Of a stretch of 51,695 nt of DNA, positions 1 to 51,695 are shown piece after piece. This stretch comes from Candidatus Bathyarchaeia archaeon (GTDB lineage: Archaea; Thermoproteota; Bathyarchaeia; Hecatellales; Hecatellaceae), in contig JAVZMI010000001.1 in assembly GCA_038883335.1 (NCBI GenBank), positions 1-51,695 of the forward strand, read 5' to 3'. Made by a program: the position numbers and the translations under genes. The notes beneath the pieces are model-generated. The model was not told the DNA's origin, ran no database searches, and saw only the letters and a list, made by a program, of their open reading frames with translations. The number at the start of each line of letters is the position of its first letter. Position 1 is the stretch's first letter.

Positions 1-68
1 ACCTATCTCCAAAAAAGATATGAGTGTATTCCACATATACATGAAAAATAAGGTAGACGAGTGAATTT

Positions 69-812
69 ATGTTTAATGATACAGTGTGGGAAAGAAAAGT
101 CGAGCCTTTTGAAGCTACTTTAGCAAAATATCAGGTAAAGAAGTTAATAGAACTATGTAAAGGTCCGCGAGTGCTTGATGTAGGGTGTGGAGATGGCACT
201 ATAACGCGAGAGCTTTGTAAACATTTCACTTATGTTGATGGTGTTGATGCTTCAAAAACTCAGGTTGACATTGCTAAGAAAAATGTCAGTTGTGTAACTT
301 TCTATGTATCCACAATCGAAGATTTTGAGCCGAAAGATAAGTACGACAGCATCGTAATGGTCGACATATTAGAGCACATCGAAGATCCTGTCAAGGCTTT
401 GAAAAAAATTAAACTATGGCTTAAGAGAGACGGATATATTGTAATTCAAGTTCCAAACGCACTATCACTCAATAGGAGAATTGGAAAAATTATGGGATTA
501 ATCAAAGAATGCTATGACTTGACACCATACGATGTCAAAGTTGGGCATAAACGATTATATGACATTAACTTACTTAGGCAACATATTAAAGCAAGCGGGC
601 TGAAGATGGAATCTTGGGGGGGAATTTTTCTAAAGCCCTTATCCAATCCTCAGATGGAGTGGCTATGCCACTTCGGGTTGTGGGGCAAAAGGGAACGAGG
701 CTGGGGGGATGAGACTGCGCGATGGAATGAACGATATTGTGACGCCCTCTATGAAATAGGCAAATTATTACCTGAATACTGCACTATACTCTACGCGCGG
801 TGCTTATTATAA
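69..812 (+). CDS. Class I SAM-dependent methyltransferase (UbiG-like)
   Basis: Predicted 247-residue SAM-dependent methyltransferase; the substrate cannot be told. Motif I is clear at about residues 34-45 (VLDVGCGDGTIT), followed by an acidic residue after the second strand (VDGVDAS) and a motif resembling VMVDILEHIEDP near residues 95-107, typical of the UbiG/Methyltransf_11 group. The C-terminal third, after the Rossmann core, contains a lysine- and tryptophan-rich stretch. The gene stands alone on the plus strand and converges on cdhB. It is visibly more AT-rich than most of the window and has TTA/ATT/AAA-rich codons, so it may be a later acquisition. Similar enzymes occur in surface-glycan clusters, whose remainder could lie left of the window. 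Confidence 0.8.
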   Translation: MFNDTVWERKVEPFEATLAKYQVKKLIELCKGPRVLDVGCGDGTITRELCKHFTYVDGVDASKTQVDIAKKNVSCVTFYVSTIEDFEPKDKYDSIVMVDILEHIEDPVKALKKIKLWLKRDGYIVIQVPNALSLNRRIGKIMGLIKECYDLTPYDVKVGHKRLYDINLLRQHIKASGLKMESWGGIFLKPLSNPQMEWLCHFGLWGKRERGWGDETARWNERYCDALYEIGKLLPEYCTILYARCLL

Positions 813-875
813 GATACATGCCAAAGCTACCATTTTGCAAGATAAAGAGTTATCTATAACCTGGCTTGGTAGGCT

Positions 876-1418
876 TCAGCCCAGCTCTTTTATTATCTTC
901 TCCAACTCTTCGCCCCAGTTCTCTTCTCGTAGGTTTGGGAATGAGAAGTTGGCGTTCGGCTGGTATCCCCTATCCAGCGATATAGTCCTAACCGCAGGCG
1001 CGAAATGCTTCAGCGTGGAAAGCATTTGAGACTCAAAATAATAGTGGATACCCATAAAGATCACCAAGTCGTAGGGGCCTTTCCCGTCGAGGCCCATCCA
1101 CTCACCATCCCTGAGCCGGTCAGTTATGTTAGATAAAGGCATCGAACCCTGCGGTTGGATCCCCCGCTTCACAAACTCTCTGATTACACGGGCTGTCGTA
1201 ACCAGCGGGATCTTCTTACTGAGTTCAACAGCGTAGTCTATAAGCTTCTTTCCTTTCACATCAACCTCAGCAGAGTCTGCTCCAACTATCAGTAAGGGCC
1301 TCTTCGCTTCACGGATGAGTTCGACAGCAATCTTACTGTTTAGTATCTTAGCCATCACAGGCCCAGGTACATTGCCACTGTCCCAAGGCTTAACGATCGA
1401 CATCATCAACTCACTCAT
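876..1418 (-). CDS. cdhB: CO dehydrogenase/acetyl-CoA synthase epsilon subunit
   Basis: 180-residue protein matching the archaeal CODH epsilon subunit (CdhB), which binds the large CdhA subunit in the alpha2-epsilon2 CO dehydrogenase component of the acetyl-CoA decarbonylase/synthase complex. Recognisable features are the Rossmann-like core with the segment RPLLIVGADSAEV at about residues 40-52, the central ITDRLRDGEWMGLDGKGPYDLV region, and the C-terminal SLDRGYQPNANFSFPNL block, characteristic of the family. Length is about normal. The start overlaps the end of cdhA by 8 bases, so the two are translationally coupled. cdhC, cdhD and cdhE do not follow: the next gene is a convergent methyltransferase. 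Confidence 0.93.
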   Translation of the reverse strand: MSELMMSIVKPWDSGNVPGPVMAKILNSKIAVELIREAKRPLLIVGADSAEVDVKGKKLIDYAVELSKKIPLVTTARVIREFVKRGIQPQGSMPLSNITDRLRDGEWMGLDGKGPYDLVIFMGIHYYFESQMLSTLKHFAPAVRTISLDRGYQPNANFSFPNLREENWGEELEKIIKELG

Positions 1419-3831
1419 TCTTTGCTGGCGTCTTCCTCACAAGCCGCTCTAGAAGAGTTGGGTCTAAAGCCGGTCTCGCACTCTCCTTCCAGCCCTTGGC
1501 TTTAAGTACCTCCAATATTTCGTCCTTCATGGTCGCGGGTATGTCTGCAACAGTGCGGACATAGAGGTGAATGTCGTCGGGGATTGATCCAAAATACTTT
1601 TTATGAAGCTCTATGTAATGGCTCAGCTTTATCATCCTCCCCTTCGCTGTGTCATTCGCCCGTAGGCAGAGCTTTGCTGCCATCACTATGCACTCCTCCA
1701 CAGTCTCGGCTACGAACATCAGATGCTCAAAGGTTGGCCCCACATAGACTTTATCCCCGGTTCTAGCGTCGTAGACATACCAATCCTCCTCACGATCCTT
1801 CCTGCCGAGATACATTCTACGGTATTTTGACCCCTGCGGCCCGACGATTACCGGTATGCCTAACCTGTTGAAGCCCGTGGCTATAGAGGCCGCCTTCTGG
1901 CTCATGGCGCCCCAAGAGATTCCGCATGCCCCGACACGGTTTAAAATGTAGTCTGCTATCTCTTCAAAGTTGGCCCTTATATTTCGCCTAGCGAAGATGC
2001 TGGCTATCTTTACGGCAGCTCCTGAGATCCAGGCGTTCGAGACGCAGCTCCCAGTGTTTACTAGACCGCCTCCATCAAAGACTCCAGGATACTTCTCGTA
2101 AAGGGACTCACCGTCTAAAGTTCTATATCGCGCCAGATCCATGGCTTCACAGCCTGAGGAGACCACTATATATCGCCTCTCCAGAAACTCCTCAGCGATC
2201 CTTCCCACATCCTTATAGCTGTCCCTGTAGTTTGGACACCCAACTATGGCTATGACGCCAGGTATCTCACCCATAACAATTGGGGCGCCCACCTCCCGGA
2301 TCTCAGTGTCAAGGATCGGGCCCTTACCAACTCTTAACTTATGCTTCTCTCCTGCTATGGCGCTCTCGGCCGCCTTCGAGATAAGGGACTGGATTGGTAT
2401 CTTCTGCGGGCAGGCGTAATCGCAGCGGCCACATATTAAGCACGCTTCATATAGGTTTGATAGTTTCTCGACTGGGTTCTCTGCAGTCTTACCCGCCTCA
2501 TATTTTTCAAGCTCCTCTGGCGTTGTGAGTTTAGCCACTGACTGGATAGCTTCAGGTAGCGGGAGGTTATTTGGGCAGACCCTTCTACATTCCTCGCACG
2601 CTGTACACTTCGAGCAGTAGCTATGTAGCTCCTCCATGGTCATGGTCTGCCCTTTGAATCTGGCTCGTTTGGGCGCCAGTTTTATCGCTGTCTTCACGGC
2701 TACCTCTCCAGCCTTCTTAACGTCCGCAATCAGAGCTCCTGGCGCCCCATTGACCAAATCATCCACTATAGCATCCACGGGATCTCCTGTTCTATCGGGG
2801 AGTCCAAGGCAGATCTTGTCGTTAGTTGCGATTACAGGCGTCATTCTAGCCTTCGCCTCAAGGAGTATGTCAACCCTCACACACTGCTCATCAACCATTA
2901 TCACATCTGCTATGCCGCTTCGCACGAAACGTAAAGTCTGGCTCAGAGGCCCTATGACCTTAGCCCTGACCTCCCTAGCCTCCCCATGCCTTGTTAAATC
3001 GTGGGCGGTGCAACATAATGCACACATCTCAACCTGGCCATTCTGCCCTGAAGATATAAGGTAGTCAACTGCCTCGACTCCTGAGGCCACATTGTGACCT
3101 ATACACAGGATTACAGGCTTGCTTCTGTCAACAGTTCCCATCCCGAGCTCCACAAGTGGAGCGTTCTGCTCTCCCTTCGGGAAATGAAATGAGACTATTT
3201 GAGCGATATCAGCTATCTCCATCCCGACATGGTCTACCATTCCTATGTGGAGAGCTTTTGACTCAAAGTCTATTGGATCTGCCTCCTGCCCGATGCAGGT
3301 GGCACTCAAAGCCTGGACGATCTGCTGTTCACACCAGTTGAGAACCTCTCTCAAATCGTCTAAGGTCTTAGGCTTAATGCCGTATATAGTTCTGGTCAGC
3401 GGTGCCTCGACAGCTATCTCCTTACCCATATCGAGAGGCGTATCTGGGCCGAACTTCTCGATTAGGTGATCTAGCAGGTGTCTTGCGTGGCCGGTGTGTG
3501 CGGCGGCACCCATGCAACAGGCTAATAACACGATTCGGGCTTGCTGTCCCTCTATGTCCATCCCGCAGGCTCCCCGTCTGCCGCGGGATAGGTCGCACTT
3601 CCCATACGTGCAGAGACAGCACATATCACATATGGGTGCGTAGAAGGGTCTATATCTGGCTAGAAGTCTCATATCCCATCTGCGGAGGTCGAGGAGTGAG
3701 GGAGTTGGTGTGGGTCCTAGACGTTCCCAGTCCTCTTCTAAGGATACTTTACCTATGGTTAACTCAAGGTTCTTTATGAAGGCTAAGTCTGTTCGTAGTT
3801 CCTCTAATTTGAATTTAGCTGGCTTGTCCAG
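1411..3831 (-). CDS. cdhA: CO dehydrogenase/acetyl-CoA synthase alpha subunit (nickel-iron-sulfur CODH)
   Basis: Large CODH subunit that interconverts CO2 and CO at a Ni-Fe-S C-cluster. Visible cysteine groups are an N-terminal CDMCCLCTYGKC cluster, two ferredoxin-like 4Fe-4S motifs (CSKCTACEECRRVC and CLICGRCDYAC) in the middle, and the later CGISWG segment. The first ATG (3670-3672) gives 753 residues, but the reading frame upstream encodes conserved family sequence: ELRTDLAFI, then a GPTPTPSLLDLRRWD block directly before RLLARYRPFY. No in-frame ATG, GTG or TTG exists back to the stop at 3880-3882. The best start is CTG at 3829-3831, 6 bases after a GAGAGG ribosome-binding site, giving about 806 residues, normal for CdhA. 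A TATA-like promoter lies just upstream. First gene of cdhA-cdhB. Confidence 0.9.
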   Translation of the reverse strand: MDKPAKFKLEELRTDLAFIKNLELTIGKVSLEEDWERLGPTPTPSLLDLRRWDMRLLARYRPFYAPICDMCCLCTYGKCDLSRGRRGACGMDIEGQQARIVLLACCMGAAAHTGHARHLLDHLIEKFGPDTPLDMGKEIAVEAPLTRTIYGIKPKTLDDLREVLNWCEQQIVQALSATCIGQEADPIDFESKALHIGMVDHVGMEIADIAQIVSFHFPKGEQNAPLVELGMGTVDRSKPVILCIGHNVASGVEAVDYLISSGQNGQVEMCALCCTAHDLTRHGEAREVRAKVIGPLSQTLRFVRSGIADVIMVDEQCVRVDILLEAKARMTPVIATNDKICLGLPDRTGDPVDAIVDDLVNGAPGALIADVKKAGEVAVKTAIKLAPKRARFKGQTMTMEELHSYCSKCTACEECRRVCPNNLPLPEAIQSVAKLTTPEELEKYEAGKTAENPVEKLSNLYEACLICGRCDYACPQKIPIQSLISKAAESAIAGEKHKLRVGKGPILDTEIREVGAPIVMGEIPGVIAIVGCPNYRDSYKDVGRIAEEFLERRYIVVSSGCEAMDLARYRTLDGESLYEKYPGVFDGGGLVNTGSCVSNAWISGAAVKIASIFARRNIRANFEEIADYILNRVGACGISWGAMSQKAASIATGFNRLGIPVIVGPQGSKYRRMYLGRKDREEDWYVYDARTGDKVYVGPTFEHLMFVAETVEECIVMAAKLCLRANDTAKGRMIKLSHYIELHKKYFGSIPDDIHLYVRTVADIPATMKDEILEVLKAKGWKESARPALDPTLLERLVRKTPAKNE

Positions 3832-3880
3832 TTTTATCCTCTCGCTACTTGTTCTCGTGGGGAAAGGAAATCGAGGTGGC

Positions 3881-3900
3881 TATATAAAAATATTTTTTAT
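3881..3900 (-). promoter_or_regulatory. Probable TATA promoter of cdhAB
   Basis: Read on the minus strand this is an A/T-only run (ATAAAAAATATTTTTATATA) about 50-70 bases upstream of the proposed CTG start of cdhA. It stands out from the flanking sequence and is placed to drive cdhAB leftwards. The exact transcription start cannot be told from sequence. Confidence 0.5.
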
Positions 3901-4025
3901 TAAAATATACCTGTATATAGTGAAGGGTTTTTCTTGTCCCAAAATTCTTCTATATGAAAAGAGAGCTTTAACCAACCTGAAGCCGGTTCGCAACCTGTAG
4001 TCACTCTCTTAAGAGAATAAAAGAA

Positions 4026-4045
4026 ATAAAATATAATAAATATAA
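4026..4045 (+). promoter_or_regulatory. Probable TATA promoter of the SmAP3-like gene
   Basis: An A/T-only stretch containing AAATATAATAAATATAAG lies 28-45 bases upstream of the ATG at 4073, the usual archaeal TATA spacing for a short leader. It is back-to-back with the cdhAB promoter; about 125 bases separate the two. Confidence 0.5.
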
Positions 4046-4072
4046 GAAGCGGCTTTTTCGGTTGGTGAGTAT

Positions 4073-4501
4073 ATGTCTTCAATAGGGGCGAAGAGATTCT
4101 TTGACGAGATGGCAGCCCTACTCCAGAAGACTGTCAACGTAGTCACAACAACGAATAAGAGATATGTTGGCAATCTTACAGGTTTTGACCCTGCAACCCT
4201 CAGCCTAGTCCTCACGGACGCTAAGGATGAGGAAGGTAAAACCCTACCCAAACTGTTCATCAACGGATCTACAGTAGTGCAGTTTTCAGCTGTAGAAAAG
4301 CCTTTGGATCTGAGAAAGCTTGCTGAAAGGTTGGAGAGGGTCTTCCCTAGGCTGGTGAGACTTTACGAGGATGTAGGTGTGATAGTAGTCATGGATAAGA
4401 TCCGCCTTAATGAGAACGGTGTAATAGAAGGCACAGGTCCAGCTGCCGACCGAGCTCGGAAGGTTTATGATGAATTCTTAAAGGAGGTTGCAGTCAAATA
4501 G
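4073..4501 (+). CDS. Sm-like protein with extra C-terminal domain (SmAP3-like)
   Basis: 142-residue archaeal Lsm protein. Residues about 10-75 form the Sm fold: Sm1 with VNVVTTTNKRYVGNLTGFDPATLSLVLTDA and a weak Sm2 around LFINGSTVVQFS. Residues 80-142 are an additional alpha/beta domain (LRKLAERLERVFPRLVRLYEDVGVIVVMDKIRLNE), the arrangement known from crenarchaeal SmAP3. Sm rings bind U-rich RNA; the role of the extra domain is not settled. The gene is monocistronic, with its own TATA-like box upstream, and is the longer of two Sm proteins in this window (the other is at 9080-9319). Confidence 0.85.
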   Translation: MSSIGAKRFFDEMAALLQKTVNVVTTTNKRYVGNLTGFDPATLSLVLTDAKDEEGKTLPKLFINGSTVVQFSAVEKPLDLRKLAERLERVFPRLVRLYEDVGVIVVMDKIRLNENGVIEGTGPAADRARKVYDEFLKEVAVK

Positions 4502-4654
4502 TGCCAGAGAATCTTATGTTGAAGTTCATCGATTTTTTAACATAGGCTTCACATAGTCGCCATGTGCCTTGCAATCATACCGGCCTAGTTTGGGGCAAAA
4601 TCCAAGACAACATAGCCCCCTAAAGAATTTAAAACAGCCACGGAGTTGTTATAG

Positions 4655-6295
4655 TTGTCTTTCGAGGTTTTAGACAGAGATCTCCTGGGCAGGATCGGGA
4701 AGCTGGCAACAAAGAGCGGGGCAATAGAGACACCAGCGTTCCTTCCAGTAATCAACCCCACAATCCAAAAGATACCGCCTCGTGAGATATGGGAGAAATT
4801 TAGGTTAAAGGCAGTTATAACAAACTCGTACATAATAAAGCGCCACCTAGACATTCCGAGACTAGATGTACACAGCCTATTAGACTTCCCAGGAGTTATC
4901 ATGACCGACTCCGGAGCATACCAGCTACTACGGTATGGCAAGGTATCCGTGTCTCCACTGGAGATAGTGAAGCTTCAAGAGGAGATCAACACAGACATCG
5001 CTGTCATACTGGACATCCCAACCAGCTGGGAGTCCTATCACGCATACGCGGAGAAGACGGTCAAGGAGACTCTTAAGAGAGCAGAGGAGTCGCTTAAGAG
5101 TCTGACCCGCAAGGATATCCTCTGGGTTGGCCCAGTTCAGGGGGGGAGGCATCTTGACTTGGTTGCATCCTCAGCGCAGAGAATGGCTGAGCTACCTTTT
5201 CACATATACGCCCTTGGGAGTCCGACGGAGGTTATGGAGCACTACTATTTCGAGACCCTCGTAGACATGATCATGAGCGCCAAGGTGAATCTTCCACCCA
5301 ATAAACCTCTGCACCTATTCGGTGCAGGTCATCCTCTAATCTTCTCTTTCGCGGTGGCTTTAGGGTGTGATCTCTTCGACTCCGCCGCTTACGCCATTTA
5401 CGCTCGCGAGGGTCGATACATTGTTGAGAGCGGGACAGTTAGACTTGAGAATCTGGAGTATTTTCCATGCGTCTGTCCTATATGCAGCCAAACTACACCT
5501 AAAGAGCTGAGAGATAAACAGCCCGAAGAGAGGGAGGCATTACTTGCGCGGCATAACCTCTATCTTTGCCTCTCCGAAGTCAACCGTGTTAAGCAAGCTA
5601 TACGGGATGGTAGACTCTGGGAACTGTTGGAGTTGAGAGCTAGAAGTCACCCTTCGCTTCTTCAAGCTCTGAAGGGGTTTTCAAAGCATGCAAACTACTT
5701 TTTGCGATATACACCAGTGAGTAAACGTCGGGGATTATTCATATTCGGCACCACCAGCCTTTATAGGCCGGAAGTTCTAAGGCATCAGGAGAGCCTAACT
5801 GCGAATTATATACGCCCCGAAGGTCTCGACGTTCTACTCCTTCTACCTCAAGGTACATCGAAACCATTCAGCATGTCCCAAGAGTATGAGCAAGTGAAGA
5901 AGCTTCTCAAGAAGGTGGGCGGCTTAGAGCTTATCCATGTATGCTCTTATACACCACCTTTTGGAGTAATCCCCTTAGAGTTGGAGGAGGTGTTCCCTCT
6001 ATCACAGTTTGAGGCAGCTCAACCCTTCGATGAAGAGATGAAAGTAGACTCGGCGAGGAAGATAGCCGCATACCTTAAAGCTCAGAGGTATGAAAAGGTA
6101 ATACTTCACCCAAACCCTGAACTTATAAATTTAAAAGTCCTGAAGAAGATTAAGGGCGTTAACATGGTTGTAACCACGAGGCGGAGTAAACCGTGGAGCG
6201 AGGAGGCGCTGCAACAACTCATGGAAGCTCTATATAAAACCTTGATGCCTCTGAGTAAAGCTTCAGGAGTAAGAGCTAGCCTCAGCGAGCTTTGA
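4655..6295 (+). CDS. tgtA: Archaeosine tRNA-guanine transglycosylase, no PUA domain
   Basis: Exchanges guanine at position 15 of archaeal tRNA for preQ0, the first step of archaeosine formation. Residues 1-345 are the TIM-barrel catalytic domain: D85 in MTDSGAYQ (base recognition), the predicted nucleophile D242 in FDSAAY, and zinc ligands C272, C274, C277 and H300. Residues about 345-540 match the archaeal C-terminal domain (RRGLFIFGTTSLYRPEV onward). The protein stops at 546 residues without a PUA RNA-binding domain; euryarchaeal enzymes of about 580 residues end with one. Starts with TTG; an A/T-rich box at 4626-4635 is about 25 bases upstream, so the mRNA may be leaderless. Its end overlaps convergent rpoP by 14 bases. 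Confidence 0.92.
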   Translation: MSFEVLDRDLLGRIGKLATKSGAIETPAFLPVINPTIQKIPPREIWEKFRLKAVITNSYIIKRHLDIPRLDVHSLLDFPGVIMTDSGAYQLLRYGKVSVSPLEIVKLQEEINTDIAVILDIPTSWESYHAYAEKTVKETLKRAEESLKSLTRKDILWVGPVQGGRHLDLVASSAQRMAELPFHIYALGSPTEVMEHYYFETLVDMIMSAKVNLPPNKPLHLFGAGHPLIFSFAVALGCDLFDSAAYAIYAREGRYIVESGTVRLENLEYFPCVCPICSQTTPKELRDKQPEEREALLARHNLYLCLSEVNRVKQAIRDGRLWELLELRARSHPSLLQALKGFSKHANYFLRYTPVSKRRGLFIFGTTSLYRPEVLRHQESLTANYIRPEGLDVLLLLPQGTSKPFSMSQEYEQVKKLLKKVGGLELIHVCSYTPPFGVIPLELEEVFPLSQFEAAQPFDEEMKVDSARKIAAYLKAQRYEKVILHPNPELINLKVLKKIKGVNMVVTTRRSKPWSEEALQQLMEALYKTLMPLSKASGVRASLSEL

Positions 6296-6449
6296 CGTGC
6301 TTAACTACCGGGGGTCTTGTCTTTTTAAGAACGCGGTATCCACAGTTTGGGCATTTCAGCTCTAGCATCGTAGTCAATTCATTGTATGTGATTCGCCTTC
6401 CACACCTTAGGCATTTGTACTCTATGCCCCCCTCTTTAGACTCAGCCAT
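6282..6449 (-). CDS. rpoP: DNA-directed RNA polymerase subunit P (Rpb12 homologue)
   Basis: A 55-residue gene that is easy to miss because a longer antisense reading frame covers it. It encodes a zinc ribbon with C13-x2-C16 (YKCLRCGRRI) and C33-x2-C36 (LKCPNCGYRVL), followed by the basic tail KKTRPPVVKHVKAR. This is the compact zinc-ribbon layout of archaeal RpoP/eukaryotic Rpb12 (ABC10-alpha), a small core subunit of RNA polymerase. ATG start; stop TGA at 6282-6284. Its 3' end overlaps the end of tgtA by 14 bases (convergent), and it is divergent from the gene at 6559. In many archaea rpoP sits beside a ribosomal protein L37Ae gene; that gene is not here. Confidence 0.93.
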   Translation of the reverse strand: MAESKEGGIEYKCLRCGRRITYNELTTMLELKCPNCGYRVLKKTRPPVVKHVKAR

Positions 6450-6558
6450 TTCAACACCTTTAAACCGCTTTCATGGTCATGTCTCTAATAAACCTTTTGA
6501 ACCTGTAAACTTCGATACTGTTAGATAGCACCATGTCGATATTTCATGTTAGGTAGGG

Positions 6559-7830
6559 GTGCAGGGTATAGGTAAGCGTAAGATAATCGTTGGAATAGAC
6601 CCTGGGATGACCTGCGGCCTCGCGGTTATATCCCTAGAGGGAAAACCTATCCTCATCGAGAGCTACAGGGGAATCTCAAAACTGGACCTAATAGCCCTTA
6701 TAGCAGATAAGGGCGATCCTGTAATAGTTGCCACCGATGTCCAAGCACCACCTGACTTCGCCGAGAACATCGCTAGGAAGTTTGAAGCTGTCATCTTCAC
6801 CTTCCCAACCCAAATGCCAGCCGCAGAGAAGCATAAACTCGTACAGGAATACGCTTTAAGCCAGAAGCTTGAGCTGGAAGATAGTCACCAGAAGGACGCG
6901 TTAGCAGCCGCACTAAAAGCCTTCAACCACTTCAAGAATAAGTTTACACAAGCAGAAGTCCATGTACAGGAGAAAGGCATCAAAATTCCGTTGGAAGAGG
7001 TTAAAAGTTTGATAGTTAAAGGCTTCACCATCGCTGAAGCTGTAGGCATCATTAAGGTTGAGGAGGAAAGGGGCAAAGTTGAAGCAGAGACTGTACCACA
7101 TGAGGCTTTAAAGGTTAAGGTCAACTCCACCTTCACACTCATCGCGAACCTGAAAGCAAAAATTCAAGACCAGAACATGCTCATCGCTAGACTCCGAAGA
7201 TTGAATGAGAGGAGGCTTCAGGAGCTTCATGAGGCTAAATTGCAGGCGGAGGCTTTACGCAGAAAATTGGCTGCTGTGGAAGCGGGAGAGCGTCTTGAGA
7301 TTAGGCGAGAACAAGAGTACAGGAGGCTGAACTCTGAGATCCTAAATCTCAGGAGAAGAATAGATGAACTCGAGGAGAAGTTGGCTAAGGCTAAACCGTT
7401 GATTCCAGAGGATCTCGAGGAGATGAAGCGGAGGGGTGAAGTTGAGATATTAAAGGTTATCCCAGCCTTCTCACAAGACAAGATTGAGGAGGTCTCCAAG
7501 AGGGTCGGGATCAACTCAGGTGAGGTTCTGCTCTTGGAGGATGCTAGTGGAGGAGGTTCATCGACGGCTAGGCTTCTGATTGAAAAGGGTGTGAGGGCAG
7601 TGATAGTAGGCTCAAATATATCACACCCAGCCTTTGAAGAATTTCTGAAGGTAAACCTCCCAGTTATCAACAGTAAGGAACTTCAAATCCTCTGGTTTGG
7701 TGAGACCCCTTACGTCAAGTCTGAGGATCTCTGTAAAGCAATTGAGAACTTTAAGAATGTACAGAGGCTTGAAAGAGCTAGAATGCTGGAGAAACTAATC
7801 TCTCAGTATAGGACAGAGAAAATCATATAA
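6559..7830 (+). CDS. RuvC/YqgF-fold putative nuclease with coiled coil (COG2433/DUF460)
   Basis: 423-residue protein of an archaeal family annotated as a possible RNase H-fold nuclease. Residues 8-115 are the RuvC/YqgF-like domain, opening with IVGIDPGMTCGLAVI (acidic D14) and ending with DSHQKDALAAALKAF, where the late acidic residues of the fold lie. Residues about 190-285 are a long heptad-rich coiled coil with many E, K and R. Residues about 300-400 form a separate alpha/beta domain. Starts with GTG at 6559, at the end of a GGTAGGGG purine run. The family is widespread in archaea with unknown substrate; nuclease activity is inferred from the fold only. Converges on the SAM synthetase gene with a 12-base gap. 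Confidence 0.8.
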   Translation: MQGIGKRKIIVGIDPGMTCGLAVISLEGKPILIESYRGISKLDLIALIADKGDPVIVATDVQAPPDFAENIARKFEAVIFTFPTQMPAAEKHKLVQEYALSQKLELEDSHQKDALAAALKAFNHFKNKFTQAEVHVQEKGIKIPLEEVKSLIVKGFTIAEAVGIIKVEEERGKVEAETVPHEALKVKVNSTFTLIANLKAKIQDQNMLIARLRRLNERRLQELHEAKLQAEALRRKLAAVEAGERLEIRREQEYRRLNSEILNLRRRIDELEEKLAKAKPLIPEDLEEMKRRGEVEILKVIPAFSQDKIEEVSKRVGINSGEVLLLEDASGGGSSTARLLIEKGVRAVIVGSNISHPAFEEFLKVNLPVINSKELQILWFGETPYVKSEDLCKAIENFKNVQRLERARMLEKLISQYRTEKII

Positions 7831-7842
7831 AGACCGCGTTGA

Positions 7843-9060
7843 CTAGAAGAGATCCACCTTGCCATCTAAGATCAGATCGGTTATAGTGGAGAGATTCTTG
7901 AACTCCTCCTCAACAATAGACTGCACATCAGCGTATGTGTTTTCGAGGCTGAATCCCTTCTCGGGCACCAGCTGTACATGAGTTATGAGCGGTTCAGTGA
8001 TCGGCTTCCCAATCTGACTCAAAATCTTTACGTATACCTCCTCTACAAACTTGACTTCGCGGCTGATCTTCTCAGCTATAAGCTTAGCGAGAACATTATA
8101 GATCTTACCTACATGGTTGACAGGATTCTTGCCGGCAGTCGCCTCTAAGCTCATCTGGCGGCAGGGCGTGATTAAACCGTTCATCCTATTGCCCCTGCCC
8201 GTATTTCCATCGTCCCCCCTCTCGGCGGATGTTCCAGTAACTGTTAGATAATATATTCCGGCCTGCAGGTTGTCGCCAACGTTGACATCGACCTCCACAT
8301 CATAGTTTGTCATCTTCGCCGCGAAGTCTTCTACCCGTCTCTTAACCTCCTCTTTAACACTGAGGTAGTGGCTTGCGTCCGGAGTGAGGGAGCTAATTAT
8401 GGCCGCGGATATTGTAAGCCGCAGATCTCTGCCTTTCCTGAGACCCATAACTTTTATGTCCTCCCCAACCTCCGGGAGTTCCCCCTTGAACTTCTCAGAG
8501 TTCAAGTATCTTTCCACGTTGAAGACTAGATTCTCGGTTTGGGTTAATGGTGCGAAGCCTACGCCAAATGAGGTATCGTTCGCCAAAGGTACACTTCGGC
8601 TTCTATCGAAGATTCTAACAAGGTCGACAGATCCCTCTCTTATTCTATGATCCACCACGACATGTTTCTCCACGTCTAGAAACCTAAAGTTTCGCTTGAA
8701 AAACTCTTTCATAGCGTTAGTGGTCAAATTACCCATCGGAACCTTCACAGTGTTAGTGCCCACCGATACCTGAGTTACAGCTCTACCAGCAACTACAACA
8801 TAGATAGGCTCCTCAACTTCACCTCCCCCAAACCTCGGGGAAGCTCGCCCCCCTACAACAAGCCCCTTGTCTACATTATGGTGGAGGATGTATCCTAGAT
8901 TCTCCCTGTAAAACTTGCATAATTCCCTGCTGACACTCTCAGAGACTGCGTCAGCGATATAATCAGGGTGTCCCCTACCTTTCCTCTCAACTATCTCAAC
9001 ACCCTGTCTCTTCACAGGTTTAGTCTCAAGCTTCTCTACTATAAATCCACCCAGAAGCAT
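7843..9060 (-). CDS. mat: S-adenosylmethionine synthetase, archaeal type
   Basis: Makes S-adenosylmethionine from methionine and ATP. The 405-residue sequence is the archaeal MAT family (COG1812), not bacterial Met[24 protein letters not shown] at about residues 25-47, the glycine-rich [13 protein letters not shown], the conserved [14 protein letters not shown], and the signature [17 protein letters not shown] with [25 protein letters not shown]. It is the last gene of the minus-strand run nucS - methyltransferase - SmAP - mat, 19 bases after the SmAP stop. The window holds several SAM users (three methyltransferases, Elp3) and the salvage enzyme MtnP. Confidence 0.95.
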
Positions 9061-9079
9061 TCCCCCGAGAGACTAGGAG

Positions 9080-9319
9080 TTAGATCTGGCTGGCGTCGAT
9101 GCAGACATAAATTATATTGTTCCCTCTGATGAAGATATTACCATACTCCGCGACAGGTTCGCCGAGGTTGTACTCCGTTGCAGCATGGAGGATCAAGTTC
9201 ATGAAATTGTCGCATTGAGCCAGTCTTCCCCTATATTCTAATTCGTTTTTAAGTTTGACCATCACATAGTTGTTCAAGCTTTTATTCAAAAGGACTAAAG
9301 GCCTTTTCACCGCTTCCAA
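9080..9319 (-). CDS. Small Sm-like archaeal protein (SmAP/Lsm)
   Basis: 79-residue single-domain Lsm protein. The Sm1 motif runs through YVMVKLKNELEYRGRLAQCDNFMNLIL (residues 18-44), and Sm2 is the IFIRGNNIIYV segment near the C terminus, where the RGN triplet binds uridine in the Sm ring. It probably forms a hepta- or hexameric RNA-binding ring. It sits between a methyltransferase and the SAM synthetase in one minus-strand run. Confidence 0.92.
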   Translation of the reverse strand: MEAVKRPLVLLNKSLNNYVMVKLKNELEYRGRLAQCDNFMNLILHAATEYNLGEPVAEYGNIFIRGNNIIYVCIDASQI

Positions 9320-9388
9320 TATTGGATCAACCTTTCCCAGTCTGCACTATGAGCTTACCTCTATTCATATAAACGTTTGCGTGTAGAT

Positions 9389-9946
9389 TTAACTTTTGCA
9401 GACCGCTATGAAATCTTTTAATTCCTCTCTATCAATCAGCTTAACGAGTTTCAGGTTAGAAGACCTGAGTAAAATTTCCAAGATGCTTGGGCTATTAGTA
9501 CTCCTCAAACTTGAAACTACAAGCTGGGCTCCTCTCCTAAGAACTCTGGTGAACTCTTTTAATGTGTTTGAGGGTTCAGGTAGGCTATCTATTAAGGTAA
9601 AGGCGACCCCCATATCAAGAGTGCCGTCTGAGAAGGGCATATAATCGGTGTCACCGCAAACGAAGAACACTTTGTTACGGTCATGAAACTTGGCATGTGC
9701 TATCTTCAATCGCTCAATCGAGATGTCTACTCCGAAGATCTCTAAACCAATATCGCCTAAGTATTCCACGAAGAGCCCGGTGCCGCACCCTGCATCCAGT
9801 ATAGTTCTTACGCCTGCAAAGTTGAGATATTTCACAGCCTCAGAGTATTTTGCATTCTGCTCTTCTGCGTGCATCTCGTCATAGAGCCCGGCTGTAGAGT
9901 CGCTAATCTCTCTGATCTCCCTTTTTTTGGCCCACGCTTCAGTCAA
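9389..9946 (-). CDS. Class I SAM-dependent methyltransferase
   Basis: 185-residue methyltransferase; substrate unknown. SAM motif I is ILDAGCGTGLFVEYL near residues 50-64, followed by an acidic strand end (IFGVDIS), a motif II-like CGDTDYMPF segment and a motif III-like LDMGVAFTLIDSLPE. The N terminus carries a short leader (STAGLYDEMHAEEQ) with the tyrosine-aspartate pattern common in Methyltransf_11 enzymes. It lies 25 bases after nucS and about 70 bases before the SmAP gene on the same strand, which suggests co-transcription but does not reveal the target. Confidence 0.8.
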   Translation of the reverse strand: MTEAWAKKREIREISDSTAGLYDEMHAEEQNAKYSEAVKYLNFAGVRTILDAGCGTGLFVEYLGDIGLEIFGVDISIERLKIAHAKFHDRNKVFFVCGDTDYMPFSDGTLDMGVAFTLIDSLPEPSNTLKEFTRVLRRGAQLVVSSLRSTNSPSILEILLRSSNLKLVKLIDREELKDFIAVCKS

Positions 9947-9971
9947 GGTTGGCGTCTATTATTGGAAGGTT

Positions 9972-10778
9972 TTAATCCTTCCCTATAAAGTCGTCAATCT
10001 TCCTAGCCTTAGACAACCTAAGAATCTCATAACACCTGTGAAGTGAGATCTCTCTATATTCTAGACCGAGTCGCTCCAATAGAAGTTGCGCTTCTTTACT
10101 TAGACCTGGAGCGGCTATTATACCTCGAACAGGCCTGTTCATTCTTTCCCGGATCGCCTCCATGTAACGCCCAAGCTGTAAGACTGCTTCCTTCCCAGCC
10201 GGAACCCTCTTCAACTCAACCACGACGAAGTTCTTCTGGCGGTCTTCTCCAAATATGTCGACGAAGCCTGACTCTCCAAGACTCTTCTCCTCAGAGAGTG
10301 GACTAAAGCCTTCTTCGATAATGCTAGGCTCATGGAGGATCGCCCTCTTCGCGTCCAGCTCGGAGACATGAAGCGAGAACTCTCCCTCATCAGTTAGAGT
10401 CGAAACAACTACAAGGTATACTCTATCGAAGAAAACTTCAATAACCTCCCTAGGCTGAAGCCTCGTAGCCCGCAGCTTAAGTTCCCTCTCGGGAGTTACT
10501 CCCGCCTGTAGTATGCAACCTGGGGGTTGCCAGTTTACTGGCTCATAGCCCCACGGCCTGTGTACAAGGAGTGAGCCATCTGCTTTGACCACTAGGATAC
10601 GGTCTCCCCAGTTTAACGTAGACGAGGCTCTGCCTTCATAATTAGCTCTGCAATGTCCTATAACGAGAGTTACTAGGTGCCTCGGAAAGGCGTCCTGTAG
10701 AAGTGAAGCAGCCTCTGCTGTGGAAGGATTTTTGACTAGGTGTACGGGTTCTAAACTTCGCGACAAGGTGACCATCAA
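9972..10778 (-). CDS. nucS: Endonuclease NucS/EndoMS
   Basis: 268-residue NucS (DUF91). In archaea and actinobacteria these enzymes cut branched DNA or make double-strand breaks at mismatches. The N-terminal beta-rich DNA-binding domain is recognisable by LNWGDRILVVKADGSLLVHRPWGYEPVNWQPPG. The C-terminal RecB-like nuclease domain has the catalytic series GFVDIFGED (Asp) and VVVELKR (Glu-x-Lys), followed by the conserved AVLQLGRYME. First gene of a minus-strand run and divergent from radA across a 234-base gap, so repair genes face each other here. The first two codons are Met-Met; either could start translation. Confidence 0.93.
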   Translation of the reverse strand: MMVTLSRSLEPVHLVKNPSTAEAASLLQDAFPRHLVTLVIGHCRANYEGRASSTLNWGDRILVVKADGSLLVHRPWGYEPVNWQPPGCILQAGVTPERELKLRATRLQPREVIEVFFDRVYLVVVSTLTDEGEFSLHVSELDAKRAILHEPSIIEEGFSPLSEEKSLGESGFVDIFGEDRQKNFVVVELKRVPAGKEAVLQLGRYMEAIRERMNRPVRGIIAAPGLSKEAQLLLERLGLEYREISLHRCYEILRLSKARKIDDFIGKD

Positions 10779-11012
10779 TTCGCTATAGAATGAAGACTTT
10801 GTGCTTAATCATAATTTACTTACCATAGCCAAACGTCCAACTCCGCAGGGGATGATCAAACTTCACGCCCTTTCTAACTCTAGTGGAGCATGTTAATTAA
10901 TGTAACTAGCGAGGCTGTAAGATCTGGTATCTCCATGAACCGCCCACTATACAGGTTTTGCGCGACGCTCTCAAATAGCTTTACTTACCTCTAAATTTTA
11001 AATAGCAGCAAT
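10779..11012. promoter_or_regulatory. Divergent nucS/radA intergenic region
   Basis: 234 bases without a gene between two divergent repair genes. On the plus strand an A/T-rich box (AAATTTTAAAT, about 10994-11004) lies only about 10-18 bases before the radA ATG. That is too close for a TATA box to place the transcript start upstream of that ATG. No tRNA or long hairpin was seen. Confidence 0.4.
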
Positions 11013-12056
11013 ATGTACTTCTCCCAGTTTAGAAAAGCGAGAGTTGCTTCGTTGAGTAGCGATGAAGAGCTTCCCCAAGGTTCGAAGGTAATTTACAGGG
11101 ACATATATGAACTCCCCGGAGTGGGCCCAGCGACAGCCGACAAACTTAGAAAGCTGGGTTACACGACTGTGGAATCCCTTGCGACAGCCAGCCTAAAAGA
11201 GTTAACTCAAGTCTTAGGCGACAAGTCTGCGTACTCCATTGTAACGGAGGCTAGGAAATGCCTAATCTCGGCGCCCTTCCTAAGAGCCGACGAGTATCTG
11301 AAGATGCGCTCGATAGTTGAGAAGCTGAGTACCGGCAGCCGAGCCCTCGACGCTCTAATTGGGGGAGGTATGGAGACCCAGTCTATAACTGAGATCTATG
11401 GGGAGTTTGGGACTGGTAAATCTCAGATCTGCCACCAGTTATGTGTCAACATTCAACTCCCCCGTGAACGTGGGGGGCTTGAGGGTGGGGCTCTTTACAT
11501 AGATAGTGAGAATACCTTCAGGCCTGAACGGATCGTCCAGATATCCGAACGGATGGGCCTCAACCCAGATAAAGTTCTAAGTAATATTATATACGCCGAA
11601 GCCCTGACCACGGATCATCAAGCCTATCTACTGGATAACGCTGATGCGAAGCTAAAAGAACATAATATCCGTTTGATAATCCTAGACTCTCTCATAGCAC
11701 ATTTTAGGAGCGAGTATATTGGTAGGGAGAGCTTGGCTGAACGACAACAGAGGCTGGATAAACATCTCCACCGCCTAGTCAGATTAACAAGGGCTTTTAA
11801 CGCAGTGGGGGTAGTTACGAACCAGGTTATGGCGAGGCCCGATGCTTTCCTGTCTGATGTAGTTAGCCCCGCGGGTGGGCACATCTTAGCCCACACCAGT
11901 CACACCAGGATCTTCCTTAGGAAGGCTTCGACTCCGCGAGTTAGAATTGCTAGGCTCGTGGTGAGTCCATCCCTACCGGAAGGTGAGGAATGTTTATTCA
12001 AGATAACGGAGAACGGCATAGAGGATGTTCCAAGCGAAGAGAAGGTTAGGCGGTGA
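11013..12056 (+). CDS. radA: DNA repair and recombination protein RadA
   Basis: Archaeal RecA/Rad51-family recombinase that forms filaments on single-stranded DNA and drives strand exchange. Residues about 30-85 are the helix-hairpin-helix N domain (LPGVGPATADKLRKLGYTTVESLA). The ATPase core has Walker A GEFGTGKS at residues 130-137, Walker B around LIILDSLIAHF, and the L2 region with TNQVMARPD. The usual archaeal GSGKT is GTGKS here. The N-terminal 13 or so residues are weakly supported: the A/T-rich promoter box is too near the ATG, and TTG at 11052 (LSSDEELP) is an alternative start. It is followed 6 bases later by a small conserved gene. Confidence 0.95.
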   Translation: MYFSQFRKARVASLSSDEELPQGSKVIYRDIYELPGVGPATADKLRKLGYTTVESLATASLKELTQVLGDKSAYSIVTEARKCLISAPFLRADEYLKMRSIVEKLSTGSRALDALIGGGMETQSITEIYGEFGTGKSQICHQLCVNIQLPRERGGLEGGALYIDSENTFRPERIVQISERMGLNPDKVLSNIIYAEALTTDHQAYLLDNADAKLKEHNIRLIILDSLIAHFRSEYIGRESLAERQQRLDKHLHRLVRLTRAFNAVGVVTNQVMARPDAFLSDVVSPAGGHILAHTSHTRIFLRKASTPRVRIARLVVSPSLPEGEECLFKITENGIEDVPSEEKVRR

Positions 12057-12062
12057 GTTCAG

Positions 12063-12470
12063 TTGCGAATCTCGCAGCTCCTTGTAACAAGGTTTTTTCA
12101 ATTGACCTTCAATAGGGATTTCGCCGCGGCAGAACGCATCCTCTATAAACTTAAGGAGAACCCTCCTGGATCTATGTGGTTCAAAGGTTACATCACAGCT
12201 TTGGAAGGTGTTTTGTTGGCATATAGGGGAAGGAATGACCGTTACGCTTTTATCAACAGGCTAGAGACCGACAAGGAGAACATAGCCAGGCTTCAAAGAG
12301 AATTCCAGGACAAAGCTAGAGACCTTCTCTTCTCTGAGTTTGATCGCGGCTTCTTCTCCGCGTGGTTTGATCTGATGGGATTTATAGGTCGAAATGGGCT
12401 TCAAAATATGCAGGGAGATAGGGCAGAGAGGGGGCTCTCAGTTCAGGAAACTGATTCGTCAACTACTTAA
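12063..12470 (+). CDS. Uncharacterised small protein, radA-linked
   Basis: 135-residue protein I cannot assign to a named family. It is predicted mostly helical: residues 1-35 contain two helices (RISQLLVTRFFQLTF, AAAERILYKLKEN), the centre has the WFKGYITALEGVLLAYRG helix, and the C-terminal 25 residues look disordered and polar. The pattern resembles a TPR-like helical repeat, but no repeat is proven. TTG start, 6 bases after the radA stop, so it is almost certainly co-transcribed with radA and may act in recombination. Its 3' end overlaps the convergent EMC6-like gene by 4 bases. Confidence 0.7.
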   Translation: MRISQLLVTRFFQLTFNRDFAAAERILYKLKENPPGSMWFKGYITALEGVLLAYRGRNDRYAFINRLETDKENIARLQREFQDKARDLLFSEFDRGFFSAWFDLMGFIGRNGLQNMQGDRAERGLSVQETDSSTT

Positions 12471-12808
12471 CGCGGTAGAATTGTGATAGTCAGCACCCAG
12501 ACCATGAACCAGCATATAAAGTAGGGGGCGAGTCCAGCTATTACAATGTCACTTCGCTTCGGTAGGCTGTCAGGCGTTATACCTAGAAGGTATCTCGCCG
12601 CAAAATAGGTTGCAGTATAGACCAATATAGCCATGATTGCGGGTATGAAGGCTGTGGATGTTGTGGCTATTCGGGTGAAGCTCATCACGCCGCTTATGAC
12701 TCCCATTATAATCGCTAAGGAAAACCTGAGCCACCAAAGTCTCTCCACGGGCTTCAATCTATTTAACCTCGGGGTGTGTTGAGTGGTTGAAAGAGTCTCT
12801 AACTGCAT
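12467..12808 (-). CDS. Small three-helix membrane protein, EMC6-like
   Basis: Up to 113 residues with three hydrophobic segments: about 29-45, 52-72 and 88-110. The layout R-x-S-x2-A-x3-G-x2-S-G in helix 1 (LRFSLAIIMGVISG), a basic cytosolic loop (LPKRSDI), then GLAPYFICWFMVWVL in helix 3 recalls EMC6/Rab5-interacting proteins, an insertase-complex subunit with archaeal relatives. This is pattern recognition, not proof. The ATG start would overlap the divergent rqcH start by 22 bases. In-frame TTG or GTG codons inside RLKPVERL would shorten the N terminus by about 17-20 residues and keep all membrane segments, and are more likely starts. Confidence 0.6.
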   Translation of the reverse strand: MQLETLSTTQHTPRLNRLKPVERLWWLRFSLAIIMGVISGVMSFTRIATTSTAFIPAIMAILVYTATYFAARYLLGITPDSLPKRSDIVIAGLAPYFICWFMVWVLTITILPR

Positions 12809-14793
12809 TTGATATAGTTGTACTTTCCAGGGAGCTAGACAGCGAACTCTCTGGTTATTATATTGACAACATATATCAAGTTAATCCTTCGACATTGGTG
12901 TTGAAGCTGAACAAGCCGGGAGACACTACAAAACAGCTTGTTCTCAGGTCGGGTAGATGCGCCTACACCACAAAGTACGAGTTGGAGAAGCCTAAAACCC
13001 CCTCTGTCTTCTGTTCAGCCCTCCGTAAATACCTCACTAACAGCAAAATTCAGAATATAGGACAACACGACTTTGAAAGGTTAATCTACATTACAGCCTC
13101 TAAGCCCAATCAAACCTACCGGTTGATTGTCGAACTTTTCAGTAAAGGGAACATAATACTCTTAGGGTCTGAAGATGAGATTCTACATGCATTAAGCTAT
13201 AGAAAGCAGAAGGATAGAGTGATCCTCAGGCGTGAGCGGTTTATATATCCTAACCCCAGCGGCTTAGACCCGCGCAGTTTACAATTGAAGGATCTAGCAA
13301 GGATTAGGGAGATTAAGGGGTCGGTCATCAGAGCGCTCACGCGGTTACTTGCAATCGGCGGTCTCTATGCAGAGGAGTTTGTGCTCTCAGCTGGCATTGA
13401 CAAGAACGCCGAGTGCGATCGCCTTACAGATGCAGAGCTTAACCGTCTCTATGAAGCGATCTCGAAGACGGTGGAGAAGTTAGATCATCCCGAACCCTGC
13501 ATCGTCTTCAACGAGGCTGGGGAAACATTAGACGTAACACCCTTCCCACTCCAGTTCTATTCAGCTCTCTCCGTGAAACGTTTCACTTCTCTAAACGAAG
13601 CATTAGACGAGTATTTTACTCGTCTCGCTTTCGAGGGCGAAGTTAGGAGACGTGTGAGTGACTATGAAGTTAAGATCGCAGAGCAGCAACGTATACTCAT
13701 GGAACAAACCTCAAAACTAACCGAGTTGAAGGGCGAGGCAGAGATCTGTAGGCGTATAGGTGAGTATATTCACAGTCAATCATATGAGCTCCAAAATCTC
13801 ATCGACTGGGTAAACCGTCAAAGGCAGACTGGAAAGAGCTGGTCACAGATAGAAGAAGAGGCAAAGAAGGATGAGCACATCTCCTCCGCCCTCATAAGTA
13901 TAGATCAAGCGAAGAAAAGTTTGAAAGTGAAATCCGAAGCTGGTGATTTTCACCTCGAGTTGGATAAGTCAATCTATGAGAATGCTTCAGCATACTACCA
14001 GCGGTCCAAACAGTTGCAGGAAAAGATCAAGTCTGTGGAGGCAGCCATTGGGGAGACCAAGAGGAGAATAGAGGGCATCAGAGCGGAGGTCCCCAAAGAG
14101 TTGGAAACTCTTGAGCGCCCCCAGCAGCTTCCTGAGAAGAAGTGGTATGAAAAATACCGCTTCTTCACCTCGTCCGAAGGCTTTTTGGTAGTCTGCGGCA
14201 GAGACGCCTCGTCTAACGAGGCACTTATTAGGAGATACGTTGAAGAAGGTGATTTGGTGCTCCATGCTGATTTGCCTGGTTCACCCTTCGCGGTAATCAA
14301 GACTGGTGGACGAGCGCCTTCCGAAGTAACTATAGCGGAAGCTGCTCAGTTCACCGTCTCTTACAGTAGAGCTTGGCGTGAAGGTCTAGGCTCAGCCGAC
14401 GCATACTGGGTTAAAGCGAGCCAAGTGAGCAAGAAAGCTCCTTCAGGAGAGTACCTTTCAAAAGGAGCCTTTATGATCTATGGTCCACGTAACTACCTTC
14501 ATGGGCTTCCTCTAATGTTGGCCATTGGTGTCAAAGTGGACGGGAAACCTGAAATAGTAAGCGGCCCTCTCACAGCTGTAAGGGCTATCACTCAGAGCTA
14601 TATTGGAATTATGCCAGGCGACCTCTCAGCAAAAGAGTTGGCCTCGCATATAAGGGCAAAACTGGTCTCAAAGCTTCCTAGGGAGCTGGGCATTAAAGTT
14701 GCGAAGCTACCTTTGGAGAGTTTCATCGCATTGATACCATTCGGTAAGGCACAGCTATCCCCAGATTTAGAGTCGAAGAGAAAGATAAAATAG
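12787..14793 (+). CDS. rqcH: Rqc2/NEMF-like ribosome rescue protein (NFACT family)
   Basis: 668-residue NFACT protein, archaeal relative of eukaryotic Rqc2/NEMF and bacterial RqcH, which bind peptidyl-tRNA on split large ribosomal subunits and add C-terminal tails. Domains in order: NFACT-N (residues 1-200, opening LTAFDIVVLSRELDSELSGYYIDNIYQV), helix-hairpin-helix region (about 200-270), a long coiled-coil arm (about 280-440 with QQLPEKKWYEKYRFF closing it), then NFACT-R (about 455-600, GRDASSNEALIRRYVEEGDLVLHADLPGSPFAVI). TTG start overlapping the longest form of the divergent membrane protein. Position 34 bases upstream of the CBS gene suggests a shared transcript. Confidence 0.92.
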   Translation: MKESLTAFDIVVLSRELDSELSGYYIDNIYQVNPSTLVLKLNKPGDTTKQLVLRSGRCAYTTKYELEKPKTPSVFCSALRKYLTNSKIQNIGQHDFERLIYITASKPNQTYRLIVELFSKGNIILLGSEDEILHALSYRKQKDRVILRRERFIYPNPSGLDPRSLQLKDLARIREIKGSVIRALTRLLAIGGLYAEEFVLSAGIDKNAECDRLTDAELNRLYEAISKTVEKLDHPEPCIVFNEAGETLDVTPFPLQFYSALSVKRFTSLNEALDEYFTRLAFEGEVRRRVSDYEVKIAEQQRILMEQTSKLTELKGEAEICRRIGEYIHSQSYELQNLIDWVNRQRQTGKSWSQIEEEAKKDEHISSALISIDQAKKSLKVKSEAGDFHLELDKSIYENASAYYQRSKQLQEKIKSVEAAIGETKRRIEGIRAEVPKELETLERPQQLPEKKWYEKYRFFTSSEGFLVVCGRDASSNEALIRRYVEEGDLVLHADLPGSPFAVIKTGGRAPSEVTIAEAAQFTVSYSRAWREGLGSADAYWVKASQVSKKAPSGEYLSKGAFMIYGPRNYLHGLPLMLAIGVKVDGKPEIVSGPLTAVRAITQSYIGIMPGDLSAKELASHIRAKLVSKLPRELGIKVAKLPLESFIALIPFGKAQLSPDLESKRKIK

Positions 14794-14826
14794 TGGCGCA
14801 AATAGAAGTTCCATCATAGTGTATAG

Positions 14827-15417
14827 GTGAGTTTGGCGATGGCTGCAAATCCGTTTGTAAAAGTTAGGGAGGCTATGAGCTCCCCAGTAGTAACTGCAGG
14901 CAAGGATGAGAAGATTGGACAGATAGCTAAGCTAATGGAGAAGCATAACATAGGTTGCGTCGTAATCCTGGACTCGGAAAAGAAGCCTGTAGGCGTAATT
15001 ACGGATAGGGACATCGTGATTCGTGTATTCGCTAAGGGTACCGCGCCCTCAAAACTGAGGGCGGCAGATATAATGTCCTCACCTATTGCAACAATTTCGT
15101 CAGATAAAGGGATAGATGAGGCAGCACGAATTATGAATAAGTTGGGGTTGAGGCGGCTGGTTGTCATGGATGGAGCTAAACTCATAGGCATAATCTCAAG
15201 CAGGGACATCCTGAGGGTAACACCAGCTCTAGTAGAGATAATTACTGAAAAGGCTAGGTTGGGCATGAAGGTGACGTCGCCAAAGACGTCAACCACTCTC
15301 ATTGGTTACTGCGAGATTTGCGGCCAATGGTCGGAGGTGCTTAGGGAAGTTGAGGGGAAGCTCGCTTGTGATGACTGTGCAACGGAATTGGCGAGCATGG
15401 AAGAGCACTCAAGCTAA
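14827..15417 (+). CDS. CBS-domain pair protein with C-terminal zinc ribbon
   Basis: 196-residue soluble protein. Two CBS domains occupy residues about 10-70 (VREAMSSPVVTAGKDEKIGQIAKLMEKHNIGCVVIL) and 75-135 (ADIMSSPIATISSDKGIDEAARIMNKLGLRRLVVM); tandem CBS modules bind adenosine nucleotides or SAM. The tail has CEICGQWSEVLREVEGKLACDDC (Cx2C...Cx2C), a zinc ribbon. The combination suggests a nucleotide-sensing protein that touches nucleic acid or another protein; the partner is unknown. It lies 33 bases downstream of rqcH and upstream of the B3/4 gene on the same strand. Confidence 0.85.
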   Translation: MSLAMAANPFVKVREAMSSPVVTAGKDEKIGQIAKLMEKHNIGCVVILDSEKKPVGVITDRDIVIRVFAKGTAPSKLRAADIMSSPIATISSDKGIDEAARIMNKLGLRRLVVMDGAKLIGIISSRDILRVTPALVEIITEKARLGMKVTSPKTSTTLIGYCEICGQWSEVLREVEGKLACDDCATELASMEEHSS

Positions 15418-15492
15418 ACCATAGGTCACATTCAACTTTTCCATGCATGAATACGCTCAAACTTACCCGTACCGAACAGCCAGGGGATATCT

Positions 15493-16158
15493 GTGAGTTT
15501 AGTTACGGAGCCTAGACTTAGAAATCACTTCCCAGACTTGGAAGTACTCTCGATTCCCATCAACGGGGTTGTTGTCACCAGCAGGGACGAGGCATTGGAG
15601 GAGTTTAAACGGAAAGTTGAGGACTATGTGCGGGGGCATTATACACTCGAGGCGTTGAAAGACATCCGGTGCTTCCGCCTATACCGCGACTTCTTCTGGG
15701 GGATTGGTATCGACCCCACAAAGATCCGCCCGGCTGCAGAGGCGTTAATCCGTAGGATTCTCGGAGGTAGGCATCTTCCGACAATAAACAACCTCGTTGA
15801 CTCCTACAACTTAGCCTCAGTCAAGACATGTATCGCCATGGCGGCTTTCGACTCAGACCGCTTAAAGGGTCGCCTTACATTGCGGTTCGCGGCCAATGGT
15901 GAGGAGTTTTTAGGTATAGCCATGGACCACCCTTTGTACACAAAGGGTGGCGAAGTAGTCATAGCCGACGAGGAGAGGTTAATCTCCATATACCCATACA
16001 GGGATGGAGAGTACTCGAAGGTAACTACCAAGACTAGGAATGTGCTCGTGATCGTCTGCGGGGTTCCCGGCATAGGCGAAGAGGATCTTCAAGAAGCCGC
16101 CGATACGGTAACCCAGTATATAACTCGCTACTGCGGCGTAGTAGGGTCTAACCTTTAA
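15493..16158 (+). CDS. B3/4 tRNA-binding domain protein
   Basis: 221-residue stand-alone B3/B4 domain (COG3382), the module found in the beta subunit of phenylalanyl-tRNA synthetase, where it takes part in editing. Diagnostic segments are RCFRLYRDFFWGIGIDPTKIRPAAEALIRRIL (residues about 60-91), LPTINNLVDSYNLASVKT and the closing DTVTQYITRYCGV. Free-standing members may edit mischarged tRNA in trans, but this has not been shown for this type. GTG start, 75 bases after the CBS gene, and 13 bases before the next small gene. Confidence 0.85.
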   Translation: MSLVTEPRLRNHFPDLEVLSIPINGVVVTSRDEALEEFKRKVEDYVRGHYTLEALKDIRCFRLYRDFFWGIGIDPTKIRPAAEALIRRILGGRHLPTINNLVDSYNLASVKTCIAMAAFDSDRLKGRLTLRFAANGEEFLGIAMDHPLYTKGGEVVIADEERLISIYPYRDGEYSKVTTKTRNVLVIVCGVPGIGEEDLQEAADTVTQYITRYCGVVGSNL

Positions 16159-16171
16159 CAGTTAATTATAA

Positions 16172-16426
16172 ATGTATTCGTCTTCTCTGTACCTCAAAAA
16201 TGTCAAGGCAGGTGTTCCTGTGAAGTTTTATGTATACCGTACCAGCACAGGCCGCCTAGGCGGAATGGATTTAAACATTAAAAGCTTGGAGGAATTGACT
16301 TCATTCATGGAGTCGATCAGGTGTGATGTAATGATCATCCGCCCGATCCGTGAAGGCGACCTCTGGGAGCTTAGAATATACGACGAGTATGAAGAGGCCC
16401 AGGGTGAGGTTGCACAAGCCGTTTAG
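16172..16426 (+). CDS. Uncharacterised 84-residue protein
   Basis: Small protein I do not recognise. It has an alternating beta-rich N terminus (SLYLKNVKAGVPVKFYVYRTST), a helix (LEELTSFMESIR) and a strand pair (CDVMIIRPIREGDLWELRIYDEY): a beta-alpha-beta pattern. The tail is acidic. It follows the B3/4 gene by 13 bases on the same strand and ends the rqcH-to-here run. Codon use resembles its neighbours, so it is probably a real gene; function unknown. Confidence 0.65.
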   Translation: MYSSSLYLKNVKAGVPVKFYVYRTSTGRLGGMDLNIKSLEELTSFMESIRCDVMIIRPIREGDLWELRIYDEYEEAQGEVAQAV

Positions 16427-16599
16427 GGTCTCATAGCTATCAGGTTAGTGGTAGCATCCCAGACTACTACATATTTCATTGGCTGCATGTTTGAGACTTT
16501 GAGGTTAGTTCAATCCTCAAGGTGGCGGCGTAACCTACTAGCGAAACCTTTTATTAAATCAACATGGCTTAAAGAGGCTTCACTTGGAGGAGGATCGGA

Positions 16600-17778
16600 A
16601 TGGTTGGAGCGCCATTAGCGGCCATAGTCTCAGCGGGTTCATCTAAATTTGGTGCTCTGGAGGGGAGGCTAGGTAGGGAGATCTTCGCGGAGGCAGCTCT
16701 AGAGGCTTACGAGAGATGCCCGAATCTAGACCCTAAGAAAGATATTAACGCATTCTTTCTAGGTCAATTCTTAGGAAGCAGCCTCGAACATCAATCCCAC
16801 AACGCCCCAGTAGCTGCGGGGTGGGCTGGGCTTGCTCAGATAGCCGCTACAAGGGTTGAGGCTGCTTGTGCCTCCTCAGCTGCAGCATTGAGGTGTGGAG
16901 TCATCGCAGTGGCATCAGGTCTTTTCGACGTGGTAATGGTGGGGGGTATCGAGAAGATGACACATAGGGAGACCGCCGAGGTAACTGAGTCGCTGGCCAT
17001 GGCTGCAGATTACCCCTTCGAGCAGTGGCAAGGGTTAACTTTCCCAGGCCTATTTGCTCTTATGGCCACTGCGCATATGGATAAGTATGGCACGACGGAA
17101 GAGCAGATGGCTAAGGTGGCGGTGAAGAACCACCGTAACGGAGCCAAGAATCCCAAAGCCCATCTGCAGAAGGAGATCACATTAGAGAAAGCCTTATCTT
17201 CGAAGGTGGTGGCTTGGCCGCTCAAACTTTATGACTGTTCTTTGATAACTGACGGGGCCAGTTGTCTCATCCTCACTAAACCTGAGTTGGCTAGGAAGTA
17301 CACCGATACTCCAGTCTACATAGTCGGCACAGGTCAAGCCAGCGACACTATAGGTCTCTATGAGAGGGAGGATCTCACCACCCTCAGGGCGGCCTCGTTG
17401 GCAGCACGCCAAGCCTACCAGATGGCTGGCCTCACGCCAAAGGATATCGATGTAGCCGAAGTTCACGACTGCTTCACGATCGCCGAACTGATCGCCTACG
17501 AGGATCTAGGTTTTTGTGGGCGTGGCGAGGGAGGCCGCCTAGTGGACGAGGGTGTCACTGAGCATGGAGGGAAGCTTCCTGTTAACATGAGTGGGGGGCT
17601 GAAGTCTAAGGGGCACCCTGTTGGAGCCACTGGTGTGTCTCAAGCTTACGAGATCTATCTCCAGTTGACGAGCCAAGCAGGTAATAGGCAAGTGGAGGGG
17701 GCGGAGATTGGTCTAACTCACTGTGTGGGAGGGAGTGGGGCATCCGCAGTAGTTCACATATACAGGAGGGTTGCCTGA
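16600..17778 (+). CDS. Acetyl-CoA acetyltransferase (SCP2-type archaeal thiolase)
   Basis: 392-residue thiolase that likely condenses two acetyl-CoA to acetoacetyl-CoA, the first step of archaeal mevalonate synthesis. The catalytic acyl-accepting Cys lies in EAACASSAAALRCG (about residue 89), the His in VHDCFTIAE and GHPVGATGVSQ, and the second Cys in LTHCVGGSG near the end. A strong GGAGGAGG ribosome-binding site precedes the ATG. It overlaps the DUF35 partner gene by 8 bases. In archaea these two proteins normally form a complex with HMG-CoA synthase encoded beside them; no HMG-CoA synthase gene is adjacent here. Confidence 0.92.
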   Translation: MVGAPLAAIVSAGSSKFGALEGRLGREIFAEAALEAYERCPNLDPKKDINAFFLGQFLGSSLEHQSHNAPVAAGWAGLAQIAATRVEAACASSAAALRCGVIAVASGLFDVVMVGGIEKMTHRETAEVTESLAMAADYPFEQWQGLTFPGLFALMATAHMDKYGTTEEQMAKVAVKNHRNGAKNPKAHLQKEITLEKALSSKVVAWPLKLYDCSLITDGASCLILTKPELARKYTDTPVYIVGTGQASDTIGLYEREDLTTLRAASLAARQAYQMAGLTPKDIDVAEVHDCFTIAELIAYEDLGFCGRGEGGRLVDEGVTEHGGKLPVNMSGGLKSKGHPVGATGVSQAYEIYLQLTSQAGNRQVEGAEIGLTHCVGGSGASAVVHIYRRVA

Positions 17779-18205
17779 AGTGGCTTCGTCCCATAACACT
17801 ATAGAGAGTTTCTATAAGGCCATAGCTGAAGGGAAGCTTGTGGCTGGCAAGTGTAGAGTGTGCAATAAACTTCTAGTTCCACCAAGACCCCTCTGTCCTC
17901 ACTGCTATTCCTCAAACTTTGAGGAGGTCGTGCTCAAGGGTAAAGGTAAACTTTTATCGTACACAATAATCCATGTTGCGCCTCCGCAATTTCGAGCTAT
18001 GGCGCCTTACACGGTGGGTATTGTAGAGTTAGAGGAAGGCCCCCGAATACTAGGCGTCATCCATTCCCCGAGTGGCAGACCCTTAAAAATCGGGCAGGAG
18101 ATGACCGTGAGCTTCGATACCAATGTCCACCCCACATGGCCGAAGTGGCCGCGATACTTCTTCAAGCCCGCGGAGGATGTTGATTCAAAATCTTGGACGA
18201 GCTGA
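17771..18205 (+). CDS. DUF35 OB-fold/zinc-ribbon thiolase partner
   Basis: 144-residue DUF35 protein. The N-terminal rubredoxin-like zinc ribbon has C-x2-C (GKCRVCNKLL) and C-x2-C (PLCPHCYSS) at about residues 26-46; the rest is an OB fold (GKGKLLSYTIIHVAPPQFRAMAPYTVGIVELEEGPRILG). In the archaeal thiolase/HMG-CoA synthase complex this protein bridges the two enzymes and forms the shared CoA-intermediate channel. Start overlaps the thiolase stop by 8 bases, so translation is coupled. The substrate of this particular pair is inferred from the family. Confidence 0.92.
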   Translation: MPEVASSHNTIESFYKAIAEGKLVAGKCRVCNKLLVPPRPLCPHCYSSNFEEVVLKGKGKLLSYTIIHVAPPQFRAMAPYTVGIVELEEGPRILGVIHSPSGRPLKIGQEMTVSFDTNVHPTWPKWPRYFFKPAEDVDSKSWTS

Positions 18206-18439
18206 ACTCATAAATTTAATGATTTTATCGCCCAAACTTGGCTGGTTACTGTAAAGGCGCAAGTCTCCTCGCAGCTCAGCCTATAAGGGATTCTCCTTCG
18301 AAAGCGGAAGTGATGCTTTTGCGTCTATGTTTACCATACACCGTAGTCGTGAGCTTACCCTAAGCTTCGGTGTTTGAGAATCAAAGAGCGTCACATGTAA
18401 TACCATTCGTCGAATCTAGTCGTCCTCTCTCAAGGTGGC
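18206..18439. other. Convergent intergenic region
   Basis: 234 bases between the convergent DUF35 gene and the dehydrogenase beta gene. I found no open reading frame of note, no tRNA cloverleaf and no repeat; it presumably holds the 3' ends of both transcripts. Confidence 0.4.
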
Positions 18440-19585
18440 CTAATGGAAAACTGTATTCTCAGGTAGTAATCTGTCTTCCTTGAATCTGTTAAGGTTATAG
18501 GGCTCTATGGGGATGCTTGTCTTACCAGTCGTTATCCATTCTGCCACTAGCTTCCCAATAATAGGCGCCAAAGTGAAACCGTAACCATTGAAGCCATTGG
18601 CTTGGACAAACCCTTCAACCTCATCAACAGGGCCGATAATCGGGCTGCCGTCTGGGGTTACGTCGAAGTAGCCAACCCACTGGCGTATCATGTTAAGAAA
18701 CTGCATCCGCGGTATGAGCTTGACTATCTTTTTGGAAAAGGCTTCAAGGAAGCTCAGACTGGATTGTAATGTTACATCGTGTAGCTTCTCGTCAACAGCC
18801 ATTCCGCCCATCAATTCCCCCCTCAGAGTCTGAGTGAGGAAAAGGTGCTCATTCAACGAGAGGATTCTAGGATCTAGGAAATATTTCAGAGACTCGGTTA
18901 CCATTGCCTCAACCCTACGTAGCTTGATCGGAAGTTCAATGCCAGCCATCTTTGCCACATCGCTAGAAAACATCCCCGCGGCATTGACGACTACTTCAGT
19001 CTCGACATCACCCCTATCAGTAATTACAGACCTAACCTTTCCGCCCTCCACCTCTATCGCTTTCACCTCCGTGTAGGTGTTTATCTCGACGCCAAGTCTT
19101 TTAGCGGCTCTTTCATATGCCCAGACGACAGCGTCGTGGTGAGCTTTGCAGTCAGTTGGGTCGTAGGAGGCATTAATTACAGCCTCTCCATTTATGCACG
19201 GGACTAGTTCCCTCACTTCCCCCGGAGTGAGGAGGCGACTGTTAACTCCTAATGAGTTCTGCGTTGCGACATTATCTCTAAGGATTCTAGCCTCCCTCTC
19301 CGTGGTTGCGATTATGAGGCCGCCCCCTCGCACATAAAGTATATTGAAGCTTAACTCCTTTGATAGGTTCTCGTAGATCTTTTTGCTCTCCTTGGCTAGG
19401 GCGATGTTCTCCTTCGCGCCGAGCTGGTCTGTAATGCCGCAGGCATTCCGAGTTGAGGCGCCGCTGCCCACATACCGTCTCTCTAAGACTGCAACCTTCT
19501 TCACGTCCCTTTTTGCTAAGTTGTAGGCTGTGGAGAGGCCTACTACACCACCCCCCACCACAACGACATCAGCCTTCCCCATCAC
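18440..19585 (-). CDS. FAD-dependent dehydrogenase beta subunit (DAO family, PdhB-like)
   Basis: 381-residue DAO-family flavoprotein, probably the catalytic subunit of the four-gene complex. The FAD-binding motif VVVGGGVVGLSTAYNL is at residues 7-22, TRNACGI follows at the substrate side, and the C terminus has the conserved PDGSPIIGPVDEVEGFVQANGFNGYGFTLAP. Size and order match the beta subunit of hyperthermophile dye-linked L-proline dehydrogenase; sarcosine, glycerol-3-phosphate, D-amino acid or opine oxidation are alternatives from the same fold. Its start overlaps the gamma gene by 4 bases. Last gene of the operon. Confidence 0.82.
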   Translation of the reverse strand: MMGKADVVVVGGGVVGLSTAYNLAKRDVKKVAVLERRYVGSGASTRNACGITDQLGAKENIALAKESKKIYENLSKELSFNILYVRGGGLIIATTEREARILRDNVATQNSLGVNSRLLTPGEVRELVPCINGEAVINASYDPTDCKAHHDAVVWAYERAAKRLGVEINTYTEVKAIEVEGGKVRSVITDRGDVETEVVVNAAGMFSSDVAKMAGIELPIKLRRVEAMVTESLKYFLDPRILSLNEHLFLTQTLRGELMGGMAVDEKLHDVTLQSSLSFLEAFSKKIVKLIPRMQFLNMIRQWVGYFDVTPDGSPIIGPVDEVEGFVQANGFNGYGFTLAPIIGKLVAEWITTGKTSIPIEPYNLNRFKEDRLLPENTVFH

Positions 19586-19857
19586 TTCGACTCACCAGCC
19601 AAGGCTCCGATCAAAACAGGCCTATTTGGCGGCCTAGCAGTTGTTATACGCATCTCATCCATCTTAAGCCCCTTCTCAGCAGCCAAGATTCTGAGGAGGT
19701 GTAGCAGACAGAATTTCCCTTGGCATGGTCCTGTCGTAGCGCCGGTATAACGTTTTAGAGTCTCAATGTCGTCGAATCCCAGTCTTATGGCGTCTCTTAT
19801 TTCATCTTCGCTTATGTCCTCACACAAGCAGACTACTTTCCTCTCTTTCATGCTCAC
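19582..19857 (-). CDS. BFD-like [2Fe-2S] small subunit of dehydrogenase complex
   Basis: 91-residue protein of the BFD-like (2Fe-2S) family. Cysteines CLCEDI (C-x-C) near residue 10 and TGPCQGKFC (C-x4-C) near residue 45 are the four likely cluster ligands, in the usual spacing. In the multi-subunit proline-dehydrogenase-type complexes this small subunit carries electrons between flavin subunits. It is placed between the 4Fe-4S subunit gene (1-base gap) and the DAO subunit gene (4-base overlap). Confidence 0.85.
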   Translation of the reverse strand: MSMKERKVVCLCEDISEDEIRDAIRLGFDDIETLKRYTGATTGPCQGKFCLLHLLRILAAEKGLKMDEMRITTARPPNRPVLIGALAGESK

Positions 19858-19858
19858 C

Positions 19859-20347
19859 CTACTCCTCTATGAATCGCACCTCAAAACCTATTTTGGGATC
19901 TACCTCAACCGTCACGTAGGTTGATTTTGTCGTCCCCTTGAGCGTGAAGACCCTAACAACCTTTGCCTCGCCAATAACGTTACCCTCCCTATCTAGCGCC
20001 TTTACGAGGTCTCCACTCTTTAGTGAGGTTAGAAGCTCGTAGGGGATTGTGACGAGAATTTTCCCAGTCTCACTGAGTCCCATCATGAAGATAGCTAGAC
20101 CTGGGCAGGCGTCCATACATTTAGAGCATCCTATACACTTCTCTAGATCAAGTCTTGGAACATCACATATGCGCTCCATCTTGACGGCTTTCTGCTGGCA
20201 AGCGTGGAGGCACGCATCACACGGTATACTTTGGGGGCACTCAATTACGGCAACCCACCCCCTCTTCAGCCTCTCGAGCGTAGGAGTGTCCAACAGCTCC
20301 TTAGAGGTGATGGCTCCTCGCTTCATGTATTCGCCCAATACAGTCAC
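19859..20347 (-). CDS. 4Fe-4S ferredoxin-type subunit of dehydrogenase complex
   Basis: 162-residue iron-sulfur protein. Two ferredoxin motifs are visible: CPQSIPCDACLHACQQKAV (residues about 38-56) and CIGCSKCMDACPGLAIF (about 71-87). The C-terminal half is a beta-rich domain (ILVTIPYELLTSLKSGDLVKALDREG). This corresponds to the about 19-kDa iron-sulfur subunit in the alpha-beta-gamma-delta proline dehydrogenases of Thermococcales. Overlaps the alpha gene by 4 bases (ATGA type). Confidence 0.85.
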   Translation of the reverse strand: MTVLGEYMKRGAITSKELLDTPTLERLKRGWVAVIECPQSIPCDACLHACQQKAVKMERICDVPRLDLEKCIGCSKCMDACPGLAIFMMGLSETGKILVTIPYELLTSLKSGDLVKALDREGNVIGEAKVVRVFTLKGTTKSTYVTVEVDPKIGFEVRFIEE

Positions 20348-21948
20348 CTCTTGAGCTTGACCTTCTTCTTGCCTTCCATGATCCTCTCCCCTATGGGATT
20401 ACGTCTGAAATCCTCCAAATCCTTCACGAACTTTGAGCGTAGCTGCTCCACCTCTTCGCCTCCTCTGGATAAGCTTAACACAGCTGAGAGACCCGCTATC
20501 CTCCCACCTAATATCGCGGCGGTGGCTTCTTCTACACCAGAGGTGTCACCAGCCACATAGAGGCCCTCCTGCGATGTCTCCATGAACTCGTTTTGGTAGG
20601 GAACTATCCCTCCAAGCTCAGGAACGTATCGAAGGTCGCAGCCAGCTTGGTACAGAAACTCGAAGCTTGGGCTGAGCCCGACGGCTACACAAATGAAGTC
20701 ACATTCTACTCTCTTCTCGCTGCCTGCGATAGGCTTCCACTTCTCGTCAAGCTGGGCTACTACAGCACCCTCCACCTTCTCCCGTCCCAAAGCCCTTAGA
20801 ATGGTGTGGCTTGTGTAGATTGGCACCTTCATCCTTCTGACCTTGGCTGCGTGGACAAAGTAGCCTCCTATCCTTGGCATAGCCTCCACAATCGCCGAGA
20901 CTTTGACACCAGCCTGGAGAAGTTGGTAAGCTAAGATTAGTCCCACATTCCCAGCCCCAATTATCAAACCATTACTCCCAGGCCTTATTCCGTGAACATT
21001 CATTAAAGTCTGAACACCACCAGCCCCCATGATCCCTGGGAGGTCATTATTCTCGAAGATTAGTGTCCGCTCGTAGGCACCTGTCGCCACGACGATTCTC
21101 TTAGCTTTAACCTTCACGAGGCGCTCCTGGCAGAATCCGCTCTTCTGAACCACCCCTACAACTCTGCCGGGGTAGATCCCTATCGCCGTAGAGTTCAGAA
21201 GAACCTCAACTTTGCCAGCCTCCTTGAGGTCTCTCTCTAACATGCGGCCGATCTCGAAGCCCCTTGTCCCAGCGTAATACTCCTTCGACCCAAAGAAGCG
21301 GTGCGTCTGTTTAACGAGCTGCCCCCCCAAGGTAGGATTTTCATCTATTAGCACCACGTTCAGCCCTAATCTGGCACCGTAGATTGCAGCCGAGAGGCCG
21401 GCGGGGCCGCCGCCTATCACTGCAAGATCCGTCTCCCTAGATTCGGATTGTTGGAAGTTACCAGACGGTGTGTTCGGATTTGGGAATTCACCGAAGCCAA
21501 CCGTCGACTTGATAACCTTCTGAATTAATCTCCACCCAAGCTTAGAGCCCGTTAACATGTGATATTGGGAACCAGCGTAGAGTAGAGGTTTGAACCTGTC
21601 AGCCAAGATAAGTATGTTCTCTAAAACCGATTTACGCGCCCTCTGCGTCTCGACGACCATTCCATCCTTCACCTGAGTCACGCAAGTCTTGACGTTAGGC
21701 ACCCCATTTACCCGCATAAGGCAAGAAGAACACTTCCCTATGGCGCAGAAGAATCCCTTTGGCCTGTGATATTTCAAACTGTGGGTAAGTATCCTGACAC
21801 CTTCGGCGTAGAGGGCTGCAGCTATAGGTTCGCCCTCATACGCTATTACCTCTCTACCATTGAAGGTTATCTTGACCTCTTTGCCTCTCTTGAAGGTTAG
21901 GATTGGGTGCTCTTTTATCCGGCTCTCCAAACCGTATCTACTCCGCAT
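20344..21948 (-). CDS. NAD(P)/FAD oxidoreductase alpha subunit with N-terminal [2Fe-2S] domain
   Basis: 534-residue first subunit of the complex. Residues about 20-110 are a sarcosine-oxidase-alpha-like [2Fe-2S] domain (GKEVKITFNGREVIAYEGEPIAAAL, then CAIGKCSSCLMRVNG and KTC). Residues about 170-480 are a two-dinucleotide-binding oxidoreductase: FAD site LAVIGGGPAGLSAAIYGARLG, NAD-type site GLIIGAGNVGLILAYQ, and the late VAGDTSGVEEATAAILGG. It probably passes electrons from the DAO subunit onward. An A/T-rich box near 21973-21983 lies about 28 bases before the ATG. Related proteins are called HcnA/HcnB, opine oxidase or proline dehydrogenase alpha; substrate not decidable here. Confidence 0.85.
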   Translation of the reverse strand: MRSRYGLESRIKEHPILTFKRGKEVKITFNGREVIAYEGEPIAAALYAEGVRILTHSLKYHRPKGFFCAIGKCSSCLMRVNGVPNVKTCVTQVKDGMVVETQRARKSVLENILILADRFKPLLYAGSQYHMLTGSKLGWRLIQKVIKSTVGFGEFPNPNTPSGNFQQSESRETDLAVIGGGPAGLSAAIYGARLGLNVVLIDENPTLGGQLVKQTHRFFGSKEYYAGTRGFEIGRMLERDLKEAGKVEVLLNSTAIGIYPGRVVGVVQKSGFCQERLVKVKAKRIVVATGAYERTLIFENNDLPGIMGAGGVQTLMNVHGIRPGSNGLIIGAGNVGLILAYQLLQAGVKVSAIVEAMPRIGGYFVHAAKVRRMKVPIYTSHTILRALGREKVEGAVVAQLDEKWKPIAGSEKRVECDFICVAVGLSPSFEFLYQAGCDLRYVPELGGIVPYQNEFMETSQEGLYVAGDTSGVEEATAAILGGRIAGLSAVLSLSRGGEEVEQLRSKFVKDLEDFRRNPIGERIMEGKKKVKLKR

Positions 21949-22164
21949 TTTTGTCGATGAGCAAACTTTTAATCATCCCCAATAAAAACTTGAAGATACT
22001 AATATATTCTTCCATTACTTTTCATTATAACACCAACTTTTGCAAGTTTTCATAAACCGCCTGAGCGACCGAGCCATAACCTCGCCCAATCCTTAAACTC
22101 TGCAGCCACCTCAAAGTTATCAACAGTATCATCTGCTACCTACCCAGCTTCTAAAATGGGCCCC
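21949..22164. other. Intergenic region upstream of dehydrogenase operon
   Basis: 216 AT-rich bases between the trm5-like stop and the dehydrogenase alpha start. It holds the presumed promoter of the dehydrogenase operon (A/T box around 21973-21983, read on the minus strand). I saw no additional gene or structured RNA. Confidence 0.35.
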
Positions 22165-23055
22165 CTAGCCTCTATGCCGTACAGATAATCCCTGACTTTT
22201 GCAGCATTTTATGTCAAGGGCGACCTGATACCAGCCTGGCCCCACAGATCTAACTGTTCTCCATCCTTCAAGCAAGGGTGTGCCTCCCAATCCACGTAGC
22301 TTAGAGATAACAGCTTCGATTAGAGGCTTTGGGTAGCTGTGAGAGTCACATGTCTTCACGAAGTCGTAGTAGTGGAGGGTGCCCCTTCCACCACTAAGAG
22401 CTGAGAGGGCCACATCTAAGTACTCATACGCTTTCTCGGGGAGGGGTAGAAGAACCCTGTCGGCGGGGCCAATTACATGTTGGGAGACTATCTCCTTAGC
22501 ATCCCCTAGAATAGGGATTACCACGTCCTCAACCTTATTCAGCCTAATATTTTGATTTAGATATTCTATTGCGGTGGGGTTTAAATCAATCGAGTAAACC
22601 TTGGCTGGCTTGGCCAATTTTGCTATTAGGATGGAGAAGCAGCCTACGCCTGCGAACATGTTCAAGACGGTCTCTCCAGGTTTGACAAGCTCAGCCACAC
22701 GTTTTCTCTCAAACTGGAGCCTCGGGGAGAAGTAAGCCTTAGTTAAATCTATCATAAACTGACAGCCATGCTCACGGTGAACAGTTTCAGTACGTCGCTC
22801 ACCTGCCACCCAGCTGAGGCCTCGTAGGCGGAATTCCCCACGTACAGGACTTGTCTGCTTCAGGACGACTTTGATATGGCGGTTCCAGCTCATGATGGCT
22901 TCGGCGATCACACTCTGTTTTCCTGTTAGCGCCTCTGGGAGCTTCAATATGGCTATATCACCAATAATCTCGAGGGATGACCTTAAACAGTTCAGTTCTT
23001 CGAGTGTAAGTGTTCCTCTTAAGTAGTCCTTGAAGCTCCTCCTAGAGGGCATCAT
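22165..23055 (-). CDS. Trm5/Tyw2-family tRNA methyltransferase
   Basis: 296-residue class I methyltransferase of the Met_10 family, which methylates G37 of tRNA or acts in wyosine synthesis. N-terminal part: IGDIAILKLPEALTGKQSVIAEAIMSWNRHIKVVLKQTSPVRGEFRLRGL; the catalytic domain has HREHGCQFMIDLTKAYFSPRLQFERKRV, SAM motif VLNMFAGVGCFSILIA and the DLNPTAIEYLNQNIRLN segment. The catalytic-loop motif that reads NLP in typical Trm5 is PLP here (VLLPLPEKAYEYL), a substitution of a usually conserved Asn. Stand-alone gene on the minus strand. G37-N1 methylation is the most likely role, with moderate certainty. Confidence 0.87.
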   Translation of the reverse strand: MMPSRRSFKDYLRGTLTLEELNCLRSSLEIIGDIAILKLPEALTGKQSVIAEAIMSWNRHIKVVLKQTSPVRGEFRLRGLSWVAGERRTETVHREHGCQFMIDLTKAYFSPRLQFERKRVAELVKPGETVLNMFAGVGCFSILIAKLAKPAKVYSIDLNPTAIEYLNQNIRLNKVEDVVIPILGDAKEIVSQHVIGPADRVLLPLPEKAYEYLDVALSALSGGRGTLHYYDFVKTCDSHSYPKPLIEAVISKLRGLGGTPLLEGWRTVRSVGPGWYQVALDIKCCKSQGLSVRHRG

Positions 23056-23154
23056 CTGCGTATCTGGAGTTTCACACTCTTAAGCACACTAAAAACTCAA
23101 CGGTTGCTTGGTAGTGGAAGGAAATGGCGGTGTACTATCCGTCGTTTATTTTTT

Positions 23155-24048
23155 CTAGGGTGAGTCGCAGGTCTTCCGCCAGGGATCCCTCCTATAGAGT
23201 TCACTCCTCCTTGCTTCTAGCATATCCGGTGTGATGCCTATATACTCCGCCGCAGTGACAACTTTCACGCCTCTCTCAGCCCCAACCTTGAATACTTTCT
23301 CTACTCGTTCCCTCCAGTTGAGGTCTCTGAGCATGTGGTGATCCACCACCAATGTCTCCAACGGGCACACCTTCACGATCTTCACCATATTCTCAACCGA
23401 GGCTTCAAGGTCTTCGAAACTGTAACGGTAGCCTGCCATATAACTCATGGGGCCGTCGAGTATGAGAAGGTCTGGTTTATTTTGCAAGATGAATCTAACC
23501 TGATCCTTCTGGCTGGGGCCCTCTACGTCAGAGGAGTGTATGAACTTCACTCCTCCCTCATCCACCAGAACCTCAACCACATAGCCGAGCCTCGAACTAG
23601 TGCCATGGAAGACTGGCTGTGAAAACCTGATCAAGGTTCGCCCGAAAGTGAAATCGCATCCATCGCAATATGCCAGTTTGGCTGGAGGGAACTTCTTCAG
23701 CTGCCCAAGAAAATATGCAGCCCTGACTTTCTGGCTGTTGTTTATCTTCTCCGTCGGATGCTTGACTAATACAATTTTACCGCCGTAGACTTCCACATGG
23801 TCGTCTGGGTTATAATGGTCATAGTGGTAATGAGTGACTATTAGAACTTGGGTGCTTCTCGCCAACTCAACGATTTGTCTCCAATGTGAGGCGAGGCGGT
23901 CCCACTCGAGCTCGTGTGGCGGCAATCCATAACGCATCGGCCCCAAGGCTGCACCTGGGTCTATGAGTAACCTAGTATCCTTGGTCTCGACAAGGGTGCA
24001 CATGCTTCGTGTGCCCAAGGAGTCGAATGCTATAGGAGTTACCTTCAA
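23155..24048 (-). CDS. UPF0282 metallo-beta-lactamase-fold hydrolase
   Basis: 297-residue member of UPF0282, an archaeal MBL-fold family of unknown substrate. Opening FDSLGTRSMCTLVETKDTRLLIDPGAALGPMRYGLPPH is the family signature; the metal-binding motif is THYHYDHYNPDDH near residue 77, with later HGTSSRLGY, SSDVEGP and VVDHHMLRD providing the other ligands. The start overlaps the pyrG stop by 4 bases, so it is co-translated with CTP synthase. That link is positional only; I have no evidence for a nucleotide substrate. Confidence 0.88.
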   Translation of the reverse strand: MKVTPIAFDSLGTRSMCTLVETKDTRLLIDPGAALGPMRYGLPPHELEWDRLASHWRQIVELARSTQVLIVTHYHYDHYNPDDHVEVYGGKIVLVKHPTEKINNSQKVRAAYFLGQLKKFPPAKLAYCDGCDFTFGRTLIRFSQPVFHGTSSRLGYVVEVLVDEGGVKFIHSSDVEGPSQKDQVRFILQNKPDLLILDGPMSYMAGYRYSFEDLEASVENMVKIVKVCPLETLVVDHHMLRDLNWRERVEKVFKVGAERGVKVVTAAEYIGITPDMLEARRSELYRRDPWRKTCDSP

Positions 24049-25676
24049 GGGGCTTTACCCCTACGCTGGGCCTCTAGGCATGCTTTGATCAGTCCCAGGT
24101 ATATAGGGCTTGGTCTGCCTGGGCGGCTCTTGAACTCGGGGTGGAATTGCGTCCCCATGTGGAAGAGGTTCTTAGGGTGTTCGAAGATCTCGACCCTTCT
24201 GCCGCCGTCGCTACTCCCAGAGAAGACCAAGCCTCCACTCTCCAGTATTCTCCAATATTTTGGATTGACTTCGAACCTATGCCTATGCCTCTCAAGTACC
24301 CTATCCTCTCCATAGAGCTGGTGGGCTTTGGTCCCTGGCTTGATGTAAACCTCGTGGGCTCCGAGCCTCATAGTGCCACCCTTCTCCTTCAACTCCCTCT
24401 GCTCAGGCAATAGATCTATGACAGGGCTAGGCGTTTTAGGGTTGTTCTCGGTGCTGTTAGCCTCAGGGAGTTTACAGACGTTTCTGGAGAACTCCACCAC
24501 AGCGAGCTGAAAACCGAAGCAGATGCCGAGGAAAGGAATATTGTTCTCCCTCACATATCTAATTGCCGCAATCTTACCTTCAGTCCCTCTAACGCCAAAA
24601 CCAGGCGGGACAACTACACCATCGTAATTACTGAGCAACTTTAACTTCTCAGGATCATCTTCGAAGAGCTCTGTCTCAATCCAGTTAAGCTCTAACTTTA
24701 CCATACAACTTGCAGCAGCATGTTTCAACGCCTCATTGATGCTGACATAGGCATCGGCGAGGTTAGCATATTTCCCGCAGAGAGCTACTGTGACCCTTCC
24801 TCGGGTCTCCCTGAATCCTCTCAAAATTTCGTCCCATTCCTCCCAACTGAAAGTTCTCTTCGGGAGAGCCAACCGCTCTTGGATATAGTCCCCCATACCC
24901 TGCCTATCGAAGATTATTGGAAGTTCGTAGATGTTGCTCAGCGTGGGCGAGCAGAAGACTCCTCTCTCCTCCACGCTGGAGAATAGGGCTATCTTTCTCC
25001 GAGCCTCAGGCTCTATCATCGTTATACACCTTGAAACTATCAAATCAGGCTGAATCCCTATCCTCCTCAACTCGTTAACACTATGTTGTAGCGGCTTAGT
25101 CTTCTGCTCTCCAGTAGTCTCAAGGACTGGAACTAGCGCAACGTGAACAAATAAAGTGTTGATGAAGCCTTCCTCTAACCTGAGTTGGCGAATTGCCTCT
25201 AGGAAGGGTAACCCTTCTATGTCGCCAGTAGTTCCACCAATCTCCGTCAACACAATATCCGCTTTCGTTCTTTCAGCCGTAGAGCGAATCCTCCGTTTAA
25301 TCTCGTCTGTGACATGAGGGACGATCTGCACGCATCGTCCAAGATAGTCGCCACGCCTCTCCTTCTCGATCACAGCGCCGTAGACCTGCCCTGTTGTGAT
25401 ATAATGGTCCTTCCGCATATTGAGGTCTAGAAACCGTTCATACCAGCCGAGGTCTAGGTCAGTCTCGCCGCCGTCCTCCGTGACGAAAACCTCCCCGTGC
25501 ATCAGGGGGTTCATCGTTCCAGCATCAACATTTACGTAGGGGTCTATCTTGATACCAGTCACATGGAAACCTCTTACCTGCAACATCTTCCCTATCGAGG
25601 CTACGGTAACACCCTTCCCCACACTAGATAGAACTCCGCCTGTCACAAAGATATACTTCGTCAAATGCCCGCTCAC
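24045..25676 (-). CDS. pyrG: CTP synthase
   Basis: 543-residue CTP synthase: UTP + ATP + glutamine to CTP. The N-terminal synthetase domain begins KYIFVTGGVLSSVGKGVTVASIG with its P-loop-like site and KIDPYVNVDAGTMNP; EIGGTTGDIEGLPFLEAIRQL follows. The C-terminal glutamine amidotransferase has the nucleophile Cys in FLGICFGFQLAVVE and the His-Pro-Glu triad part in GTQFHPEFKSRP. Length is normal. GTG start; an A/T-rich box (TTAAAATATA on the minus strand, around 25690-25700) is only about 20 bases upstream, so the transcript may be leaderless. Confidence 0.96.
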   Translation of the reverse strand: MSGHLTKYIFVTGGVLSSVGKGVTVASIGKMLQVRGFHVTGIKIDPYVNVDAGTMNPLMHGEVFVTEDGGETDLDLGWYERFLDLNMRKDHYITTGQVYGAVIEKERRGDYLGRCVQIVPHVTDEIKRRIRSTAERTKADIVLTEIGGTTGDIEGLPFLEAIRQLRLEEGFINTLFVHVALVPVLETTGEQKTKPLQHSVNELRRIGIQPDLIVSRCITMIEPEARRKIALFSSVEERGVFCSPTLSNIYELPIIFDRQGMGDYIQERLALPKRTFSWEEWDEILRGFRETRGRVTVALCGKYANLADAYVSINEALKHAAASCMVKLELNWIETELFEDDPEKLKLLSNYDGVVVPPGFGVRGTEGKIAAIRYVRENNIPFLGICFGFQLAVVEFSRNVCKLPEANSTENNPKTPSPVIDLLPEQRELKEKGGTMRLGAHEVYIKPGTKAHQLYGEDRVLERHRHRFEVNPKYWRILESGGLVFSGSSDGGRRVEIFEHPKNLFHMGTQFHPEFKSRPGRPSPIYLGLIKACLEAQRRGKAP

Positions 25677-25744
25677 GTTTCTAGTAGTCTATATTTTAAT
25701 GGTATATGAAAGTGACGCAGGTTAAATAACGGTGGCTAATTGAG

Positions 25745-25756
25745 GTTTATATATGT
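25745..25756 (+). promoter_or_regulatory. Probable TATA box of adenine deaminase operon
   Basis: TTTATATATGT-like box about 35-45 bases upstream of the ATG at 25789, in the 112-base gap that separates divergent pyrG and ade. Confidence 0.45.
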
Positions 25757-25788
25757 AAAGGTAGTGAACCTAAATCCACGCGACCAGT

Positions 25789-27456
25789 ATGTTTGCATTA
25801 ACCGGCAAGGTTGTAAACCTCTTCGACGGAAAAATCAGGATGGAGACCCTCTACGTTGAAGGCGAAAAAATTCAAGCCGTAGGGGACTTCGACCTCCAGG
25901 TTGACCGAAACTTGGATTACTCGGACTATTATCTCCTGCCGGGCTTTATGGATGCACACATCCATATTGAGAGTTCTATGCTTACACCAGCCAGCTTCGC
26001 CGAGCTAGCTCTCCCACATGGAACCACCTGCTTGGTATTCGAGCCCCATGAGGTAGCAAACGTTTGCGGCGTTAAGGGTATAGAGTACATGCTAAAAAAT
26101 AAGACGCCACTGCGCCTCTTCTTCACGGCGCCTTCATGTGTACCAGCCACTTGCATGGAAACCTCTGGGTGCGAGCTTGGCGCCGAGGAAGTTAGAAACC
26201 TGCTGAAGCATCCACAATGTGTTGGTTTGGCTGAGGTAATGAGTTTCCCTGAGGTTATTCGAGGCAACCCGATGTTGCTTGAGAAGATTAGATTTGCTAA
26301 GGAACAGGGCAAGATTAGAGACGGTCATGCCCCCCAATTGAGGGGGCTTAATCTCTGTAAGTATATTGCAGCTGGAATCCAGTCTGACCATGAATGTTCA
26401 AGTCTCTATGAGGCTGCTGAGAAACTGAAACTTGGAATGCACATCATGATCAGGGAGGGATCCGCCGCCAAGAATCTTGAGGCTCTCATAAAGCTCGCAT
26501 ATGATGGGTGGAGGGATAGGTGTATGCTCGTCTCCGACGATCTCCATGTGGGTGATCTCATTGAAGACGGGCACCTTGATAGGATACTAAGAAAGGCTGT
26601 AACATTAGGCTTAGATCCCATCCAAGCCGTGAGGATGGTCACGCTAAACCCTGCGAGATATTTCGGCTTGGAGGGTTTGGGCGCCCTAGCTCCAGGCTGT
26701 TACGCGGACGTAGTTATTGTGAAGGATTTGAAGAGGTTTGAGGTTGAAGCTGTATTTGTAGGGGGTGTGCTCGTGGCAGAGAATGGTAAGCTTACAGGTC
26801 GGACTGAACCCACCCCCACCCCTCCTGAAGTCCTTTCAACTGTCAGGATAGGCAATCTCTCAGTAGAAGACTTGAAGCTCAAGAGTGAAAGCCGAGCTAA
26901 GGTTAGGGTAATAAGGCTCATCCCCAACGAGATCGTCACAGGAAGCGATGTCGCTCTACTCGAGGCTAGGGATGGCTTTCTCGTTCCTGACACTGAGCAT
27001 GATGTCCTGCCGCTGGTTGTGGTTGAGAGGCATAGAATGTCTGGGAATCTGGGGAGAGGCTTCGTATCAGGCTTCGGCTTAAAGTCTGGGGCACTGGCTT
27101 CAACAGTCGCCCATGACTCTCACAACTGCATATGCATTGGTGCCTCATATGAGGACATGCTGGTAGCTGTGAATGAATTGAAAAAGATCGGTGGAGGTTT
27201 GGTAGCCGTTAGAGACGGGGCAGTTCTCGCTGAGGTTGAACTCCCAATAGCTGGCTTAATGAGCGATAAGTCCCCTCACCATATTAAGGAGGGGCTGTCG
27301 AGGCTCCACGCTGTAGCCAAAGAACTGGGCTGCCCGCTTCAATCCCCATTTATGGCTTTATCGTTCCTCTCATTACCTGTGATTCCTGAACTCAAACTCA
27401 CAGACAAAGGACTTGTGGATGTGAACAATTTCAGGATGGTTGATTTATTCCTTTGA
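25789..27456 (+). CDS. ade: Adenine deaminase
   Basis: 555-residue adenine deaminase of the amidohydrolase superfamily (Ade/YerA type), converting adenine to hypoxanthine. The metal site begins GFMDAHIHIESSMLTPASFAELALPHGTTCLVFEPHEVANV at about residues 53-93; further on RDGHAPQLRGLNLCKYIAAGIQSDHECSS and MLVSDDLHV supply the remaining His and Asp. The C-terminal domain has FVSGFGLKSGALASTVAHDSHNCICIGAS. Overlaps the phosphoribosyltransferase start by 4 bases, suggesting that the product hypoxanthine is salvaged to IMP by the next enzyme. Confidence 0.94.
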   Translation: MFALTGKVVNLFDGKIRMETLYVEGEKIQAVGDFDLQVDRNLDYSDYYLLPGFMDAHIHIESSMLTPASFAELALPHGTTCLVFEPHEVANVCGVKGIEYMLKNKTPLRLFFTAPSCVPATCMETSGCELGAEEVRNLLKHPQCVGLAEVMSFPEVIRGNPMLLEKIRFAKEQGKIRDGHAPQLRGLNLCKYIAAGIQSDHECSSLYEAAEKLKLGMHIMIREGSAAKNLEALIKLAYDGWRDRCMLVSDDLHVGDLIEDGHLDRILRKAVTLGLDPIQAVRMVTLNPARYFGLEGLGALAPGCYADVVIVKDLKRFEVEAVFVGGVLVAENGKLTGRTEPTPTPPEVLSTVRIGNLSVEDLKLKSESRAKVRVIRLIPNEIVTGSDVALLEARDGFLVPDTEHDVLPLVVVERHRMSGNLGRGFVSGFGLKSGALASTVAHDSHNCICIGASYEDMLVAVNELKKIGGGLVAVRDGAVLAEVELPIAGLMSDKSPHHIKEGLSRLHAVAKELGCPLQSPFMALSFLSLPVIPELKLTDKGLVDVNNFRMVDLFL

Positions 27457-27998
27457 AACTTTTGAGGATGACCGCGGCTCAGACTCGAAGGTTATGTTTC
27501 ATCATAGCTGAAAAGATGCGAAACGACGGTTTCTACCCAGAGCTGATAGTCTCCCCTCTGAGAGGCGGTGCTATTATAGGCAGATTTCTCTCGGACATCT
27601 TAGGCCAGCCAAAAATGGCAACCATAGCCTGCGAGTTCTATACTGGCATAAATGAAACCGCTGATAAGCCTAGGATAACTCAGAGGCTTTCCATACCCGT
27701 TGAGGGTAAAGTTGTGCTACTTGCTGATGATGTCTCGGATCGGGGTGACACCCTCCAAGCCTGCTATCGGCACATAAAAAGGAGAAAGCCAGAGTTACTG
27801 AAGACTGCAGTTTTATTTGTTAAGCCTTGGAGCAAGTTCATCCCAGACTATTACGCAACTAAGACTGATAAATGGATCGTATTCCTCGGCGAGGAATATG
27901 AGACTATAAGAAAGCTCCACGAGAAGAATGATACTGAAACTCTGAGGGAGTACTTCACCGAGAAAGAAATTAGAGAGGCTCTAAAGTTTCGCAAGTAA
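27453..27998 (+). CDS. Phosphoribosyltransferase (COG2236-type)
   Basis: 181-residue type I phosphoribosyltransferase. The PRPP-binding loop is VVLLADDVSDRGDTLQACYRH at about residues 89-109; PLRGGAIIGRFLSD in the N-terminal half is the substrate-side loop with the conserved glycines. TTG start overlapping the adenine deaminase stop by 4 bases. The pairing with ade suggests purine salvage (hypoxanthine or xanthine to nucleotide), but the base specificity cannot be read from the sequence. Confidence 0.88.
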   Translation: MKLLRMTAAQTRRLCFIIAEKMRNDGFYPELIVSPLRGGAIIGRFLSDILGQPKMATIACEFYTGINETADKPRITQRLSIPVEGKVVLLADDVSDRGDTLQACYRHIKRRKPELLKTAVLFVKPWSKFIPDYYATKTDKWIVFLGEEYETIRKLHEKNDTETLREYFTEKEIREALKFRK

Positions 27999-28041
27999 AG
28001 GCGCAAAAAAGCTCCAGCTTAAATGTTTCTTCGGTGAGTCC

Positions 28042-28398
28042 GTGGACTTGGAAATTGAAGCTGGGATAGTGAAAGTTGCGGAACTACTCAGGTCTGTTGG
28101 ATTCACGAGCGTAGAATCTTCATTTTGCGGGAAGCTTCAAGCTAAGCAGAAGAAGGGTTTGGGTAGGCTTCACATACTTGGTCTGGAGGTAGGTGGCGGT
28201 AAGGTATACGTGGATGTACACTGGGATTCCCCAGTACATCTAGCATTCTTGGGAGTGGACTACTCGAAAAGGCCGAGGGATATATGCAATAAAATCTTAG
28301 ATCAAGCTTCAACCTCAGAAGTAAAGGCGAGAGTAACCGGTGGTTCAAACTGGTTTAATCGGAGAAACAAGGCGATACTCAGAGGAATAAGGGTTTAA
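28042..28398 (+). CDS. Uncharacterised 118-residue protein in the ade operon
   Basis: Small protein I do not recognise. GTG start preceded by TCGGTGAG. It has a helical N terminus (IEAGIVKVAELLRSVGFTSVES), then beta strands (LGRLHILGLEVGGGKVYVDVHWD) and a basic C-terminal tail (SNWFNRRNKAILRGIRV). The strand pattern with DVHWDS resembles small alpha/beta folds. It follows the phosphoribosyltransferase by 43 bases on the same strand and converges on mtnP with a 7-base gap. A nucleic-acid-related role could be argued from the basic tail; I make no assignment. Confidence 0.6.
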   Translation: MDLEIEAGIVKVAELLRSVGFTSVESSFCGKLQAKQKKGLGRLHILGLEVGGGKVYVDVHWDSPVHLAFLGVDYSKRPRDICNKILDQASTSEVKARVTGGSNWFNRRNKAILRGIRV

Positions 28399-28405
28399 CT
28401 ACTCT

Positions 28406-29203
28406 TTAGAGTCTACTAGATTTAAGAGCTGTTGAGCAAGGGCATCTTCTCACCGTTGGGATCTCTGGGATTATCTTGTAGATTAGCTTTCTGACCTTCT
28501 CTATATTCTCAGAGAAAACTTTGCTAACTACCTCGGCGCTTACGGGCTCCTCCCTCCAAACATCATAATCTGTAACCAGCGAGATGTTGACATAGCACAT
28601 CTCCAACTCTCTTGCCAGCACTACCTCCGGGTACTGTGTCATATTGATAACATCCCACCCTTGGCTCTTGAACCAGAGGCTCTCAGCCTTGGTGCTGAAT
28701 CTAGGCCCCTGAATCACAACGACCACGCCCCTCGGGTGTACTTTCAGCGCTAATGCCTCTGCACAATTGATGACGATGCTCCTTAACTCTGGGCAGTAAG
28801 GTTCCGACGTTGATATGTGAGTTGCCACCGGGCCGTCATAGAATGTATCCTTCCTGCCACGGGTTCTGTCTACAAATTGGTCACATACGACTATGTCGCC
28901 TGGTTTTATGTGAGGCTGGAGGCTTCCGGTCGAACATGGTGCAATTATCCTCCTCACACCCAAGCTTTTCATAGCCCAGAGATTAGCTCTGTAGGGGATA
29001 GTGTGAGGTGGGTGCTGGTGGCGTCGTCCGTGTCTGGGTAGGAACGCAACCCTTCTGCCTTCTATCTCCCCCACAGAGATTATATCTGAAGGTGGGCCAT
29101 AGGGTGTGTCTACCTTAACTTCCTCAACCGCGCTGAGGAGATCGTAGAGGCCTGAACCGCCGAAGACTCCTATCTCGGCTTCAGCCACTCTGGACACCTC
29201 CAT
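28406..29203 (-). CDS. mtnP: S-methyl-5'-thioadenosine phosphorylase
   Basis: 265-residue purine nucleoside phosphorylase of the MTA phosphorylase type, cleaving 5'-methylthioadenosine to adenine and methylthioribose-1-phosphate. Signature segments: IGVFGGSGLYDLL (phosphate loop), FLPRHGRRHQHPPHTIPYRANLWAMKSLGVRRIIAPCSTGSL, VVVIQGPRFSTKAESLWFKSQGWDVINMTQYPEVVLARE, and TDYDVWREEPVS, whose Asp is the purine-binding acid. It is downstream of the Dph6-like gene on the same strand. Adenine produced here can feed the adenine deaminase encoded about 1 kb away, and the substrate is a by-product of SAM use. Confidence 0.94.
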   Translation of the reverse strand: MEVSRVAEAEIGVFGGSGLYDLLSAVEEVKVDTPYGPPSDIISVGEIEGRRVAFLPRHGRRHQHPPHTIPYRANLWAMKSLGVRRIIAPCSTGSLQPHIKPGDIVVCDQFVDRTRGRKDTFYDGPVATHISTSEPYCPELRSIVINCAEALALKVHPRGVVVVIQGPRFSTKAESLWFKSQGWDVINMTQYPEVVLARELEMCYVNISLVTDYDVWREEPVSAEVVSKVFSENIEKVRKLIYKIIPEIPTVRRCPCSTALKSSRL

Positions 29204-29238
29204 ACATTAATTAACACTCATCTAGGTAGCGGTTGGAC

Positions 29239-29949
29239 TTATAAGCAGTTGCTGCCGTTATAATGCCCCTTTGGGTGTAGGGTAGCCTCTTTCACGGTTA
29301 GATAGCCTGAGTCGATACGCCAAACCTTATCGATCCCCCCGATGTGTAGCCTTCTACGAAAGAGGGGGCAGTCGAGAACGAGGGTTTCTCCTTCTCCTCC
29401 CTCGAAGGAGATGTGAACTCCATAGATTCTATTCAAACGTTTCAGGTCCTCTATAGCTTCACTATCCAGCCTCCTGCCAAGCCAGTCAGCAGTGAGGCCT
29501 TGAGCTGCGACGGCTGTGAATATTATTTCGAATCCATTCTCCAACATCTCCCTAAGGAGGATTTCAGGATCTCTATGCCATAGGGGGTTCAGACTCTTCA
29601 GGTCTAGCTCCCTGCAGACGCGGTCAATTCGGCTTCGTTGATACTCGCTCGCGATGGCACCTGAAACCACAGCCTCAAAACTTAGCCTGCATCTCAGTTC
29701 CTCTAACGCTCTTTTAAGATCTTCGAGTTCCAGCTCCTTAACTCCCTCAGTCGACACGTGGATGCTAGGTAATCCCATAGCCTCCGCTTGGAGTTTAGTT
29801 AACTCTATGCAAGGGTAGTGGAACATCCAGCTGTCCCAACACTGGGGTATCACGGTTAGAAGCCCTGAGATTTCGTGACCTAACCTTTGAGCTTCGTAAA
29901 GTGCAAAAGTTGAGTCCTTGCCGCCGGAGAATAGACCTATGACTCTAAA
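29239..29949 (-). CDS. Diphthine-ammonia ligase-like ATP pyrophosphatase; start codon unresolved
   Basis: MJ0570/Dph6-type adenine-nucleotide alpha hydrolase; the eukaryotic relative amidates diphthine on EF-2. The first standard start in frame is GTG at 29851-29853 (VIPQCWDSWMFH), giving 204 residues without the ATP-binding loop. The open frame upstream encodes RVIGLFSGGKDSTFALYEAQ, including the complete PP-loop SGGKDS, back to a stop at 29962-29964. A strong GGGGGAG ribosome-binding site ends 6 bases before codon TTT at 29947-29949, which is the position expected from family alignment but is not a known start codon; ATA at 29938-29940 is another option. Downstream motifs SGAIASEYQRSR and GEGGEGETLVLD-like FEGGEGETLVLD are intact. 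Confidence 0.82.
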   Translation of the reverse strand, partial: FRVIGLFSGGKDSTFALYEAQRLGHEISGLLTVIPQCWDSWMFHYPCIELTKLQAEAMGLPSIHVSTEGVKELELEDLKRALEELRCRLSFEAVVSGAIASEYQRSRIDRVCRELDLKSLNPLWHRDPEILLREMLENGFEIIFTAVAAQGLTADWLGRRLDSEAIEDLKRLNRIYGVHISFEGGEGETLVLDCPLFRRRLHIGGIDKVWRIDSGYLTVKEATLHPKGHYNGSNCL

Positions 29950-30156
29950 TGCTAACTCCCCCTAGCCGTCACATGATTTAAAACTGTCCGTCCATGTAAA
30001 TTTACGTCTTCAGTTGAATAAGTCTTGTGAAGGAGGTCGCATAGGCTAAGTTTTAAAGGCTTAGACGCAATGAGATAAATTTTATCTTGGAATAAACCTC
30101 AAAAAATAAATGAAGAAGAGGGTTTCTCTTTTCTTGTCTGCTCACTCTTCCAATAT

Positions 30157-30597
30157 TTAGGTTTTTATTAGAAGTTTCAACTCCGCTATGTGTTCTTGTT
30201 CATCTATTAACACATGCCTAATCTTATGCTCCAACTGGAAGAATTCATACTTTACCTCGTCCTTCATCTCTTTTATCTTTTCTAAGATCCCCATGTAAAC
30301 ATCCACCGCATGTTTCTCATCTTTCAGATTTACTTCCAAAATCTCGTCTACCGTTTTTGCTTGGTGTGTCTCTGCCATGCCCATAGAAGGTACTCCACCT
30401 AGGTAGCTTCCAATTAGCTCTCTAAACATATCTTCATGTTTCTTCTCATCTTCAGCTATCTCTTTTAACCTCTCAATTAAAGGCTCTGCATTTATTCCGC
30501 TAACTTGTTCAGCATGAGCAAGATACTGTACTCGCGCTGCATGTTCTAACTCTAGAGCATGGTTGAGCATTTGTATGAGTTCTTCTCTCGTCATCAC
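30157..30597 (-). CDS. Ferritin-like di-iron protein
   Basis: 146-residue four-helix-bundle protein of the ferritin-like superfamily (bacterioferritin/rubrerythrin-like). The metal ligands fit the pattern E-x-x-H: E51-KK-H54 and E133-QE-H136, with single glutamates in helices 1 and 3 (E16/E18 in ALELEH and E94 in DEKHAVDVY). It probably stores or oxidises iron or removes peroxide. A TATA-like AATATATATT (30621-30630) lies directly upstream and a GGAGGT ribosome-binding site precedes the ATG. AT-rich relative to its neighbours, and monocistronic. Confidence 0.88.
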   Translation of the reverse strand: MMTREELIQMLNHALELEHAARVQYLAHAEQVSGINAEPLIERLKEIAEDEKKHEDMFRELIGSYLGGVPSMGMAETHQAKTVDEILEVNLKDEKHAVDVYMGILEKIKEMKDEVKYEFFQLEHKIRHVLIDEQEHIAELKLLIKT

Positions 30598-30620
30598 AAT
30601 ACCTCCACTCTAAACGATAG

Positions 30621-30630
30621 AATATATATT
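30621..30630 (-). promoter_or_regulatory. TATA box of the ferritin-like gene
   Basis: AATATATATT about 25-35 bases upstream of the ATG at 30597 on the minus strand; a GGAGGT site lies between. The spacing implies a very short leader. Confidence 0.5.
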
Positions 30631-30725
30631 TAGAATCGCCTATTATTTAAATTGTTCCCAAAAATAAATGAAAATAAGCATTATTACGCAAAAAGATTTA
30701 TTCTAGTAACAGTTTGGAGACTTAG

Positions 30726-31745
30726 GTGGTAACGTTGCCGTGCACAGTTGTCGTAGGTGGCTTCTGGGGTGACGAGGGTAAGGGCAAGATAATCTCGTAC
30801 CTGGCTCTTAAGGACCAGATTCACATTGGAGCTCGTGGGGGCGTGGGCCCCAACGCCGGCCACACAGTCTCCTACCAAGGTAAAATCTTCAAATTAAGAA
30901 TGCTTCCAACAACCTTCCTTTACGAGAGGTGCCTTCTCCGCCTAGGCGCAGGGGTCCTAGTTAATCCCAAAATACTCTTTGAAGAGATGAAGCTAACTGG
31001 CACTGAGGCGAGAGTAGGTTTGGATCCTAACTGCGCTATAATCGAGGATAAGCATATCGAGGCTGACGTACACTCGGATCACCTCTCCAAGAAGATAGGC
31101 ACTACAGGGACCGGAACGGGTCCCTGTAACGCTGACAGAGTTCAGAGGACAGCTAAGATCGCGAGGGATATACCTGATCTCTCAAGATTCTTAGTAGATG
31201 TCTCCCATGAAGTCAACGAAGCGATAGATAGCGGGCGGCCAGTCCTTTTAGAGGGTACACAAGGTACCTTCCTATCACTCTACCACGGGACATATCCCTA
31301 CTGTACCTCCAAGGATGTGACAGCCGCCTCTATATGTAGCGACGTAGGTGTGGGACCGAGAAAGGTAGATGAGGTATTAGTAGTATTCAAGGCGTATGTC
31401 ACGAGGGTTGGTGAAGGTTTCCTCCCTAATGAGCTACCTGAAGAGGAGGCTAGGAGGAGAGGATGGCTTGAAGTTGCCACGGTGACTGGGAGGACTAGGA
31501 GGGCAGCACCATTTAACTTCGAATTAGCCAAGAAAGCGGTTGAGCTTAATAGCGCCTCACAGCTAGCTGTGACTAAACTTGACGTAGTCTATCCTGAATG
31601 CAGAGGTTTAAGAGAATATAGCCAACTCACGAAAGAAGCACGGCGGTTTATAGAGATGATCGAAGAAGCAACTAAAGTTCCAGTTACCCTGATAGGGACA
31701 GGTCCAGACATCAACGACATTATTGACTTGAGAAAGCCACTTTGA
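30726..31745 (+). CDS. purA: Adenylosuccinate synthetase, short archaeal form
   Basis: Converts IMP, aspartate and GTP to adenylosuccinate, the committed step to AMP. 339 residues, the short form seen in archaea and lacking about 90-100 residues of the bacterial enzyme. The catalytic loop is GGFWGDEGKGKIISYLA with Asp13-like and His41-like residues, the latter in GGVGPNAGHTV. GTGTGPCNADRV, LLEGTQGTFLSLYHGTYPYCTSKDVTAAS and VTGRTRRAAPFN are further signatures. GTG start. Together with ade, the phosphoribosyltransferase and mtnP it gives the window a purine interconversion theme. Confidence 0.95.
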   Translation: MVTLPCTVVVGGFWGDEGKGKIISYLALKDQIHIGARGGVGPNAGHTVSYQGKIFKLRMLPTTFLYERCLLRLGAGVLVNPKILFEEMKLTGTEARVGLDPNCAIIEDKHIEADVHSDHLSKKIGTTGTGTGPCNADRVQRTAKIARDIPDLSRFLVDVSHEVNEAIDSGRPVLLEGTQGTFLSLYHGTYPYCTSKDVTAASICSDVGVGPRKVDEVLVVFKAYVTRVGEGFLPNELPEEEARRRGWLEVATVTGRTRRAAPFNFELAKKAVELNSASQLAVTKLDVVYPECRGLREYSQLTKEARRFIEMIEEATKVPVTLIGTGPDINDIIDLRKPL

Positions 31746-31898
31746 ATATGAAAGTCTGAAACATGTATGAGCTTGGTTTAAAACGTGTATTTTATGGCCG
31801 CTAGCCGTGGATATTCTGGCGGGGAACACTGCTCAGCACAGGAGTCGTTTAAGTTAAGTGTATCGTGGATTTTTTTACTTGAGTCATGTATTCTGAGC

Positions 31899-32318
31899 TT
31901 AATGTAACCGTTGCGTATGAGGCTTTCTCGTACCGTCGGGATTCTGCAATTCGCTTTTCTCTATTTCTCTTTGCGTCAAGATGAGAATCCTTCGAGCCAG
32001 CCAGAGTGTCCGCAGTACGTTCTCAGTCTTTCCAGTCTCCAAGTTTTTTATTGTTTCTTTCAAAAGTCCTTGTACTTTAAGAATTGCAAACTCGAAATCT
32101 AACTTCTCCCCGAGCGCATCATCAGCTGGCTCGTAGGTTGAGGTGCAGTCCAACTCCAACAGGAAGAGCGCATACTCAACTTCTGAGGAGGCATACCACA
32201 CTTCGACCTCGGCCTTTTCGAAGTCTTTTTGAGCGTAATGTTCTAATGCACCCCCGAGATGATTAACAGCTAATCCTAGAGCTGGTGATACTTTACTTGT
32301 GAACGTAGTTTTCTGCAT
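31899..32318 (-). CDS. Uncharacterised helical 139-residue protein
   Basis: I do not recognise the family. Almost all helical: VSPALGLAVNHLGGALEHYAQKDFEKAEVEVWYASSEVEYALFLLEL, then KLDFEFAILKVQGLLKETIKNLETGKTENVLRTLWLARRILILTQRE. The pattern of amphipathic helices with an invariant-looking W-Y-A-S-S-E resembles HEPN-like or TPR-like bundles, but the RX4-6H motif of HEPN RNases is not evident. A TATA-like box at about 32335-32345 is shared with the divergent small membrane protein. Confidence 0.65.
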   Translation of the reverse strand: MQKTTFTSKVSPALGLAVNHLGGALEHYAQKDFEKAEVEVWYASSEVEYALFLLELDCTSTYEPADDALGEKLDFEFAILKVQGLLKETIKNLETGKTENVLRTLWLARRILILTQREIEKSELQNPDGTRKPHTQRLH

Positions 32319-32331
32319 TTTTCCAACTCCT

Positions 32332-32346
32332 GAAACTTATATATTT
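32332..32346. promoter_or_regulatory. Shared TATA-like element between divergent genes
   Basis: The sequence ACTTATATATTTGAAG reads as a plausible TATA box on both strands (CTTATATATTTG and CAAATATATAAG). On the minus strand it is about 20-25 bases from the ATG at 32318; on the plus strand about 40 bases from the GTG at 32381. One element may serve both genes. Confidence 0.4.
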
Positions 32347-32380
32347 GAAGTTAATAGTAAAGAGAATTAAGGTGAGATGT

Positions 32381-32641
32381 GTGAACGACAGGTTTCTAGG
32401 CGCAGTGTTGCTAGTAGGAGGTATTTTGGCATTCTTAGGGTATTTAGCCTTGCTGTTTACATGGTTCGAGATAGCCGTTATCGTGGTAATGGTGACACTT
32501 GTGGGTGCTGTATGTTTTATACTCGCCTGGATAGGATACACTCTATTAACTACACCCGCACCTACACAATTAGAGGCACCCACCACATCCTCAACCCCAG
32601 CCACCGGCACAGAGGAGAAGACCGCTCAACCTTCAGGCTAA
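32381..32641 (+). CDS. Small membrane protein with two transmembrane helices
   Basis: An 86-residue protein when started at GTG 32381 (NDRFLGAVLLV), which follows a GGTGA site; an upstream TTG at 32345 would add 12 basic residues but overlaps the presumed promoter. Two hydrophobic helices occupy residues about 5-25 (FLGAVLLVGGILAFLGYLALLF) and 30-55 (EIAVIVVMVTLVGAVCFILAWIGYTLL). The last 30 residues are Thr/Pro/Ala-rich and look like a flexible soluble tail. Function unknown. It converges on rad50 with a 10-base gap. Confidence 0.65.
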   Translation: MNDRFLGAVLLVGGILAFLGYLALLFTWFEIAVIVVMVTLVGAVCFILAWIGYTLLTTPAPTQLEAPTTSSTPATGTEEKTAQPSG

Positions 32642-32651
32642 GCTTCCAGTC

Positions 32652-34736
32652 CTATATCTTCTTTATTTTACTCACGCCACCCACTTTCTCTACAAGAAAC
32701 TTCACCGGAGCCTTCTCAGCAAGTTCCGTAGAGTGGGTAACAATTATAATCTGGCTTATATTCTTCAGCCCAGATATTGCCGCTGAGAGTGCCTCTATGC
32801 TTCCATCCTCGCTCCCCAGAGATTCGGTTGGCTCATCAAGGATTAAAATGTCGAGACAATGACCAGTTCTGGCTTCGGTTACCAGTTGCCCTAAACCAAT
32901 CCTGTAGGCAAGGGCTAACCATGTTCTTTCACCCCCAGATATGAAGCTGGCATCCCGTATATGTCCAGCCGCTTCAGTGATAACGGGTGTATACTCGTTG
33001 TCAATAGTTAGGTGGAAGTTTCGTCCCGATTCGGCCATTAATGCATCAAGTTCTGACTGCACAGTATTTCTTAGCCCTTCGATGTATATGCTCCGTAGTG
33101 TTGGGGTGACATCCTTGTAAAGATTCCTTAGCTCCTTTACGAGCTTTACTATCTTCTCGACGTTTCCTTTCCTCTTCAGCTTCTCCTCAGCATTCCTGAG
33201 TCTCTTCTCGAGAGCTTCTAGGATAGTTCTTTTATCGCCAATTCTCCTCTCTTGGGACTGAATTCGCTCCACATACCACCTATACTTTAGGAGTGCATCT
33301 TCCCTAACTTTTCTGGCAGACTCGAGTGCTTCGATATTAAACCCAGCTATTCTGCTTTCAATAGATTTAAGCTCTAAAAGTTTTTCTCTGAGCGAGGTTT
33401 CCCTCTCTTCCACCTCGGTTTTTAACTCTGCCTCTCTGCGTTGGGCTGCTTCCAGATTTTCCTTGCAACTCCTAATTTGCATACCCAAATTTGTGATTTC
33501 GTTCATGGTTTCCTTGAAAGCATTGTATTGGGTTTCAAGTTTTTTCAGCTCCTGACTCAGTAGAGAAGTCTGCTGTTCGTAATCGTATATCTCACGCTTC
33601 AACTCCTCTGAGAGCTGATCTCTATAAGTGTATTCTAGAGCCCTACGGCATAATGGGCATACACTACTATCTTGAAGGGCTTGGAGGGTTGCCTTACTCT
33701 TCCTCTCCGCTGTTTGGAATTCAGTCATCCGCCGCCTAACATCAACTATTTTAGCCTCCAATTCGCCGGCAAGATGCGTCAGATCCTCCATAGTCTCCCA
33801 TTTAGTAGCGCCAAGCGATGCCAATCTTTTTATAGATCCGCCCTCAAGCTCGCCTAATTCATACAGCGAGTCCTTGATCCTCTTTACCTCTTGGGTTGCG
33901 TGAGTCAACTTAGTTTTCATAAGCTCTAAGGAAGCCTTGTTCTCAGCTATGCTAGCTGTAAGGGCAGATCTCTCCCTTGCCAACTCTGCAATTTGTTTCT
34001 CCTCGATCTCCAACTCCTTGAGCCTTGACTCAGCATCAAGGAGCTGCTTCTCCGCTGAACCTAAATCTATCTTCAATGTCTCAAGTTCGATCTGAAGATT
34101 CATTATTTCAATGGACAGCTCAGAATATTGCTTCTTCAAGTCTGCAATCCCTAGGACATCAGGGTCGCTCCCCAGAGTGTCCCTGACAGCCTCATATCCG
34201 CGCTGGTAGGGGAGGAGTTTATCCCAAGCCTTCTGGAAGTCCGACAGCCCGAAAATCTCATCGAGGATTCTCTGTCTCTCAGCTGGAGTTTTTATGAGGA
34301 GATCTTTGAGTTTCTCCTGTTGAATCCACACAAACTCCTCGAATACTCTCTTGTCGAGTCCCGTCAACTCCCGTAACTGTTCTTGAACAGCACCAGCTTT
34401 CCCCCAGGCTATCAGTTCGTCATCTTGGTAGAAGCGAAGTTCGCCCATGTCTTGGCTTATTCCGCCTCGTTCCCTTCGAAGCGTCCTTGTTATCTTGTAG
34501 ATCTTCCCCACATGTTCAAATTCGAGATAGACCTTGCCTGTATTCTCGCCTTCTCTGATGAGGTAGTCGTAGGATCGGTGAAGAGGCTCTCCGAATAGGG
34601 CGAAGTGAAGTGCGTAAAGGAGTGAGGATTTACCAGCACCCACCCCACCAACCACACAGTTGAAACCCTCTTCAAACACGATCTCAGAGAAGACGTGTGA
34701 TCTTATATTCGCGATACGGAGTTTTCGTAGTATCAA
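32652..34736 (-). CDS. rad50: DNA double-strand break repair ATPase Rad50 (short form)
   Basis: SMC-like ATPase partner of Mre11. Walker A GGVGAGKS is at residues about 31-38 and the Q-loop region at WIQQEKLKDLL. The zinc hook C360-P-L-C363 sits at the centre; the signature FISGGERTWLALAYRIG and Walker B ILILDEPTESLGSEDG with the H-loop VTHST are near the C terminus. At 694 residues it is well below the roughly 850-900 of Pyrococcus Rad50; the shortfall falls in the two coiled-coil arms, so the hook would stand closer to the head. Start overlaps the mre11 stop by 4 bases. Last gene of the ten-gene repair run. Confidence 0.95.
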   Translation of the reverse strand: MILRKLRIANIRSHVFSEIVFEEGFNCVVGGVGAGKSSLLYALHFALFGEPLHRSYDYLIREGENTGKVYLEFEHVGKIYKITRTLRRERGGISQDMGELRFYQDDELIAWGKAGAVQEQLRELTGLDKRVFEEFVWIQQEKLKDLLIKTPAERQRILDEIFGLSDFQKAWDKLLPYQRGYEAVRDTLGSDPDVLGIADLKKQYSELSIEIMNLQIELETLKIDLGSAEKQLLDAESRLKELEIEEKQIAELARERSALTASIAENKASLELMKTKLTHATQEVKRIKDSLYELGELEGGSIKRLASLGATKWETMEDLTHLAGELEAKIVDVRRRMTEFQTAERKSKATLQALQDSSVCPLCRRALEYTYRDQLSEELKREIYDYEQQTSLLSQELKKLETQYNAFKETMNEITNLGMQIRSCKENLEAAQRREAELKTEVEERETSLREKLLELKSIESRIAGFNIEALESARKVREDALLKYRWYVERIQSQERRIGDKRTILEALEKRLRNAEEKLKRKGNVEKIVKLVKELRNLYKDVTPTLRSIYIEGLRNTVQSELDALMAESGRNFHLTIDNEYTPVITEAAGHIRDASFISGGERTWLALAYRIGLGQLVTEARTGHCLDILILDEPTESLGSEDGSIEALSAAISGLKNISQIIIVTHSTELAEKAPVKFLVEKVGGVSKIKKI

Positions 34737-35941
34737 TTTTCAATAACGCCCTCAAGTATCGCTTTAACCTTTGGCTCCTCACCACTCAACAGAGGCTCCA
34801 GAAGGTCTATCGCGCATGTGGCAATTTTTTTCCCCTCCTCTTCACCCATCCGCTTCGAGAAGGCATCTAAGAAATAATTATAAGCGAGGGTTTTCAACTC
34901 ACGTGTCTCCCTGAGCTTTAAGGTTTTCTCCGCGGCAACTTCAATTAACTGGTTCAAAACCTTGACATATAGAGCCTTTTTCGGTATCGAGATAATCTTC
35001 GGAATATCTATTTGGCTCCTCTTCGCACTGGTTGGGAGTAGTCCCCTCAGAATAAGGATAATAACATCTCCCTCTCCGTCGTTCTCCGCAAGGAGGCGGC
35101 AAGCCTCTTCTGTTATCTTGTCCGGAAGCATACCTGAGAATTCTTTCTCTAATACTCTAAACGGCCTAGCGGACTCGTTCTTAATTCTCTCAACCTCTGG
35201 GGCTGTTTCGCGGTTACTGACCATCACATGGAAGAAGCCCTTCTCTGTATAGGCTTCATCATAAGATGTGGTCTCTAGGCAGCCGGGGTAAGCGAGAACT
35301 CCGCCCTTAAAGCTACAGCATACCGGCACATGCAGGTGGCCGCCAGCATAGTACTGGAAACCTTCCGGTATCTGGTCAACCCTTATCTCGGGTTGGATGC
35401 TCAATCTTAAGGAGGGAATTTTATCCACTGTTCCATGAAAGGCGAATATGTTAAAGAGGTCTGGGTGGGGTTTTGGCGGGGCTTTCTCATAATATTGGGG
35501 GAGCTTTTCATCCGCTTCCCTCAGTGAGCGGAAGTTTCGCAACCCATAAACATAACACTCATCATTACGCCAACATGCTCCCTCCAGTTTCGGCAGATAA
35601 ATGATTAAACCCGCATTATGCAACGGTATAAGAATAGTCCCAGTTATTACGTTCGGTTCCATGTCATGCGAACCCTCAACGGCGAGGACTGGTATGCCTG
35701 CCTCTCTGAGTTTCCTCAACACCCGCACAGCTGTAGCAAGAGTTGTGTTGGGTGGTCTGGGATTGTCAAACATGTCTCCCGAAATAATCACGAAACTAGG
35801 CTTCAATTTGAGAATCTTCTCTGCCGCTTCAATGAAGGCTTTTGAGAAGTCCTCTCGTCTCTCTATAAGATTGTATTGAGTATAACCAAGATGTAAATCA
35901 GCTAAATGAACAAAGCTGAAGGATCTCAGCGCGGAGCACAC
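34733..35941 (-). CDS. mre11: DNA double-strand break repair nuclease Mre11
   Basis: 402-residue Mn-dependent phosphoesterase that trims DNA ends with Rad50. Metal-binding motifs in order: D15-L-H17 in VHLADLHLGY, D56 in VIISGDMFDNPRPPN, the GSHD motif (usually GNHD; the Asn is replaced by Ser) near residue 94, AFHGTV in mid-protein and GHLHVP near residue 200. The C-terminal 180 residues contain the capping and Rad50-binding parts. It follows herA by 6 bases and overlaps rad50 by 4. The first metal-bridging Asn in GNHD is strongly conserved elsewhere, so the Ser deserves notice. Confidence 0.94.
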   Translation of the reverse strand: MCSALRSFSFVHLADLHLGYTQYNLIERREDFSKAFIEAAEKILKLKPSFVIISGDMFDNPRPPNTTLATAVRVLRKLREAGIPVLAVEGSHDMEPNVITGTILIPLHNAGLIIYLPKLEGACWRNDECYVYGLRNFRSLREADEKLPQYYEKAPPKPHPDLFNIFAFHGTVDKIPSLRLSIQPEIRVDQIPEGFQYYAGGHLHVPVCCSFKGGVLAYPGCLETTSYDEAYTEKGFFHVMVSNRETAPEVERIKNESARPFRVLEKEFSGMLPDKITEEACRLLAENDGEGDVIILILRGLLPTSAKRSQIDIPKIISIPKKALYVKVLNQLIEVAAEKTLKLRETRELKTLAYNYFLDAFSKRMGEEEGKKIATCAIDLLEPLLSGEEPKVKAILEGVIEN

Positions 35942-35947
35942 CCTCCA

Positions 35948-37480
35948 TCAGTATGCCACATGCTCCTCAATTTTAGGTTTCTTGATAGGTGCGTCTCCAC
36001 TCCTATAAGGAGTCATCCTCTGCCAGGCCTGCTTCGCCGAGACTATAGCTTTTTGGGGATATTCATCAACAGTGAGCTCAGCCACTACTGGGAAAGGCGT
36101 ATGAAGCGCTAAACCCCAAAGTAACACTTCATGGTCAGCCAGTCCTGGAAGAACATCCCTATACTTCTCACTTCCCTGCTCAGTATAGTTGAGGATGGCG
36201 TTTTGATCGTTTCCAGACTTCAATCTGAAGCAAGCTACGCTATTACACTGAGAGATTACGCTCTTTGCGACATATGCGGGCCTCTGAGTCATTACCACTA
36301 ACCCAACGTTATAACCTCCAGCCTGGCTGATAGCCTCTATGAATTTAGCCTTAACTTCGTCCTGCGCTATTGAAGGGGCTATCTCAAGGCCCTTCTCAGG
36401 TGCGAAGTATTGCGCCTCCTCAACGCAGATTATAACAGCGAAATCCCCTCGCCTTGCCATCGCGTGCCGCATTATCTTGTCGAAAATGTTCGCAGCCGTC
36501 AAATGTTGCGACTCGATGTCTCCGTCGGTTGAGAAGTCGATGATCAGGGTCGGAGTCTTCTCTACCTCCTCTAAAATGTCTAGAACTTCTCTGTGCTCGA
36601 AGAGGAAACTGCCTTCCTTGCTCAGCTTCTTCTCGATATACTGGTAACACCTATCCGCATCGCTCTCACGCTTATAGACGCTTTGAGCCTCCTCCTTTAC
36701 CCGCCCCAAAAGTTCTTCACGACTGAGATTACCAGCCGAGATGCTGTTCAACGCGGTCTCTAGGATCTTTGCATCTCTATCTTCGAGACCGAGCTTCTTG
36801 GCAGCAACTCTAGGACTGCAGCCTAACGGTATAAAACGGTTGTAGGGGACTATTCTCACCCCTGGGTACTTGGTGAGTGAGCCGTACTCGCGGCGTCGAT
36901 CGAAGATGATTAACCTTGGACGAGGGTTCAGTTTCGTAGATTTGACGGCTAGGTTTACGATGAAACTTGACTTTCCGGCGCGTGTCATCCCAGCAACTAG
37001 GATGTGAGATTTGGCCACAACATTGAGGTCGAGGTATACTGGAATATTAGTATCATGGACCTTTCCTATCTCAACGTATAGGCAGTCATTCTCCTTCTTA
37101 GCCATCCGGAAGAAACGGTCAAGTTCCTCCTCTGTAGGTTGGTATACCTCTGCACCCACATCCGGGGCAACCTCGAGCTGTCGCCACTTGCCTTTGCCAT
37201 CAAAGTATCCAGCCATCTCTGCATATGCGATGTGGCTTTCAAGATAGCGGCCCGTCTGGATTTTGATACCTTTCTGTGCAGTGAGTATCCCAGGCCGTCC
37301 AACCACCATCTCGGGGTTGTAGGGCTGAATAGAGTGGACGATCAAGAGCACGTCAGAGTTGTAAATTGGATGTTTTATGAAGTAGTAGTGGCCCACCTTG
37401 ACCCTCTCACCTTCGAGTATTACGAAGGCAGCCTCCTGATTTGTCACCCCCGTTATGAGGAATCCTATTACTTTACTCAC
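35948..37480 (-). CDS. herA: HerA DNA translocase/helicase (canonical copy)
   Basis: 510-residue hexameric FtsK/HerA-type ATPase that drives DNA through NurA during end resection. The HAS-barrel occupies residues about 1-110, Walker A GMTRAGKS is at 164-171, and the Walker B region is FAVIICVEEAQYFAP near residue 350, followed by the conserved MTQRPAYVAKSVISQCNS sensor block. The C-terminal brace region ends PFPVVAELTVDEYP. Overlaps the nurA stop by 8 bases and precedes mre11 by 6. Together nurA-herA-mre11-rad50 is the standard archaeal resection cassette. Confidence 0.95.
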   Translation of the reverse strand: MSKVIGFLITGVTNQEAAFVILEGERVKVGHYYFIKHPIYNSDVLLIVHSIQPYNPEMVVGRPGILTAQKGIKIQTGRYLESHIAYAEMAGYFDGKGKWRQLEVAPDVGAEVYQPTEEELDRFFRMAKKENDCLYVEIGKVHDTNIPVYLDLNVVAKSHILVAGMTRAGKSSFIVNLAVKSTKLNPRPRLIIFDRRREYGSLTKYPGVRIVPYNRFIPLGCSPRVAAKKLGLEDRDAKILETALNSISAGNLSREELLGRVKEEAQSVYKRESDADRCYQYIEKKLSKEGSFLFEHREVLDILEEVEKTPTLIIDFSTDGDIESQHLTAANIFDKIMRHAMARRGDFAVIICVEEAQYFAPEKGLEIAPSIAQDEVKAKFIEAISQAGGYNVGLVVMTQRPAYVAKSVISQCNSVACFRLKSGNDQNAILNYTEQGSEKYRDVLPGLADHEVLLWGLALHTPFPVVAELTVDEYPQKAIVSAKQAWQRMTPYRSGDAPIKKPKIEEHVAY

Positions 37481-38666
37481 TATGCCCCCTCCCTAGTCCC
37501 ATGTCTCTAAGGGCCCAGAGTTCGCCAAACTGTAGGGCGAAGACCTCTAACTCCTCAGGGGTTAGCTCTCCCTTCTTCACAAGTTCCATAGCCCGAGAGT
37601 AAATGGCTAATGTCCTCAGATTAGAAACCTCGTAAGAGATCTTTGTAAGCTGGTCCACCTCCCGAATCGCAAATGGCACACCATCTTCGTAAGCGGTTGA
37701 GTAAAGAACTGAAGCCACCCATGGCAAAGCGTTGAGGCAGTATCGCGGAAACTCAAGCCTGAAAGGTGTATAGTAGCCAGTACGAATGTATGCCGTGTAC
37801 AGATCGGTTATATCTTCCACCTCTTTACTGGTTAGGCCTAGTGCAATCGCTTTCTTCTTGTAGTCGCTTATGACTTCCATAAACTTTGGGTTCTCCTGTT
37901 CCCGTAGGGGTTTTGTGTAGCATCCAGGCATCAGTATGAAATTGAGGAGAGCAGTATCTCTCACCTTATCTAACCGCAGTTTCCGTGCGATTATGTTTGT
38001 ACGGGTTCTCTTCACAAAACCAACCACGGGTATCCCTGCCTTGTAACAAGTGCGAAGCATTTTAACTGCTTCCTCAACCGCTTCGGAGTAATCCTTCTTA
38101 AACCCTTGGGAGCCCTTGGCTTCAAGCTCTTTTAGCCTTGGGTGAAGAGCTAAGCTACCGTCTACTAGAGCTAGCTTTGGCTTATACTTCTCAACTCCTC
38201 TTCTGGTGACCTCGAACTGGAGTTTAAATGTTAGGAGAGATTCTCTCTGGGGTAGCCAAGCTTCGTTACTCCAGACTTCGGCTTCTTCTGGGATGCTGCA
38301 TAGGGGTGTTTCTTTAATCTCCCAACCCTCGGTCACTATTGCTGTTGCTGCGCAGAGGGGGAGAAAACCCATCCTTAAGTCGACACCTTTATTCCCAGCG
38401 TCTGAGGCTACCAGCCGTATATTCTCTTCTGAAGCGTTTTTATCACCTATACTCTCAACCTCCACTTGGCTCCTACACATCTCCAAGCTGCTTCTCAATA
38501 GCTCTAGGTGACCTTTGAGTTCCGCCACGAGTTTGTCCGCGCACTCGTGGACTATCTTCTCGTAAAGTAGAGGATGTATGGTTTCAGATGGGCTCTCGGG
38601 GGAGAGCATCTGAGAATATACCTCTCTTATAGCCTTCGGTATAGTTCCTCTCTCAGGTTCGTCCAA
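37473..38666 (-). CDS. nurA: NurA 5'-3' nuclease (canonical copy)
   Basis: Partner nuclease of HerA. RNase H-like NurA fold with catalytic residues Asp in LVASDAGNKG (about residue 89), Glu around FEVTRRG, Asp in LALVDGSLAL (about 169), Lys in VVGFVKRTRT (about 219) and Asp in RDTALLNF (about 237). A GTG at 38673-38675 is 3 codons upstream, but it overlaps the ribosome-binding site; the GGAGGTG at that point sits 6 bases before TTG 38664-38666, so TTG is the better start, giving 397 residues. 65 bases separate it from the upstream second HerA gene; transcription could read through or restart here. Confidence 0.93.
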   Translation of the reverse strand: MDEPERGTIPKAIREVYSQMLSPESPSETIHPLLYEKIVHECADKLVAELKGHLELLRSSLEMCRSQVEVESIGDKNASEENIRLVASDAGNKGVDLRMGFLPLCAATAIVTEGWEIKETPLCSIPEEAEVWSNEAWLPQRESLLTFKLQFEVTRRGVEKYKPKLALVDGSLALHPRLKELEAKGSQGFKKDYSEAVEEAVKMLRTCYKAGIPVVGFVKRTRTNIIARKLRLDKVRDTALLNFILMPGCYTKPLREQENPKFMEVISDYKKKAIALGLTSKEVEDITDLYTAYIRTGYYTPFRLEFPRYCLNALPWVASVLYSTAYEDGVPFAIREVDQLTKISYEVSNLRTLAIYSRAMELVKKGELTPEELEVFALQFGELWALRDMGLGRGHSE

Positions 38667-38731
38667 ACATATCACCTCCTTTTATCGTGCAGCCTCCTCT
38701 TAAATGAGAGAGTGCGATGAAAATACTCCGT

Positions 38732-40177
38732 TTAAGCGAAGAACCTCCTAGTTTCCCCCATAGCCTCGACATCTAACTGTTTCACCTTGATCACTATAGG
38801 GAGTTCACGTGTTGCCTGCCCCACTACCAAGCAGTGATGGGGCTCTAAGTTGCTGGCTATCAGCTTCATCGTTTCTTCATCAATCTTCGCGACAGTAGAT
38901 ACCGTGTCGAGGTCATGTCCGTTGCGAAGGTTAAAGACAAAGATCGAGTCTACCTGTCTATAGATGTCCTCAGGAATCGAGTCAGGCTGGTTTGTTATGA
39001 AGATTGTGAACAGTCCCAGATGCCGCATTCTAGTTACAATGTCCTCCCAGTAAGTCTCCCTTAAATACAAATGTGCCTCCTCGGCGAAGAGGAAGGCAGC
39101 CTTTAGCCGCCAACTTTTTAAGAGTTCAACAAGTTTACCTAACATGAACTCAACGACTATCCTTCTCACTACGCCAGATAGTCCACTCAGGTTCACTACC
39201 AACGCTCCACCCTGAGCCATCTTACCGAATGTCCCTTCCAAGGTATAGGTATATGTGGTATCATCAGTGAAGAAACCTGAACTTACCAGTGTATTATATC
39301 GAGAATAGATGGCCTCTCTCACGCTTTCATTGCAGCCCCAGTCTTCTATAGCTTCTCCAAGCTCCTCCAATGTCAGCAACCCTCTCCCCTCTAGGTGTCT
39401 CCATATCTGATAGAAGACTCGAGCTGAATTTCCGGGGAGACCGAGGGCATGGTTGAGAATGTCTAACATCACCGAAGAGCCCACATAGCCGAGTGTGACT
39501 TTGAAGTCGCGACAAGCCTCAAGTACAGTCACTCTGCCCCTTTGGTGGCTTCCGGAGCCAGCTCTGGAGCGGTCAAGATTTACATACTCGCCGTTCACGT
39601 CGAAGACGATGCAAGGAGCGCCATAGTCTATTAGCCCTAGGAGTAAAAGTTTAGATAGGTGCGACTTCCCAGTACCCTTTCTACCGACTATGATAGAGAG
39701 CCCTCCATCAAGGGCCTCAGCGTCAACTTCCACCTCAGAGCCTGATTTAGATACGCCAACCTCGATTGGGTGTCGCCCCCCTGACCCAATCATCTCAATT
39801 ACCTCACGTGTGTTCGCCACACGTATGATAGAAGAGGATCTAGAGGGTAGCCAAGAGATGTTGGTTGAGAGCCGTCCTCCTTCCAGTGAGCATCGGATCT
39901 TGCACACAATGAGCCTAGCATCTCTGAGGAGTATTATCTGAGAGTTAAGGCTGAGGGGGTCAATGTCATCACCGAAGGTTTGATCCTCCGCCACAGTCTC
40001 TCGGAGGAGGTCCTCCATTATCCCTGGAGGGTTCGCAAACTGGATGTCAAGCACCTGAACCAGTAAGCTCTTTCGCTCCTTCGGATCTTCAATAAGTAAA
40101 TAATCCCCCCTCTCCGCCCTCTCCTCAGAAAAGGAGAGAATGTGAAGGGTGTCGCCCTCCTTCCTGTAGAGCCGCAT
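38732..40177 (-). CDS. Second HerA-family ATPase (divergent)
   Basis: HerA/FtsK-superfamily ATPase distinct from the copy at 35948. ATG at 40177 overlaps the upstream nuclease gene's TAA by 1 base (TAATG) and gives 481 residues; an ORF start 35 codons earlier would overlap that gene by 106 bases and is rejected. N-terminal HAS-like barrel (LHILSFSEERAERGDYLLIED), Walker A GRKGTGKS at residues 165-172, VFDVNGEYVNL strand, Walker B AAFLFAEEAHLYL at about 360-370 and a sensor block TIFITNQPDSIPEDIYRQVDSIFVF. All ATPase elements look intact. It is the last of six co-oriented, overlapping genes whose other members are four winged-helix paralogs and a second NurA-like nuclease. Confidence 0.9.
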   Translation of the reverse strand: MRLYRKEGDTLHILSFSEERAERGDYLLIEDPKERKSLLVQVLDIQFANPPGIMEDLLRETVAEDQTFGDDIDPLSLNSQIILLRDARLIVCKIRCSLEGGRLSTNISWLPSRSSSIIRVANTREVIEMIGSGGRHPIEVGVSKSGSEVEVDAEALDGGLSIIVGRKGTGKSHLSKLLLLGLIDYGAPCIVFDVNGEYVNLDRSRAGSGSHQRGRVTVLEACRDFKVTLGYVGSSVMLDILNHALGLPGNSARVFYQIWRHLEGRGLLTLEELGEAIEDWGCNESVREAIYSRYNTLVSSGFFTDDTTYTYTLEGTFGKMAQGGALVVNLSGLSGVVRRIVVEFMLGKLVELLKSWRLKAAFLFAEEAHLYLRETYWEDIVTRMRHLGLFTIFITNQPDSIPEDIYRQVDSIFVFNLRNGHDLDTVSTVAKIDEETMKLIASNLEPHHCLVVGQATRELPIVIKVKQLDVEAMGETRRFFA

Positions 40178-41235
40178 TATGCGTTCTCCCCTCTTCCAAA
40201 GGGGCCAAATAGCATTCTCCTTAATGGTTGAGTCCTTGAGGGGAGTAGGCCATAATTCTTTACTAGGAAGCGTTGAAGGCATATGATCTCGGTGGGAGTA
40301 AAGAAGGAGAGGATGTGAGCCAGTCTGAGAGTTTCAGGGTAGCCCTGAGCCATTATATCGTTGCCAGCTAGTCTACTGACAGCCTCTACAGCCTCTCGTA
40401 GTGTGAGTCGCTTATCTACGTCGATCCTGAACCCGTAACCTCCAAACGTCAACTTCCCTACGAAGATTCTGCCAAGTAGCCTGAGAGGTTTAGCGCTTTC
40501 TATTAAGCCGTCCATGTCGACCAAACAGGGCGATTGCGAGTTTTCTGATAGTGACGTTATGCCTTTATGTAGTGAGCTTAGACATGTATCCTTTGAGATG
40601 GCTATGGTATTGTTTCTGTTAATGGTAGCTTGTTCCAGTATCTCCATAAGCGCACTATGATCGCTGGATGTGACAGTCGCCAGACATCCGTCGAAAAGGA
40701 CTATAGCATCCTTCGCCGATCGGCAAATGTAATGTTGCAACCTTCTTTCAAGAAAGTTCTGTGCCCTACATACCGGAGTATAATTGCGAAGTTCACTTCG
40801 TGGTCCAGTGTAATCATTCACACGCCCAGACTGTGCATCGTAGAAGTTTGAGGTTGTATTCCTCACATGGATGAGGTACGGGCCAAATCGGAGGTAGCGG
40901 TAAGCATACCCTTCCCTCCAAGTAATCGTACCACGAAGAGCGTAAATCGTACCCTTACTAGTCCAACCTATGTTCCTACTTGAGGTATCCACCGCCGCCA
41001 CAGTTGAGCCGTCACAGATTGGTTTAAGTATACTCAAACGTTCTTGGAGGTTGCTTAGAACTGCGCCACATTTTGAATACCAGTCGATTGAATTAGGCCG
41101 AGCTTCAGAGTCTTCCCATATGAGACGCTCATAGTGGAACGGTTCGAAGCTCTCGCCGTAGATTTCATCAAGAGAAAGGGCGCCAATCCGGGTAAGTTCC
41201 TCTGATAGGTTGGATTTGGCTTGGGTGCCTATCAA
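40177..41235 (-). CDS. Second NurA-like nuclease (divergent)
   Basis: 352-residue protein with a NurA-type RNase H fold. The acidic and basic residues expected in the active site are all present: D83 (VAAVDTSSRNIGW), E163 (FLERRLQHY), D182 (IVLFDGCLA), K215 (TIAISKDTCL) and an Asp near 240 (CLVDMDGL). The spacing is similar to canonical NurA, but the overall sequence differs strongly from the copy at 37473, so this is an old paralog, not a recent duplicate. Start overlaps the upstream winged-helix gene by 4 bases and its stop touches the ATG of the second HerA, implying a matched translocase-nuclease pair. Confidence 0.82.
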   Translation of the reverse strand: MIGTQAKSNLSEELTRIGALSLDEIYGESFEPFHYERLIWEDSEARPNSIDWYSKCGAVLSNLQERLSILKPICDGSTVAAVDTSSRNIGWTSKGTIYALRGTITWREGYAYRYLRFGPYLIHVRNTTSNFYDAQSGRVNDYTGPRSELRNYTPVCRAQNFLERRLQHYICRSAKDAIVLFDGCLATVTSSDHSALMEILEQATINRNNTIAISKDTCLSSLHKGITSLSENSQSPCLVDMDGLIESAKPLRLLGRIFVGKLTFGGYGFRIDVDKRLTLREAVEAVSRLAGNDIMAQGYPETLRLAHILSFFTPTEIICLQRFLVKNYGLLPSRTQPLRRMLFGPFGRGENA

Positions 41236-41708
41236 CGAGTCTCCACCTCCGTTGAAGGTTGGGCAGTATACACAAATCCTTCCCTAGTCTTCCACCTGCG
41301 TACCTTCTGTCTTCTCGTAAGCCTTGTAAGGGTGAAACCTATGACACGCCTAGAGTAGTGTAGAGCGTTAGCCTCGAGCGCCGCCATAATTTCTGATAGG
41401 GCTCGAGGTTTCCTCCGTCCCCACTCCGTCGACAATAACGCTATGATGGCATCGGAACAGCTCTCCGCATGAATTGATGGGTATGCTTCAGCCTCCTCGA
41501 ATTCTGGTGTCATCTGTGTTAAGGAGGTTTCTAGTCTCTTACCGTCCGAGGTTGGGGTGCTGGGAATTTTTGAGATTACCTTATATATGGCTTCGATTAA
41601 CCGGGGCAGATCCGCCTCGATCATGCTAAGTATTGTTTCCCTTGACCCCTCTACCTGAAACTCGTTTCCATCTATTTTGAGGCGGATTGTGATCTTACCT
41701 TCACTCAT
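41232..41708 (-). CDS. Winged-helix paralog 4 of the HerA2-NurA2 operon
   Basis: 158-residue protein, no named family recognised. It shares with its three upstream neighbours the N-terminal module I-x-L-K-I-D-G-N-E-F-Q-V-E-G-S-x3-(I/V) (residues 6-25), a short beta-beta-alpha unit. The middle is more divergent and Ser/Thr/Pro-rich (SKIPSTPTSDGK, residues 45-60). The C-terminal 70 residues look like a winged helix (DAIIALLSTEWGRRKPRALSEIMAALEANALHYSRRVIGFTLTRLTRRQKVRRWKT), with a strongly basic wing. Overlaps paralog 3 and the NurA2 gene by 4 bases each. Likely DNA-binding; regulator or DNA adaptor of the system. Confidence 0.72.
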   Translation of the reverse strand: MSEGKITIRLKIDGNEFQVEGSRETILSMIEADLPRLIEAIYKVISKIPSTPTSDGKRLETSLTQMTPEFEEAEAYPSIHAESCSDAIIALLSTEWGRRKPRALSEIMAALEANALHYSRRVIGFTLTRLTRRQKVRRWKTREGFVYTAQPSTEVETR

Positions 41709-42223
41709 TGGCAGTTTCCTTCTCTCTCTTTTATTTTACGAGAAGTTTCAAGAACTCCCTTTAGACAGAGGGGTGTAGCTCTATACACTCCTCTCCCAAC
41801 AACCTCGAGGAGCCCCTTTTCTCTCATTCGAGAAATCTCCTTCGAGAGAGTACCAGCCTTAACGCCCAAGGCATCCGTTAAATAGTTAGGTGCAAGAGTA
41901 TCTCTCTCAGTTATCTTAAGTTGGCCGCCAATGTATGCTCCAGCCAACAATAAGGAGATCCGATCCTTGAGAGTCAGCTCTCCGTTTGTGAGGGGGACGG
42001 GGCCAGTTGGCTGGATAGCTACGAGTCCTTCAAGTGCCTCTGCCGCTCCTCTGAGGTCTACGGCTACCATGAGCCTTGACGCCAGTTCAAGCGTTGGTAT
42101 ACTCTTCTTGATGAAATCCATAAAGCCTGAGAATACATCATCTGGAGTACCTTCCATATCCACTCTGAACTCGCCGTACTCCAGGTGTACCTTCAATCTG
42201 TTTGAGTAGTTGTGATTAATCAA
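41705..42223 (-). CDS. Winged-helix paralog 3 of the HerA2-NurA2 operon
   Basis: 172-residue protein. N-terminal module: LKVHLEYGEFRVDMEGTPDDVFSGFMDFIKK (residues 10-40). Central helices follow (LASRLMVAVDLRGAAEALEGLVAIQPTGPVPL), with the shared motif alanine-leucine-x-G-(L/V)-V that links the four paralogs. The C-terminal winged helix is clear: LTDALGVKAGTLSKEISRMREKGLLEVVGRGVYRATP, a helix-turn-helix followed by a basic-glycine wing. Gap of 5 bases to paralog 2 and overlap of 4 with paralog 4. The helix-turn-helix resembles IclR/MarR-like sequence-specific readers, but the first 90 residues are specific to this set. Confidence 0.75.
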   Translation of the reverse strand: MINHNYSNRLKVHLEYGEFRVDMEGTPDDVFSGFMDFIKKSIPTLELASRLMVAVDLRGAAEALEGLVAIQPTGPVPLTNGELTLKDRISLLLAGAYIGGQLKITERDTLAPNYLTDALGVKAGTLSKEISRMREKGLLEVVGRGVYRATPLCLKGVLETSRKIKEREGNCQ

Positions 42224-42228
42224 CTTCC

Positions 42229-42753
42229 CTATCCCTCGCCCTTTATCTCTCTCTTTATTTTTGGCAGAGCGTCCTCTTGAAATCGTGTGATGCCGATTGT
42301 TGTTATCTTATATTCACCGCGGCCTACACGCGCGACAAGTCCTTCATCAACCATTACACTGAGACCTCCCGTCAATGTCCCAATCTTACCCCCAATTGAG
42401 GTGAGAAGTTCATCCACCGTCAGAGTATTCTTTGCCAGCTTGCCTGCGATGTGACCGAGATACGCCTTAACTAAGTGAAGCGATATCAGATCTTTAATGT
42501 TCAATTTGAGCAACTTATCCCTAGGGGTTGCTACCACAACCCCCTCCTCAGTGAATGCGATCACACCTTCAACATCTCTCATAAGCCTCTCAAGATCAAC
42601 AGTTAACATTAGGCCTTTGACGAGTTCGTAGGCCGGATAGATCTCTGTTATGTAGTTCATTAGAGCCTTCATCACCTCGCTGGCTGACCCTTCAAAGTCA
42701 GCCTTGTTGTCTCCGAACTCTACGTGGATCTTCAAGTGGGGGTTTGAACTCAC
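42229..42753 (-). CDS. Winged-helix paralog 2 of the HerA2-NurA2 operon
   Basis: 174-residue protein with the same plan: N-terminal LKIHVEFGDNKADFEGSASEVMKALMNYI (residues 7-35), helix pair around VKGLMLTVDLERLMRDVEGVIAFTEEGVVVATPRDKLLKLN, and C-terminal winged helix LTVDELLTSIGGKIGTLTGGLSVMVDEGLVARVGRGEYKITTIG. The segment GVIAFTEEGVVVATPRDKL is closely matched by GVVDFTREGTVITVPRDRL in paralog 1, the strongest visible evidence of common ancestry. Start overlaps paralog 1 by 4 bases. Function unknown. Confidence 0.75.
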   Translation of the reverse strand: MSSNPHLKIHVEFGDNKADFEGSASEVMKALMNYITEIYPAYELVKGLMLTVDLERLMRDVEGVIAFTEEGVVVATPRDKLLKLNIKDLISLHLVKAYLGHIAGKLAKNTLTVDELLTSIGGKIGTLTGGLSVMVDEGLVARVGRGEYKITTIGITRFQEDALPKIKREIKGEG

Positions 42754-43220
42754 GGTGAACCAACTCCGCCACTCAACTTTCTCAGAAGATTCTCAACGAA
42801 CACGCGACCAGTAGCTGTAAGCTTGTATGAGCCGGCATCCTTCAATATCAGGGCTTCACTCCTAAGCTCACTGATCCTCGCCCCATATCCTGGTGATAAG
42901 CGCCCGGAGTTCGCCATTAGCCTTGCTATCTCCCTCGGCTGGAGGGGGTTTGGCTCATTAGCATAGAGGAGGAGGCATATCGCCTCTTTGTCGCTGAGTC
43001 TATCTCTCGGGACAGTTATGACAGTGCCTTCCCTAGTGAAGTCGACCACTCCTTTAAGTGCCTCTTTGGCGGGTATAGGAACTTCTGGCTTTGAGAGGAG
43101 TCCGTCGAGTACTGTGAGCCACTCTGGAAATGATCTTAAAGTGTTAACTAGATTCTCGAAGTTCTCTTCCTCTATGGTTACCTCTCCATAAGATCGTTTA
43201 ACTGTCAGCTTTACTGTCAA
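42750..43220 (-). CDS. Winged-helix paralog 1, first gene of the HerA2-NurA2 operon
   Basis: 156-residue protein; first gene of the operon, directly behind the inverted-repeat promoter. N-terminal module LTVKRSYGEVTIEEENFENLVNTLRSF, a central GVVDFTREGTVITVPRDRLSDKEAICLLLYANEP segment, then a C-terminal winged-helix-like domain LQPREIARLMANSGRLSPGYGARISELRSEALILKDAGSYKLTATGRVFVENLL, in which the second helix carries SPGYGARISELRSE. Being first in the operon and DNA-binding by prediction, it is a natural candidate for autoregulation through the 19-bp operator, but that is inference. ATG start. Confidence 0.75.
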   Translation of the reverse strand: MTVKLTVKRSYGEVTIEEENFENLVNTLRSFPEWLTVLDGLLSKPEVPIPAKEALKGVVDFTREGTVITVPRDRLSDKEAICLLLYANEPNPLQPREIARLMANSGRLSPGYGARISELRSEALILKDAGSYKLTATGRVFVENLLRKLSGGVGSP

Positions 43221-43310
43221 GATCTCTCACTCTGAATCAGCTTCCGAGCCTTATAAAGTTTACGTATTATCTACGTAATATGACGAACCGTAATTTCACG
43301 TAATAAAAAG
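43221..43310 (-). promoter_or_regulatory. Promoter and operator region of the HerA2-NurA2 operon
   Basis: On the minus strand a TATA-like CTTTATAAGG (about 43249-43258) lies about 30-40 bases before the ATG of the first gene. Immediately upstream at 43260-43278 is a perfect 7-bp inverted repeat with 5-bp spacer (plus strand TTACGTA-N5-TACGTAA). Further ACGTAAT-like half sites follow in one orientation: ACGTAAT at 43273-43279 (part of the repeat), ACGAACC at 43283-43289 (weak), CCGTAAT at 43288-43294 and ACGTAAT at 43298-43304, spaced 10 or 15 bases apart. The TATA box abuts the repeat, so a bound protein could block or assist TBP/TFB loading. The rest of the 204-base gap to gatE shows no gene. 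Confidence 0.6.
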
Positions 43311-43424
43311 ATAACTCAACTACAGTAACATGCAACATACCGTACAACCGAATATCGCCAAGTTTGAACTCTAACCTAAAAATAAAAACTGGAAATTACT
43401 AGAATCAGAAAAGTATGGGGTATA

Positions 43425-45353
43425 TTAGCTGGACCTACCATCTTGTTGCTGCTTCGCCTTGAGAGATTCAATTTTTTCCTTAACTTTTCTGGCTACTACT
43501 CCTGCGTCAACTCTCCCTCTAACCTCGGCCATAATAATCTTCATAAGCAGGTTGAATGCCTCATAAGGTTTATCTCTTAACAGCTGAAGGTTCTCACTTG
43601 CACGCCTATCCACAAGCGTCTGAATCTCGTTCACACTCAACATCTTAACGCCTAGCTTCTCTATAGCTTCAAGAGGCGAGCCTCCGTTCTTAGCTAACCA
43701 CCCAGCTACCTCGGCGAAGCTCTCTTTAGCCATGCGTCCCTCCTCTATCAGACGGAAAGTTTCATAGAGTTGCTCCTCGGTGAGGTTTTCGACTGGAACA
43801 CCCTGCCTTTCAAGGCTCTTCACAACCTCTGTGAGGGCTGTAGCCAAGAAGGTTGAGGGGATATTTGTCGTAGATGCAACCTTCTCAAATAAAGTAAGAT
43901 AGTCTGAATCAATCAGCTGCTCTGCCAGCTTCTTGTTGACGCTATACTCAGACATCAGCCGGTTTGCCAACTGTTCAGGCAATGGTGGAAGAGTGCCCCT
44001 GAGTTTGTGGAGATGTTGAGGGGTTACGACTACGGGCAGAACGTCCGTTTCAGGATACATCCGAGCTGCACCTGGGCGGGGGCGCATATACCTCGTTGTG
44101 CCGTCTAAGAGCGCTGCTCTCGTCTCCTCAGGCACACCTTTAACTGCTTCAATAGCCCTCTCCACAACCGCTCTCAATGCCTCCGTCGCATTATCCAGCT
44201 TGTCGGCTACTAGAACCCCGGCGTCTAAATCTGAGAGATCGAGCTTCGACCTTAAGGCAGCCGTCTCAGCCTCGGTGATCCCGTAGGCTGGCAGTTCATC
44301 AGTGTGGAAGATCCCGCCGACTTTGCCCCAGAATTTCGCTCTATCAGCCATCTCTGTGCCAAACCTTACGTTCGGCTCGAGCTCAACCTTAAGAATCTCA
44401 GCGAAGCCTGGGAGCTTGACAGCTAACGCTACACCCCCCTCTCCCAAGGCTTTCCTTATGACTCGGCTCTCAGAGTTGCGGAAGACATCCGTTACATCTA
44501 CAGGCTTTACTTCAAGCTGAGACCCTGAGACTCCTCGCCTCAGCAGCTCCTCCCTGATTTTTAAGAGGGCCAGCTGCCTTCCTACCTCAAACTCTATGAC
44601 TTTGGGGATTAGTTCGAGTTTCTGGACGCCTTTGACCTCCACCAGAGCGCCTTCTCTTATCGAAATGTTGAGATCCTGTCTTATCGTTCCGATCCCTCTC
44701 TTAACCATTCTCGTAGCTCTTAAAACACGACCTATGACCAATGCAACTTCTCCAGCCTCGACGGGCGTGTGGATGTCCGGAGCTGTTGTGACCTCTATTA
44801 GGGGTATTCCTAGACGGTCGATGCGGTAAGTAGTAGTGAATCCTCTTTCCTCAACCTTCCTAGCCGCATCCTCCTCCAGACAGATAGTCTGGATGGCTAT
44901 CTCTCTGCCGCCAACCGATATCGAACCCCCTAGCGCAATCACACAGGTCCTCTGGAAACCGCTTGTGTTTGAACCGTCTACGACGATCTTCCGCATGACA
45001 TGGATCTCGTCAACCGGCTTTGCCCCTAGGAGAAGGGCTACTTGGAGGCATACATCTACGGCTTGTGGGTTCAGTTCATGAGGCGGCTCCTCATCCATCT
45101 CAACCAGACAAGAGGTATCACAATCCGCCTCATAGATGATAGTGCGTCCCTTCTGAAACTCGAAGAGGGCCGCAGGGTCGGTTTGTCCCAGCTCGCTCTG
45201 AGTTGGCCGAAGTCTTCTAACAAATCTGAACTTAGGTTCCCCTTTAGAGAGGCGTGTTGGGCAGTTGCAAAATAGCTTATGTGCTGTATCCAGTTGTTGA
45301 TGTATCTCGAGTCCAACCCTAAGGCCTACCGCCTCTGTATCAGTGCGCAACAT
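43425..45353 (-). CDS. gatE: Glutamyl-tRNA(Gln) amidotransferase subunit E
   Basis: 642-residue archaeal GatE, which phosphorylates Glu-tRNA(Gln) and transfers ammonia received from GatD to make Gln-tRNA(Gln). Cradle domain: LRVGLEIHQQLDTAHKLFCNCPT (residues 10-32) and the ATP site near LVEMDEEPPHELNPQ; RTCVIALGG and EVTTAPDIHTPVEAGEVALVIGR follow. The middle carries the AspRS-like GAD insertion (FAEILKVELEPNVRFGTEMADRAKFWGKVGGIFHTDELPAYGI), which distinguishes GatE from bacterial GatB. The C-terminal helical YqeY-like tail binds the tRNA elbow. Start overlaps the gatD stop by 14 bases. The organism is expected to lack a glutaminyl-tRNA synthetase. Confidence 0.96.
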   Translation of the reverse strand: MLRTDTEAVGLRVGLEIHQQLDTAHKLFCNCPTRLSKGEPKFRFVRRLRPTQSELGQTDPAALFEFQKGRTIIYEADCDTSCLVEMDEEPPHELNPQAVDVCLQVALLLGAKPVDEIHVMRKIVVDGSNTSGFQRTCVIALGGSISVGGREIAIQTICLEEDAARKVEERGFTTTYRIDRLGIPLIEVTTAPDIHTPVEAGEVALVIGRVLRATRMVKRGIGTIRQDLNISIREGALVEVKGVQKLELIPKVIEFEVGRQLALLKIREELLRRGVSGSQLEVKPVDVTDVFRNSESRVIRKALGEGGVALAVKLPGFAEILKVELEPNVRFGTEMADRAKFWGKVGGIFHTDELPAYGITEAETAALRSKLDLSDLDAGVLVADKLDNATEALRAVVERAIEAVKGVPEETRAALLDGTTRYMRPRPGAARMYPETDVLPVVVTPQHLHKLRGTLPPLPEQLANRLMSEYSVNKKLAEQLIDSDYLTLFEKVASTTNIPSTFLATALTEVVKSLERQGVPVENLTEEQLYETFRLIEEGRMAKESFAEVAGWLAKNGGSPLEAIEKLGVKMLSVNEIQTLVDRRASENLQLLRDKPYEAFNLLMKIIMAEVRGRVDAGVVARKVKEKIESLKAKQQQDGRSS

Positions 45354-46719
45354 AACTCTCCTCAGCTGGGTTTAATCTAGGGCTGAACTCACCTGCGATG
45401 TTGGTGAGAAGGCGCCGCTTAACTTCCTCCGGATAGGTTGTCTGACCGAATATCCACATCATCTTGACGAGAGCTGTCTCAGGTAACATATCACCTAAAG
45501 GCACAACTCCAAGCTTTAAGAGGTCCCTTCCAGTCTCGTATACTGCCATGTTAACTCTTCCCCAGATGCACTGAGAGGTCATGGCTACGACGATTCCCCT
45601 CTTAACGGCCTCTTCTATGACCTTGAAGTAGCTCTCCCCAATGTGGCCTAAGCCTGTCCCTTCTATCACTATCCCTAAGTATCTTTGATCTATCAGCCAC
45701 TCAAAAATGGTTGGTTGGATGCCAGGATAGACTTTGAGGAGGTAAACTTTCTCGTTGAAGTTGTGCTCTAATTTCAGTTTCCTGTTAGGATCCCTGGGGT
45801 TGAAGTTGGAAGTTAGCATGGTAATCTTTCTGTCGACAACCCGAGCTAGGGGTCCGGCGTTAACGGATCTGAAGGCGTACCTGCAGCTTGTATGGCATTT
45901 CCTAACCTTAGTCCCGCGGTGGATTACGGTCGAATCATCTGAGCTTCCTTCATGCATAGCCACGCCCACCTCAGCGAATGGTGCTGAGGCTGCAGCATTC
46001 ACGGCACCCATGAGGTTCATCGCGGCGTCTGTGCTAGGTCTATCCGAAGATCGCTGAGAGCCGACCAATATAACAGGGACTGGTAGGTTTCGAAGCGCAA
46101 AACTAAGGGCTGCTGCAGTGTAACCCATAGTATCTGTTCCATGCGCCACAACTACTCCCGAGGCGCCCTCTTCTATATGCTTCGCCACAGCTTCAGCAAT
46201 TCTACTCCAATGTTTTGGGGTTATGTTCTCGCTTAGGAGGCTGAATAAGATCTCAGCTCTTATCCGTGCTATTTTTGAAAGTTCCGGGATCACACTGTAA
46301 AGGTCCTCAGCTGTCAAGGCTGGGTTTACAGCTCCGGTTCGATAGTCTACCCTGCTGGCTATAGTGCCTCCAGTGCTAACTATAGCTACGGGGGGTAGCT
46401 CCGGTGTCTCCGCTGGGGGTTTAGGTGGGATAAACGCTGGCTTTGAGCCAGGGCTGACGAATTCGATATGTGTGTGGGCCGTCACTAATATTCCTGTGTT
46501 ATAGCCGCTTTTGAGCTTGAGGACTATGCATTCAGGGTTTCCCAGCTCCATCCGCGGCATCAATACACCCTCATAAATTCCACCATCTTTCTTAACTCTG
46601 ATCACATCACCGACCCTAACTCTCTTATCCTCCAGTAATTTCAGGGCTCTCCCTTTATACCCACTCAACTCTTCCGTCCTCTTCATCCCCCAAAATTTTC
46701 GAGAGGTATGGCCCATCAT
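45340..46719 (-). CDS. gatD: Glutamyl-tRNA(Gln) amidotransferase subunit D
   Basis: Up to 459 residues. N-terminal small beta-barrel (RVRVGDVIRVKKDGGIYEGVLMPRMELGNPECIVLKLKSGYN) followed by an L-asparaginase-like domain that releases ammonia from glutamine for GatE. Active-site threonines are in VSTGGTIASRV and in the VVAHGTDTMGYTAAAL segment, with VILVGSQRSSDRPSTDAAMNL downstream. The ATG at 46719 overlaps elp3 by 65 bases; an ATG 11 codons later at 46686 (KRTEELSGY) aligns better with known GatD N termini and still overlaps by 32 bases. Overlaps gatE by 14 bases. Confidence 0.95.
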   Translation of the reverse strand: MMGHTSRKFWGMKRTEELSGYKGRALKLLEDKRVRVGDVIRVKKDGGIYEGVLMPRMELGNPECIVLKLKSGYNTGILVTAHTHIEFVSPGSKPAFIPPKPPAETPELPPVAIVSTGGTIASRVDYRTGAVNPALTAEDLYSVIPELSKIARIRAEILFSLLSENITPKHWSRIAEAVAKHIEEGASGVVVAHGTDTMGYTAAALSFALRNLPVPVILVGSQRSSDRPSTDAAMNLMGAVNAAASAPFAEVGVAMHEGSSDDSTVIHRGTKVRKCHTSCRYAFRSVNAGPLARVVDRKITMLTSNFNPRDPNRKLKLEHNFNEKVYLLKVYPGIQPTIFEWLIDQRYLGIVIEGTGLGHIGESYFKVIEEAVKRGIVVAMTSQCIWGRVNMAVYETGRDLLKLGVVPLGDMLPETALVKMMWIFGQTTYPEEVKRRLLTNIAGEFSPRLNPAEESYVAH

Positions 46720-48274
46720 ACGAGTAGCCGTGGCGCAGATAATATCTTTTCACGCCTAAAGCACTTGTGACGAGGATCTTCTTACAATTGTAATCTGAAG
46801 CTATCCTCTCTGCTTTGGATAAGAGCGCTTCACCATAACCTCTATGCTGCCATGCTCCATTCAACTTCTCACCAACAGGCACTAGTGGTCCGCAGACGCG
46901 GAGTTCACGGATGAGGGCGGAGGGCTGGCATGTGATCTCAGGTCTGAAAGCTTTAGAGGACGGTATCCTAAGCCGCAGGTAGCCTATCAGAACATCATTC
47001 TCAACTTCCTCTACAGATATGAAAAACTCGATCCCTTCAGAAGCCTCGTAACTCTCGGTGCGAAGCTCTAAACGAGACAAATCTGGTTGCAAACCCTCTT
47101 TAAGTGTTCTGTGGCCAACCTCTCTGCACCTAATGCACCGGCAGCGGAGACCTAAACTGTCTAGGCGTCTCTTGACGAGCTCGCGGAGGTTCCCTTTGTC
47201 AATGCCAGCCTCGATGAGGCGGTTTGGTATGTCCCTTTGGATTCTCATTATCCTAACCCAGTCGGGTGTAACCTTCTTTATCTCGGTCAGGAGTTCGACG
47301 GCTTCGGCTGTCGTGTAAGGCTTGTACAGTCCATTAAGCCACCACCCATACAGTTTAGTCCCCTTTATGACGAGGCAGGGGTAGATCTTGAGCATATCAG
47401 GCCTGAAGTCTGAATTTGAGTATATCTGTTTGAAGACTTTTAGATCCTTATCAAAGTCTGAGCCTGGTAGCCCAGGCATCATATGGTAGCAGACCTTTAA
47501 TCCTGAATCTTTCAATAACCGTGTAGCTTCGACTACATCTACAACTTTATGTCCCCTCTCCACCTTCTCGTAGATTTCGTCGTTGAGAGTTTGGACGCCA
47601 AGTTCAACCCTTGTAACGCCCATATTGAGCATTTGATTGATATGTTGAGGCTTCGCCCAGTCTGGGCGTGTCTCAACGGTGATCCCCACATTCCTTCTCT
47701 TACCAGTCTCCGCCAGCGTTTTAGCTTCCTTAAGACTTCTCGACGGAACATTGTTGATCGCATCCAAGACGCACTGAATAAACCACTCTTGATAAGAAGT
47801 GGGCGTCGAATTGAAGTTCCCACCCATTATAACAACTTCTACCTTATCGACTCTATGGCCTATCCCTTCCAACTGTTCGATACGACACTTAACTTGCCTA
47901 TATGGGTTGTAGCGGTTCTGCGCGCCTCTCATAGCAGCCGGCTCAAAGCCTGTATAGCTCTGGGGGGTATTCTCCTCTGGGCCGCCTGGGCAGTAGGCAC
48001 ACCGTCCATGTGGGCATGGCCATGGCGCCGTCATAACAGCCACAACGCTCACACCGCTGATTAACCGTGTAGCTTTGCGCCGGAGTAGTTGAGCTAGTCT
48101 TTCCTCCTCATCCGGTTTGGCGCACCTAAGGATCTCCGAGTTCTGAGGAAGCTTTCTGAGCTTGTAGCGGCGTGAATACTCGAGCTTCAGCAAGTCTAAG
48201 TCATGTTTGGAGGGGTTAGGTAGTCTAAGTAGCTCTTCAACGATTGCTCTATGGATATCATATTCGCTATCCAT
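46655..48274 (-). CDS. elp3: tRNA uridine-34 modification enzyme Elp3
   Basis: 539-residue archaeal Elp3: radical SAM plus GNAT acetyltransferase, making 5-carboxymethyluridine at tRNA position 34 from acetyl-CoA. The iron-sulfur motif is CPHGRCAYCPGG at about residues 88-99 (C-x4-C-x2-C spacing family-typical). TRPDWAKPQHINQMLNMGVTRVELGVQTL and CYHMMPGLPGSDFDKDLKVFKQI mark the radical SAM barrel. Residues about 390-530 form the GNAT domain, closing with HRGYGEALLSKAERIASDYNCKKILVTSALGVKRYYLRHGYSYDGPYLSKIL. First gene of the elp3-gatD-gatE run, overlapping gatD by up to 65 bases. Confidence 0.95.
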   Translation of the reverse strand: MDSEYDIHRAIVEELLRLPNPSKHDLDLLKLEYSRRYKLRKLPQNSEILRCAKPDEEERLAQLLRRKATRLISGVSVVAVMTAPWPCPHGRCAYCPGGPEENTPQSYTGFEPAAMRGAQNRYNPYRQVKCRIEQLEGIGHRVDKVEVVIMGGNFNSTPTSYQEWFIQCVLDAINNVPSRSLKEAKTLAETGKRRNVGITVETRPDWAKPQHINQMLNMGVTRVELGVQTLNDEIYEKVERGHKVVDVVEATRLLKDSGLKVCYHMMPGLPGSDFDKDLKVFKQIYSNSDFRPDMLKIYPCLVIKGTKLYGWWLNGLYKPYTTAEAVELLTEIKKVTPDWVRIMRIQRDIPNRLIEAGIDKGNLRELVKRRLDSLGLRCRCIRCREVGHRTLKEGLQPDLSRLELRTESYEASEGIEFFISVEEVENDVLIGYLRLRIPSSKAFRPEITCQPSALIRELRVCGPLVPVGEKLNGAWQHRGYGEALLSKAERIASDYNCKKILVTSALGVKRYYLRHGYSYDGPYLSKILGDEEDGRVEWV

Positions 48275-48385
48275 CTACACGCTCGATCTCTATGTAATCC
48301 ACTTAGTGAAAAGGATTTCGCGTCACGAACTGCGCCCAAGCTTTTGAAACCTGAGCGTCCCTCTCCCATTTTTTTGGCTTAGTGG

Positions 48386-49180
48386 TCATAGGAGAAGGCG
48401 AATCGCGACTGCAACTAAGGCTAGTGCAAGAAGCCTCTCAATGATAACCTCTCTTATTCGTTGTGCAATCGATGCGCCAAGTTGAGCGCCGAGAGTTGCC
48501 CCCAGCCCTAGGGGTACAGCTAATTCAAAGTTTACATCACCTAGGTAAGCGTGAGTTGCTGAGCCAACCAGCGAGCTGAAGGCAAGAATGAGGTGTGATG
48601 TGGCTGTGGCTATGTGTGGGGGGAAGCCTATTAGAAGTATCATTGCTGGAACGTGAATTATGCCTCCTCCGATACCGAAGATACTCGATACGAATCCAGC
48701 CAGGAAACTTGTGATAAAACCCCAAATCAAACGAACTGAGTATTTATACTCCACCCCTCTGTTATCCACGATCCTCCTAGGGTGACCCTTTAGGTTAGAG
48801 GCTTTATCTTCCCTCAGTGGTCTAATGACAAGGTATACTGAAGCAGTTATGAGAATGGCTGCGAATGCTAGTTTAAAGGTGTTAGACGTGAGGTAGCTGG
48901 TGGCAAAGGCGCCGAGTACTGCCCCGGGTGCTGTCATTAGAGTGAACATTATCCCAGTTTTGATATCGACATGCCTCTGTTTGAGGTAGGCTATACTCCC
49001 AGATAGGGCGTTGAAAAAGACGAAGACAAGACTTGTCCCAGCTGCCACTCTGGGCTCGAGTTCATAGATTGTGATAAGCAGAGGGACCATAACAAATCCC
49101 CCGCCAGCCCCCATCAAGGTTCCATAAGCTCCAACCCCAACCCCAAGAGCTAGAAGGACTAAAGGTTCTAGAGGGTGCAT
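48386..49180 (-). CDS. TauE/SafE-family (TSUP) membrane permease
   Basis: 264-residue integral membrane protein with about eight hydrophobic helices. Diagnostic are the two repeats of the TSUP fold: VGAYGTLMGAGGGFVMVPLLI near the N terminus and FLAGFVSSIFGIGGGIIHVPAMILLIGFPPHIATATSHLI in the second half, with the GxGGG-x-x-x-P signature. Family members move sulfite, sulfonates or other organic anions; the substrate cannot be inferred. Short polar loop around residue 130-145 (REDKASNLKGHPRR) separates the halves. Monocistronic on the minus strand. Confidence 0.9.
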   Translation of the reverse strand: MHPLEPLVLLALGVGVGAYGTLMGAGGGFVMVPLLITIYELEPRVAAGTSLVFVFFNALSGSIAYLKQRHVDIKTGIMFTLMTAPGAVLGAFATSYLTSNTFKLAFAAILITASVYLVIRPLREDKASNLKGHPRRIVDNRGVEYKYSVRLIWGFITSFLAGFVSSIFGIGGGIIHVPAMILLIGFPPHIATATSHLILAFSSLVGSATHAYLGDVNFELAVPLGLGATLGAQLGASIAQRIREVIIERLLALALVAVAIRLLL

Positions 49181-49396
49181 TTCGAGTGCCTCAACTGTCG
49201 CGGTACCAATGTAAATTTGATATGGCTCGAAGTTCCCGTTATCGAGGCTTTGTTATGATTTTCGGCTATTAGTTCATTCAACTTTGGGCATCATACTCGG
49301 GGTGGCAATGTATATTATTTATGCAGCCCAAAGGGAAAATAAATATTGGTCATCAGCTATGATGCGATAGATGACATCTAAAACTCGTGAAGTTTA
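49181..49396. promoter_or_regulatory. Divergent promoter region of permease and metalloprotease genes
   Basis: 216 bases with A/T-rich boxes on the plus strand at about 49309-49320 (GTATATTATTTATG) and 49335-49345 (AAAATAAATATT), 50-90 bases before the metalloprotease ATG. No RNA gene or repeat was seen. Confidence 0.35.
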
Positions 49397-51307
49397 ATGA
49401 GATCACTCAAAGGTTTGTTAATTTTCCTAATCACCATAATACTCCTAACGTCCTCTAGTTTTCAGGCAACACCCTCAAGCCGCTACCTACTCCACGCTAA
49501 TCGCATTTTCAGCGATATAGTTGGAGTTTATGCCACCGACGTAACAAACCAACCACCTGGAGGTGCAAATGAAACTACCGCTATGCTTTCCCAGATGATG
49601 AGCCGCGTTGAAAACATCAGAGGTTTAAAATTTCTAGAGGCCGTGCGTGTTGAATCCATCAGCCGAAGCGAGTACGCCAACCAATACCGTGGCGAGACGA
49701 CGAGTGTCTCCGAAGAGTTTTGGGAGCTAGCTCAGCAAGAGTATGAAGCATTATACCTTCTAGAGGAGGGTGTAAGCGCACGAAGCGAGTCTGAGTCATT
49801 CTATACAGCAGCAATTCTCGGCTTTTATGACGCAGACAAAGATGAGATAGTTCTCGTAGATAGCTTAGAGGAGCTGGATGAGGGAACCTTAGCTCATGAG
49901 TTGGCTCATGCCCTCATAGACCAGTACTACCCTCAGACCTTTGGTTTCTCTTCAAACCTCACCGATGAGTCTTTCGCTGTATACGCGCTCTTGGAAGGTG
50001 ACGCGTGCCTCGTAGAGGCAGAGTACCGAGAGAGTTTCATGGATCAGGGTACTGGCGGCGGCGTTATTGGAAGCCGTACAATAGCTCATCTTCCCGGCTT
50101 CACTGTGATTCAAATATTCCCCTACCTAGAGGGTGTAAACTTCGTATCGCAGCTTAGAAAGCTTAAAGGCGGATGGTGGGGTGTAAACCGCGTCTATGAT
50201 GGCTTGCCACAAAGCACGGAGCAGATAATCCATGTTGAACGTTATGGAACTGACTTCCCTACAGAGATTATAGTACCTGATAGAGTATCAGAAGGTTGGA
50301 GGCTCTTGGGGAGAGACACCCTAGGCGAGTTTGCAATATTCACAATGTTTCTCGACAAGAATCAAGTGCATGCATCCATTAACAAGCTGACCAGAACTCC
50401 TACCTACTCCTCGCCGCTATCTGATGGTTGGGATGGTGACGATATGGCTGTCTATAAGAATAGTGAAGGGCTGTATGGCTACGTATGGCAGATCATCTGG
50501 GATTCAGAGAGAGATGCAGAGGAGTTCATAATTGGCTATGAGGACATGCTCCTCGATATGGGCGCAACACTGGCAGAAGGTATATGGCGGATTGACTCGA
50601 ACGACTTCGTAAAAATTTGGCGTGAGGGAAGGGTTACATGTATCGTCAACGGTCCAACTCCGGAGGAGATCTCCGAGATATACCCGCCTAGGAAGCCGGT
50701 CTATTACAACGTTACATTCAACGCTCCAGACGGCGTCGATTTAGTCATAGATGATGTAACCTACAATTCACATGATCTGCCGGTCTCCTTCCTATGGCAG
50801 GATGGCTCTATCCACACCTTCGCGACGCCGCAGAAGGTGGCAGTTGGCGAGAGGGTCCGATGGGCCTTTCTGCGCTGGGATGACGGCTCCGATGCAACTG
50901 AGAGGGCGGTAACCGTTGACCGTGCGTATAGTTACAATGTTACATTCAAACTCCAATATTATCTCCAAATAGAGTCACCTTACGGTGACCCTACAGGTGA
51001 AGGGTGGTACGACGCTGGTACGTTAGCTAATATATCGGTTACTAGCCCCTACGGTCCATCTGGGCGTTATGTCTTCACTGGATGGAGCGGTGATTTAACA
51101 GCAGCTTCAACCAATGCAACAGTTTTAATGGATTCACCTAAGAGAGTGGTTGCCAATTGGGGTCACGAGTATACGCAGGTATTCACCATAGTTCTCCCGG
51201 TCGCTGTGGCTCTTGTGGCTGTCCTCAGCATCTTTTTAACCATTAAGCGTAAAACAATAAAGGCACCTCAAATCGTCAATAAAGGTGGCAACCTAACTAT
51301 AGATTGA
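49397..51307 (+). CDS. Secreted, membrane-anchored HExxH metalloprotease-like protein
   Basis: 636 residues. Residues 1-25 are a signal peptide (KGLLIFLITIILLTSSS). Residues about 30-430 are an extracellular domain with the zinc motif H167-E-L-A-H171 in TLAHELAHALIDQYY and a candidate third ligand E200 in VYALLEGDACLVEAEY, 29 residues on, a gluzincin-like spacing. From about 435 two beta-rich modules with Y-N-V-T-F and FTGWSGD-type motifs resemble the bacterial InlB/Flg_new repeat (YNVTFNAPDGVDLVI, WLQIESPYGDP-like YLQIESPYGDP). A transmembrane helix (about 595-615) and basic tail KRKTIK end it, anchoring the protein outside the cell. Several N-x-S/T sequons (NETT, NLTD, NVTF) fit an archaeal glycoprotein. 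Confidence 0.85.
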   Translation: MRSLKGLLIFLITIILLTSSSFQATPSSRYLLHANRIFSDIVGVYATDVTNQPPGGANETTAMLSQMMSRVENIRGLKFLEAVRVESISRSEYANQYRGETTSVSEEFWELAQQEYEALYLLEEGVSARSESESFYTAAILGFYDADKDEIVLVDSLEELDEGTLAHELAHALIDQYYPQTFGFSSNLTDESFAVYALLEGDACLVEAEYRESFMDQGTGGGVIGSRTIAHLPGFTVIQIFPYLEGVNFVSQLRKLKGGWWGVNRVYDGLPQSTEQIIHVERYGTDFPTEIIVPDRVSEGWRLLGRDTLGEFAIFTMFLDKNQVHASINKLTRTPTYSSPLSDGWDGDDMAVYKNSEGLYGYVWQIIWDSERDAEEFIIGYEDMLLDMGATLAEGIWRIDSNDFVKIWREGRVTCIVNGPTPEEISEIYPPRKPVYYNVTFNAPDGVDLVIDDVTYNSHDLPVSFLWQDGSIHTFATPQKVAVGERVRWAFLRWDDGSDATERAVTVDRAYSYNVTFKLQYYLQIESPYGDPTGEGWYDAGTLANISVTSPYGPSGRYVFTGWSGDLTAASTNATVLMDSPKRVVANWGHEYTQVFTIVLPVAVALVAVLSIFLTIKRKTIKAPQIVNKGGNLTID

Positions 51308-51695
51308 AGCCCACCACCGCCGTGCCTAACAAGCGATCCTCAACCGAGATTTTTAACATTTTTTTTAGGAGAAGATCCGTGGGTGGGGATGGAAACCCGA
51401 TGACCGCGTTCCTAGCTCCAGCCTCTTCAAGTTTTGGGAGAGGCTTCGGTGGGAAAACCACTAGGGGCGCGTTAGCGACGAGCTGCCTGATAGGTGGTAT
51501 CTTGTCGCGGAATATAACAAAGTTACCCATAATCACGACATCTCCCCTACGCTTAAAATCCTCCAATTCTCTAGGATCATTAACCTCCATGCCAAACACG
51601 TCGCCCTCCCATATCAGGAGAACCTCCGATCCCTCCGGCCACTCAAACTCGGCATCCGTTATCAATACTAGGCTAATATCACGTGACAGAGCCGA
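51297..51695 (-). CDS. Partial uncharacterised protein, 5' end beyond window
   Basis: The frame stays open to the right edge (133 codons visible), so the N terminus is missing; a TTG at 51663-51665 would be possible but upstream codons (SRDISLVLITDAE) read like continuous coding sequence. Visible part: alternating alpha/beta with WPEGSEVLLIWEGDVFGMEVNDPRELEDFKRRGDVVIMGNFVIF and APLVVFPPKPLPKLEEAGARNAVIGFPSPPTD, suggesting a Rossmann-like or similar nucleotide-binding fold. I do not recognise the family. Its 3' end overlaps the end of the metalloprotease gene by 11 bases (convergent). Confidence 0.6.
   Translation of the reverse strand, partial: SALSRDISLVLITDAEFEWPEGSEVLLIWEGDVFGMEVNDPRELEDFKRRGDVVIMGNFVIFRDKIPPIRQLVANAPLVVFPPKPLPKLEEAGARNAVIGFPSPPTDLLLKKMLKISVEDRLLGTAVVGFNL

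Follow-up and report, generated by a model that had tools for sequence, protein, structure and literature searches.

Why should an archaeon carry a second HerA-NurA pair, and why should four small winged-helix genes precede it in one operon? Both questions are raised by the window analysed here, i.e., the whole 51,695-nucleotide stretch of contig JAVZMI010000001.1 from a Candidatus Bathyarchaeia archaeon. A sequence-only reading had described six same-strand genes with 1–4 base overlaps and a single 5-base gap, and all ORFs (6/6, in place and strand) and junctions were verified. Thus, the minus-strand run W1-W2-W3-W4-NurA2-HerA2 spans 43220-38732, with 4-base overlaps at W1/W2, W3/W4 and W4/NurA2, a 5-base gap at W2/W3, and a 1-base overlap (TAATG at 40177) at NurA2/HerA2. 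On the same strand, gatE-gatD (43425..46719; ORFs and neighbourhood comparison) is the conserved upstream neighbour, and a NurA1-HerA1-Mre11-Rad50 operon (32652..38675; ORFs and Pfam) lies 56 bases downstream.

By sequence comparison, HerA2 (38732..40177) is a HerA-type ATPase, a candidate hexameric one, that is very divergent from HerA1. It passes the Pfam DUF87 (PF01935) cut-off (42.9 vs 23.2 bits, E 7.7e-11), and its profile matches the S. solfataricus HerA structure 4D2I over most of its length (profile positions 118–474, E 3e-15). The Walker A (GxxxxGKS) and Walker B (FAEEAH-type) motifs are invariant among the aligned orthologs. The N-terminal 110 residues are also conserved (GDYLxIED...LLVQVIDxQF), and no library match was obtained for them when the HAS beta-barrel was sought. 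In the tree, HerA2 forms a single clade (support 100/100) on a branch of 3.14 substitutions, with 46 of its 51 rows linked to W genes. On the equivalogs for the DNA double-strand break repair helicase HerA, NF040819 and NF040937, HerA2 scores below the cut-offs (24.7 vs 970 and 23.8 vs 800 bits). The HerA1 of the window likewise falls short of both. As for the start of the protein, the alignment of orthologs begins at M1 of the 481-aa version, which starts at 40177. A 516-aa ORF reaching to 40282 was rejected; it is merely the longest frame and overlaps nurA2 by 106 bases, and the orthologs begin at the later ATG.

NurA2 (352 aa, 40177..41235) is by family match a NurA-type nuclease, very divergent from NurA1, with a predicted catalytic role. 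Because of this divergence, the catalytic assignment is based on a weak Pfam match (PF09376, 23.1 bits vs a cut-off of 21, residues 78–307) together with conserved residues: across 20 orthologs, D83, D182, Y299 and H307 are invariant, E163 is nearly so, and a C-terminal YPxxLxxAH motif is kept. Its profile gave a marginal PDB match (2ygk, E 0.65), hhalign aligned it with NurA1/NurA3 over a single 56-column stretch, and a search with the NurA1/NurA3 profile found no NurA structures. Taken with the 4D2I match, the Pfam assignments and the invariant motifs bear out the proposal of a second, divergent HerA-NurA pair with its catalytic residues in place.

The four upstream genes encode W1 (156 aa, 42750..43220, TTG start), the first of the operon, W2 (174 aa, 42229..42753, GTG start), W3 (172 aa, 41705..42223, TTG start) and W4 (158 aa, 41232..41708). 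These had been read as related proteins with a beta-beta-alpha unit and a winged helix, and that is what we find: one iterative profile recovers all four (E 3e-29 to 3e-51), and the AlphaFold2 model of W2 (mean pLDDT 89.4, pTM 0.71) and the model of W4 (mean pLDDT 83, pTM 0.55) share this plan. W1-W4 are therefore true paralogs. The central G(V/L)(V/I)xFTxEGxVxxxPRD segment holds up in part, as a beta-hairpin that is predicted for the W1/W2/W3 type and that W4 does not have. In the tree, W1 and W2 form orthologous groups of their own, that of W1 extending across families, W3 is a fast-evolving paralog of W2, and W4 is kin to a divergently transcribed W4' found in other genomes. Among the W segments, the helix-turn-helix of W4' is conserved best (mean consensus 0.73 vs 0.45–0.60 in the others). 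W3 narrowly passes the Pfam AbiEi_4 wHTH cut-off (26.7 vs 25 bits), and no AbiEii toxin gene is linked to it. Searching the PDB with the folds of W2 and W4, and viral models with that of W2, returned generic winged helices only, none at E <= 1e-3, the best matches of both being transcription regulators. Could the W proteins then be ordinary transcription factors that are neighbours by chance? This was ruled out by the fact that the family has exactly four members in this genome, every one of them in the six-gene operon, and by their near-complete co-occurrence with NurA2.

The latter is evident from the distribution of the module, which ranges over Bathyarchaeia and Nitrososphaeria-like genomes, ammonia oxidisers among them. 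W genes are present in 105 of the 108 NurA2-bearing genomes tested (36/36 and 69/72), and the three exceptions (G009, G228 and G346) together make up one clade in the tree. The six-gene order recurs in tens of genomes (identities of 28–40% for NurA2 and 38–57% for HerA2), and the four W subfamilies are orthologous and held in one operon across deep lineages. The expectation of four diverged paralogs in a kept operon is thus upheld by the neighbourhood comparison, with conservation far above chance; the module is chromosomal and mostly vertically inherited. Its usual neighbour is gatDE. In four other families, the gatDE/W cassette accompanies a different pair, HerA3/NurA3, and in G046 the W cassette is found with a pair of the HerA1/NurA1 type. 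Since W cassettes occur with two other HerA-NurA types, the W proteins constitute a dedicated HerA-NurA partner family, one that tracks HerA-NurA function rather than one particular sequence. W1 also adjoins gatDE alone in NurA2-less genomes. No account of a W-HerA-NurA set was found in the literature searched (PMC4158269 describes other HerA-like and wHTH genes only), in keeping with the earlier view that a system of this make-up is undescribed.

HerA-plus-nuclease modules are known from defence, and a defence system, in which HerA2-NurA2 degrades invading DNA while the W proteins sense or regulate, had been offered as an option. PADLOC models for mad8 and HerA do match HerA2, but in the ATPase core only (E 5e-20), and on the antiphage HerA equivalog it scores 37.1 against 800 bits. 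Furthermore, the near class-wide, mostly vertical distribution and the housekeeping neighbours (gatDE and Mre11-Rad50) speak against this option; no other defence genes were seen among the Pfam-scanned neighbours, and viral contigs contained no HerA2, only distant ATPases of 24–35% identity. We consider a defence role for HerA2-NurA2 unlikely.

The neighbours point instead to repair. In 15 of 80 named loci, herA2 is followed by mre11, usually as mre11-rad50 (in some, mre11 only). The mre11-rad50 linkage is also seen in G001, G003, G031 and G346, and is lacking in the remaining genomes. In G001 and G003, Mre11-Rad50 comes after HerA2 with no HerA1/NurA1 between, and in the amoA-bearing G346, where no other NurA was detected, nurA2-herA2-mre11-rad50 form one run. 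Together with the NurA1-HerA1-Mre11-Rad50 operon that the HerA2-NurA2 of the window abuts, these arrangements support the earlier suggestion of a repair-type role, although HerA2 stands apart from Mre11-Rad50 in most genomes, which counts against it.

How the W proteins serve such a pair is addressed by the promoters. On the minus strand of the window, a TATA-box-like TTTATAAG (43250..43257), read from sequence, lies about 37 nt ahead of the start codon of W1, and directly upstream of it is an operator-like perfect inverted repeat, TTACGTA-GATAA-TACGTAA (43260..43278), the sole perfect copy in the genome. Related TTACGT/AACGTT elements occur at W1 promoters of other families. At 68 Bathyarchaeia and 13 other loci, TTGnnCA/TGnnCAA elements average 4.4 per W4'-nurA2 region, whereas shuffled sequences give 0.3 and the regions upstream of gatD 0.18; the motif itself came from the very regions used for the count. 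Three NurA2-bearing Bathyarchaeia genomes (G012, G309 and G273) possess the exact 14-bp operator core, and in them it is confined to the W4'-nurA2 region. GTTGTnCATGnACAAC is a candidate W4' site. The conserved arrays at the divergent W4'-nurA2 promoters and the genome-unique repeat of the window make it probable that the operon is autoregulated by one or more of its W proteins, although the sites could belong to another factor. The arrays also suggest that, in these archaea, transcription of a repair-type operon is switched locally.

The local, rather than genome-wide, placement of these sites also bears on whether HerA2 could be a chromosome-segregation or dimer-resolution motor in place of FtsK. 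FtsK is guided by winged-helix sequence readers, and the W proteins might be site-recognition factors like its gamma domain. HerA is itself FtsK-like, and archaea lack FtsK (PMC12977600). However, a nuclease partner is required here and absent from FtsK systems, and neither a recombinase nor a conserved genomic repeat turned up in association with HerA2-NurA2; we regard this explanation as highly improbable.

The sequence-only reading suggested a hetero-oligomeric DNA-binding part that loads or directs the translocase-nuclease. Spelled out, W1-W4 would be stoichiometric motor subunits, a winged-helix collar that would recognise DNA ends or junctions and load or gate HerA2-NurA2. Consistent with this are the four distinct orthologous subfamilies in one operon across deep lineages, the 105/108 co-occurrence with NurA2, and the persistence of W where the pair has been replaced by another subfamily; in addition, HerA-NurA loading and regulation are open questions (PMC9960219, PMC12977600). 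On the other hand, the operator-like arrays at the W4'-nurA2 and W1 promoters, the regulator-like folds, the lone W1, and the HerA2-NurA2 pairs that do without W in the exceptional clade point at least partly elsewhere, and the collar is best viewed as a tentative, minority alternative. Against a regulatory role, in turn, counts that four co-transcribed paralogs exceed one promoter's needs.

We therefore favour, with a probability of roughly 0.55, HerA2-NurA2 as a second DNA-end-processing machine with the W proteins as dedicated winged-helix partners, at least one of them autoregulatory. The machine would be ancient and chromosomal: a HerA2 ring would feed duplex DNA to a NurA2 dimer for cleavage, most likely in double-strand-break repair with Mre11-Rad50. 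At least one W would control expression by binding operators in the promoters of its own module, namely W4' where it is divergently transcribed and, in the window, probably W1 or W4, while W1-W3 might act alongside as co-regulators or DNA-binding accessory subunits. That the W proteins are both a multi-subunit DNA-reading collar on the motor and its transcription controller seems doubtful. If true, archaea would have an equivalent of the regulated resection machines of bacteria, in which the same subunits detect DNA ends or damage and govern both how much nuclease is present and how active it is.

How archaeal HerA-NurA is loaded and regulated, and by what means it leaves 3' overhangs instead of cutting both strands, are debated (PMC12977600, PMC9960219). 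The W family follows HerA-NurA in two large archaeal groups, even through replacement of the pair, which provides concrete candidates for loading or regulation. Because amoA-bearing genomes have the module, cultivated ammonia oxidisers may offer a way to test it.

Three known systems invite comparison. First, HerA defence modules (HerA plus effector, MADS mad8) likewise combine a HerA-like ATPase with a nuclease, whereas the HerA2 set is a vertical core module among housekeeping genes, with no further defence components seen and far below the equivalog cut-offs. Second, MarR/ArsR/BlaI-type regulators and the AbiEi antitoxin wHTH resemble the C-terminal winged helix of W, and share palindromic sites beside the TATA box and a divergent regulator-target arrangement like that of W4'-nurA2. 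Unlike them, W has an extra N-terminal beta-beta-alpha domain with no PDB match at E <= 1e-3, and as many as four W paralogs share one operon, in association with HerA-NurA. Third, in the archaeal HerA-NurA end-resection complex, too, a HerA-type ATPase gene overlaps a NurA-type nuclease gene; the catalytic residues are kept in HerA2/NurA2 as well, and Mre11(-Rad50) follows HerA2 in part of the lineages. In contrast to that complex, HerA2 is a separate deep clade and NurA2 is close to the detection limit of its family, and the pair comes with operator arrays and a set of W genes of its own and coexists with another HerA-NurA pair in its own genome.

The catalytic half of the module W1-W2-W3-W4-nurA2-herA2 is a divergent HerA-NurA module. 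All six ORFs lie on the minus strand (43220-38732), exactly where the sequence-only reading had placed them, and its junctions are borne out too: three overlaps of 4 bases, one of 1 base and a single 5-base gap. The 1-base overlap TAATG between nurA2 and herA2, also as described there, sets the HerA2 start at ATG 40177 (481 aa); the longest reading frame was rejected as its start, the sole correction to the gene positions. HerA2 matches Pfam DUF87 (E 7.7e-11) and NurA2 matches NurA (23.1 bits, cut-off 21). HerA2 orthologs can be aligned to Sulfolobus solfataricus HerA along most of their length and retain Walker A and FAEEAH, along with a conserved stretch YRQxD; in NurA2 orthologs D83, D182, Y299 and H307 occur without exception and E163 nearly so. 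In a 78-row HerA tree, a branch of 3.14 substitutions (100/100) separates HerA2 from the Mre11-linked HerAs and from HerA1 of the pair just downstream in the window; the tree flags long branches elsewhere than HerA2, so that placements among the other rows are less sure.

The four small proteins on the same strand (W1, 156 aa; W2, 174 aa; W3, 172 aa; W4, 158 aa) belong together. Pfam gives no significant family for W1, W2 or W4 and places W3 narrowly above the AbiEi_4 cut-off; a single profile built from close relatives recovers all four (E 3e-29 to 3e-51), the only W genes of their genome. The models of W2 (mean pLDDT 89) and W4 (83) share the N-terminal beta-beta-alpha unit and C-terminal winged helix read from the sequence, with an extra central hairpin in W2 that corresponds to the GVxxFTxEG segment; structure searches returned winged-helix regulators only, none significant. 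In a tree of 53 members, in which the fast-evolving window W3 is weakly placed, the subfamilies W1, W2, W3-like and W4/W4' (the W4 relative transcribed divergently from nurA2 in other genomes) each cover several families, and the paralogs are therefore older than the family split.

Most of the Bathyarchaeia relatives tested have HerA2, at 45-59% identity, and nearly every one of the best 80 loci from a named collection carries the label Bathyarchaeota; NurA2 is present in other Thermoproteota too. Six tested genomes carry archaeal amoA and are thus ammonia oxidisers; most show the order (gatD-gatE)-W-W4'(divergent)-nurA2-herA2, W4' being preceded by one or two W genes, except for G346, where no W was detected. 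W accompanies NurA2 in 36/36 NurA2-bearing genomes of a 160-genome sample and in 69/72 further ones, the W-less G009, G228 and G346 forming one HerA2 subclade. Some Bathyarchaeia lack NurA2, and several of these retain a single W only. In G200 (L222:8786-9256) and G039 (L140:7912-8409) this is a W1 near the conserved upstream neighbour gatDE, which suggests that W1 has a function apart from the motor.

That W proteins act together with HerA-NurA is supported most strongly by their occurrence beside other types of the pair. Four HerA2-less Bathyarchaeia families have a different pair, HerA3/NurA3, at the gatDE/W locus, preceded in G022 by W1-W2/3-W2/3-W4, and in G046, elsewhere in the phylum, W genes adjoin the HerA1/NurA1 type. 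W tracks HerA-NurA rather than one sequence. In HerA3-type loci (L127:8991-10480, L129:7931-9002 and similar), the stretch from W1 to nurA3 also holds divergently oriented genes for additional very small winged-helix proteins of 83-120 aa; the two checked by Pfam are wHTH. G054 has, outside a W cassette, a HerA3-related HerA (29% identity; G054:C1:926482-927924, L203:14468-15949) adjoining a NurA (PF09376, E 2.9e-25), in addition to HerA2 and two Mre11-linked HerAs.

The sequence-only reading had the W proteins load or direct the translocase-nuclease. For W1-W3 this is possible, but it is neither the sole nor the best-supported reading. The divergent W4'-nurA2 intergenic region holds conserved TTGnnCA arrays, which in many Bathyarchaeia make the palindrome GTTGTnCATGnACAAC adjoining the TATA box. 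Each region has 4.4 of these elements on average, compared with 0.3 after mononucleotide shuffling and 0.18 in front of gatD, an excess shared by Bathyarchaeia and the other group; since the motif was derived from the very regions counted, this is an enrichment and no independent test. As an independent check, three of the searched NurA2-bearing Bathyarchaeia genomes contain the exact 14-bp core, and in these three it is confined to the W4'-nurA2 promoter. Away from the module, it occurs once each at amoA-bearing G216:C1:32083-32096 and G363:C1:1318961-1318974. Lineages without W4' have TTACGT/AACGTT elements at the W1 promoter instead, enriched in most, not all, of them; in the window, the genome's only perfect TTACGTA-N5-TACGTAA lies at the W1 promoter, directly upstream of TTTATAAG. 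The helix-turn-helix of W4' is the best-conserved part of the family, recognisable in the non-Bathyarchaeia group as well. Together with the promoter arrays and repeat, it argues that at least one W protein is probably the module's autoregulator, with putative operator binding.

A defence role, also raised initially, is unlikely. The gene neighbourhood suggests a link to repair. In 15/80 named loci herA2 has mre11 downstream of it, in most cases together with rad50. In the window, NurA1-HerA1-Mre11-Rad50 begins 56 bases after HerA2; in the same-family relatives G001 and G003, Mre11-Rad50 follows HerA2 with no NurA1-HerA1 between, and G346, where no other NurA was detected, has a single run nurA2-herA2-mre11-rad50. 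At L057, herA2 and mre11 are separated by another NurA2-like ORF, the second of that locus. The window Mre11 (34733-35941) is of a type ~50% identical among Bathyarchaeia and only ~26-35% identical to that of G269 and of the ammonia oxidisers; Bathyarchaeia thus have two Mre11 types. Elsewhere in the window, a RadA/Rad51-type recombinase (11013-12056) lies ~21 kb from the repair operons, and a 636-aa ORF (49397-51307) has no Pfam match at 1e-5.

From established work, HerA-NurA is expected to pump duplex DNA, driven by ATP, into the NurA dimer. A recent study found that the Thermococcus kodakarensis complex cuts both strands, and described regulation as unclear (PMC12977600). W provides a partner family for this machine, with candidates for its loading and control, and is conserved in two large archaeal groups.
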